Assembly: GCA_951813015.1 (NCBI GenBank)
Contig: CATOTG010000005.1
Span: 1-49,058 of the forward strand
Source of the DNA: an uncultured Thermoanaerobaculia bacterium
GTDB taxonomy: Bacteria > Acidobacteriota > Thermoanaerobaculia > Multivoradales > Multivoraceae
Length of the DNA stretch: 49,058 nucleotides
Reading direction: 5' to 3'
The position numbers were made by a program, and so were the translations under genes. A model generated the notes under the pieces. That model ran no database searches. It saw nothing but the letters and a program-made list of their open reading frames with translations, and had not been told where the DNA came from. This document shows, one piece after another, positions 1 to 49,058 of this stretch; within the stretch, counting starts at the first letter, position 1; every line of letters starts with the position of its first letter.

Positions 1-1968
1 CGCCCACGCGGTCTGCGACGCGGTGCTGCGCCCGCGGCCCTTGAAGCTCGGGTCATCGTAGGAGCGAAGCGACTCGCCCCAACCGCCGTCCTCGTTCTGC
101 ACCGCGAGCAGCCAGCGCCGGCCGAGCCGGCACGCCCGCCTCAGACGTTCCCCGGCGCGGTCGTCTGGCCGCGAGCGCCGCGAAGACGCTGTCGAAGGGC
201 CCTCTCGGCCCGCGGTTGCGTGCCGCCGGTCTGGCCCCGGCCGCGAGCGCCGCGAAGACGCGGCCGAAGGGCCCTCTCGGCCCCGCGGTTGCGTGCCGCC
301 GGCCTGGCCCTGGCCGCGAGCGCCGCGAAGACGCGGCCGAAGGGCCTGCCATCGGCCGCATCCGCGCCGCCAACGGCGCCAGCGCGGAAAGGGCGAGCCA
401 GGTGCCGTAAATGCCGTTGGCGCCCCAGCGCCCCGGCCAGCTCCCGTCCTCCTCCTGCTCTCGAAGCAGGAATTCCGTCGCGCGTCGGACCGGTCCATCC
501 TCCAGAGCGTGTCCATGCGCCGACAGCGCGCTGATCACCCGCGACGTGATGTCGGGGGTGCTCGGATCGATCATCGCGTTGTGGTCGGCGAAGGGGATCA
601 GGGTGAGCACCTGCCTGTCGCAGCAGCGGTCGAACGAGGCCCAGCCTCCGTCCGGGTTCTGCAGACCGAGGAGCCAGCGCTGCCCTCGCGCCGCCGCGGC
701 CTGCCTGCGCGCTTCCAGCTCGTCGGTCCGCCCCCGGACCGCGGCCAGCACCAGCAGGACTTCCGCCGTGTCGTCGCAGTCGGGATAGAGATCGTTTCGA
801 TACTCGAAGCACCAGCCTCCCGGGGCGTCCTGGAGACTCTTCTCCCGCCAGTCGCCGACAACCGTGATCTCGCGTTCGAGCAGCCAGGCCAGCGCTTCCT
901 GAATGGGCGGCCGGTTCCCGTCCATGCCCGCCGCGAGCAGGGCGCCCCACCGACAGTGCCGTATCCCACACCGGCGAGAAGCAGGGCTGAAGCCGCAGCT
1001 CCCCGGCCTCTTCGATCTCGAACCGTTCGAGTTCCCCGCAGTTGGCCCTGGACCAGGGGATCGCTCTCTGCGTAGCCCAGGCAGCGGAGCGCGATGACCG
1101 CGTTGACCATCGCCGGGAAGATCGCACCCAGGCCATCAGAGCCTTCCAGGTGGGCAACCAGCCATTCCTCCGCCTTCTCCAGCGCGCGGCGCCGCCACCG
1201 GGGCGCCGGGCCGACGACCTCCACCAGCTTGATCAGGCCGTTGACGCCGACGAACACGGCGGACCAGAACGACTCGTAGAGGGTCGTCCGCCTGCGACCG
1301 GGCCCGGAATCCCCTTCGAGTTCGTCGAGCGTCACATCGAGCCGCACGCTCGGCTTGAGCGCCCAGATCACCGACAGCGGCACCACGATCGTCCGCGTCC
1401 AGGAGGACATCTCGTGGAGGTTGAAGTAGAACCAGCGCGGCAGCAGGATGATCTCCGGGGGCACCGCGGGCGACCGCCGCCAGGTCCACAGACCGAAGAT
1501 CGACAGGTAGAGCTTGGTGTACGAGTTGCACGCGCGCAGTCCGCCGGCCCGCAGGATCGCCCGGCGCGCGCCGGCCATTCGCGGCGACTGCGGATCGTCA
1601 CCGGCGAGTTTCAGGCACAGGTAGGCCTTGACCGAGGCGCTCGGGTCCGTTGGACCGTCCGGATGGATCGCCCAGCCCGCCGTTCTCTTGCTGCTGACTG
1701 CGCAGCCGCTGGCAACACGCCGCGACCCCGCGGGTCGCCGCCACGGCCCAGGAAGTGAAGCAGCAGGACGTACTCCGACTCGAGAATCGTGTCGCCCTCG
1801 AGTTCCGCGCACCAGTGGCCGTCGTCCCCGGCGCTGACCCAGCAGATGGCGTGCGGCCGCATCGATCATCAGGTCGATGAGCTTCGGCGGCGGGGTCAAG
1901 GACGCCTCCGGGCGCCCGTCGTGTCCTCTGGTCAGGCTGGCCATGGCTCCTCTGGTCAGGCTGGCCAT
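1..1968 (-). pseudogene. shc: Squalene-hopene cyclase, frame-broken and cut by the window edge
   Basis: Cyclises squalene to hopene/hopanol at the membrane (hopanoid synthesis). Several frames together give the cyclase from its N-terminal side to near its C-terminus. Seen in order: DGHWCAELEG near 1815, EMSSWTRTIVVPLSVIWA near 1400, QPCFSPVWDTAL near 985, the catalytic-acid motif DCDDTAE near 775, and the QW repeats [22 protein letters not shown] and QNEDGGWGE, then [13 protein letters not shown] at the window edge. The frame changes near 1830, 1735, 1690, 1050 and 940. Each break is cured by deleting one base from a run such as GGGG. A 72-73 bp repeat array at 165-347 lies between the GTW and QNEDGGWGE segments, where family members have about 31-34 residues with no insert. 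The C-terminus lies outside the window and the start codon is uncertain. The identity is firm; whether the gene is dead or mis-sequenced is open. Confidence 0.85.
165..347. repeat. 72-73 bp tandem repeat, about 2.5 copies, inside the cyclase gene
   Basis: The motif GGCCGCGAGCGCCGCGAAG recurs at 167, 239 and 312, so the period is 72 then 73 bp. Copies differ by a few bases and small indels. The unit is extremely GC-rich. Read on the minus strand it gives a repeating [10 protein letters not shown] peptide that has no counterpart in hopene cyclases. Confidence 0.85.
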
Positions 1969-1971
1969 GGC
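1924..1971. repeat. 24-bp perfect tandem duplication
   Basis: The unit TCCTCTGGTCAGGCTGGCCA plus TGGC occurs twice head to tail (1924-1947 and 1948-1971). On the minus strand it encodes MASLTRG-like peptide twice at the poorly defined N-terminus of the cyclase gene. The sequence from here to 2192 contains no other recognisable gene. Confidence 0.9.
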
Positions 1972-2192
1972 ACGGTGCTCGGAAACTGCGTTTCAGGCCG
2001 ACTCACGCGCGTCTCGCAATTCGCTCATCCTTCTCTCCGCACACGGCAGGGAGCTTAGCGCCGGATGCCGGCCAGAAGGCCGGGGCGCCGACAGGCGGGT
2101 CGACAGGACGGGCGTGCTGACAACCGACGGGACCGGCGGATCACCCAAGGAGTCCATTCCTGGCCGGGTGCGCGGCCGGGACGCTCGGTCGG

Positions 2193-4018
2193 TTAGCCGC
2201 CGCTGGCAACCGAGACGACGTCGTCGCGATGGGTCCACCAGCCGGGGCTCGTCCACCAGTCGCTGCCGGGGGGGCGGGGTGGGCTGGAACAGAAAGACGC
2301 CGGAGGGGGCGAACTCGACGCCGCGGAGGCGCTTGCTGAAGGCCCGGATCTCGGTGTAGTTCCACATCATCGTGAACGGCTGGTCCTCGGCGACGACGCG
2401 GGCCAGTTCACGGTAGATCGCGGCACGGGCCTCGGGGTCGAACTCGCGCCGGCCGCGCTCCAGGAGGTCGTCGACCCGGTCACTCTTGTAGCCGACGTAG
2501 TTGCGGGCATTGTCGTAGCTCGTCGAATGCAGGCGGATCGACCACTGGTCCGGGTCGGTCGTCACCTTCGTCGGCGTCGGCGTGGGCCTGGAACTCGTGC
2601 TCCTGCAGGTGCTGCTCGTGGGTCGCGTTCTCGAAGATGCGGAGCGTCAGCTCGACGCCGATGCTGCGCAGGTCCTCGCGGTAGATGTCGGCCATCTTCA
2701 CCGCGTCGGCGAAGGTCTGGGCGAGTTCCAGTTCGAACGAGAACCTGACCTTCTCGCCATCGATCTCCTTGTAGCGCCAGCCGTCGTCGGGATCCGGCAG
2801 CCAGCCGGCCTCGTCCAGCAACTCGCCGGCGCGCACCAGGTCGAACGGGTACTTCGGGACATCGGGGTTGTAGCCCATGTGGTCCTTGTCCCAGAGCTGA
2901 TCCGTCTCCAGGTAGACGCCGTAGGCCACGTCGCGGATCACCCGCTTCTGGTCGTAGGCGTGGGTCATCGCGCGGCGCACGCGGACATCGGTGAAGAAGG
3001 GGTTGCTGCCGTCCTGGTTCCAGCCGATCCGCGAGATCCGGCGCGCCGGCGCCCAGCCCTTGACGCCCAGCCGCTCGAACTCGGCGTCGTTGCTCTGGGT
3101 GGCGAACTGCTGCGGCGTGAACCAGTACTCGTCGAGCTCGCCCTTCTTGAACAGCAGCAAACCCAGGTTGCGGTCGCTCTGGGGCCGGTAGATCACCCGC
3201 TTGAAGGGCGAGATCCGGGCCGCGTCCGGGAAGTCGTCCCAGCGGTCGACGACGATCCGGTCGGTCGGGGTCCAGGACACGAACCTGTAAGGCCCCGAAC
3301 CGATGACTTCCTCCCGCGCGTGGTGGTTGAAGTACTCGCTGCTCCGCATCGTCGGGTCGTTCGCGAGTTCCTCCGGGTTGTCCCAGATGTGGCGCGGTAT
3401 CGGCGGCACCCGCAGCGCGAGCATGTTCGTCACCAGGGCGTCCTTGAAGTGGAACAAGGCGGTCAGGTCGTCGATCACGTCGATGCGCTCGATCTGGTCG
3501 ACGTCGTGCTTGTACATCGCCGCCGGCACGTCGTCGGAAGCGACCGCGTCGTAGGTGAACTTCAGGTCCCGCATCGTCCACGGTTTGCCGTCGTGCCAGG
3601 TCAACCCCGGCCGGATTCGCACCCGGGCGCTCATGAAGTCGTCGGCCATCACGCCTTCCTCGACCATCGTCCGGTTCCACACCGTCGTCATGTTCGCGTT
3701 GCGGGTCGTCAGCGACTGGAACAGGGCGCCCGAGAGGTAGTAGTCCTCCCAGAAGATCGCGAAGATCGGGTTCAGCGTTCGTGGATCGCCGAGCATGTAG
3801 CGCACCAGCGTGTCGTCCCGGGCGACGACCTCCGGCCGGTCGAAGGGATACGGCTCGGTCAGCGTCGGCGGGTTGACCAGGGCGTCCGTTGCCGGGTCGT
3901 AGGCCGGACCAGACGCCCCGGTCGAGCGCTCCGGCAGTGGACCGGTGCAGCCGGCCGCGAGGACCAGCGCCGGAACCACGATCGTCGCGGTGCAACTGCG
4001 GCGGATCGAGATGGACAT
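2193..4018 (-). CDS. ABC transporter substrate-binding lipoprotein (peptide type, SBP_bac_5), two frame breaks
   Basis: Binds oligopeptides or a similar solute outside the inner membrane for an ABC importer. The start at 4018 gives a lipoprotein signal with lipobox LAAGC; in-frame ATGs at 4054 and 4042 are alternatives. The body has typical family segments: GDPRTLNPIF, RIRPGLTWHDGKPWT, GSGPYRFVSW and DVRVRRAMTHAYD. The frame is lost near 2575 (AAGGTG, one G too many) and again near 2265 in a run of seven C. With both cured, the protein continues through TTDPDQWSIRLHSTSYDNAR and ends PGSDWWTSPGWWTHRDD...VASGG at a TAA at 2193-2195. No permease or ATPase genes lie beside it. It is divergent from the 4210 operon, so it may share that control region. 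Family confident, substrate unknown. Confidence 0.8.
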
Positions 4019-4121
4019 CGAGGCCACACTGCAGGCAGGCATCAAGTCAGGCATGGCCGGACTCTAGCCGAGCCGCAAGCCGTCGCCGACGGCAGTTCTC
4101 CGGGGGCGCGGACCTGAAGAC

Positions 4122-4150
4122 TTGACTCACATCTCAGTTCATCGTCTAAT
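4122..4150 (+). promoter_or_regulatory. Sigma-70 type promoter for the 4210-6816 operon
   Basis: A -35 box TTGACT (4122-4127) and a -10 box TCTAAT (4145-4150) are separated by exactly 17 bp. This is a near-consensus housekeeping promoter and predicts a transcript starting near 4157, about 50 bases before the ATG at 4210. Confidence 0.7.
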
Positions 4151-4156
4151 GAACTG
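4135..4156. promoter_or_regulatory. Palindromic operator, probably bound by the TetR protein at 4763
   Basis: Perfect 8-bp inverted arms CAGTTCAT (4135-4142) and ATGAACTG (4149-4156) are separated by 6 bp. The palindrome covers the -10 box of the promoter, so bound repressor would block polymerase. Size and symmetry fit TetR-family operators, and a TetR gene is second in the operon it would control. The assignment to that regulator is inference. Confidence 0.6.
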
Positions 4157-4209
4157 ACCCGAGCCTCAGAGCATTGAGGATCTCGACCCGGAACGGACCG
4201 GGAGCATGG

Positions 4210-4755
4210 ATGCCGACCACCCCCCAACGCGACTCCGCAGCCCGGTCTCCCCACTCCCTCGACCGCAGGCAGCGCGCTCTCCTGGTCCTGCATGGCGTCG
4301 GCCTGGTGATCTCGGCTGCCCTGAGCGGCTGGCTCTACTTCTTTCATCTGCTTGGCTCCATCGAGCTATGGCCCCTGTTCAGCGAAATCCCTGCCGATAT
4401 CCCCGGCGACCGACGAGCCTGGAACATGGCCCACCTCGAGGGCATCACGAACGGCGTCCTGTTGATGGCGGTTGCCGCCTGTGCGCCCTTCCTCCGGCTT
4501 TCCACCCGCACAGCGAAGGTCCTGTGCTGGTCGTGCCCGATCTTCGGCTGGGGCTTCACCCTGCCGGCGATCGCAAACGCCTGGTTCGGGACACGCGGCC
4601 TGGCGATGGGTGGCGGTCCCTTCGGGGGAAGCCTGGCCAATGATCTGATCTTCCTCTCCGGCTGGCCCCCGATGATCGCAGCCCACGTCGCGTTCGTCCT
4701 CCTGGCGATGGGCGCATGGCGCGGCTACCGCGCGCAGACCGCCGCCGCCACGTAG
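4210..4755 (+). CDS. Small four-helix membrane protein resembling styrene-oxide isomerase
   Basis: Predicted 181-residue inner-membrane protein with about four hydrophobic helices (roughly residues 24-48, 76-94, 104-122 and 147-169). The segment RAWNMAHLEGITNGVLLMAV followed by TAKVLCW and RGLAMGGGPFGG resembles the AH-x-G-x-x-NG and RGL-x-x-G pattern I associate with styrene-oxide isomerase (StyC), a membrane enzyme that turns epoxides into aldehydes. The histidine in MAHLEG would be a candidate key residue. ATG 4210 is preferred because GGGAG (4200-4204) precedes it by 5 bases; a TTG at 4174 would add 12 residues. It is followed 7 bases later by tetR and then a flavin oxidoreductase, which fits an oxygenation/epoxide theme. 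Homology is from motif memory only, so the enzyme call is tentative. Confidence 0.5.
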   Translation: MPTTPQRDSAARSPHSLDRRQRALLVLHGVGLVISAALSGWLYFFHLLGSIELWPLFSEIPADIPGDRRAWNMAHLEGITNGVLLMAVAACAPFLRLSTRTAKVLCWSCPIFGWGFTLPAIANAWFGTRGLAMGGGPFGGSLANDLIFLSGWPPMIAAHVAFVLLAMGAWRGYRAQTAAAT

Positions 4756-4762
4756 CGCTCCC

Positions 4763-5428
4763 ATGGCGTATCGCAAGACGGAGTTCGTGGAGCGCAAGCG
4801 GCTCGCCACCAGAGCGCGGATCATCGACGCCGCCACGGAACTGGTCCGGACCGGTGGCTGGAAGGCCTGCCAACTCAAGACCGTCGCGGCGGCCGCCGGC
4901 GTCTCGACGGGATCGGTCTACACCCACTTCGACCGCATCGCGGATCTCTACATCGAGGTCTTTCGCGGCATTGCCGAAGCAGAACTCGAGGTCATGGCAA
5001 AGGTGGCGGACGGACCGGAACCGGCCACGGAGCGGCTTGACGTTGCCGTCGACCGATTCGCGGCCCGCGCGCTGCGAGGTCGCGTGAAGGCGTACGCCGT
5101 GATCGGCGAACCGGTTCCACGCCAGGTCGAGGTGGTCCGGCAGCGCTACCGGCGGCGGTTCGTGACGCTCTTCCAGCAGATCATCGAGGACGGCATGGCA
5201 GAGAAGGCGTTCGATGTACAGGACGCGGCCACCACCGCCGCCTGCACGCTCGGTGCGCTCGCGGAGGCACTGATTCTGCCGCTGGCGCCTGAGGCCGAAG
5301 CCCTGCCGGACCGAGGCAACACGCTGCGGTGGGAAGTCCGGGCTTTCTGTCGTCGCGCCGTCGGGGCCAAGACAACCCATCCCGCCAGGAAACTCCATCT
5401 TTCTGCCACCGCGGAGGAACGCCGATGA
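4763..5428 (+). CDS. TetR/AcrR family transcriptional regulator
   Basis: A 221-residue regulator. The N-terminal helix-turn-helix is seen in TRARIIDAATELV followed by LKTVAAAAGVSTGSVYTHF (about residues 38-57), the classic TetR DNA-binding domain. The rest is a helical ligand-binding domain of normal length without an obvious ligand signature. It sits 7 bases after the isomerase-like gene and its TGA overlaps the ATG of the next gene (ATGA), so the three are co-transcribed. The palindrome at 4135-4156 over the operon promoter is its likely target, giving autoregulation and induction by a substrate of the neighbouring enzymes. Family very secure; ligand unknown. Confidence 0.9.
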   Translation: MAYRKTEFVERKRLATRARIIDAATELVRTGGWKACQLKTVAAAAGVSTGSVYTHFDRIADLYIEVFRGIAEAELEVMAKVADGPEPATERLDVAVDRFAARALRGRVKAYAVIGEPVPRQVEVVRQRYRRRFVTLFQQIIEDGMAEKAFDVQDAATTAACTLGALAEALILPLAPEAEALPDRGNTLRWEVRAFCRRAVGAKTTHPARKLHLSATAEERR

Positions 5429-6816
5429 GCCGGATGCCACTCGAAGTCGACTACCTGGTTGTCGGCGCCGGCGCGATGGGCATGGCATTCACCGACACCA
5501 TCCTTCACGAAAGTGACGCGACGATCGCGCTCGTCGACCGCCTGGACCGTCCCGGCGGCCATTGGAATCACGCTTACCCGTTCGTGCGTCTGCACCAACC
5601 GTCGGCCTACTACGGGGTGAACTCTCGTCCACTCGGCGAGAATCGCCTCGACGCCTCGGGCCGCAACGCGGGCATGATGGAGCTCGCCGGCGCCCACGAG
5701 ATCCTGGCCTACTTCGACACTGTCCTGCGGCGCGACTTTCTCCCCAGCGGGAGAGTCTCCTGGTTCCCGCAGTGCACCTGCCTTTGCGACTCCTCCGTTC
5801 GCTTGACGGCAACTGGCGCAACGCGGCAGGTGAAGGCAGGGAAGGTGGTCGACGCCACCTACATGAAGGTCCAGGTCCCAAGAGTCACGCCGCCCAACTT
5901 CGAAGTGGCCGGGGCAGTGACCTGCGTCCCGCCCAACGGCCTGGCAACCGTGGGGGAGGCGTACCGGGGTTTCGTCGTGGTCGGCGCCGGAAAGACCGGG
6001 ATCGACAGCTGTCTCCACCTGCTCGACCTGGGAGTCGCGCCGGACCGGATCACCTGGATCAAGCCGCGCGAGAGCTGGCTGTTCGACCGGGCGCAGATGC
6101 AGCCGGAGGGCTTCGGCGATCATTCGCTTCTTGACTACATCCTGCTGCAGGCCCAGGAGATCGCTGCGTCCACGTCGCGCGCCGACCTCTTTCGGCGCCT
6201 CGAGACTTGTGGAGCTCTGGTACGCATCGAGCCAGACATCGAGCCGACGATGTTCCGCTGCGCCACCGTGTCCCAAGCCGAACTGGCGGACCTGCGCCGG
6301 ATCAGGAACGTGGTTCGACTTGGCCGGGTGCAACGCCTCGAGACCACGTGCATCACGCTCGACCAGGGCGAGGTGGCTTGCCATGCCGACACCCTCTTCA
6401 TCGACTGCACCGCCGACGGTCTCGAGAAGCGCCCCACGAAGCCGATCTTCCGCGACAAGAGGATCACGCTGCAGACGGTTCGCCCGTGCCAGCAGCTGTT
6501 CGCTGCGGCGATGATCGGTCACGTCGAATGCGCTTATGCCGACGAGGCGCAGAAGAACGCACTCTGCGTTCCGGTACCCCATCCCGACGTCACCGACGAC
6601 TACCTCCACATGATGCGCGACATCATGCGCGCTCAGATGGCCTGGGCAGCCGACCCGGATCTGTTCCAGTGGTTGGTCATGTCGCGACTCGACGGCCTGA
6701 CCACACCCGGCTTCCGCGCGCTGCTCGAGGGCAACGGCCCGGCGCCCGCGGAACAGATCGTGGACACCGCGCAACGGGCGATCGAGAACCTGGGACGCTT
6801 CATCGAGAGCCGCTGA
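5425..6816 (+). CDS. FAD/NAD(P)-dependent oxidoreductase, flavin monooxygenase-like
   Basis: A 463-residue cytoplasmic flavoprotein. It has an N-terminal FAD-binding Rossmann motif (YLVVGAGAMGMAF), then PGGHWNHAYPFVRLHQPSAY, typical of flavin monooxygenase-like proteins, and a second dinucleotide motif VVVGAGKTGIDS near residue 180. An ITWIKPRESWLFDR stretch follows. ATG 5425 overlaps the tetR stop and has GGAGG 7 bases upstream, so translational coupling is likely. Being third in an operon with a styrene-oxide-isomerase-like protein suggests oxidation of an organic substrate, possibly forming the epoxide or oxidising the aldehyde. Hydroxylase, Baeyer-Villiger and simple dehydrogenase activity cannot be told apart here. 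Confidence 0.75.
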   Translation: MSRMPLEVDYLVVGAGAMGMAFTDTILHESDATIALVDRLDRPGGHWNHAYPFVRLHQPSAYYGVNSRPLGENRLDASGRNAGMMELAGAHEILAYFDTVLRRDFLPSGRVSWFPQCTCLCDSSVRLTATGATRQVKAGKVVDATYMKVQVPRVTPPNFEVAGAVTCVPPNGLATVGEAYRGFVVVGAGKTGIDSCLHLLDLGVAPDRITWIKPRESWLFDRAQMQPEGFGDHSLLDYILLQAQEIAASTSRADLFRRLETCGALVRIEPDIEPTMFRCATVSQAELADLRRIRNVVRLGRVQRLETTCITLDQGEVACHADTLFIDCTADGLEKRPTKPIFRDKRITLQTVRPCQQLFAAAMIGHVECAYADEAQKNALCVPVPHPDVTDDYLHMMRDIMRAQMAWAADPDLFQWLVMSRLDGLTTPGFRALLEGNGPAPAEQIVDTAQRAIENLGRFIESR

Positions 6817-6839
6817 ACTCTGCATCCGCTCCGCCGGCG

Positions 6840-6917
6840 CCGGGACTGCACCACATGGTGTTTGAGCTCGTCGACAACGCGGTCGACGAGGCGCAGGCGG
6901 GTTTCTGCGACCAGGTA
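6840..6917 (+). pseudogene. gyrB: Orphan fragment of gyrB (ATPase domain)
   Basis: The bases between the oxidoreductase and the S4 gene encode, in one frame, [20 protein letters not shown] followed by GFCDQV. This matches the highly conserved N-terminal ATP-binding segment of DNA gyrase subunit B ([20 protein letters not shown] in Escherichia coli). The asparagine and acidic residues that bind Mg-ATP are kept. There is no start, and the similarity stops at both ends after about 26 codons. It is therefore a scar of duplication or rearrangement, not a working gene. Confidence 0.8.
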
Positions 6918-6948
6918 GCGGGAGGAGGGCCTGCTCTGGCAGACGCTG

Positions 6949-7314
6949 TCAGCGCAGGCGGTCGATCTGCCGACGGTCGCGCTTGGTCGGCCGACCGGCG
7001 CCGCGACGCCGATGGGCGGGTACCACAACGGCCTGAGCGTCGCGACGCGGCGGTTCGGGCTTCGGCGGGCTCAGATCCTCGTAGAGCCGCGGCGCCTCGG
7101 CCTTCGGCAACGACCGCTCGCGCAGTTCGCGAACGATGAGGATCCGCTGCCAGTCGCGGATTCGAAACTCGATCCGATCGCCGACCCGGACCTGGCGCTG
7201 CGCCTTCGCCTGCTGGCCGTTGACCGTGACCCGGCCGGCGGCGCAGGCCGCCGACGCCTTGGAACGCGCCCGGAACATCCGCGACACCTGCAACCACTTG
7301 TCGAGGCGGTTCAA
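6949..7314 (-). CDS. S4-domain RNA-binding protein (Hsp15-like)
   Basis: A 121-residue basic protein. Residues 1-65 form an S4 RNA-binding fold: MNRLDKWLQVSRMFRARSKA, then GRVTVNGQQAKAQRQVRVGD. The tail is long, basic and proline-rich and ends RGAGRPTKRDRRQIDRLR, a form I recognise from S4 proteins related to the heat-shock protein Hsp15, which binds free 50S subunits carrying nascent chains. It lies 13 bases downstream of lpdA and is probably carried on the pyruvate dehydrogenase transcript, although the functions are unrelated. Family confident; exact RNA target unknown. Confidence 0.85.
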   Translation of the reverse strand: MNRLDKWLQVSRMFRARSKASAACAAGRVTVNGQQAKAQRQVRVGDRIEFRIRDWQRILIVRELRERSLPKAEAPRLYEDLSPPKPEPPRRDAQAVVVPAHRRRGAGRPTKRDRRQIDRLR

Positions 7315-7327
7315 CCGAAGCCCCGTC

Positions 7328-9189
7328 TCATCGCTTGCCGCGACGCGGCAGGTAAAGGTCGGTGATCGTCCCCTCGCAGACCTCGGCGGCGAAGGCGACC
7401 GTCTCGGACAGGGTCGGATGGGGATGGACCGTGAGCGCCAGATCGGCGGCGTCCGCGTTCATCTCGATCGCCAGGGCCGCTTCGGCGATCAGGTCGCCGG
7501 CGTTCGTGCCGACGATGCCGGCGCCGACGACCCGCCCGGTCGAGGGGTCGAACAGCAGCTTGGTCAGGCCTTCGGACCGGCCTAGCGTCAACGCGCGGCC
7601 GGACGCGCCCCAGGGGAAGACGCCCTTATCGTACGCCGTGCCGTTGTGCTTCGCTGCGGTCTCCGTGAGGCCCACCCAGGCGACTTCCGGGTCGGTGTAG
7701 GCCCACCGACGGGATGACCCGCGCTTCGAAGCCGCTCTTTAGCCCCGCCGCCGCCTCGGCCGCGACCTTGCCCTCGTGGGTCGCCTTGTGGGCCAGCATC
7801 GGGCCGGGAACCAGGTCGCCGATCGCGAAGACATGCGGCACGTTTGTCCGCTGCTGGTCGTCGACCGGCACGAAGCCTTGCTCGTCGACCCGAACGCCCG
7901 CGGCCTCGGCGCCGAAACGATCGCTGTTGGGCCGGCGGCCGACCGCGACGAGGACGCGCGCGAAGAGGCTCGAACGGGCGTCGCCATCGTCATCCTCCAT
8001 CGACACGACAAGACCGTTCTCCTGTGCCTTGACGCCGGTCACCCTGGTCGAAGTGCGAATGCCCTCCAGGCGGCCCGCCAGGCGACGCTGGAGCGGACGG
8101 ACCAGATCGCGGTCGACGCCGGTCAGAAGCTGCGGCAACAGCTCGACCACCGTCACGCGGTAGCCGAGCGCGGCGTAGACCGTCGCCATCTCCAGCCCGA
8201 TGATGCCGCCGCCGATCACCAGCAGCCGGCCGTCGGGCTCGAAGTCGGGATCGAGCTCCAACGCGTCGGTCGAGTCCCACACGCGCCGGTCGCCCTCCGG
8301 CAGGCCCGGGATCATCGCCGGACGCGAGCCGACGGCAACGATCGCCTGGCCGAAGGTCAGCGTGAGGCGGTTGCCGTCCGCGTCGACGATCTCGACCTCG
8401 TGGGGACCGACGAATCGGCCGCGGCCGCGCACGACGTCGACCTTGCGCCGCTCGGCGAGCTGCGCGAGGCCTGCCGTCAGCCGCCCGACGACTTCCTCCT
8501 TCCAACCCGCCAGGCGTGCCCGGTCGATGTCGGGGGGACCCGAAGTCGATGCCGGTGGGCGGCGAACTCCGCCGCCTCCTCGATCACCCGACCGGCGTGC
8601 AGCAAGCGCCTTGGACGGAATGCAGCCGACGTTCAGGCACACGCCGCCGAGGTTCGCGTGCGGCTCGACCAGCACGACCTGCCGGCCAAGGTCGGCGGCG
8701 CGGAAGGCCGCGGTGTAACCCCCAGGGCCGGCGCCGAGTACCAGAACTTCCGCGTCGACGTCCCGCGGCGCGGCGACTGCAGGCGCAGCCGGCGCCATGG
8801 CCGCCCGGAAGTCCCCCGGCGCCTGCGTCGCGCCCTCTGCGGCAGGCGCCGTCGCGGCCTTCCCTGAGCCACCCCCGCCCCCGAACACAGCAGGCGGCGC
8901 ATGCGGATGCCGCGGGCGCTCGGCCCGATGGTCCGGGTGCGACTCGTGCTCGGCGTCGAGCACGACGATCAGGTCCCCTTCCCCCCACCTTGTCGCCAAG
9001 CGACACGGCGACCTCCAGGACGATGCCGCCATGGGTCGACGGCACCTCCATCGACGCCTTGTCGCTCTCGAGCGTGATCAGCCCGGCATCGACGTCGACA
9101 TGCTCGCCTGGCGAGACGAGGACCTCGACCACATCGACGACATCGAAGTCGCCGATGTCCGGTACGACGATCTGGATCGGTTCGGCCAT
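7328..9189 (-). CDS. lpdA: Dihydrolipoyl dehydrogenase (E3) with N-terminal lipoyl domain, frame-broken
   Basis: Re-oxidises dihydrolipoyl groups of the pyruvate dehydrogenase complex with NAD+. Residues 1-80 are a lipoyl domain (DIGDFDVVDVVEVLV, lipoyl-lysine motif ESDKASME). After a Pro/Ala linker come the FAD motif VLGAGPGGYTAAFRAADLG, the redox-active disulfide in GGVCLNVGCIPSKAL, the NAD motif VIGGGIIGLEMATVYAALG, and a C-terminal dimerisation domain ending with VHPHPTLSETV. The frame breaks near 8980, 8605, 8550, 8530 and 7705. Each is one extra base next to an identical base, and removing all five restores about 618 residues, normal for lipoyl-bearing E3 proteins. The gene follows aceF by 10 bases. 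Because E3 is normally essential I read the breaks as sequence errors; real decay cannot be excluded. Confidence 0.85.
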
Positions 9190-9199
9190 CTCGCCAGCG

Positions 9200-10578
9200 T
9201 CAGAGAACGACCCGGCGGATGTCGGACAGCAACGAGCACAGGTGGGTGGTGAAGCGGACCGCGCAGGCGCCGTCGATCACCCGGTGGTCGTAGGACAGCG
9301 AAACCGGCAGGATGAGACGGGGCGCGAGACCCGCGCCGACATAGACCGGCCGCCGTACCGAGCGCGACACGCCCAGAATGCCGACTTCCGGCGCATTGAC
9401 GATCGGCGTGAACGCCGTGCCTCCGATGCCGCCGAGGCTCGAGATCGTGAAGGTCGCGCCCTGGATGTCGGCGGGCCGGAGCTTCCTCTCGCGAGCCCGG
9501 CCGCTGACCTCGGCGAGTTCGCCCGCCAGCTCGTAGACGGTCTTGCGATCCACCTCGCGCACTACCGGAACGACCAGGCCGTCCGGCGTGTCGACCGCTA
9601 CGCCCAGGTTGCAGTAGCCCTTGAGGATCAACGATTCCCCGTCCGGCGCCAGCGACGAGTTCATCTCCGGGAACTCGGCCAGCGACGCGGTCACCGCCTT
9701 CATCAGGAAGGCCAGCAGAGTGAGCCGGACGCCCCGCGCCTCCGCCTCCGCGAGATGCGCCTTGCGGAAAGCCTCCAGGTCCGTGATGTCGGCCTCGTCG
9801 TGCTGGGTCACGTGCGGGACGTTCAGCCAGCTCCGGTGGAGGCTTGCCGCCGACAGCTTGCGGATGCGGCTGAGCGGCTTCGATTCGACCGGTCCGAACT
9901 TCGAGAAGTCGATCTCGGGAACAGGCGGAATGCCGGCGCCGGCAACCTGCGGCCCCCGGCCAGTCAATACCTCCTTGACGAAGCCCTCGACATCCTCGCG
10001 CAGGATCCGTCCCTTGGGGCCGGCGCCCGAGACCCTCCGGAGATCGACGCCGAGAATGCGGGCGAAACGCCGCACGGCCGGGCTGGCGTGAGGCGGCGCC
10101 GAGGACCTCGCCGGACCGTCGACAGCGGGCGGCGGCGGCCGGCGACCGCGTCGCGACGGGCGCGGTTCCCCGACGTGTGCCGGCTCGGCCGGCGCGGTCG
10201 GCCCGGTCGGCCCGGTCGGCCCGGTCGGCCCGGTCGGCGCGGTCGGCGCAACCGGCGCAACCGGCGCCGGCGCCGCGACCGCCTCATCGGCGCCTCCGCC
10301 GGCCGCAACCGCATCCCTTGTCCCGGCTTGCGCCGCGGCGCCCGCCGTGTCGATCTTCAGGATCAGATCGCCCTCGCCGACCTGGCCGCCGAGCTCCACC
10401 GCGACCTCGGCCACGCGGCCCGCCGCCGGCGACGGCACCTCCATCGAAGCCTTGTCGCTCTCGAGGGTGATCAGCGACTGATCAACCGAGACCTCGTCGC
10501 CGACCCCCACCAGGACCTCGACGACATCGACGGAGTCGAAGTCGCCGATGTCGGGGACGACGACGAGGAGCGTCTCGC

Positions 10579-10582
<4 letters not shown>
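9200..10582 (-). CDS. aceF: Dihydrolipoamide acetyltransferase (E2) of pyruvate dehydrogenase
   Basis: Carries acetyl groups from E1 to CoA; forms the structural core of the complex. 460 residues. There is one lipoyl domain at residues 1-80 with ESDKASME around the modified lysine. A flexible linker includes TGPTGPTGPTGPTAP, then a peripheral subunit-binding domain (ASPAVRRFARILGVDLRRV...GPKGRI), then the catalytic domain with DGLVVPVVREVD and the active-site histidine in SLSYDHRVIDG. The GTG at 10582 overlaps the aceE stop (GTGA), implying coupled translation, and lpdA follows after 10 bases. Only one lipoyl domain is present, but LpdA brings another. The collagen-like linker is unusual but in frame. 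Confidence 0.93.
10192..10260. repeat. 9-bp coding repeat in the E2 linker
   Basis: Consecutive copies of GGCCCGGTC, with variants at both ends (GGCGCGGTC, GGCGCAACC), encode the Thr-Gly-Pro / Ala-Pro-Val linker of AceF on the minus strand. Near-identical codons suggest recent slippage growth. Confidence 0.85.
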
Positions 10583-13248
<2,666 letters not shown>

Positions 13249-13275
13249 TTTCGTCTTGTTCTTCCTGGGGTCTTC

Positions 13276-13289
13276 CGGAACGCGTTCCG
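13276..13289. promoter_or_regulatory. 14-bp perfect palindrome in the aceE leader
   Basis: CGGAACGCGTTCCG reads the same on both strands and lies 28-41 bases upstream of the aceE ATG, downstream of a possible -10 box TAGAAT (minus strand, 13309-13314). The position fits a repressor site for the pyruvate dehydrogenase operon, but a chance palindrome in GC-rich DNA is possible. No known PdhR-type consensus is visible. Confidence 0.3.
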
Positions 13290-13476
13290 CGCGACCACGG
13301 GAGGTCGGATTCTACCCGCCGCGCACCCGGTGAACGGGCATTGCCGTGGTGTGGTTCTCCACTTCCACCGGGTGGCGCCGGTGTGCGGGCGCACCCGGAC
13401 GGCGACGGTCCGTTGCCGGACCGCCGCCGCATTGCGGCTGGCTCGTCCCCGGGAGTTCCGGGGAAGAGCCGAATCG

Positions 13477-16149
13477 CTATTCCTCGGGTGGGCGGCGCAG
13501 GTGGGGCACGATGCCGATGAGCATTGCGACGTCGTGCTCGAACAGCGTGCCCTCGTCCGCTTCGTGCGCGCGCACGCCGCCCGGGACCGTCGCCGAGGGA
13601 CCGTTCAGCATGTCCCTGCAGACCAGCGGCGCGACGGCCGCGTTCAGCGGGCCGTTGACCCAGTACCAGCCGCCCGGCATGACGCCCTCGAAGGAGAGCT
13701 CGCCGCGCATCGGATTCCCGGCGTCGTCGGTGCAGGAGTTCGCTCTGCTGCCGCCGTCCCCGCGCAGCAACTGGACGACCAGGCCGTCATCGTTCGCCTG
13801 CAGCGTCTGGGTCACGTTCCAGCCGCCGCAGGTGGTCCGAAGCTTCGCGAATTCGCCGTCGGTCGGCTTGACGACGATGCCGCCGGTACCCCGCCAGTAC
13901 GGGCTGACGTATTCGCTGCACGCGTCGGCGTCGGGCGTCGGCAGGTGCGGCACGATGCCGATCATCCGTCCGGCTTCGTGTTCGAAGAACGTGCCGTTGG
14001 CCGTCGCGTCCGTCTCCACGCCGGCGGGAATCGTCGCCGCGACGCCGCCCAGCTCGACTTCGGAGACCAGCGGCGCGACTGCGGCGTTCCGGGGGCCGTC
14101 GACCCAGTACCAGCCGCCGGGCTCGATGTCGCTGACCGACAATTCGCCGCGGACGGGATTCCCGTCATCGTCCATGCACGCGTCCCGGCGCACCAACTGG
14201 ACGATCAGGCCGTCATCGTTGGGATACAGCGTCTCCGTCGTGCGGTCGCCGCTGCAGGACATCTCGAACGTCACGGAAAGGCCGTTGGCTGGCTTGACGA
14301 CGATGCCGCCGGCGCCCCGCCAGTACGGCGCGACGAACCGGTCGGGGTCGGGCTCCGGCTCGGGGTCGGAGTCGGAGTCGTCGTCGGGGTCGTCGTCGGG
14401 GTCGGAGTCGGGGTCGTCGTCGGGGTCGGAGTCGGGGTCGTCGTCGGGGTCGGAGTCGGAGAAACAACCGGGTACCGGGGCCACGTCGTTGATCGTTCCC
14501 GTGCCGCCGTAGCTCCAGAGTACGTCGAAGAGGTCGTAGCGCAAGATAGCCATCGTAAAGGTCTCCGGGTCTTCGACGACGCAGTCGGTCCGGGTGGGCA
14601 CTTCCGGGAGCTCCCACGTTGTTTCGTTAGAGCCGGCGGCGATGGTCCCGATCGTGTTCCGTATCGGGCCGCTTAGGGGGGCGAAGTCCGCAGCTGTCGC
14701 CGTGCCTTCCTCGGTCCTGAGCCGCACGCTGATCGGGGACTGCCCCGAATTCAGGGGAAACCTCGAGTAGGTCGCGCGGAAGGTCACAGCCTCTCCCTCG
14801 TCCGCCTCGGCGTCGGCGATGTCGAGACAACGCCACAGGGTCAGATCGCCGTCGGTCAGCCGCGTGTTCGTGTCGTCCGGCAGGATGCTCCCCGTGAGAC
14901 TGGTCCCGCACAGGGACAGATGCTGCAGGTTGGTCAGGTTGTCGAGGTCGTCGGGAATGGCGCCGGTAAAGCCGTTCGACCCGAGGAGGAGGTGCGTGAT
15001 GCCCGTGGCGGCGGTCACGTTGTCGATGTTCCCGGTCATCTCGTTGCCGCGGAGGTTGAGCACCCTCATGCCGGTGCTGGCGATGCTGGGGATGCCCCCG
15101 GTCAAGCTGTTGAAATGGGCCGAGATCTCTTGCAGGTTGTTGCCTGTTGGCAGGGCCGGGATCCCCCCTGTCAACTTGTTGTCGTTGAGGCGGAGATGCT
15201 TCAGTTTCACGAGGGTGGACAGGGAGGGGATTTCCCCGGTCAGGTTGTTTCCGACGCCTCTCCCGTCGAATCGGAAGTTGTTGCCCACATTGAGACGCTC
15301 CAGCTTCACGAGGGCGGACAGGGCGGGGATTTCCCCGGTCAGGTTGTTGTCGTTGAGATCGACCCACTTCAGGGTGGTGATGCCGTTCAACGCCGGGATG
15401 CTCCCGGTCAACTTGTTCCTGCTGAGAGCGAGCTTCTCCAGCTTGACGAGTCCGGTCAACGCCGGGATTGTCCCGGTCAGATCGTTCCTGCTGAGATCCA
15501 GAACCCTCAGCTCGGTGAGGGCGCTCCAGTCCGGGATGGACCCGGTGAAGTTGTTGCCCTGAAGGTCGAGGTGCGTCAGGTTGGTCAGATCTTTCACCCA
15601 CGCCGGGAACGCCGTGGCGGCGAGATCAGGGTTGAAGCTGAACCGGAGAGTCGAGAGTGCGTCGAGGCCGCTCAGATCGGGGAGCGTTCCTCCCGTCACG
15701 CCCGTCACGTCGTAGGAAGGGCCGAGCGTGATCCGGGTGACGCGGCTCCTGCGGGCATTCAGACCGATCGATTGCCACAGATGCATGCCCATATTGCGAT
15801 TCCAGTTCAGGCTGTCGCCCCCCGAGAGAGTCAGCGCGGCCTTGAAGGCCAGCAGGGCGGTGCAGTCCTCAGCCAGCGAGGCCCGCTCGACGTCGGTCAC
15901 TCCACTAATGATCGCCTGGGCCCCCTTGATGGCTACGTCGGTCGCCACGCAGGGTCCTGTCGTCTGGGCGTGGGACGCGCCGCCGAACAGGCCGAGCACC
16001 AGCGTCAGGCCGAGGACCTTGTGCACCAGACGCGGCAGGTGGGCCGACTGCCGGGAACCGACGCTCGAGCAGCGTGAGGAGCGTCGGCGACGATGAACTC
16101 CGAGGGTGGACGATGACGAGGCCGTGATTCGATCCGGAGCTTGGTGCAT
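13477..16149 (-). CDS. Secreted LRR protein with Calx-beta domain and a duplicated C-terminal domain
   Basis: 890 residues, exported: a hydrophobic segment VLGLTLVLGLFGGASHAQ (about 45-62) follows a long basic N-terminus, so a GTG at 16029 (VHKVLGL...) may be the true start. A cap region precedes about ten plant-type leucine-rich repeats (150-425; LTHLDLQGNNFTGSIP, LEKLALSRNKLTGSIPA). A Calx-beta-like domain (440-560; DADEGEAVTFRATYSR) and a Cys-flanked Asp/Ser/Pro linker (563-603) follow. The end is two copies of a domain beginning VxPYWRGxGGIVVKP and ending FEHxxxxxIGIVPHL (604-735 and 747-886). LRR plus Calx-beta suggests protein-protein or surface adhesion with calcium. The duplicated domain is unfamiliar to me. 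No partner gene is adjacent; it is transcribed away from thiC. Confidence 0.8.
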   Translation of the reverse strand: MHQAPDRITASSSSTLGVHRRRRSSRCSSVGSRQSAHLPRLVHKVLGLTLVLGLFGGASHAQTTGPCVATDVAIKGAQAIISGVTDVERASLAEDCTALLAFKAALTLSGGDSLNWNRNMGMHLWQSIGLNARRSRVTRITLGPSYDVTGVTGGTLPDLSGLDALSTLRFSFNPDLAATAFPAWVKDLTNLTHLDLQGNNFTGSIPDWSALTELRVLDLSRNDLTGTIPALTGLVKLEKLALSRNKLTGSIPALNGITTLKWVDLNDNNLTGEIPALSALVKLERLNVGNNFRFDGRGVGNNLTGEIPSLSTLVKLKHLRLNDNKLTGGIPALPTGNNLQEISAHFNSLTGGIPSIASTGMRVLNLRGNEMTGNIDNVTAATGITHLLLGSNGFTGAIPDDLDNLTNLQHLSLCGTSLTGSILPDDTNTRLTDGDLTLWRCLDIADAEADEGEAVTFRATYSRFPLNSGQSPISVRLRTEEGTATAADFAPLSGPIRNTIGTIAAGSNETTWELPEVPTRTDCVVEDPETFTMAILRYDLFDVLWSYGGTGTINDVAPVPGCFSDSDPDDDPDSDPDDDPDSDPDDDPDDDSDSDPEPEPDPDRFVAPYWRGAGGIVVKPANGLSVTFEMSCSGDRTTETLYPNDDGLIVQLVRRDACMDDDGNPVRGELSVSDIEPGGWYWVDGPRNAAVAPLVSEVELGGVAATIPAGVETDATANGTFFEHEAGRMIGIVPHLPTPDADACSEYVSPYWRGTGGIVVKPTDGEFAKLRTTCGGWNVTQTLQANDDGLVVQLLRGDGGSRANSCTDDAGNPMRGELSFEGVMPGGWYWVNGPLNAAVAPLVCRDMLNGPSATVPGGVRAHEADEGTLFEHDVAMLIGIVPHLRRPPEE
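14341..14462. repeat. 24-bp coding repeat of the Asp-rich linker
   Basis: Units built from GTCGGGGTCGTCGTCGGG and GTCGGAGTC recur about five times and encode DPDSDPDD blocks on the minus strand within the LRR protein. The acidic stretch could bind calcium or act as a spacer. Confidence 0.85.
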
Positions 16150-18717
<2,568 letters not shown>

Positions 18718-18719
18718 CG

Positions 18720-18903
18720 GCCGCGGGCGAGTTCGCCGAACCGCGACAGCCCGGCCGATGGAGGACACCGACATCACCGGCATCCAGTACTCGCCGCGGG
18801 CGGGTCCGCCGAACCGCGACAGCCCGGCCGACGGAGGACACCGACATCACCGGCATCCAGTACGCGCCGCGGGCGAGTCCGCCGAACCGCGACAGCCCGG
18901 CCG
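18720..18903. repeat. 73-bp tandem repeat, about 2.5 copies, after thiC
   Basis: The motif GCCGCGGGCG recurs at 18720, 18793 and 18866, an exact 73-bp period, starting 2 bases after the thiC stop. Units contain CCGCGACAGCCCGGCCGA and GACACCGACATCACCGGCAT. Copies differ at a few positions. The period matches the array in the cyclase gene although the unit sequence is different. Confidence 0.92.
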
Positions 18904-18916
18904 CGCTAACCCGCGC

Positions 18917-18922
18917 TAACAT
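18917..18922 (+). promoter_or_regulatory. -10-like TANNNT box immediately before the phosphotransferase start
   Basis: TAACAT ends 9 bases before the ATG at 18932 and no Shine-Dalgarno sequence lies between. This spacing would put the transcription start at or next to the ATG (leaderless mRNA). It lies at the end of two direct copies of CCGCGCTAAC (18901-18910, 18911-18920). No good -35 box. Confidence 0.4.
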
Positions 18923-18931
18923 GCGCCGCCG

Positions 18932-19990
18932 ATGACAGAAAGCCGCCAGGAGAAGTTCTCGGGCACCAGGGAAGTCGCCGAGCGCCTCAGCTTTGACCTC
19001 GAGCCGCTGCAGCGATACCTCGAGGAGCACGTCGAGGGGTTCTCCGGCGAACTCGGCCTCCGGCAGTTCAAGGGCGGGCAGTCCTGCCCCACCTACCTGC
19101 TCGAGGCCGGCGGCAGGAGCTACGTGCTGCGCCGCAAGCCGCCGGGCAAGCTGCTGCCCTCCGCGCACGCGGTGGACCGGGAGTACCGGGTGATGACGGC
19201 GCTCGCGGACACCAACGTGCCGGTGCCGCGGACCTTCTGCCTGTGCACCGACGAGTCGGTCGTCGGCACGGTGTTCTTCGTCATGGAGCACGTGAAGGGC
19301 CGGATCCTCTGGGAGGCGCTGCTGCCGGGGATGGAACCGAACGAGCGCCTGGCGATCTACGACGCGATGAACAGGACGCTCGCCCGCCTGCACGCGGTCG
19401 ACTACGAAGCCGTCGGGCTTTCGACGTACGGAAAGCCCGGCAACTACTTCGCCCGCCAGATCCACCGCTGGACGAAGCAGTACCTCGCCTCAAAGACCCG
19501 TGACATCCCGGCGATGAACGCGCTGATCGAGTGGTTGCCGGCGAACATCCCCGAGGACGACGAGACGACGATCGTCCACGGCGACTTCCGGCTGGACAAC
19601 ATGATCCTGCATCCGGAACGGGCCGAGGTCATCGCGATCCTCGACTGGGAGCTGGGCACGCTCGGCCATCCGCTCGCCGACTTCAGCTACCACACGATGC
19701 AGTGGGAGATCCCGAAGGAGAAGGGCGGGCTCAAGGGCCGCGACCTCGAAGCGATCGGCCTGCCGACCCTCGAGCAATACCGCGACGCCTACTGCCGCCG
19801 TACCGGCCGCGACGGCATTTCGCACTGGAACTTCTACCTGGCCTACAACCTGTTCCGGAGCGCCGGCATCGCCCAGGGCATCGCCGGACGGGTGCGGGAC
19901 GGCACCGCCGCGAGCGCCCACGCCAGAGAGGTGGGCGAATCGGTGCCGCGTACGGCGGGGCTGGCCTGGGAAGTCGCGCAGCGCGCTTGA
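18932..19990 (+). CDS. APH-family phosphotransferase (ACAD10-like)
   Basis: A 352-residue cytoplasmic kinase-fold protein. Seen: the N-lobe segment FKGGQSCPTYLLEAGGRSYVL followed by RRKPPGK (nucleotide-binding lysine region), the catalytic loop VHGDFRLDNMILHP near residue 213, and the metal motif AILDWELGTLGHPLAD near 232. This variant (LRRKPPGKLLPSAHAVDREY) is the type fused to or near acyl-CoA dehydrogenases, where a hydroxyacyl substrate may be phosphorylated before dehydration. It is not expected to be an antibiotic kinase. No acyl-CoA dehydrogenase is adjacent here. The last codons and stop are duplicated 74 bp downstream. Fold secure, substrate inferred. Confidence 0.85.
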   Translation: MTESRQEKFSGTREVAERLSFDLEPLQRYLEEHVEGFSGELGLRQFKGGQSCPTYLLEAGGRSYVLRRKPPGKLLPSAHAVDREYRVMTALADTNVPVPRTFCLCTDESVVGTVFFVMEHVKGRILWEALLPGMEPNERLAIYDAMNRTLARLHAVDYEAVGLSTYGKPGNYFARQIHRWTKQYLASKTRDIPAMNALIEWLPANIPEDDETTIVHGDFRLDNMILHPERAEVIAILDWELGTLGHPLADFSYHTMQWEIPKEKGGLKGRDLEAIGLPTLEQYRDAYCRRTGRDGISHWNFYLAYNLFRSAGIAQGIAGRVRDGTAASAHAREVGESVPRTAGLAWEVAQRA

Positions 19991-20069
19991 ACCCCGCGGG
20001 CCTCGATCGCCGGCCTGATGCTGACCACAGACGCCCGGCCTGGGAAGTCGCGCAGCGCGCTTGAACCCC
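19963..20069. repeat. 33-bp direct repeat, 74 bp apart, at the end of the phosphotransferase gene
   Basis: GGCCTGGGAAGTCGCGCAGC and the next 13 bases occur at 19963-19995 and again at 20037-20069 without change. The first copy encodes the terminal AWEVAQRA and the stop; the second reproduces them after the gene. The spacing is close to the 72-73 bp period of the other arrays in the window. Confidence 0.92.
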
Positions 20070-20099
20070 TTCGGTCCGTTCGGCCGTAGAGCAGGTCTG

Positions 20100-21395
20100 A
20101 TGGACTGGACCGCCGTCCGGCTGCTCTACCTGAGCGAACTCCGCTCCGCCCTGCGCGAGCGGTCGGTCCTGATCAACGGGATCCTCGTCCCGCTGCTGAT
20201 GTACCCGCTGATGATGTGGGTCATGTTCTCGGGCATCCTGTTCGTCACGGCGCGCTTCGAGAGCTTCGCTTCGCGGGTCGAGATCGCGGGCCTGCCCGCC
20301 GAGCACCGGGGAATCCTCGACAGCCTGGACGAGGACGGTCGAACCGGGATCAACGAAGTCGCCGCGCCACCGGCCGGCGCCGCCTCCGCCTACCGGGAAG
20401 AAGTCGAGGAACGCCTTCTCGCCGGTGAACTCGACGCGGCCCTGATCTTCAAAGCGACCGGCGATCCGCCCGGCAACGCCGCGGTCTCGCTGCTGAGCAA
20501 CGGCTCGAGCGATCGGTCTCGAAGTGCGCGCGGCCGGCTGGAGCGCGCGCTGTCCGCCGAGCGCTCCGCCTGGCTCGAGCGGATCGCCGCTCGGCACGGC
20601 CTCGACGGCGCCGAGTGGCAGGTCTTCGAGGTGCGCTCGAACAACCTGGCTACCGGCCGCCAGATGGGGCAGTTCCTCATGGGGATGATGATCCCGCTGT
20701 TCTTCGTCATCATGATCGCGAACGGCTGCCTCTACCCCGCGATCGACTCGACGGCCGGGGAACGCGAGCGCAACACCTGGGAAACCACGAGCACGCTCGC
20801 CACCCGGCGCCTCAACGTCGTGACCGCCAAGTACCTCTACGTCGCCACGATGGGCACCGTCGCCGGGGCGCTCAACGCGGCGGCCATGGTCGTCTCCTTC
20901 CGCTCCTTCCTCGGGCCGCTCTTCGCCCGGCTGGGAGGCGGCGACGGCGGCGGCCTCGCCTTCGAGCTGCCCCTGGGCGCCCTGCCGGTCCTGTTCCTCA
21001 CCGCCGTACTGCTGGGCGCCCTGATCGGTGCCGCGATGATGATCCTCGCGGCCTTTGCCCGCACCTTCAAGGAAGGCCAGTCCATGGTCACTCCCGTCAT
21101 TCTGCTCGTCGTCTTTCCGGTCATCGTCCTGAACGACCCCGGCATGGCGTTCACGCCGGCGCTGGCCGGCATCCCGGTCGTCAACGTCGTGCTGCTCCTG
21201 CGCCAGGCGATCGCCGGCAACGTGCTCTGGCTGCAGCTCGGAATCACGGTGCTTGCCAACGGCGCCGCGATCGTCGCCTGCCTGTGGATCGCCTCGCGCG
21301 TCCTGCGGATCGAGGAGATCGCCACCGGCGCCTTCGAGGGCAACTTCTTCCAGTTCCTGCGCCGGCAACTTCGCCCGGCGGGAGGCAAGGCGTGA
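20100..21395 (+). CDS. ABC-2 type exporter permease (NatB-like)
   Basis: A 431-residue inner-membrane protein. The N-terminal helix lies in ERSVLINGILVPLLMYPLMM, followed by a large extracytoplasmic loop (about residues 55-190), then a cluster of helices from about 195 to 415 with the typical ATxxRLNVVTAKYLYV motif after the first re-entry (AGERERNTWETTSTLATRRL). This layout fits the sodium-exporter NatB / ABC-2 family. ATG 20100 is preferred over TTG 20061, which lies in the 33-bp repeat. The stop overlaps the GTG of the ATPase gene (GTGA), so the two are translationally coupled. With the next two genes it forms a heteromeric exporter; the cargo is unknown. Confidence 0.85.
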   Translation: MDWTAVRLLYLSELRSALRERSVLINGILVPLLMYPLMMWVMFSGILFVTARFESFASRVEIAGLPAEHRGILDSLDEDGRTGINEVAAPPAGAASAYREEVEERLLAGELDAALIFKATGDPPGNAAVSLLSNGSSDRSRSARGRLERALSAERSAWLERIAARHGLDGAEWQVFEVRSNNLATGRQMGQFLMGMMIPLFFVIMIANGCLYPAIDSTAGERERNTWETTSTLATRRLNVVTAKYLYVATMGTVAGALNAAAMVVSFRSFLGPLFARLGGGDGGGLAFELPLGALPVLFLTAVLLGALIGAAMMILAAFARTFKEGQSMVTPVILLVVFPVIVLNDPGMAFTPALAGIPVVNVVLLLRQAIAGNVLWLQLGITVLANGAAIVACLWIASRVLRIEEIATGAFEGNFFQFLRRQLRPAGGKA

Positions 21396-22147
21396 GCACG
21401 GTCCAGGTCGAGGTCCAGGGCCTCTCCAAGAACTTCTTCGATCAATCGCGGGGCGAAGTGAATGCCGTCCAGCAGGTGGACTTCGAGTGCCGGCGCGGCG
21501 AGATTCTCGGTCTGCTCGGCGCCAACGGGGCCGGCAAGACGACGACGCTGCGGATGATCTCGACCGTGCTCCAGCCGACCGCCGGAACGGCTCGAGTGCT
21601 CGGGCACGACGTCGCGAGCGAACCGGTGGAGGTGCGCCGCAACCTCGGCTTCTACTCGGCGAGCACCGCGCTCTACCCGCGGCTGACCGCCCGCGAGACG
21701 CTGACCCTGTTCGCGCGGGTCAACAAGTACCCGGCCGAGCGCACGAAGAGCCGGGTCGAGGAGACGATCGAGCGCTTCGGCGTCGGCGAGTACGCCGGTG
21801 TGCGAATCGAGAAGCTCTCGAGCGGGATGAAGCAGAAGGTGTCGATCGCCCGCACGGTCGTCCACGATCCGCCGGTGCTCATCTTCGACGAGCCGACAGT
21901 CGGCCTCGACGTACTCAATGCGCTCGACCTGCAGAAGGCGATCCAGGAACTGCGCGAGGACGGCAAGGCGATCCTGTTCTCGACCCACATCATGAGCGAG
22001 GCCGAGCGCCTCTGCGACCGGATCGCGATCATCGACAAGGGACGGATCCGCGCCTGCGACGACCTCGAGGGGCTGAGGGCGGCGACCTCCCGGCACTACC
22101 TCGAGGACATCTTCGTCCACTACGTCACCAGCAACGCAGACTCGTAG
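21392..22147 (+). CDS. ABC transporter ATP-binding protein (NatA-like)
   Basis: A 251-residue ATPase that powers the flanking permeases. Walker A GANGAGKTT near residue 45, signature LSSGMKQKVSIA near 145, Walker B VLIFDEPTVGLD near 165, and the switch histidine in ILFSTHIMSEAERL. Family features around RVLGHDVASEPVEVRRNLGF are like NatA. The start is the GTG overlapping the upstream permease stop; GGGAGG about 9 bases before it serves as ribosome site. Six bases separate its stop from the next permease. A role in ion or drug export is inferred only from family. Confidence 0.93.
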   Translation: MSTVQVEVQGLSKNFFDQSRGEVNAVQQVDFECRRGEILGLLGANGAGKTTTLRMISTVLQPTAGTARVLGHDVASEPVEVRRNLGFYSASTALYPRLTARETLTLFARVNKYPAERTKSRVEETIERFGVGEYAGVRIEKLSSGMKQKVSIARTVVHDPPVLIFDEPTVGLDVLNALDLQKAIQELREDGKAILFSTHIMSEAERLCDRIAIIDKGRIRACDDLEGLRAATSRHYLEDIFVHYVTSNADS

Positions 22148-22153
22148 CGCCGG

Positions 22154-24229
22154 ATGAACCGCCGCACCGTCAGCGCGCTGGTCGGCAACGATCTGCGCCA
22201 GCTTGCCCGGAACCCCCGGGTGCTGGTGTTCGCCGTCGCGCTGCCACTCGTGATCTGGCCGCTGATGTGGTTCCTGACCTCCCTGACGACGCAGCGGCGG
22301 CAGGAGCGACTCGAGAGTCGAACCTACACGTACGCCGTGGCCGAAGACCCGCGCGACGCGGAACACGCCGCCAACGCGAGGGCATGGCTCGAGCGCGCCT
22401 TGGCCGTCGTCGGCGAAGACGGTCAGGCCGACGAAGCCGACACGCCGGAGGCGCCCGCGGTTCGTTTCGAGCGCGTCGATGCGCCCGACGACTTCAAGGC
22501 CGCGCTCGACGAGGAGCAACTCCACGTCCACGTCGCGTGGGAAGCCGGGGCCGGCGACGGTTCGAACGAGAACGTGGACGTGGACAGCGAGACGCTCGGC
22601 AACGCCGGCGACCCCGCGCAGCGCATCGTCCTTTCCTACCGCGCGGACCTGGACGCCTCGGACGCCGCCGAGGGGTACCTGCGGCGAGCTCTCGAGCGGT
22701 CGCGGGTGGAGGTCCGCGAGAAACGACTGGCGGCCGCCGGGTTCGAGGCGCCGCCCGAAGATCTGCTCCCGCTCGAGCGGATCGAAACCGCGAGCGAAGA
22801 ACAGACTTCCGGGCTCCTGCTCGGACGCATCCTGACCGCGATCATCGTGATGATGATGCTCGCCGGCGGCTCGATCGTCGCCACCGACGCGCTGGCGGGC
22901 GAGAAGGAACGCGGCACGCTCGAAACCCTGCTGACCACTGCCGCCAGCCGGATCGAGATCGTCACCGCGAAGAACCTCTCGATTCTGACCGTCGCCTTCG
23001 CCACCAGCGTGCTCAACATCGCGAACATCGTCCTGTGGATGCAGCTCGACGTGATCCCGGCGCCGCCGGGCCTGAAGCTGGTCATCCCGGTCGGCGCGGC
23101 AATGCTGCTCCTGTTCCTGTACGCGCCGGCCGCCGTGCTTCTATCGAGCAGCCTGCTGCTCGTCTCGGGCCGGTCGAAGACCTACAAGGAAGCGCAGTTG
23201 CTGTTCGCGCCCGTCATGCTCGTCTTTCTGGCCGTCGCGGCGATTCCCGTGCTGCCCGGCATCGCGCTGCGCAGCGCGATCGTCGTCGTGCCGATCGCCA
23301 ACCTCGGCGTCGCCGCCAGAGAGATTCTGACGGGGCAGTACGACTGGCCGCTGATCGCCGCCGCCTGGGCGGTGGCCGCCGCTGCCGCCGCCGTTCTCGC
23401 CCGCGCCTCGGTACGCGCGCTTTCGGCGGAAAAGCTGATCACGGCCAGCGACCTCGACGCCGCCGACCTGACCGGGGGCCCCGCCCTCTTCCCGCGCCGC
23501 GTCGGGCGGTGGTTCGCGGCGCTCTGGGCGCTGCTCCTGGTCTGGCAACTGAACGTCGGCGGCGGCATCGACGGCCGGCTGCTGATCGCGATCAACATGG
23601 CGATCTTCGGCGCCGCGGCGTGGCTGATCATCGCGCGCTACCGGCTGCCCGTCCGCGAGACGCTGTCGCTCAGGGCGCCGCCTCCGGCGGCCTGGCTCGG
23701 CGTCTTGATCGGCGTGCCGGCAGGCCTCCTCCTGGCCGACGGCGTCGTCCGCCTCGCGAGCCTGGCGATGCCGATTCCGCAGCAGTGGATCGAAGCGATG
23801 GCCGAGGCGTTCGGCGCGGACATCCCGGTCTGGCAGACGCTCTTCTTCTTCGCCATCCTCCCGGGCATCTTCGAGGAGATCGCCTTCCGCGGCGTCCTCC
23901 TTTGCGGTCTGAGGCGCCGGTTCAGACCCGTCCAGCTCGTGTTGGTTGCAGGCATCGCCTTCGGCTTCTTCCACGTCGACCTGTTTCGCATTCCGGGGAC
24001 GTCCCTTCTCGGCGTCCTCCTGGTGATCGCCGTCCTTCGCTCCGGGTCGATCTACCCCGCGATGGCCTGGCACGCCCTGCACAACGCCGTTGCCCTTGGC
24101 AGCGCCCGGATCGAGCACATCCGGCTTCCCGAGCAACCGACCTGGTGGCACTACGTCCTGGCCACCCTGGCGATCCTCGCGGCCTTCCGGCTGATGGCGG
24201 GGCCGTTCCAAAGTCGGGAACTTCGGTGA
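22154..24229 (+). CDS. ABC-2 permease fused to CPBP (CAAX-type) intramembrane protease
   Basis: A 691-residue two-part membrane protein. Residues 1-420 are a second NatB-like permease (VGNDLRQLARNPRVLVFAVA, then the large outer loop, then GEKERGTLETLLTTAASRIE). Residues about 450-691 are a CPBP protease domain with the motif EEIAFRG near 573, FGFFH near 606 and HALHN near 640, which together hold the zinc-binding Glu and His residues. Such permease-protease fusions are known in some bacteria beside NatA-type ATPases. It completes a three-gene exporter with 20100 and 21392. Whether the protease acts on the exporter, a peptide cargo or other membrane proteins cannot be told. Confidence 0.88.
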   Translation: MNRRTVSALVGNDLRQLARNPRVLVFAVALPLVIWPLMWFLTSLTTQRRQERLESRTYTYAVAEDPRDAEHAANARAWLERALAVVGEDGQADEADTPEAPAVRFERVDAPDDFKAALDEEQLHVHVAWEAGAGDGSNENVDVDSETLGNAGDPAQRIVLSYRADLDASDAAEGYLRRALERSRVEVREKRLAAAGFEAPPEDLLPLERIETASEEQTSGLLLGRILTAIIVMMMLAGGSIVATDALAGEKERGTLETLLTTAASRIEIVTAKNLSILTVAFATSVLNIANIVLWMQLDVIPAPPGLKLVIPVGAAMLLLFLYAPAAVLLSSSLLLVSGRSKTYKEAQLLFAPVMLVFLAVAAIPVLPGIALRSAIVVVPIANLGVAAREILTGQYDWPLIAAAWAVAAAAAAVLARASVRALSAEKLITASDLDAADLTGGPALFPRRVGRWFAALWALLLVWQLNVGGGIDGRLLIAINMAIFGAAAWLIIARYRLPVRETLSLRAPPPAAWLGVLIGVPAGLLLADGVVRLASLAMPIPQQWIEAMAEAFGADIPVWQTLFFFAILPGIFEEIAFRGVLLCGLRRRFRPVQLVLVAGIAFGFFHVDLFRIPGTSLLGVLLVIAVLRSGSIYPAMAWHALHNAVALGSARIEHIRLPEQPTWWHYVLATLAILAAFRLMAGPFQSRELR

Positions 24230-24388
24230 CCGATGCGAGGAAACACTCCGGAATCGGCAACTCGGCGCCGGCACGGCTCTCGCCCCTCGGCAATGAAGGC
24301 CTCCCGCCCGCGCCCAACGTGGAGCGCTGGACTTTGGAATGGTCCTGCCGGCTGATCGATTCGTCGAAGCGGAGCGACGAGCCTTGAG

Positions 24389-25189
24389 CTAGTTGACCCA
24401 GGGGCCGCGGCGCACGCTGTCGTCTTCGTCCTTCGGCTTCTTGCCGCCGGGAACGACGCGGAAGCGGCGGCGCCCACGGTTCAGCTTCTGCTTCACGTAC
24501 CAGCGCTCGTAGCGGAGCCGAATCTCGCGCATCAGACCCTTCGTGCGCCCGGGTCGCAGGAGCACGAACACGGCGCCAATCGCCGTGCAGATGCCGAGGA
24601 AGCCGGCGAAGTCGGATGTGGCCAGAAAGCCGATCCAGGCGAACGCGATCTCGATCCAGATGAACCACCGCGCCCTGATCGGAAGCACGAAGAACAGCAT
24701 GATCGTCGCATCGCGCCGGATGACGGCGAAACCCGTGATGGCGATCGCCAGCAGCATCTGCTGGCCCTGCATGAGGACGAAGGCCGTCGGCCCTCCGCCC
24801 CCCGCGGATTCGAGCAACACCTGGACCAGACAGGCCACCAGAGCGGCGGCGCCCGCCGACATCCAGAGCAGGTTCCAGAAACGCTGGCGGCCCAGCGCCC
24901 AGCGCAGATCGCCAGCGAACATGTAAAAGAACAGGAGTCCCAGCAGGAACCAGATCGACGGTCCGCCCCAGCCGGCCGCCGGGTAGGTCACGAGCTGCCA
25001 CAGCATCCCCTGCTGCCACACGGAACTCGACAGGCGCATCAGGTCCGGCACGAGGGCCAGCCCGGGCAGGAACTGCATCGAGAAGGTGACGAAGAGCACC
25101 GCGACGAGCAGCAGGAGATCGCGCGCGTGCGGCCCGGAAAGGCCACCGAAGTTCATTCGGCGCGCATAAGGTCCTCCGCCCATCGTCAT
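24389..25189 (-). CDS. Rhomboid-like membrane protein lacking catalytic residues
   Basis: 266 residues with about six helices. WQLVTYPAAGWGGPSIWFLL and FAGDLRWALGRQRFWNLLWM match the rhomboid pattern WQLVTYxFxHxGxxHLxFNM and LExxxGSxRFLxxY. The catalytic serine motif GxSG is replaced by GGGGPTAF, and the histidine of the last helix is missing (SDFAGFLG), so proteolysis is not expected. The C-terminal 50 residues are basic and cytosolic (RYERWYVKQKLNRGRRRFRV). ATG 25189 is chosen because a TANNNT box (TACAAT) lies 9 bases upstream; a start at 25243 would add 18 residues. A chaperone-like iRhom/derlin-type role is possible but unproven. Confidence 0.65.
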   Translation of the reverse strand: MTMGGGPYARRMNFGGLSGPHARDLLLLVAVLFVTFSMQFLPGLALVPDLMRLSSSVWQQGMLWQLVTYPAAGWGGPSIWFLLGLLFFYMFAGDLRWALGRQRFWNLLWMSAGAAALVACLVQVLLESAGGGGPTAFVLMQGQQMLLAIAITGFAVIRRDATIMLFFVLPIRARWFIWIEIAFAWIGFLATSDFAGFLGICTAIGAVFVLLRPGRTKGLMREIRLRYERWYVKQKLNRGRRRFRVVPGGKKPKDEDDSVRRGPWVN

Positions 25190-25198
25190 GGCGCCGGG

Positions 25199-25204
25199 AT
25201 TGTA
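25199..25204 (-). promoter_or_regulatory. -10-like TACAAT box for the rhomboid-like gene
   Basis: On the minus strand TACAAT ends 9 bases before the ATG at 25189 with no Shine-Dalgarno sequence, the leaderless arrangement also seen before 18932 and 28891. Another TACAAT on the plus strand (25250-25255) points to the HD gene, so this is a compact divergent promoter region. Confidence 0.4.
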
Positions 25205-25249
25205 GCCACGACCGGTCTTCCGGCGGCCGCGGCGCTGCCCCAAACGGCG

Positions 25250-25255
25250 TACAAT
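25250..25255 (+). promoter_or_regulatory. -10-like TACAAT box for the HD-domain/sulfatase pair
   Basis: TACAAT at this position predicts a transcript start near 25262, just upstream of the ribosome site GGGAGGGCAAGGAAG that serves the ATG at 25286. No convincing -35 box is visible. Confidence 0.4.
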
Positions 25256-25285
25256 CGCAGGCTATGGAACGGGAGGGCAAGGAAG

Positions 25286-25879
25286 ATGGACCGAGAAGCA
25301 GCCTGGAAGACAGTGCAGGAGTTCGTGGCCGCCCCGGGGCTGCGGGGGCACATGCTCGCCGTGGAAGGGGCGATGCGCTGGTACGCCCAACGGCTCGGCG
25401 GCGACCCGGAGGCCTGGGGCCTTGCCGGACTTCTTCACGACTTCGACTGGGAGATCCACCCCACTCTCGAGCAGCACCCGGCGGACGGCGCCGCGATCCT
25501 CCGCGAACGCGGGCTGGACGAGGACATCATCCGCACGATCCTCTCGCACAACACGGAGGGGACCGGCGTCGAGCGGGAGACCTCGCGCGACTACGCGCTG
25601 CTGGCCTGCGACGAGATCACCGGCCTGATCAGCGCCGCCGCCCTGATCCGACCGAGCAAGGACGTGCGCGACGTCCCGCTCAAGTCGGTCCGCAAGCGCT
25701 GGAAGCAGCGGGCCTTCGCCGCCGGCGTCGACCGCGCGCACGTCGAGGAAGTCACCGCCGACTTCAGCCGCGAGTGCTTCGACGGCGAGCTCGAACTGTG
25801 GCAGCACGCCGGCAACGTGCTGGCGGCGATGCAGGGCATCGCCGCGGAGCTCGAGCTCGACGGACGCCTGGCGAAATGA
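25286..25879 (+). CDS. HD-domain metal-dependent phosphohydrolase
   Basis: A 197-residue cytoplasmic protein. The HD motif is in LAGLLHDFDWEIHPT (His51-Asp52), preceded by a conserved His in LRGHMLAVEGAM and followed by HPADGAAIL and ILSHN, giving the metal ligands of the HD fold. The likely chemistry is hydrolysis of a phosphate ester or nucleotide. The start ATG at 25286 has a strong purine-rich ribosome site; an ATG at 25264 is in another frame. The stop overlaps the start of the sulfatase gene (ATGA), so both are co-translated, though no functional link is obvious. Fold secure, substrate unknown. Confidence 0.85.
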   Translation: MDREAAWKTVQEFVAAPGLRGHMLAVEGAMRWYAQRLGGDPEAWGLAGLLHDFDWEIHPTLEQHPADGAAILRERGLDEDIIRTILSHNTEGTGVERETSRDYALLACDEITGLISAAALIRPSKDVRDVPLKSVRKRWKQRAFAAGVDRAHVEEVTADFSRECFDGELELWQHAGNVLAAMQGIAAELELDGRLAK

Positions 25880-27333
25880 TCTCCCTGGCTCTGTTCGCGT
25901 TGCTCGCTGGGGCCGCAGCGGCGCAACAACCCACCGCCCGACCCAACATCCTCTGGATCGACATCGACGACCAGTCGCCCTGGTACTCGAGCTACGGGCA
26001 CGACCTCGTCGAAACGCCGAACATCGACGCGCTGGCGCGACAGGGCGTGCTGTTCGAGCGGGCGTACGCGCCGACGCCGGTGTGCAGCCCGACCCGTTCC
26101 TCGCTGATCACCGGCAGCTACGCGATTCGGATCGGGGCGCACGACCATCGTTCGGGGCGGGTTCCCGGCTACCGCATCCATCTGCCGGAAGGGGTCGTGA
26201 CCGTTCCCGAACTGTTCCGGGCCGCGGGCTACGAGACCTACAACGCGGGCAAGGACGACTTCAACTTCGCCTACGACCGCACGAAGCTCTACACGATCGG
26301 CCCCGAGCCCTCGGAAATCCCGTCATATAAGGGCCCGCAGGGCGGCGGACACTGGCGCGACGTGTCCGAGGGCAAGCCGTTCTTCGGTCAGTTGAAGGTG
26401 TCCGGCGGCAAGAGCGTCGCGGACATCGCCGAGGAAGTCAGGGCGCTTGGCCTCGAACCCGTGACGCCGGAGGACGTGCCGGCGCCGGCCCAGTATCCCG
26501 ACATTCCCCAGGTGCGCCGGCACATCGCCAACCACTACAACTCGATCCTGCGCACGGATGCCGAGGTAGGCAAGCTCGTCGCGCAGTTGAAGGCCGACGG
26601 ACTCTGGGACAGCACGATCCTTGTGCTCTTCTCGGACCACGGTTCGGATCTGCCCCGGAGCAAGGAGTTCTCCTACGACGAAGGCTTGCGGATACCGCTG
26701 ATCGTCGTCGCGCCGGGACTCGCGGAGGTGGTGAAGCCCGGCACGCGACGGGCCGACCTGGTCAACCTGATGGACATCGCGGCCACGTCTCTGGCGCTAG
26801 CCGGCCTTGACGTGCCAGGGTTCATGGACGCGCAGAACATCTTCGGTCCCAACTACCGCCGCGACTACGTGTTCACCTCGGCCGACCGCATGGCGAACGT
26901 CATCGACCGGGTCCGATCGGTGGTGGGGCCGCGCTTCCACTACATCAGGAACTTCATGCTGGACAGACCGCTGATCAACTGGGGCCACCGGGAGATGATC
27001 GACCTCGCGCGCGATCCGGATGACAGCAGTTTCCTGACGATCCGGCGATTGGCCGAGGAAGGCAAGCTGACGCCCGCCCAGGCCGCGCCCTACGGACAAC
27101 GCGTCGCCGAAGAACTCTACGATCTCGACAACGATCCGGACGAAGTGATCAACCTGGCCGAAGATCCCGCCCATGCCGACGTGCTGAACGAGATGCGCGC
27201 AGCGCTGGCAGACTGGATCGAAGACACCGACGACAAGGGCCAGTACCCCAGATCCCAGGCCGCGATGGACGAGATCACGGAGCGCTTCGCCACGGACTGG
27301 CTTCGAAGCCCCGAGTTCCGCGATCTGCCATAG
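25876..27333 (+). CDS. Secreted sulfatase, formylglycine type
   Basis: A 485-residue exported hydrolase. The signal peptide MISLALFALLAGAAAAQ is followed by the sulfatase N-terminus RPNILWIDIDDQSPWY with metal-binding aspartates (29, 31, 32). CSPTRSSLITG (Cys70) is the sequence oxidised to formylglycine and marks a true type I sulfatase needing a maturase elsewhere in the genome. VLFSDHGSDLPRSK supplies the second metal pair. Substrates are probably sulfated polysaccharides or glycans, as usual for this class in marine or gut bacteria. The ATG overlaps the HD gene stop. Its TAG stop touches the inverted-repeat element at 27333. Confidence 0.92.
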   Translation: MISLALFALLAGAAAAQQPTARPNILWIDIDDQSPWYSSYGHDLVETPNIDALARQGVLFERAYAPTPVCSPTRSSLITGSYAIRIGAHDHRSGRVPGYRIHLPEGVVTVPELFRAAGYETYNAGKDDFNFAYDRTKLYTIGPEPSEIPSYKGPQGGGHWRDVSEGKPFFGQLKVSGGKSVADIAEEVRALGLEPVTPEDVPAPAQYPDIPQVRRHIANHYNSILRTDAEVGKLVAQLKADGLWDSTILVLFSDHGSDLPRSKEFSYDEGLRIPLIVVAPGLAEVVKPGTRRADLVNLMDIAATSLALAGLDVPGFMDAQNIFGPNYRRDYVFTSADRMANVIDRVRSVVGPRFHYIRNFMLDRPLINWGHREMIDLARDPDDSSFLTIRRLAEEGKLTPAQAAPYGQRVAEELYDLDNDPDEVINLAEDPAHADVLNEMRAALADWIEDTDDKGQYPRSQAAMDEITERFATDWLRSPEFRDLP

Positions 27334-27580
27334 CAGCCCGTGGCGAAAGTCCGGGTGGCGCCGAGAGCGGTCAGGCGCCCGTCCAGCAAGGCGCGACGAC
27401 GGAGCATGTCGGGCCGCCCGCAATCCCGGGAACAAGGGCGACCGAGGAGCTGAGCCCGTGTGGCGCGTTCCGCGCCACACGCGAACCAGTCCGTGCGCCC
27501 GTCATCGCGCACCCGGATGGCACGATGCCGGGCGGGATGCAGGACCGATCGAATCCAGCGCGACTCTTGCCACGGGCTGC
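27333..27580. repeat. Possible MITE-like element with 26-bp imperfect terminal inverted repeats
   Basis: The left end GCAGCCCGTGGC (27333-27344) is the exact reverse complement of the right end GCCACGGGCTGC (27569-27580). Similarity continues inward for about 14 more bases with mismatches (GAAAGTC against AAGAGTC, then GGTGG/CTGG). The interior has no gene but contains the strong hairpin at 27457-27481 close to its centre. No clear target duplication flanks it. It may be a small non-autonomous mobile element or a large degenerate palindrome used as a convergent terminator. Confidence 0.4.
27457..27481. terminator. Strong hairpin between convergent sulfatase and ispG
   Basis: CGTGTGGCGCG, loop TTC, CGCGCCACACG: an 11-bp perfect GC-rich stem with a three-base loop. 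It lies between two convergent genes and would work in both directions. There is no T-run on either side, so it may rely on Rho or on stalling; a structural role in the surrounding inverted-repeat element is the alternative. Confidence 0.55.
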
Positions 27581-27608
27581 CAGGCACGACGACGGCCCGC
27601 CGAACCGC

Positions 27609-28850
<1,242 letters not shown>

Positions 28851-28860
28851 GACGGTCCGC

Positions 28861-28882
28861 AGGCTACAGCACGGGGTAGCAT
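28861..28882. promoter_or_regulatory. Back-to-back TANNNT boxes between ispG and the envelope operon
   Basis: In the 40-base divergent gap, TAGCCT on the minus strand (28866-28861) lies 10 bases before ispG and TAGCAT on the plus strand (28877-28882) lies 8 bases before the ATG at 28891. Neither gene has a Shine-Dalgarno sequence, which fits leaderless transcripts from two closely packed promoters. A short inverted repeat GCTAC/GTAGC sits between them. Confidence 0.4.
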
Positions 28883-28890
28883 CACCGCCC

Positions 28891-31884
28891 ATGTCCACGC
28901 GCCAGCGGCCAGGCTTAAGCGAGCCGCAACGGCCCCTTGCAACTGGCCTGGCGACGATCGCGGGGCTTTCGAGCCTGGCCTTCGCGCAACCCGTGTACGA
29001 CCTTCTCCGCCGTACGCCGGAGTTCTTCGCCATCCGCGACCTCTCGCTCGGCGACCTGCTGGCGCTCGTCGTTCTGCTGGCGGTCGTTCCGACGCTGGCG
29101 CTCGGAGCACCGACGCTCCTGATGCGGCTGGTCCGCCGCAGGTGGACGACGGCGGCGACCGCAGCCGCGGCCGGCCTCCTGACCGCGATCATCGGCCTGC
29201 AGGCGCTTCACGACCTGCCCGCGGCCGCAGCCGTCCTCGGCGCGGTCCTCGCCGGCGCGGCCGCCGGCTGGGCCTATCTCCGCTACCCGGGAGTTCGCAC
29301 CTTTGGCCTGCTCCTGTCCGCGGCCGCGGTGATCGTCCCGGCACTGCTGCTGGCCGACCCCCGCATCCGGCAGAGCGCCGCCTTCGCGAGCCGCGAAGTC
29401 GCGGTGGCCGAAACCGACACCGGCGCCCGAGCGCCGATCGTGCTGGTCATCTTCGACGAGTGGTCGCTGACCTCGATCCTGGACCGGACGGGCGCGATCG
29501 ACCGCCAGCGCTTTCCCAACCTGGCCGGACTTGCCGACCGCGCCGCCTGGTACCCGAACGCAACGGCGGCCGCGGACGTTTCCGAACTCGCGGTGCCGTC
29601 GATGCTGACCGGCGCCGAGGTCCACCAGGGCCAGCTCCCGACCGTCGCCGAGCACCCGATCAACCTGTTCACCCTGCTGGCCGCGAGCCACGACCTCCAC
29701 GTGGCCGAACCGATCACCTCGTTGTGCCCGCCCCAACTCAACCTGCTCGCCGCGCCGCGGCCCCCCGCAAGCGAACGCCTCGGCCTCCTGGTCCTGGACC
29801 TTTCGCTCGTCTGGCAGCGCCTCACCCTGCCGACGCCCTGGAGAGACCGGCTGCCGGAGGTGACGCGGACCTGGAGCGGCTTCGGCCGCGACGGAGCGCG
29901 GACGGCCGTGCCGCCGCCGACCGATCAGCCGGTTGCGCGCGCCCTGTTCCACCTCGGCCAAACGGACCGGGCGGCCGAGTTCCGCCGCTTCGTTCAGTCG
30001 ATCGAAACTCCCGGGGAACGACCGAGCCTCCACTTCCTCCACTCCCTGCTGCCCCACGCCCCCTGGGAGTACCTGCCCTCCGGCCGGCGCTACGAGACTC
30101 CCTTCGGCAGAGTCCATGGACTCGCACGCGAGAGGTGGAGCGAGGATCACTGGCCCGCGCTGCATCACCACAAGCGCTACCTGTTGCAGGTCGAGTTCCT
30201 GGACCGCCTGATCGGCGAACTTGTGGCCCGACTGGAGTCGACCGGCCGCTTCGACCGGAGCCTGATCGTGATCACGGCGGACCACGGAGTCGCCTTCCGA
30301 CCCGGCAGGTCCCGCCGCCTGCTGGAGCTCACCGAGCTCGAAAGCGGCCAACCGCTCGACCTGGCCAGCGTGCCGCTGCTGATCAAGAGGCCGTTCCAGC
30401 GGCAACCCGAAGTCGATCGATCACCGATCTCTCTCGCCGGACTGACTCCCCTGATCCTCGAACTGGCCGGCGCCGGGCAGGACTCGGCGCCACTGCCGGA
30501 GACGGAATCAGCGCCGCCGGTCATGGTCGGCAAGTACGCAGGCGGAGTCGAGATCACCACCGGCCGCGAGCCATGGCGGCAAGGCCGGATCGCCAACCAG
30601 GCGCGACTGCTGGGCGCGTCGAACGACCCGATGGCGATCGGCCTCCGTCCGCAGCTCCATGGGCGCCCCGCAACCGACTTCAGGATCCGGGACAGCGAGT
30701 CGACCATCGAGTTCAACGACGCCTGGGCCTGGGACCACGTAACCCCCGAACTGGCGGAAGTCCCGGCGCTGGTCGAGGGCATCTTCGACCGTCGGCGCCT
30801 TCCGGACAACCGCAACGTCGCCGTCGCGCTGAACGGCGTGATCGCCGCCACCGTCGAGGCTCACGTCGGTCACGACGAAAGCCTGCGCATCGCGGCCATG
30901 TTGCCGGAAGCCGGACTCCGCGCCGGTCTGAACCGGGTCGACGCGTTTCTGGTCGACGACGCCGGCGACGACATCGCGCTGGAGCATCTCCGCCGGCCCC
31001 CGTGCCCGGTCTACTCCATTGCCCGCGGCGAGGGAGGCCGGGGCGACGCGGTGATCCGTCACTCCAGGAGCGCTCTCGACAACTCAACCGACCGGTTCCG
31101 GATCGTGCGGCCCGACCCGGCAGGTCTGTTCGGCAACCTGGACGGCCAGGTCGAGAGCGGGTCCACCGTGCAGGGCTGGGCCTTCGACCGAAGCGGGTCG
31201 GGCGATGTCGAGCACGTCGTCGGCTTCCTGGCTGGACACCAGTTCGGGGTGACCACGGTCGGCGCGCGCCGTTCGGACGTGGCCGCTCGCTACGGCAGCG
31301 AACATGCGGACAGCGGCTTCCTGCTCCGCCCGCCGACCAGCGCCGCCGACCGCAGGAGCTACGGCGCGGGCGAAACCCTGGCCGAAGCGCTCCGCCGGGA
31401 GGGCGTCGTCGCCTACGCGTTGTCGAGCCAGGGCACGGCTGCCCGACTTCGTTTCGCCTACCTGCCGATCGTGCGGGGACGACGCGGCCGCGAGGAGCTG
31501 CCGATCGCCGATGGCCGACGGCTCACCGTGCAATTGCCCGGCGACGGCTTCGGCGGCGCTCTCGAGCGGGTTGCGCCCAGGGACGGCGCCACCATCGTCG
31601 AAGGCTGGGCGGCGGACCTGGAGCGCGGGGAAAGACCCCGGCAGATCGTCGTTTACCGCGACGGCGAGTTCCTGGTCAGCCTCGGGGCCAACCAGCAACG
31701 GCCCGACATCGCAGCGGCGCATGGCGATGAGCGCCTGCTCCGCACCGGCTTCCGAGGCACGGTTCCCGGGGCCCCGGAGCCGGCGATATTCTCAGGCCGA
31801 CACAGGGTGTTCGCAGTGATGCTGAGGGGCGCCGCCGTCGAGTTGCCGGTCCGCCCGCCGGAAGGCCCGGCCGTCCAGCAGTAG
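28891..31884 (+). CDS. Membrane AlkP-superfamily transferase-like protein with double C-terminal GWAxD module
   Basis: 997 residues. About four to five N-terminal helices (residues 18-155) anchor an extracytoplasmic alkaline-phosphatase/sulfatase-fold domain (180-560). Metal residues are seen in VLVIFDEW (Asp189-Glu190) and [12 protein letters not shown] (Asp464-His465), and a conserved His in [13 protein letters not shown]. At the place of the sulfatase Cys is Ser231 in [11 protein letters not shown], so it is not a formylglycine enzyme. A beta-rich segment follows (625-690; [16 protein letters not shown]). Two related modules close it: 746-862 (VQGWAFD) and 873-986 ([22 protein letters not shown]). 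Inferred role: transfer or removal of a phospho- or sulfo-group on an envelope glycan or lipid. It is first of three genes packed without gaps that share the end modules. Confidence 0.75.
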
Positions 31885-34800
31885 ATGCGCGCCGTGGAAG
31901 ACCGACGGGAGAGAGAACCACTCGCTGCGACCCACGAGGCGGGGCGTTTCATACCTGCCGCGCACGTCTTCGGCCTGTGGGCGTTCGCTGTCGCGCAGCC
32001 AATCCTCGACCTTGTGGGCAGGGAACCGGACTTTCTGGTCGCCCATCGTCTCCACGGCGCGTCACTCGCGATCCTCGCGCTGGGGTTGTCGCTTGGCATG
32101 CCAGCGCTTCTTGCAGCGCCTCTCGTTGTTCCCACGATCCACGGCAGCCGAATCGGGCGCTCTTACGCCGACGGACTCCGGACGCTGCTCGCTGCGGCGT
32201 TCTTCGTGCAAGTGCTGGATCTGCCACTCCTGGCGACCCTGCCCGCCGCCGTCCTGGCCATGGCGTTGGTCGGCGCTCTCTGTTCGACCCTTGCTCTCCA
32301 CCGCTGGCAAGGCCTGTCCAACCTGCTCGCCGCAACCGCGCTCGCCGCCCTCATCGCTCCAGTTGTCTTCCTGCTGCGACCCGGCGTTCGCGGCCTCCTG
32401 CCTCCAGCAGACGAGCTTGAACCCCCCACAGAGATCCTTCAGGCGCCGAAGTTCAAGAGCGACCTTCCCGTCGTCCTGATCGTCTTCGACGAACTACCGA
32501 CAAGTTCGCTTCAACGTCCGGATGGTGCGCTCAACGCAGAACGCTTCCCTTCGTTCGCCGCACTCGCCGCGGAATCCGACTGGTACCGCCACGCCGCCAC
32601 CACCGGTTTACAGACTACAAAGGCAGTTCCCGCGCTGCTAACGGGCCAGTTGCCGCGGCCCGCGTCTAGGGCCTCCTACCGTGACCATCCCGCCAATCTC
32701 TTCTCGTGGCTGGCAACTAGCGGCAGTTATCGGATCGTGGCCCAGCAGACGGTTTCTCAGCTCTGCCCTCCAGCCGTGTGCACGAGCTCGGGCGACCGAA
32801 ACCGTTGGCAAGACCTCTCGGCCGCAATCGACGACCTCACGGTGGTCTACGGTCATCTTCTGCTGCCATCGGCTCTCCGAAGTCGCCTGCCCGACGTGAG
32901 CCGTCAATGGACCGGTTTCCGTGAACGCAGCGCCAGTCGAGACGCCCCCGCAGACCGTTTGGCCGCCCCGGGCCCCCTGCACCAGGAGGTGCCTGGTCTG
33001 GTCGACGACTTCCTGCGCCGAATCGGACGGGAAGGCGACGAAGAGCCGACCTTCTACTACCTGCACCTGAACATCCCGCACCGCCCCTGGAAGTACCTGC
33101 CCTCGGGACGCGAGTACACGCCGGCCGGCACGGAGGCCCTGCCTCCCGGTGTCGGAGGCGGCCAACTGCTCGAAGAGCGAAAGGCCTTTAGCGCGTGGCA
33201 ACGACACCTGCTGCAGGTGGGCTACGCGGACCTCGTCCTGGGCCAACTACTGGACCGGATGAGAGCCGTAGCGATCTACGACCGGGCTCTGATCGTGGTC
33301 ACGGCCGATCACGGTCACTCCTTCCGGCCCGGACAGCCGAACCGCGCCGCCACCGTGGGAAACGCCGAGGATGTACTCGAGGTTCCCCTGTTCGTGAAAC
33401 GCCCGGGTCAAAGAGACGGCGCCGTGTACGACCACGGGGCGCAGACGATCGACATTGTGCCCACGGTCGCCGCGGCAATCGGCTCTCCCCCACCCTGGCG
33501 TGTCGATGGCAAGGAGTTGAACGACACCTCTCAGCGGACGATCACCGTCTGCTGCTACCAGGACGGCGACGCGGTGCGAACCTTCCGCCCCGACCCCGAG
33601 CGCCGGCAGCAAACTCTCGATCGGCTGGAGCAACTGTTCGGTTCGTTCTCGAATGCCTGCAACAGATCCGATGCGCAGGCGACCACGGGTGAGGACCTCC
33701 TCAACGCCAGTTCACTCGCGCCCCAACTGGACGACCCGTTCGATGGCGTGTTCGCGGCCGGCCCGCGGCCGGATCTCGTGGATTGTCCAGCAGCCGAACT
33801 GTCCGGGGCCAACGCGGAGGGCGGAGCTGCCGAACCTCGACGCGCCATCCTCGACGCGCCGGATGCGTTCGCTAACGTTAGGCCTGACAGCGGTTTCGTA
33901 CCAGGTCTCGTAAGCGGGCGCATTGAGCCGAACGCACGCGACGGAACGCAACTGGCCGTCGCCGTCGACGGGTTCGTGCGCGCCACCACCTGGACCTTCA
34001 CTCACCGGAGCGCGACGCGTTTCTCCGCGCTGGTTCACGAACGGTGGCTGCCCGCAGGCAGCCACCGAATCGACGTGTACGCGATCGAAGGCAGTCGGAA
34101 GGCGCCGGACGAGTCCCGGCACACGATCCTCAGACCGTTGCATCGGGATGCTCAATCTCCCCGTTTGGTGCTGGCAGGCCACAGAGTGAGCGGCCTGGAG
34201 CTCCCCGGCGAAGGAATGCTCCAGAGCGTTGACCACCTGTTTCGGGCGGACGTCGAGCTGGTGAGCGGAGGCATCAGAGGGCACTTGACCTACGAACGCG
34301 ACGGACGGCCCTCCGCTGTGGACGAGTTCTTCCTCTTCGACGGCGCCGACCTCCTCTACCGAGGCGAGGACGATCGCAACCGTCGCCGCATCGCCCGCCA
34401 CGAGGACGGGCAGGAACAGACGACGTTCGGCATTTTCCTGCCCAAAGCCGTGCGCGAACGAAGTGCATCGCTACGCCTGCTGGCAAGGAAGGGCAATCAG
34501 GTCCAGGAACTACCCTTGTCCGCCCGCCCCCCGGGGAGATTCGAGTTGTCCTGGGACGACCGAGGCCGGGTGGACGCGCTGCTGCGGTACCCCAACGACG
34601 ACGACGAGCCGGTGCGGATTCCCGTACCATCGAGCCCCGCCGGGCTGACTGGCAGCCTGGCCTCGAGGGCCGGCATGACAACAAGCGTCTCCGGCTGGGC
34701 CGCCGACCTCGCCAATCCCGGAGGAGCCCAGGAAGTGGTCGCCTTCCTCCAGGGTCGTCAGCTCTGGATCGGCCGAACCGCCCTCGAACGTCCGGACGTC

Positions 34801-35379
34801 GCCTCGCGCCACGGCCCGGAACATCTCTACAGCGGTTTCCGCTTTTCGAACGGGCCGCCTTCCACACTGCAGACCGCCGAGCTCGATGCGGTTCGGCGGG
34901 AGGGCATCGTCGTCTACGCCGTCTCCCGCCGCGGAGTCGCGGCCCGGATCCCCTTTTCCTACATGCCCATCGAGCCAGATCGACGTCGGGCCGAGATCCT
35001 CCCGACCACCGATGGTCGCCGGTTGAGCGTGACACCACCCGGCGACGGTTTCGACGGTGCGGTCGACCTCATTTCGCGCAAGGGAAACCGCACGGTCATC
35101 CAGGGCTGGGCGGGCGATCTCGACCAGGGACAGCGACCACGCCAGATCGTGATTTACCGAGACAACGAGTTCCTGACTCAACTGGGCGCCAACCACGAGC
35201 GGTCCGACGTCGCCGAGCAGTACGGAGACTCCCGATTGCTGCGTACCGGTTTCCGCGGGTCGGTGCCGGGAGCACCTGATCCCGACACGTTCGCCGACCG
35301 GCACCGCGTGTTCGCAGTCATGCTTCGCGGGGGCGCCGTCGAGTTGCCCTACCTCTCACAGCCGGTTCGGCCCCCATGA
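31885..35379 (+). CDS. Second membrane AlkP-superfamily transferase-like protein with the same C-terminal module
   Basis: 1164 residues, paralogous to the upstream protein; the ATG directly abuts its TAG. Helices occupy about residues 25-165. The catalytic domain shows VVLIVFDELPTSS (Asp202-Glu203), TTKAVPALLTG with Thr244 at the nucleophile position, HLNIPHRPWKYLPSG, and VTADHGHSFRPG (Asp475-His476). Thr at this place is the arrangement of phosphoethanolamine and phosphoglycerol transferases. A beta-rich part (about 670-900; AVAVDGFVRATTWTF) is longer than in the first protein. The double module follows (about 915-1155), with GWAADLANPGG and GWAGDLDQGQRPRQIVIYRD. The two enzymes may act on successive or alternative groups. 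It overlaps the next gene by 4 bases. Confidence 0.75.
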   Translation: MRAVEDRREREPLAATHEAGRFIPAAHVFGLWAFAVAQPILDLVGREPDFLVAHRLHGASLAILALGLSLGMPALLAAPLVVPTIHGSRIGRSYADGLRTLLAAAFFVQVLDLPLLATLPAAVLAMALVGALCSTLALHRWQGLSNLLAATALAALIAPVVFLLRPGVRGLLPPADELEPPTEILQAPKFKSDLPVVLIVFDELPTSSLQRPDGALNAERFPSFAALAAESDWYRHAATTGLQTTKAVPALLTGQLPRPASRASYRDHPANLFSWLATSGSYRIVAQQTVSQLCPPAVCTSSGDRNRWQDLSAAIDDLTVVYGHLLLPSALRSRLPDVSRQWTGFRERSASRDAPADRLAAPGPLHQEVPGLVDDFLRRIGREGDEEPTFYYLHLNIPHRPWKYLPSGREYTPAGTEALPPGVGGGQLLEERKAFSAWQRHLLQVGYADLVLGQLLDRMRAVAIYDRALIVVTADHGHSFRPGQPNRAATVGNAEDVLEVPLFVKRPGQRDGAVYDHGAQTIDIVPTVAAAIGSPPPWRVDGKELNDTSQRTITVCCYQDGDAVRTFRPDPERRQQTLDRLEQLFGSFSNACNRSDAQATTGEDLLNASSLAPQLDDPFDGVFAAGPRPDLVDCPAAELSGANAEGGAAEPRRAILDAPDAFANVRPDSGFVPGLVSGRIEPNARDGTQLAVAVDGFVRATTWTFTHRSATRFSALVHERWLPAGSHRIDVYAIEGSRKAPDESRHTILRPLHRDAQSPRLVLAGHRVSGLELPGEGMLQSVDHLFRADVELVSGGIRGHLTYERDGRPSAVDEFFLFDGADLLYRGEDDRNRRRIARHEDGQEQTTFGIFLPKAVRERSASLRLLARKGNQVQELPLSARPPGRFELSWDDRGRVDALLRYPNDDDEPVRIPVPSSPAGLTGSLASRAGMTTSVSGWAADLANPGGAQEVVAFLQGRQLWIGRTALERPDVASRHGPEHLYSGFRFSNGPPSTLQTAELDAVRREGIVVYAVSRRGVAARIPFSYMPIEPDRRRAEILPTTDGRRLSVTPPGDGFDGAVDLISRKGNRTVIQGWAGDLDQGQRPRQIVIYRDNEFLTQLGANHERSDVAEQYGDSRLLRTGFRGSVPGAPDPDTFADRHRVFAVMLRGGAVELPYLSQPVRPP

Positions 35380-37925
35380 ACACTGTGGCGACCGAGCCCG
35401 ACGAAGACTCTGCGCCGCCGGGGGGCCCAGCCCGACAGCAGCGTCTGCTCGGAGCCATCTCCTGGACCGCCTTCGCCATCTTTGGCGCGTGGTTCGCCGC
35501 CCGCCTGATCCCCAACCTCGTGCTGCGGCTGCAGTTCGAAGACCAGCTGATCGTTCTCCGGTACGCGCGCAACCTCGCGGAGGGCAACGGTCTGGTCTAC
35601 AACGTCAGCGAGCGGGTCATGGGCTTCACCACGCCCCTGTTCACCGTGCTGAGCAGCGTCTTCGTCGTCCTCGGCGGCGATCAGGCCGCGGCCTGGCAGA
35701 ACGGGTTCGGCCTGCTCTGCATGCTGGGCACGGCTGCCCTCGCCGCCAGACTGCTGGTCCGCCTCGGCGCCGGGCCCGCCGCGCCTCTGGCGGTCGCCCT
35801 GGTCACGTTCAATCCCGCCGTCGCCTACAACTACCTCTACCTGGGGATGGAGATCCATCTCTTCGCCCTGCTCTTCCTCCTGGCGCTCGACCTCCACCTG
35901 AGCGATCGCGCCACGGCCGCCGCGGTCACATCCGCGCTGCTGTTCCTGACCCGACCGGAGGGCGCACTGCTCGCGGCCATGCTGATCGCTCATCGCTGGC
36001 TGCGCGAACGCAAACCACCCCTGCGTCAGGCGGTGGCGGCACTCGCTGTGGCGCTGCCATGGCTCCTCGTCTCACTTGGTTACTACGGCGGTGTCCTGCC
36101 GAAGACGCTGGGCGCAAAGGAGGGCGAGAGCATCGTTTCCGCGTGGCGGTATCTGGATCTGGTGCGAGAAGCCTACGTCGAAGCCGGAAGCAGCCTGCTG
36201 GCGGCCTACAGCCCCTCCCTGGCGGGCTCGGTCGCCGGGCCGCTGCTCCTCTCCGGGCTTCTGTTGGCCGGCGCCGCCGCGCTGTTGCGCCGCCGTCCGG
36301 ACCTCTGGCCGCTGATCGCGTTCCCGCTCGGCGCTCTCCTCGGCTACGCCGCGATCGGCTCGCTGCCGGGATACACGTGGCACTACTACTCTCTGAACAT
36401 CCTCTGCGCATTCCTGCTCGCACTGGGTGTTCATGCCGGTCTCGTCGGGGCGGGCCGGCTCTGCCTGAAGGCGGTGGAGAATCTCCCTGCCGCCATCCGC
36501 GCAGTCCTGAAGCGCCCACTCGCTCCCGCGCTGCTAACAGCAACGGCGGTACTCGCACTCACCCTGCCCGTGCTGCGCAACACGTCGCAGCAGATCGCAT
36601 ACCGGGCCGAACCAACGGACCGCCAGCAAGGTCTCGAGAACATCGGACGATGGCTCGCCGAGCGCTACGACCCGAGCACGTCCGTTCTCGTCCGCGAAAT
36701 CGGCCACGTCGGCTGGGTCAGCGGCCTGCGCATCGTCGACCGCGGCGGCCTGGTCACGCCCGGCCTGCGCCATGACGTTCCGCGCCGCGTCGCCACGGAA
36801 CGCTTCCTGCCGGACCTGCTGCTCCTGCGAGCGGACAACTACGGCGTCCGGGATCCGCGCGAAGGTCCCGGCTTCCCGTCGAACCTCGGCTACGAACAGG
36901 TGGAGAACTTCGACCACGGCGAAGAGTGGAGTCTCCATGCGTTGATCGACGGCGATTCGGCAAGCCCGCGAGAAGACGGTCCGTACCGGTACGAGGTTGC
37001 CAGAGGCCCGACCGGCGCCCTCGAGACCCTGCTTCGCCACAACGTCGGGCAGGGGGAATCGGAGCAGCCCGGCCGAATTCCGATCGTCCCGCCTCCAGCC
37101 GGCTTCGACGGCGCGCTCGATGCCGTGCTGCCGCGACCCGGCCCCGAGGGGGCTGAGGAGGCCGGGAGGGCCGGGAGGGCCGAGGGCGCCGGGGGCGCCG
37201 GGGGCGCAGCCGAGTTCCTGGTCAGCGGCTTCATCCGCGACGAGCCGCCGGATCCCCGCGGAGTCGAAGCGATCATCCTCTTCATTGGCGGCGAGATGAC
37301 CGTCCACCAGCCCGGCGCCCACCGCAGGCCCGATCTCGGCGCCCTCTACGGGCCGTCGTTCGAGAGTGGCGGCTTCGCCTTCCGGAGCTCGGCCGCTCGA
37401 GCTCTGGTAGAGCGCGAAGGTGTCGTCGCCTACGCCGTGTCGCGGCGCGGCGTCGCCAGCCGCCTGCGCTTTTCCTACCTCCCTCTCGACGCGGCGCCCG
37501 GCAATCTCGAGGTCATGCCGACCAGCGACGGCCGCCGCCTGCCCGTGCGTCGGACCGGCGACGGCTACGAAGGAGGACTGTCCCTGGTCACGTCGAGGAA
37601 CGGGCTGCAGGTCGAAGGCTGGGCGGTCGACACAAAGCGAGGTGAACGTCCACGCCAGATCGTCCTCTACCGGGACGGCCACTTCCTGGCCAACATGGGA
37701 CTCACCCAGAAGCGGCCCGACATTGCAGAGCGTTTCGGGGATCCGGGTCTCCTGCGCGTCGGCTTCCGGGGAGCGGTTCCCGGCGAGACGGACGCCGCTG
37801 CCTTCAACGAGCGCTGCCGCGTGTTCGCCGTCATGCTGCGCGGCGCCGCCGTGGAGCTCTTCCGGGCGCCCAGGAACGCCGAAGGGAGTTCTCCGCGACG
37901 AAGGCCCGGCAGGCGGCCGTGGTGA
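35376..37925 (+). CDS. GT-C type membrane glycosyltransferase-like protein with the same C-terminal module
   Basis: 849 residues. The N-terminal 400 residues hold about ten helices. The first outer loop carries LQFEDQLIVLRYARNLAEGN then GLVYNVSERVMGFTTPL, the pattern of polyprenyl-phosphate-sugar-dependent GT-C enzymes, with the acidic pair ED as catalytic candidate. A soluble domain follows (EIGHVGWVSGLRIVDRGGLV). After a Gly/Ala/Glu-rich stretch (EGAEEAGRAGRAEGAGGAGG) come two modules: a divergent first one (FLVSGFIRDEPPD) and a well-kept second one ([33 protein letters not shown]). It probably adds a sugar to an envelope glycan at the outer face of the inner membrane, on the same target as the two upstream enzymes. 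Its ATG overlaps the upstream stop. Confidence 0.75.
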   Translation: MNTVATEPDEDSAPPGGPARQQRLLGAISWTAFAIFGAWFAARLIPNLVLRLQFEDQLIVLRYARNLAEGNGLVYNVSERVMGFTTPLFTVLSSVFVVLGGDQAAAWQNGFGLLCMLGTAALAARLLVRLGAGPAAPLAVALVTFNPAVAYNYLYLGMEIHLFALLFLLALDLHLSDRATAAAVTSALLFLTRPEGALLAAMLIAHRWLRERKPPLRQAVAALAVALPWLLVSLGYYGGVLPKTLGAKEGESIVSAWRYLDLVREAYVEAGSSLLAAYSPSLAGSVAGPLLLSGLLLAGAAALLRRRPDLWPLIAFPLGALLGYAAIGSLPGYTWHYYSLNILCAFLLALGVHAGLVGAGRLCLKAVENLPAAIRAVLKRPLAPALLTATAVLALTLPVLRNTSQQIAYRAEPTDRQQGLENIGRWLAERYDPSTSVLVREIGHVGWVSGLRIVDRGGLVTPGLRHDVPRRVATERFLPDLLLLRADNYGVRDPREGPGFPSNLGYEQVENFDHGEEWSLHALIDGDSASPREDGPYRYEVARGPTGALETLLRHNVGQGESEQPGRIPIVPPPAGFDGALDAVLPRPGPEGAEEAGRAGRAEGAGGAGGAAEFLVSGFIRDEPPDPRGVEAIILFIGGEMTVHQPGAHRRPDLGALYGPSFESGGFAFRSSAARALVEREGVVAYAVSRRGVASRLRFSYLPLDAAPGNLEVMPTSDGRRLPVRRTGDGYEGGLSLVTSRNGLQVEGWAVDTKRGERPRQIVLYRDGHFLANMGLTQKRPDIAERFGDPGLLRVGFRGAVPGETDAAAFNERCRVFAVMLRGAAVELFRAPRNAEGSSPRRRPGRRPW

Positions 37926-38171
37926 CGTGGAAGCCACGGCGTCCTCGCCACGCACGTTGAGGCAGGTGTCCGGCTGGCCGGCGAACGAGGCCTCCGGCAG
38001 ATCCTCCGAGTGAACGCGGGACGGGCCGCTCAGCCGCCTCCGGCCAGCGCCTTCGTCAACCTGCAGAGGGGGCGCGGGCAAGCCGGCATCGCCGCCGAGG
38101 CGAGAGTCGACGCCGGGCGCCTTGTCCCCATCCGCGCTAATCTCCGTGCAATCCCTCCAAAGGAGATCGTC

Positions 38172-40043
38172 ATGCCCCAGATTGCCTCACTCCTCGCAGC
38201 CGTCGCCGTCCTCTCGCTTGCGTTCCTCGGCTGCTCCACCGGCGGCGACGACGACGGCGGCGGCGACGCTGTCCTCGCCGGCGGCGCCGCGCCGAACCCG
38301 GACAGGGACGCCTACTTCGGCGACCTGCACGTCCACACTCGTTTCTCCTTTGACGCCTACCTGTTCGGGACGCGCACGAATCCCGACGACGCCTACCGGT
38401 TCGCCAAGGGCGAGGCGATCGAGCACGCGAGCGGCCACCAGATTCAGCTCCAGAGCGGGGCGCTCGACTTCCAGGCGGTCACCGACCACGGCTTCTACCT
38501 CGGCTTCCTGCCCGCGATGGATACGCCGGGCAACGCCCTGTACGAGTCCGACATCGGCACGGAGCTGCGCGAACTCGGCTCCAACGGCGGCTTCCAGAGG
38601 GCGATTCAGGCGATGGGCACGGGCGAGTTCGCCGCGTTGCCCGAGGACGCCCGGAACGACGCGATCCAGACCGCCTGGCAGGCGATCATCGAGGCCGCCG
38701 AGGCCCACAACGACCCTGGCAACTTCACCACCTTCATCGGCTACGAGTACACCTCGTCCTCGGACGACCGCGGCAATCTGCACCGCAACGTGATCTTCAA
38801 GGGCAGCGAAGCGCCGATGAAACCCTTCGCCCGGACCGACTCCCGCGACCCGGAGGACCTCTGGCGCTGGCTCGACGACCTGCGCGATCAGGGGATCGAA
38901 GGCCTCGCCATCCCCCACAACTCGAACGGCAGCAACGGTCAGATGTTCCGGCTCGAGACCTTCAGCGGTGAACCGCTCACCGCCGAGTACGCCGACCTGA
39001 GGATGCGCAACGAGCCCCTGGTCGAGATGACCCAGGTCAAGGGCACGTCGGAGACCCACCCCTTGCTGTCGCCGAACGACGAGTGGGCCGACTTCGAGAT
39101 CTTCCCCTACCGCATCGCCACGCAGCTCTACAGCGAGCCGAAGGGCAGCTACGTCCGCGAGGCCTACGTGAACGGCCTCATGCTCCAGGAGGCCCAGGGC
39201 TTCAACCCGTTCCGCTTCGGCATGGTGGGCGCCACCGACACCCACAACTCGGGCGGCACGCCGGAGGAACACAACTTCCACGGCAAGGTCGGCCGGGTCG
39301 ACGGCACCGGCCAGGGCCGCGGCTCGGTGCCGCTCGACGAACCGACCGAGGACGGAGAACGGTACGCTCAGAACGCGTTCGAGTACTGGGGCGGTTCCGG
39401 GCTCGCCGGCGTGTGGGCGGAGGAGAACACCCGCGACGCGATCTACGACGCCTTCCGGCGCAAGGAGACCTTCGCCACCAGCGGCCCGAGGCTGCGGGTT
39501 CGGTTCTTCGCCGGCTACCACTACACCGACGACCTGACCTTGGACCCCGAGATGATCGCCGCCGCCTACGACGGGGGCGTGCCGATGGGCGGCGACCTGG
39601 TGGCGGACGAGGGCAGGAGCCCCCGCTTCCTCGTCTGGGCGGCGCGGGACGCCGACAGCGCCCCGCTCCAGCGCCTGCAGATGGTCAAGGGCTGGGTCGA
39701 GGACGGCGAGGCGCGCGAACAGGTGGTCGACATCGCCTGTGCGGATGGCGGCATGCCGTCAGGCGATCCCCTGCGCTGCCCCGACAACGGCGCCAGCGTC
39801 GATCTGTCCGACTGCAGCTACACCCAGGACCTGGGCGCCGCCGAACTCTCCGCCCTGTGGACCGATCCGGACTTCGACGCCGCGAAGCACGCCGTCTACT
39901 ACGTCCGCGCGCTGGAGAACCCGACCTGCCGCTGGTCGACCTGGGACGCGCTGCGTGCCGGCGTCGAGCCGAATCCCGACATGCCGCCGACCATCCAGGA
40001 GCGCGCCTGGTCGTCGCCGATCTGGTACGTACCGGGCGGGTAG
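38172..40043 (+). CDS. DUF3604 lipoprotein (PHP-like metal-dependent hydrolase fold)
   Basis: 623 residues. The signal peptide ends in lipobox AFLGC followed by a Gly/Asp-rich spacer, so it is membrane-anchored. The DUF3604 core shows PHP-type metal ligands: YFGDLHVHTRFSFDAYLFG near residue 50, AVTDHGFYLGF, IPHNSNGSNGQMF and GATDTHNSGG. The C-terminal 130 residues have conserved cysteines (DIACADGG, LRCPDNGA, SDCSY, NPTCRWST), likely disulfides outside the cytoplasm. AAGGAG lies 7 bases before the ATG. It is followed by a close paralogue and begins a run of exported proteins to 46657. The substrate is unknown; phosphoester hydrolysis is the general expectation for PHP folds. Confidence 0.88.
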   Translation: MPQIASLLAAVAVLSLAFLGCSTGGDDDGGGDAVLAGGAAPNPDRDAYFGDLHVHTRFSFDAYLFGTRTNPDDAYRFAKGEAIEHASGHQIQLQSGALDFQAVTDHGFYLGFLPAMDTPGNALYESDIGTELRELGSNGGFQRAIQAMGTGEFAALPEDARNDAIQTAWQAIIEAAEAHNDPGNFTTFIGYEYTSSSDDRGNLHRNVIFKGSEAPMKPFARTDSRDPEDLWRWLDDLRDQGIEGLAIPHNSNGSNGQMFRLETFSGEPLTAEYADLRMRNEPLVEMTQVKGTSETHPLLSPNDEWADFEIFPYRIATQLYSEPKGSYVREAYVNGLMLQEAQGFNPFRFGMVGATDTHNSGGTPEEHNFHGKVGRVDGTGQGRGSVPLDEPTEDGERYAQNAFEYWGGSGLAGVWAEENTRDAIYDAFRRKETFATSGPRLRVRFFAGYHYTDDLTLDPEMIAAAYDGGVPMGGDLVADEGRSPRFLVWAARDADSAPLQRLQMVKGWVEDGEAREQVVDIACADGGMPSGDPLRCPDNGASVDLSDCSYTQDLGAAELSALWTDPDFDAAKHAVYYVRALENPTCRWSTWDALRAGVEPNPDMPPTIQERAWSSPIWYVPGG

Positions 40044-40078
40044 GGGCGTTGGCGCCGAGGAAACCGGTCGCGCACCGG

Positions 40079-41893
40079 GTGCGCCGGCCGCCAGGCCTGC
40101 TCTGCTGCGTTGTCCTGGTCCCGGGCGTCCTCGCAGCCGCGGAGACCACGGCCCCGCCCAACCCCCTCCGTGACGCCTACTTCGGCGATCTCCACGTCCA
40201 CACGCGGTACTCCATCGACGCCTACCTGTTCGGCGTCCGCACCGATCCGGACCACGCCTACCGGTTCGCGCGAGGAGAAGCGATCGAGCATCCGAGCGGC
40301 TTTCGCCTCCAGCTTCAAACCGGCCCGCTCGACTTCCTGGCAGTGACCGATCACGGCGCCTTTCTCCACGAGATGCCGGCCACCTACGACCCGGAGAACT
40401 CGTTCTTCGCCGCGATGGGTCCGGGCGGCAACCGGGCGAACGCGCCGGTCGCCGCCGACACAGGCGACGGGCGCAACGCCTGGCAGGCCACGATCGAAGC
40501 CGCCGAGCGCCACAACGACCCGGGCAGCTTCACCACCTTCATCGCCTACGAGTACACCGCGTTCTCGGAAGGCCGGGGCAATCTGCACCGCAACGTGATC
40601 TTCAAGGGCAACGAAGCGCCTTCGCAGCCGTTCACGGCCGACGACTCGAACAACCCCGAGGATCTCTGGCAGTGGCTGGACGCCCGCCGCGACGAGGGCT
40701 TCGAGGCGCTCGCGATTCCCCACAACTCGAACGGCAGCAACGGCCAGATGTTCCGGCTCGAGCGCGCGGACGGCCGGGACTTCGACGCCGCCTACGCCGC
40801 GCAGCGCAACCGCAACGAGCCCCTGGTCGAGATCACCCAAGGCAAGGGCACGTCGGATACCCATCCGCTGCTGTCGCCGAACGACGAGTGGGCCGACTTC
40901 GAGATCTACGCCTTCCGCATCGGCACAACGCTCCCGAGCCAGGCGCCCGGGAGCTATGTCCGCGAGGCCTACCTGAACGGCCTGGTGCTCCAGGAAACCC
41001 GCGGTTTCAACCCCTTCCGCTTCGGCCTGATCGGCGCGACCGACTCCCACAACGCGGGCGGCACGACGGGGGAGTCCAACTTCCACGGCAACTTCGGCGC
41101 CGGCGACGGCGCCGCCGTGCGGCGGGGTTCCGTGCCGCTTGAGGCCGGGAACCCGTCCGGCCGGAAGTACAGCCAGACCAACAACCGCTACTACAGCGGC
41201 GCCGGGCTGACGGGAGTCTGGGCCGAGCAGAACACCCGCGACTCGATCTACGACGCGCTGCGGCGCAGGGAGACCTTCGCCACCACCGGGCCGCGCGTCC
41301 GCGTCCGGTTCTTCGCCGGCTACGACTATCCGGACGGCCTCGCGTCCGACCTGGAGATGATCGAGAAGGCCTACGCTGGCGGCGTGCCGATGGGCGGGGA
41401 CCTGCTCGCCTCCGCCGGCAAGAGTCCCCGCTTCCTGGTCTGGGCCTCTCGCGACAAGGACAGCGCGCCGCTTCAACGCCTTCAGGTGGTCAAGGGCTGG
41501 GTCGAGGACGGCGAGGCAAACGAACAGATCGTCGACCTCGCCTGCGCGAACGGCGACGCGCCGTCGGGGCGCCCACCCCGCTGTCCGGACAGCGGCGCCG
41601 CCGTCGACCTGTCGGACTGCAGCTTCCCCCGGAACGCGGGCGCCGCCGAGCTCTCGGCCCTGTGGCGGGACCCCGACTTCGACCCGGCTCAGCGAGCCGT
41701 CTACTACGTCCGGGCGCTGGAGAACCCGACCTGCCGCTGGTCCACCTGGGACGCCCTGCGGGCCGGCGTCGAACCACGGCCGGACCTGCCGGCGACACTC
41801 CAGGAGCGGGCCTGGTCGTCGCCGATCTGGTACGTGCCCGGCGAACAGCCATCGCCAGACTCGCAGGATCACAGTCAGAGAGGAGCTCGATGA
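40079..41893 (+). CDS. Second DUF3604 protein, secreted paralogue
   Basis: About 604 residues, a tandem duplicate of the previous gene. It keeps all metal-site motifs (YFGDLHVHTRYSIDAYLFG, AVTDHGAF, IPHNSNGSNGQMF, GATDSHNAGG) and the C-terminal cysteines (DLACANGD, PRCPDSGA, SDCSF). It differs in export signal: with GTG 40079 it starts MRRPPGLLCCVVLVPGVLAA, a signal peptide without lipobox, so it may be periplasmic rather than lipid-anchored. A TTG at 40049 is an alternative start; neither has a good ribosome site. The 3' end overlaps the next ATG (ATGA), with GAGAGGAG just before it. Paralogues with different anchoring suggest a division of labour. Confidence 0.87.
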   Translation: MRRPPGLLCCVVLVPGVLAAAETTAPPNPLRDAYFGDLHVHTRYSIDAYLFGVRTDPDHAYRFARGEAIEHPSGFRLQLQTGPLDFLAVTDHGAFLHEMPATYDPENSFFAAMGPGGNRANAPVAADTGDGRNAWQATIEAAERHNDPGSFTTFIAYEYTAFSEGRGNLHRNVIFKGNEAPSQPFTADDSNNPEDLWQWLDARRDEGFEALAIPHNSNGSNGQMFRLERADGRDFDAAYAAQRNRNEPLVEITQGKGTSDTHPLLSPNDEWADFEIYAFRIGTTLPSQAPGSYVREAYLNGLVLQETRGFNPFRFGLIGATDSHNAGGTTGESNFHGNFGAGDGAAVRRGSVPLEAGNPSGRKYSQTNNRYYSGAGLTGVWAEQNTRDSIYDALRRRETFATTGPRVRVRFFAGYDYPDGLASDLEMIEKAYAGGVPMGGDLLASAGKSPRFLVWASRDKDSAPLQRLQVVKGWVEDGEANEQIVDLACANGDAPSGRPPRCPDSGAAVDLSDCSFPRNAGAAELSALWRDPDFDPAQRAVYYVRALENPTCRWSTWDALRAGVEPRPDLPATLQERAWSSPIWYVPGEQPSPDSQDHSQRGAR

Positions 41894-42960
41894 GCATCAA
41901 CGGTCGCACTCGCGTCGCTTTCCTTCTCGCACTTGCAGTCGCCGGCGCCGGAACCGCAGCCGCGGGGGACGACATCCCCCGCACGCCGAGCGGAAAGCCC
42001 GACTTCTCCGGCAACTACGACATCGCTCACCTGACACCGATCCAGCGCAGCCCCGAGCTGGGGAATCGGCTCAACCTGACCGCCGAGGAAGCCCAGGCGA
42101 TCCGCGACCGGGAGGCCCAGAACATCGATCAAAGGTCGCGGGCCAGCGATCCCGATCGCAAGGCGCCCCCGGTCGGCGGCAGCGTCGGCGGCTACAACTA
42201 CTTCTTCATGGACCGGGGCGTTGCCGGATTCCGGATCGACGGCAAGTACCGCACCTCGGTGCTGGTCGACCCGCCGAACGGCCGCTTCCCGCCGCTGACC
42301 GCGCGCGGCAAGGCCCGCCGGGCGGGACTCTACGGATTCTCGAAGAGGAACACCGGACCGGCCTGGTGGCGCGATCGGGAAGTCGGCCCCTACGACGGCC
42401 CCGAGTCGCTCTCGATCGCCGACCGCTGCATCTTCTCGCTCGAGGCGACGATCCCCGTCTACTCGAAGAGCTACAACAACATCAAGACGGTCGTACAGAC
42501 GGACACCCACCTGGTGATCCTGATCGAGTGGATGCACTACGCACGGATCATCCCGATCAGCCCGTCCCGGGAGCAAGCGAAGCACCTCCCGGAGACGATC
42601 CGTTCGCGCGCCGGCGACTCGGTCGCCTGGTGGGAAGGCGACGTGCTGGTGGTCGACACGACGAACTTCCTGGAAGAGAACTGGATTGCGACGACTCTCT
42701 TCGGCGAGCCCTCCCCGCCGGCCGATCAGCACGTGGTCGAGCGCTTCTCCTTCCAGGATGCGGAAACTCTCCTCTACCAGTACACACTCGAGAGCGGCGA
42801 CTGGGAGACCCCGTACAGCGGCGAGTACACGTGGCCGGCCACCGACGACAAGCTGTACGAGTTCGCCTGCCATGAGGGGAACTACGCCACCGGGAACATC
42901 CTGCGCGGCGCGCGCCTCGAGGAGCGCGAGGTCGCGGCGCAGAGCACCGGCGCGCCATGA
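41890..42960 (+). CDS. Secreted protein of an Acidobacteriota-abundant family, function unknown
   Basis: 356 residues with signal peptide MSINGRTRVAFLLALAVAGA. It starts its mature part with IPRTPSGKPDFSGNYD and contains LVDPPNGRFPPLTARGKARR, MHYARIIPIS, WWEGDVLVVDTTNF, DQHVVERFSFQDAETLLYQY and FACHEGNYATGNI. I recognise this set of motifs from a large group of secreted proteins found in many copies in Acidobacteriota, but I know no function. It overlaps the second DUF3604 gene by 4 bases and is followed by the deleted remnant of its own duplicate. No catalytic motif is evident. Confidence 0.75.
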   Translation: MSINGRTRVAFLLALAVAGAGTAAAGDDIPRTPSGKPDFSGNYDIAHLTPIQRSPELGNRLNLTAEEAQAIRDREAQNIDQRSRASDPDRKAPPVGGSVGGYNYFFMDRGVAGFRIDGKYRTSVLVDPPNGRFPPLTARGKARRAGLYGFSKRNTGPAWWRDREVGPYDGPESLSIADRCIFSLEATIPVYSKSYNNIKTVVQTDTHLVILIEWMHYARIIPISPSREQAKHLPETIRSRAGDSVAWWEGDVLVVDTTNFLEENWIATTLFGEPSPPADQHVVERFSFQDAETLLYQYTLESGDWETPYSGEYTWPATDDKLYEFACHEGNYATGNILRGARLEEREVAAQSTGAP

Positions 42961-43080
42961 GCATTCGGCCAGGCGCCGGCGTCGCCTTCGTCCTCGCGCT
43001 CGCGCTCACGATCGCTGGAGGGGAACTACTCCCTCGGGAATACCCTGCACGGCGCGCGGCTTGAAGATTGGGAAGTCGAA
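42957..43080 (+). pseudogene. Internally deleted second copy of the 41890 gene
   Basis: The ATG overlaps the upstream stop and encodes MSIRPGAGVAFVLALALTIA, a signal peptide closely matching the upstream gene's start. Directly after it, in a shifted frame from 43018, comes EGNYSLGNTLHGARLEDWEV, matching the upstream C-terminus EGNYATGNILRGARLEEREV. About 310 codons between are missing. The piece is a relic of a tandem duplication that lost its middle. Read from the ATG it makes only a 35-codon peptide. Confidence 0.85.
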
Positions 43081-43148
43081 AACACAAACGGACGGCCGAC
43101 CAGCTCCGTGCAAACAACCGGACCCACAACCAAAGGGGAGGCGCGTTC

Positions 43149-44879
43149 ATGTCCGAAGTTCGACCGAGACGTGAGGGGGGCAGCCCCGGCGTGAGCCGAC
43201 CGTTCCTGCGGCGGATGCTGATCGGCCTGTGCGGCATCGCTCTCGCCACGGCGCCGATTGCCGCCCGGTCGATCGTCCTGGACGCGATGCAGGCGGAACT
43301 CGATCGTTCGATGGAGTTGCTCGGGGAACAGGAGGAGCGACCGTACTTCCTGAGCTACGAGATCACGGAGATGCACAGGGTCGGGGTTACCGGTCAATTC
43401 GGCGCCCTGTCCTCGAGCAACGAGAGTCGCCAGCGCCTCCTCGACCTGGACCTCCGGGTAGGCGACTACAGCCTCGACAACACCCGGCCGATTCGAGACG
43501 ATTTCTTTTCGTCCGCCTTCCGGGGCTTCGGCCCCGTTTCGATTCCCGTCGACGACGACCCCGACGCGATCCGGAGCATTCTCTGGGCCGAGACGGACAA
43601 GACCTACAAGAGCGCCTTGCAGCAACTCACCCAGGTCAAGACCAACGTGCAAGTGAAGGTCGAGACCGAAGATCAGTCCGACGACTTCTCGCGCGAGGTC
43701 GCATCCAGGGCCAGCGACGAACCCCGGCCGATCAGGATGGAGCGCACCGACTGGGAGCAGAAGGTCCGGCGTTACTCGGCGCCTTTCGCTGAACACGGCG
43801 AGTTCCTGCAAGGCTCGGCCTCGTTGCGCGCCGGGACGGAGACCCGCTGGTTCGTGAATAGCGACGGTTCAAGGATCCAGACCTCCGAAACCCGCTACCG
43901 GCTCTTCATCGCGGCCGCCACGAAGGCGGACGACGGCATGGAACTGCCGCTCCACAAAAGCTACGACTCCTTCACTCACGATGGGCTTCCGGACGACGAG
44001 ACCGTGGAGCGCGACGTCCGGAGGATGATCGAGATCCTGCTGGCGCTGCGCGAGGCGCCCCTCGTGGAGCCCTACACCGGCCCGGCCATTCTCTCCGGCA
44101 AGGCGAGCGGCGTGTTCTTCCACGAAGTCCTGGGCCACCGCCTCGAGGGACACCGCCTGAAGGAAGTCGACGACAGCCACACCTTCCGGGAACAGTTGAA
44201 CCAGAGAGTCCTGCCGGAGACGTTCTCGGTCCATTTCGATCCGACAGTCCGAACCTGGGGCCCCTCCGATCTGGTCGGCAGCTACCGCTACGACAACCAG
44301 GGCGTAGCGGCTCGGCGCGTGACCGCGATCGACAAGGGGATCCTCAAGAGCTACCTCATGTCCCGCACTCCGGTCGAGGGGTTCCCGAAATCGAACGGCC
44401 ACGGTCGCAAGCAGGCCGGACTCAAGCCGGTGGCAAGGCAGTCCAACCTGATCGTCGAGGTATCCGATCCCCTGACGACAGAGGAACTCGACGCCCGCTT
44501 CTTCGAGGCCATCGAGGCCGCCGGCAAATCGTTCGGACTCCGCATCGAGGAGATCGAGGGTGGTTTCACCTTCACCGGACGCGCCATTCCGAACTCGTTC
44601 AACGTTTCACCGCTTCTCGTCTACCGCGTCTACCCCGACGGCCGGCAAGAACTGGTCCGGGGCGTGGACCTGATCGGCACGCCGCTGGTGACCTTCAGCC
44701 GCGTCGTCGCGGCGGACGACCAGATCGGGGTCTTCAACGGCTTCTGCGGCGCCGAGTCGGGCAGCGTGCCGGTTTCGGCCGCGGCGCCCTCGATTCTCGT
44801 GTCCCAGATCGAGGTACAGAAGAAGCCGAGGTCCCAGGATCGACCGCCCCTGCTCCCGGCGCCCGCAGGAGACCTCTGA
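43149..44879 (+). CDS. Exported TldD-like metalloprotease
   Basis: 576 residues. The TldD/PmbA family degrades or matures peptides in an internal chamber formed with its partner. The zinc motif is in GVFFHEVLGHRLEGHRL (HExxxH with a following Glu), near residues 322-338. Further family features are VAARRVTAIDKGILKSYLMS and a C-terminal GVDLIGTPLVTFSRV. In contrast to cytosolic TldD, it has an N-terminal signal-like segment (RRMLIGLCGIALATAPIAARS, about residues 20-41), with an RPFLRR stretch before it, so it is probably exported. GGGGAGG precedes the ATG. It is followed by its probable partner with overlapping stop and start (TGATG). The role in the periplasm is unknown. Confidence 0.85.
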   Translation: MSEVRPRREGGSPGVSRPFLRRMLIGLCGIALATAPIAARSIVLDAMQAELDRSMELLGEQEERPYFLSYEITEMHRVGVTGQFGALSSSNESRQRLLDLDLRVGDYSLDNTRPIRDDFFSSAFRGFGPVSIPVDDDPDAIRSILWAETDKTYKSALQQLTQVKTNVQVKVETEDQSDDFSREVASRASDEPRPIRMERTDWEQKVRRYSAPFAEHGEFLQGSASLRAGTETRWFVNSDGSRIQTSETRYRLFIAAATKADDGMELPLHKSYDSFTHDGLPDDETVERDVRRMIEILLALREAPLVEPYTGPAILSGKASGVFFHEVLGHRLEGHRLKEVDDSHTFREQLNQRVLPETFSVHFDPTVRTWGPSDLVGSYRYDNQGVAARRVTAIDKGILKSYLMSRTPVEGFPKSNGHGRKQAGLKPVARQSNLIVEVSDPLTTEELDARFFEAIEAAGKSFGLRIEEIEGGFTFTGRAIPNSFNVSPLLVYRVYPDGRQELVRGVDLIGTPLVTFSRVVAADDQIGVFNGFCGAESGSVPVSAAAPSILVSQIEVQKKPRSQDRPPLLPAPAGDL

Positions 44880-46657
44880 TGATGGACGGCCCGAAGATGA
44901 ATCGCGGAACAACCTGGTTCAAGCGATCCCTGCTGCCCGCGTTGGCGTTCGTGCTGCTCGCCCCTCTCTCGGGCGCCGGCGCGCAGGAGGATCCCGAACT
45001 CAACGTGCTGATGCAGGCCCTGCGCGACGAACTGGCGCGCAGCACGGAGGAGCTCGAGATGGAAGGGCTGGAACGGCCCTACTTCATCGCGTACACGGTG
45101 CGCGAGATCGAACGGATCGAGGCAAGCGCCAGCTTCGGGGCTCTGCTGTCCAGCACGGAGAACAAGAGCCGGCGCCTCGCCGTGGAGGTGCGCGTCGGCG
45201 ACCCGACGTTCGACAACACGAACTTCGGCAGCATGTCGTTCTTCCGGAACAGCTTCGGTCCCGGCGGCTTCCTGCCCCTGGAGAACGACTACCGGGAGAT
45301 CCGGCGGCAGATCTGGCTCTCGACCGACGCCGCCTACAAGTCCGCGCTGGAAACGCTGGCGGAGCGGCGCGCCGCCCTGCAGAACGAGACGCGCGCTGAA
45401 GACATCGCCGACTTCACGCCCGAGGAGCCCTTTTCCTTCTACGGCGACGCGGGACCGGACCTCCCGCCGCGGTCCGCACTCGCCGACCTGGTCCGTGGAC
45501 TGTCCGGGCAGTTCAGGAACATGCCCGACATCTTCGAGTCGAAAGTCGTCGCCACCGTCCGCCATCGGCGTACGTACTACCTGAACAGCGAAGGTTCCGC
45601 CTTCATCCGTTCCGATCCGATCGCCTCGGTCGTCATCGAGGCGCATACCCAGGCCTCTGACGGCGCCGAGCTGGACGATTCAGTCGCGACATACGGCAGC
45701 TCCGGGGCCGAAGTCGATGACCGGCCGGCACTGGCAGCCCAGGTCGAGGCCATCGGCGGCAGCCTGGCGGCCCGAAAGTCCGCGCCGCCGCTTGACCGCT
45801 ACAACGGGCCCGTGCTCTTCGAAGGCCAGGCGGCGGCCGAACTGTTCGGCCAGGTGTTCATGCCAAAGCTGCTCGGAACCAGGGTCCCGGATGCCGAACC
45901 ACGGTTCGCGAGGATGCTGCAACGTGAGCGAAACCCGTTTCTCGATCGGATCGGGGCGAGGGTCCTGCCGAGATCCCTGTCGGTTCAGGACGACCCGACG
46001 CTCGACGCGGACGGTTTCCTGGGGGGCTATGCCGTCGACGACGACGCCGTCGAAGCCGGGCCGACGGTTCTCGTCGAGAACGGGATCCTGCGAACGCTCC
46101 TGACCACGCGGAATCCGGTCCCGGGCGTCGACAGGAGCACCGGGAATCGCCGCGGCGAGGGTCCGCTGCCAAGTAACGTGCTGCTCACCTCCAGCCGGCC
46201 GATGACCCGCGACGCGCTCAAGGCAGAGTTCATCCAACTCATCGAAGAGCGGGGCGCCGGCTACGGCATCGTCGTGCGCCGCATGGCCGGGCTGGGGTCC
46301 ACGTTCTCCTTCATGAGGTCTGGCCCCGGGACGGCGCCCACCGTCGGCAGCCTGATCGGTGTCTTCAAGGTACTTCCGGACGGAACGGAGGAACTGATCC
46401 CCAAGGCGGAACTGGCCGGCGTCGGCGAAGCTGCTTTCAGGGACATCGTCGAAGTGTCGGACAAGGCGACGCTGTACAGCCTGCCTCAGTCGCCCGGAAG
46501 CGGCAGTCTGCCGTCGTTCGTGCGCGCCGCACTCTCGACGGCCAGCATCGTGTCCGTGTCGGTACCCGATCTCCTGTTCGAGGAACTGAGCCTGCGCAAG
46601 CCGTCCGGGAACGCACCCCACCTGCCGGTGGCGAGACACCCGTACTTCGACGAATAG
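44879..46657 (+). CDS. Exported TldE/PmbA-like partner subunit
   Basis: 592 residues with signal peptide KRSLLPALAFVLLAPLSGAG. It aligns with the upstream protein over its length (ERPYFIAYTVREIERIEASA against ERPYFLSYEITEMHRVGVTG) and has the family tail ending in SVSVPDLLFEELSLRK. The zinc motif is absent: LFEGQAAAELFGQVFMPKLL stands where HExxxH would be. This is the normal asymmetry of the TldD (catalytic) / TldE (non-catalytic) pair. The start overlaps the tldD-like stop, so equal production is likely. Both subunits carry export signals, which argues for a working pair outside the cytoplasm. Confidence 0.85.
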   Translation: MMDGPKMNRGTTWFKRSLLPALAFVLLAPLSGAGAQEDPELNVLMQALRDELARSTEELEMEGLERPYFIAYTVREIERIEASASFGALLSSTENKSRRLAVEVRVGDPTFDNTNFGSMSFFRNSFGPGGFLPLENDYREIRRQIWLSTDAAYKSALETLAERRAALQNETRAEDIADFTPEEPFSFYGDAGPDLPPRSALADLVRGLSGQFRNMPDIFESKVVATVRHRRTYYLNSEGSAFIRSDPIASVVIEAHTQASDGAELDDSVATYGSSGAEVDDRPALAAQVEAIGGSLAARKSAPPLDRYNGPVLFEGQAAAELFGQVFMPKLLGTRVPDAEPRFARMLQRERNPFLDRIGARVLPRSLSVQDDPTLDADGFLGGYAVDDDAVEAGPTVLVENGILRTLLTTRNPVPGVDRSTGNRRGEGPLPSNVLLTSSRPMTRDALKAEFIQLIEERGAGYGIVVRRMAGLGSTFSFMRSGPGTAPTVGSLIGVFKVLPDGTEELIPKAELAGVGEAAFRDIVEVSDKATLYSLPQSPGSGSLPSFVRAALSTASIVSVSVPDLLFEELSLRKPSGNAPHLPVARHPYFDE

Positions 46658-46714
46658 CCGCCTTCTACGGCGCGGCGCCCATCTGTCGGGCCTGCGCTCC
46701 GCGTTGACGAGGAC

Positions 46715-47170
46715 TCAGCGATCAAGGCCCCAAAGGGCCGCCGTCGCGAACTCGAGGCTGTTCCCGTCCGGGTCGCGGAAGTAGATGGATCGGCCCCGGC
46801 TGCCGCCCCACTCGACCTCCTGCTCGATCTCGATCCCGTGGCTCTCGAGGTGAGCCCGCCAGATATCGATCTCGCGGGCCTCCACTTTGAACGCGAGATG
46901 CCCGGGACCGTGGGCGCCATGGGCGCCGAGGCCCCTCGGAGCGGGGTCCGGGTCGGCCGTAGCCTCCGGGTTGAAGAGGAGGACCATCTGGCTGCCGCAA
47001 CGGAAGAAGACGTGTCTCCCCTCAAGCCTGGAATGGAGGGTGAGCCCCAGAACCGAGGCGTAGAAAAGCTCCGCCGCATCGAGATCCGTGACGTAGAGCG
47101 ACGCCTCAAGCACCTGACGCAGCTTCTCCGGACCACGCCCCTCCCGCTCCGCTGCGACCGCATCGTGCAT
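46715..47170 (-). CDS. VOC-family (glyoxalase/dioxygenase fold) protein
   Basis: 151 residues with one vicinal-oxygen-chelate unit: EASLYVTDLDAAELFYASVL at the start, FFRCGSQMVLLFNPE in the middle, GPGHLAFKVE, and the ending IYFRDPDGNSLEFATAALWG with the conserved metal Glu. The first VOC half-site is weak (no clear His in the opening strand), so function could be a dioxygenase-like, resistance or isomerase activity. The ATG at 47170 fits the family N-terminus; the open frame continues upstream to 47320 but that part has no similarity and overlaps a 17-bp repeat. It is convergent with the tldE-like gene. Confidence 0.8.
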   Translation of the reverse strand: MHDAVAAEREGRGPEKLRQVLEASLYVTDLDAAELFYASVLGLTLHSRLEGRHVFFRCGSQMVLLFNPEATADPDPAPRGLGAHGAHGPGHLAFKVEAREIDIWRAHLESHGIEIEQEVEWGGSRGRSIYFRDPDGNSLEFATAALWGLDR

Positions 47171-47284
47171 AGCCAGCGTAGAGCGTATCCCGCGAAATCC
47201 GGACGCGTCCGTGGCAGGTCCAGGCGGCCCCGGCGCGGCACTCTCGATCACGACGTCGACGCCGCCGCGCTCGACCAGTTCCGG

Positions 47285-47333
47285 AATCTGCGCCCGGCCC
47301 CAATCTGCGCCCGGCCCCAATCTGCGCTCGGCC
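47285..47333. repeat. 17-bp tandem repeat, about three copies
   Basis: AATCTGCGCCCGGCCCC occurs at 47285-47301 and 47302-47318, followed by a partial copy AATCTGCGCTCGGCC (47319-47333). It is non-coding, lying upstream of the VOC gene. Confidence 0.88.
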
Positions 47334-47386
47334 GCAAGAGCGCGGCGCGCCTGCCGACGTTCACCTACGCGCGTGGCGCCCTGGAT

Positions 47387-48067
47387 TCATCGAGACATGA
47401 TGTCCGCGCAAGCAGTTCTGGCCGCAAGCGCGGGCGCGCTCCTGCGAAGGTTCCTGCCTAGCCTGCGGCTCTCGTGGCAGAGCGAGCCTAGAGTACCGGT
47501 AACCGCCTGCTCGAGTTCCTCCGGGAGCGGCGTCTTGAGATCCCAGTGAAGACTCAGCGTTGCGTTGACGCCTTGGTACAGGAACCAAGCGTAGGGCCGA
47601 GCGCCCCGGCCGTATCTGTCACACCGGCGTTCATCGTCCAGGCGCTGGAACCTGTAGCCTGAGGTACACGACGGCAGGGTGATCCCAACCTCCGCTTCGG
47701 TCCACAGGCCGGAGAGGGCTTCACGTTGTTCCTGGTCAAGTCGTCGGCACGTGGTCACAGCCCCGTCCGTTTCCGTGTACTCAATTCCGCCGGCACCGTC
47801 GACGACCAATGAGATCGGGTGTGTATGGCTCTTGTGTGGCAGGTTCAAGCGCAACTCCAGAAGCGCCCCGTGCACTCGCCTTGCACTCTTGCCGAAGTTC
47901 GGCGAGAGGCACTCTGGGTCGACATAGTGGCACCCGGTAGCAAGGCAAGCACCAATCACTGCTCCAGTCAAGGACCATGCTCGGCAAGAGAACTTCCGTC
48001 GTGCCGAGGTACCGAACACTCGGCCTAAACCCACCCACGAGCGCAGACCCAGGAGCCCGTAGGGCAT
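47387..48067 (-). CDS. Hypothetical lipoprotein of atypical composition
   Basis: About 226 residues from ATG 48067. The segment RRKFSCRAWSLTGAVIGACL ending in lipobox LATGC gives a lipoprotein signal; a GTG at 48019 would place it nearer the N-terminus and may be the true start. The mature part has several cysteines (HYVDPEC, VTTCRRLD, LPSCTSGY, ERRCDRYG, LGSLCHES) that could form disulfides. I recognise no family. Codon use is visibly less GC-biased than in neighbouring genes, which fits recent acquisition. No operon partner. Confidence 0.6.
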   Translation of the reverse strand: MPYGLLGLRSWVGLGRVFGTSARRKFSCRAWSLTGAVIGACLATGCHYVDPECLSPNFGKSARRVHGALLELRLNLPHKSHTHPISLVVDGAGGIEYTETDGAVTTCRRLDQEQREALSGLWTEAEVGITLPSCTSGYRFQRLDDERRCDRYGRGARPYAWFLYQGVNATLSLHWDLKTPLPEELEQAVTGTLGSLCHESRRLGRNLRRSAPALAARTACADIMSR

Positions 48068-48265
48068 AGGCCTGCTGGCGGGTTTGTCGGCATGCTGCGC
48101 GGAATCGTTGGCTCGTCGTTCCCCAAGACGCCATTCGCGCCTGAACGTTCGCGAATCAAGGGCCACTCGCCCGAACCACCTACCAAGCCTACCCTAGCGT
48201 CTCCGCAACAGCCCAAGCCCGACAGACTGCTAGCACCCGACTCGTTGCCAATCCTGACCGCAGTC

Positions 48266-49058
48266 CTAGCTCTTCTTGACGCCGCGGCCGGTTGCGCCTT
48301 CAGGCGGCGTGTCGCGCAGCATTCCGGCGCGTTCCAGCTCGTCCACGCGCGACGGCGGGAACCCGAGGACCTCGACGAGTACCTCCCGGTTGTGCTCACC
48401 CAGGCAAGGGGCGCCTCTGCGGTACGTCGGCGGCGTCGCGCTCAGGCGAATCGGCAGCCCCGGGTACCGACGCCGGCCGACTTCCGGGTGATCGACTTCG
48501 GCCCAGAATCCGCGCGCCTCAAGGAACGGGTCTTCGGCCATGTCGCGTGCGTCGGCAACCGGCGCCGCCACAACACCGGCGCGCAGCAAACGGGACACCA
48601 GGTCCTGCCGCTCCCGGCTGCGAGTCCACTCGGAGAGCGACCCGTCGATCCGGTCCTCGTCCGCCTGTCGAGCGGGCAGCGACATCGAGGCGAACGTTTC
48701 CGGCAAGCCGGCGATGCCGCACAGCGCCCGCCACTCCCGTTCATTCCCCACGCTGATCGCGATCCACCGATCCTCACCCAGGCACGGATAGCAGCCCTGG
48801 GGCGCTCGCTCCGGATGGCGGTTGCCGCGCCGCGGCTCGGGCGCCCCCCGAAGCTGCGCCGCCAGGATGTGGTCGCCGAACATCGTCGCCATCGCCTCGA
48901 CCATCGGGGTCTCCACCGTACCGCCCCGGCCCTGCGGCGACTGCGCGCGGCCGTACAGCATGGCCAGCGTGCCAACCGCGGCGTGCAGAGCGGTCATCGG
49001 ATCCGGCCAGGCGATGCCGGACCGGTGGGGACCTTGGTCACGGTAGCCGAGCGCTGAC
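48266..49058 (-). CDS. CaiB/BaiF-type CoA-transferase (family III), 5' part outside the window
   Basis: At least 263 codons: the frame stays open to the window edge and reads SALGYRDQGPHRSGIAWPDP before MTALHAAVGTLAMLYG, so the ATG at 48997 is internal. Family III features: GGTVETPMVEAMATMFGDHI, the YPCLGEDRWIAISVGNEREW segment, LLRAGVVAAPVADARDMAED and GFPPSRVDELERAGML near the C-terminus. These enzymes move CoA between carboxylic acids through a catalytic Asp that would lie in the missing N-terminal part. The C-terminal stop is inside the window. Substrate cannot be assigned. Confidence 0.9.
   Translation of the reverse strand, partial: SALGYRDQGPHRSGIAWPDPMTALHAAVGTLAMLYGRAQSPQGRGGTVETPMVEAMATMFGDHILAAQLRGAPEPRRGNRHPERAPQGCYPCLGEDRWIAISVGNEREWRALCGIAGLPETFASMSLPARQADEDRIDGSLSEWTRSRERQDLVSRLLRAGVVAAPVADARDMAEDPFLEARGFWAEVDHPEVGRRRYPGLPIRLSATPPTYRRGAPCLGEHNREVLVEVLGFPPSRVDELERAGMLRDTPPEGATGRGVKKS

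Follow-up and report, generated by a model that had tools for sequence, protein, structure and literature searches.

A C-terminal double module common to AlkP-superfamily and GT-C membrane proteins at a species-variable locus in Acidobacteriota

Genes at the locus

The window, that is, the whole stretch of DNA that was analysed, is an entire contig of 49,058 bases from a 4.32-Mb genome of an uncultured Thermoanaerobaculia bacterium. Three genes, designated A, B and C, lie between a divergent ispG gene and a gene for a DUF3604 protein (Table 1). The stop codon of gene A (TAG, 31882-31884) is followed directly by the ATG of gene B at 31885, a junction of 0 bases, and the stop of gene B and the start of gene C overlap by 4 bases in the ATGA at 35376. 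A preliminary description of this DNA gave the coordinates of the three genes and a packing of 0-4 bases, and both are correct as read from the sequence. About 40 bases separate the ATG of gene A from the nearest ATG of ispG. No promoter of the sigma-70 type emerged from a consensus scan of 28500-38400, though such a scan carries little weight in this phylum.

Table 1. Features of the locus, in window positions.
Feature	Position	Strand	Remarks
ispG (gcpE), divergent, left edge of the variable locus	27609..28850	-	Pfam GcpE 5.6e-106; start is the ATG nearest gene A
Gene A, AlkP-superfamily protein, 997 aa	28891..31884	+	N-terminal hydrophobic segments, C-terminal double module; Pfam Sulfatase 9.6e-16
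Gene A module M1, residues 707-869	31009..31497	+	Motif-set boundaries; predicted structure
Gene A module M2, residues 870-986	31498..31848	+	Motif-set boundaries; predicted structure; cross-enzyme conservation
Gene B, AlkP-superfamily protein, 1164 aa	31885..35379	+	N-terminal hydrophobic segments, C-terminal double module; Pfam Sulfatase 8.9e-16
Gene B module M1, residues 885-1038	34537..34998	+	Motif-set boundaries; self-BLAST
Gene B module M2, residues 1039-1155	34999..35349	+	Motif-set boundaries; self-BLAST
Gene C, GT-C membrane glycosyltransferase-like protein, 849 aa	35376..37925	+	AftB/ArnT-like core, C-terminal double module
Gene C module M1, residues 538-713	36987..37514	+	Motif-set boundaries; predicted strands, full-length C model
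Gene C module M2, residues 714-829	37515..37862	+	Motif-set boundaries; predicted strands, full-length C model
DUF3604 gene, right edge of the locus here	38010..40043	+	Pfam DUF3604 8.6e-223

A second DUF3604-like protein was seen in translation beside the first (window about 40100-41893), and a second DUF3604 match also lies downstream in three other loci (L007, L013, L017). Further along the window, 43149-44879 and 44879-46657 encode a packed pair of PmbA/TldD-like proteins.

The double module and the enzyme cores

A, B and C were described as ending in the same pair of related modules, here M1 and M2. Self-BLAST aligned residues 702-990 of A with 881-1164 of B (48% identity, E 9e-73), 708-985 of A with 539-828 of C (42%, E 2e-50) and 883-1154 of B with 536-828 of C (39.5%, E 1.6e-54). 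Judged by sequence, this similarity is far beyond chance and bears out the description. The relationship between the two modules also held, since a one-target comparison of the M1 and M2 profiles gave an hhalign probability of 97.8 (E 9.5e-13). The motifs quoted earlier are present, with small exceptions in A and C and a variant reading, REGIVVYAVSRRGVA. Protein C has GGF at the position equivalent to SGF, GRRLPVRRTGDG with T replacing P, and the letter C replacing H in one 10-letter stretch.

The structure of the A module pair was predicted with a pLDDT of 87.3 and a pTM of 0.82. M1-M2 is confidently predicted to form tandem beta-sandwiches, which are Ig-like only in a general way. Foldseek with the module model placed Ig-type chains in the top rows, and the fold matches also include adhesin domains. 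By sequence, the module part had no match in Pfam, NCBIfam or the PDB except for one FlgD_ig match below the cut-off at residues 840-891 of B, mostly before the module (E 0.044). Assignment of the module to a known family of these databases was dropped because of this, which is no proof of a new fold.

The catalytic parts of A and B had been assigned to the AlkP superfamily, and Pfam Sulfatase PF00884 scores of 58.4 bits for A and 58.5 bits for B, against a cut-off of 25, agree. The profiles of both match three proteins of known structure (choline sulfatase, phosphonate monoester hydrolase and LtaS), chiefly in the region of the DHG motif. Hydrophobic segments occupy residues 45-159 of A and 58-172 of B. 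Conservation was examined in alignments A3 (37 rows) and A4 (27 rows), both hand-picked from among the matches listed. D189, E190, S/T231, H389, D464 and H465 of A are kept in 37/37 rows of A3, with 27 Ser and 10 Thr in the nucleophile column. D202, E203, T244, H399, D475 and H476 of B are kept in 27/27 rows of A4, and the nucleophile is always Thr. We take these residues to be the nucleophile and metal ligands from the motif rather than from a structure.

Type I (formylglycine) sulfatases have a C/S-x-P/A-x-R motif at the nucleophile. Neither A nor B contains C-x-P/A-x-R, and R is absent at +4 from S/T231 of A and T244 of B, which ruled out a sulfatase proper. Because the formylglycine motif is absent, A and B are probably phospho-type enzymes, either hydrolases or transferases. 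The NCBIfam models for LtaS, YejM and phosphoglycerol transferase I gave A and B 9.6-13.6 bits against cut-offs of 572-970. For gene A the scores were 11.8/970 for LtaS, 13.1/825 for YejM and 10.7/572 for phosphoglycerol transferase I (PRK12363).

Gene C had no match in Pfam at E≤1. A profile built from alignment A1 (53 rows, hand-picked from among the matches listed) matches AftB of known structure (E 8.8e-9), and the AlphaFold model of full-length C (pLDDT 85.5) matches AftB and ArnT. C thus qualifies as a GT-C fold protein, as had been proposed. In AftB, D62 is catalytic, R221 is essential and R372 is also essential, according to PMC12041299. The AftB residues placed in the profile alignment were D62 and R221. 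D62 corresponds to D56 of C, which is present in 50/50 rows with a residue (3/53 are gapped), and R221 corresponds to R193, which is present in 53/53 rows. The expected active-site residues are conserved in A, B and C. Some C cores have no module, namely 7/53 rows of A1 (P0176, P0177, P0199-P0202, P0204) and the copy at locus L007.

Two database proteins (P0210, P0222) combine an AftB-like GT-C with a PF00884 sulfatase-like domain in one chain of 912-921 aa, a further hint that both chemistries work together.

Distribution of the module and of the three genes

Among the 21 genomes of the genus, gene A was found in 21, gene B in 7 and gene C in 11, at one site that is mostly beside ispG. One more genome (G052) has a remnant of B. 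Of the 11 C genomes, 9 have the module in place, 1 lacks it (G062) and 1 has a split gene (G045). Intact A, B and C occur together in 4/21 genomes (G000, G049, G051, G058), A and C in 5/21 (G048, G050, G055, G059, G062), and A and B in 2/21 (G046, G061). In 8/21 (G044, G047, G053, G054, G056, G057, G060, G063) A occurs without B or C and keeps the module. G045 and G052 are partial cases. The order of genes is A-A-B-C in G051 and A-A-C-A-B-C in G058. These genomes do not support a fixed three-enzyme system.

ispG adjoins A in 18/20 other genomes, is 6.8 kb away in one, and was not found in one more, where the contig begins within A. The DUF3604 gene is downstream in 14/20 other genomes, in some after several kb, and was not seen in the DNA examined in 6, partly because contigs end. 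An A-like double-module protein is encoded at a second place in 8 genomes, including this one (contig C11).

In G045 the C core (457295-458782) and the C tail with the module (406521-407408) are on the same strand of contig C10, about 50 kb apart. It looks as if a large insertion had separated the core of the gene from its module. Six genomes (G054 contig C3, G056 contig C11, G060 contig C23, G044 contig C21, G047 contig C30, G048 contig C9) have AlkP paralogues that share about 38% identity with B and in which no module was detected. Those of G054, G056 and G060 are about 8 kb from the decaprenyl-phosphate phosphoribosyltransferase gene.

The A module was searched against 5.8 billion proteins, restricted to candidates of 0.55-1.75 times the length of A. 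From 7,984 candidates scored, 194 matches were obtained at E≤1e-3. Among the 120 of 194 matches listed, 114 have PF00884, 5 are C-type proteins also found by the C search, and 1 is a B-type fragment (P0105, 51.5% identical to B 617-1155); every one is AlkP- or C-type. A search of the order matched 27/72 genomes, and 21 of these are all the genus genomes examined. An even sample of the phylum matched 25/396 genomes, 14 of them in the genus; this search was less sensitive because it scored no more than 6 candidates in any genome listed, whereas the order search scored up to 33.

Within the 21 genus genomes there were 60 double-module matches. In 56/60 the module shares a reading frame with the core of an AlkP or GT-C protein. 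The 42 in-frame AlkP carriers comprise 35 A-like proteins and 7 B proteins, and the 14 in-frame GT-C carriers comprise 12 C-type proteins and 2 of a more distant type. The other 4 matches are remnants. One is B-like and 268 aa long, one is a detached tail of C, one is a GT-C protein split between frames, and one is a tail of 61 aa at a contig end. The preliminary description had proposed a profile search that could show either a random spread or a link to AlkP and GT-C genes. For the double module the genus matches, together with all listed database matches, show the link, and the sharing of one double module by unrelated catalytic cores is confirmed.

The more distant GT-C proteins that carry the double module form a third type, at another locus (L036 in G051, L038 in G059, L070 in G049). 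One TGA is included in the search match that covers the L038 and L070 copies, and the L036 copy spans two frames.

These carriers bear on the idea that the module serves as a tag for sorting or export, comparable to the C-terminal Ig-like domain that sorts substrates of type IX secretion. Such tags typically show up as one C-terminal domain found on unrelated proteins. Sorting tags occur on many protein families, but the carriers have N-terminal hydrophobic segments and those in the genus, remnants apart, are of only two enzyme kinds, so a tag is very improbable.

Outside the genus, all 20 places from the order and phylum searches were inspected, which gave 21 proteins. Pfam identified 13 as AlkP proteins, and three more (L043, L045, L051) look like AlkP proteins by sequence. 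The others are 2 methyltransferases, 1 DUF4214 protein with an Rce1-like match below the cut-off, and 2 proteins without a Pfam family. Because weaker relatives occur on methyltransferases, an M15 peptidase and the DUF4214 protein, the single module forms a wider superfamily, mostly on AlkP proteins in the phylum sample, whereas AlkP and GT-C proteins are the carriers of the double module that matches strongly. In named genome records, A-like matches were found at 14 loci. Thirteen are from uncultured organisms (Thermoanaerobaculia, Holophagales, Vicinamibacteraceae, Acidobacteria/Acidobacteriota), all Acidobacteriota by established taxonomy, and the 14th is a weak match in Nakamurella.

At one place outside the genus (L056 in G013), two AlkP proteins with GWAxD modules are convergent, at 1680-4724 (+) and 4727-7642 (-), with ends 2 bases apart.

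Evolution and possible role of M1 and M2

Fifty modules were compared between genomes and between enzyme types. Mean M2 identity was 62.6% for A-B, 53.3% for A-C and 53.6% for B-C, against M1 identities of 38.6%, 31.7% and 33.1%. Within types the gap is smaller, with M2 against M1 identities of 66.7 and 50.0% for A-A, 63.4 and 52.4% for B-B, and 62.9 and 59.6% for C-C. Conservation of 53-63% across enzyme types in M2, and of only 32-39% in M1, points to the distal M2 as the common part, with a common role.

A mere spacer or stalk, which would have no specific ligand and would hold the catalytic domain at a set height above the membrane or fill the periplasm, would be compatible with the C cores that do without the module and with the adhesin domains among the fold matches. 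A pure spacer would not need such identity between AlkP and GT-C proteins in the distal half only, and conservation is highest at the end that is most distant from the catalytic core. We regard a spacer as quite improbable.

The conserved M2 would also be expected if the double module were a protein-protein scaffold that joins A, B and C to each other, or each to a fourth partner, with no glycan contact; M2 would be the surface for the common partner. The genes are adjacent and packed, and Ig-like beta-sandwiches often bind proteins. Against a scaffold, A keeps its module in the 8 genomes that have neither of the other two genes, which excludes B and C as the partner. Moreover, three distant relatives with a weaker double-module match (L039-L041) have AlkP carriers, and the 16-17 kb of DNA examined for each gave no match to a further gene resembling A, B or C. 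A scaffold is therefore unlikely, if less so than a spacer.

A tree of 58 whole double modules required 6 changes of enzyme type, where the least possible is 5 and shuffled labels gave 29.1. The extra change is one row labelled A4 but A-like, and B is weakly supported as one group. Because this tree largely follows enzyme type, the enzyme types have for the most part kept their own module copies since before the species split, and the sharing is old and maintained. The AlkP lineage may have had the double module first, since the three distant weaker carriers are AlkP proteins, although their branches are long.

The two modules gave different trees. The M1-only tree fits enzyme type with the least possible 4 changes. 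The M2-only tree requires 11, of which its starred branches make at least 3 unavoidable for C and at least 2 for B. Five database C rows in the M2 tree were drawn from the matches of the A-module search and were thus selected for A likeness; without them the tree has 8 changes and no mixing is forced. AU tests on M2 did not reject a single clade for C (p 0.167) or for B (p 0.183).

The C search gave a count with less selection in it. Among its 120 listed matches, 80 have the module, and all of these except P0174, whose sequence was too short, were comparable (79). M1 and M2 are both nearest a C row in 58/79. In 14/79, M1 is nearest C and M2 nearest A, and in 7/79 each module is nearest A or B; these counts lean toward A because the reference set had 27 A rows and 12 C rows. 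For 7 of these 21 mixed or non-C proteins the M2 margin is at least 10 points (P0094, P0103, P0110, P0114, P0180, P0188, P0196).

M2 identity was not higher within genomes than between them: 59.1% (n=9) vs 62.6% (n=147) for A-B, 50.9% (n=17) vs 53.3% (n=243) for A-C, and 47.4% (n=4) vs 53.6% (n=56) for B-C. The best 90-base windows of M2 DNA averaged 71.8 within genomes (n=41) and 72.6 between them (n=752). High local identity was confined to one cluster of closely related species, and there it lay between genomes (G046_A1 vs G061_B1, 93%; G044_A1 vs G046_B1, 92%, over 90 bases). Concerted evolution within genomes was rejected as a general rule. The tree counts and the 21/79 proteins of the C search favour swapping of M2, the AU tests are also compatible with no swapping, and there is no within-genome excess of identity. 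Together the data suggest that M2 may be exchanged between genes as a cassette.

Our preferred reading, which we hold tentatively and at a little under an even chance, is that the double module docks A, B and C on the same envelope glycan. The three membrane enzymes would face the periplasm, a side suggested by the AftB and AlkP families, and the tandem Ig-like M1-M2 would hold them on this common polymer. C would transfer a sugar, perhaps a pentofuranose, from a polyprenyl-phosphate carrier to the glycan, and A and B, through the Ser/Thr nucleophile and a bound metal, would add or remove a phospho-substituent. M2, conserved across enzyme types, would be the common acceptor-binding part and M1 an enzyme-specific adaptor. 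As the gene set at the site differs between species, the decoration would differ too.

Binding of a common envelope glycan by the modules is plausible by analogy, and for C the analogy is direct. In a GT-C ribofuranosyltransferase, an Ig-like tail binds the O-polysaccharide acceptor and is nonessential for ribosylation under the conditions tested, according to PMC11127046. The module-free C cores in A1 are in keeping with a tail that can be spared.

These genomes may provide a lipid-linked pentose as donor. Three-component systems for pentofuranose addition include a polyprenyl-phosphate pentose synthase. Decaprenyl-phosphate phosphoribosyltransferase (NF008977) scored over the cut-off in 20/21 genus genomes, also in those without C, and is unlinked to C; in this genome it is on contig C1 beside an MFS transporter. 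DprE1 and DprE2 were considered as its neighbours because of fitting sizes. In G062 the neighbours are a Leu/Ile/Val-binding-type protein, a protein without an NCBIfam match and an MFS transporter, and an arabinose-specific reading was therefore dropped.

A broader proposal is that an exchanged distal M2 recruits unrelated AlkP phosphotransferases and GT-C glycosyltransferases to one envelope polymer, that new decorating enzymes are made when M2 is added as a cap to a catalytic core, and that the site varies between species. We consider this rather doubtful as a whole. Decoration of periplasmic glycans is usually interpreted gene by gene. Here one non-catalytic cassette marks all enzymes of a variable set with two unrelated chemistries. 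If M2 binds the acceptor, one binding experiment would name the substrate for the whole group of 'sulfatase-like hydrolase/transferase' proteins, and bacteria would have a simple route to new surface chemistry.

GT-C enzymes with an Ig-like glycan-binding tail are already known; new here is a tail shared with two AlkP enzymes. The open-licence PMC literature yielded no paper on AlkP, sulfatase or phosphoglycerol proteins together with GT-C and a shared, Ig-like or carbohydrate-binding module, and none came up under the name of the motif either. LtaS, OpgB, EptA and YejM are membrane-anchored AlkP-superfamily phosphotransferases that resemble A and B in N-terminal hydrophobic segments, AlkP domain, Ser/Thr nucleophile and metal-ligand motif columns; A and B carry the double module in addition. 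The GWAxD-type single extracellular module, present as tandem repeats in Nakamurella (L020), is also comparable. With hhalign, the first repeat aligned to the profile of M1 at 94.9% and to that of M2 at 90.6%, but the repeats follow a different enzyme, an M15 peptidase, the first repeat has 105 residues, and the organism is an actinobacterium.

The mycobacterial arabinosyltransferases AftB (PMC12041299) and EmbC (PMC3044687) are among the nearest known comparisons. C scored 31.6 bits with the equivalog model NF041481 of AftB, a terminal beta-1,2-arabinofuranosyltransferase, far below its cut-off of 1050. The module of EmbC is lectin-like. ORF12 of Citrobacter youngae O1/O2, a GT-C pentofuranosyltransferase with a carbohydrate-binding tail (PMC11127046), likewise has a GT-C core and a C-terminal domain predicted to be Ig-like in the same chain. 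Its tail is nonessential under the conditions tested, and here the tail is missing from some C relatives. In ORF12 one tail of 150 residues serves one enzyme and its binding was shown, whereas here binding is predicted for a tandem pair that is shared with two AlkP enzymes.
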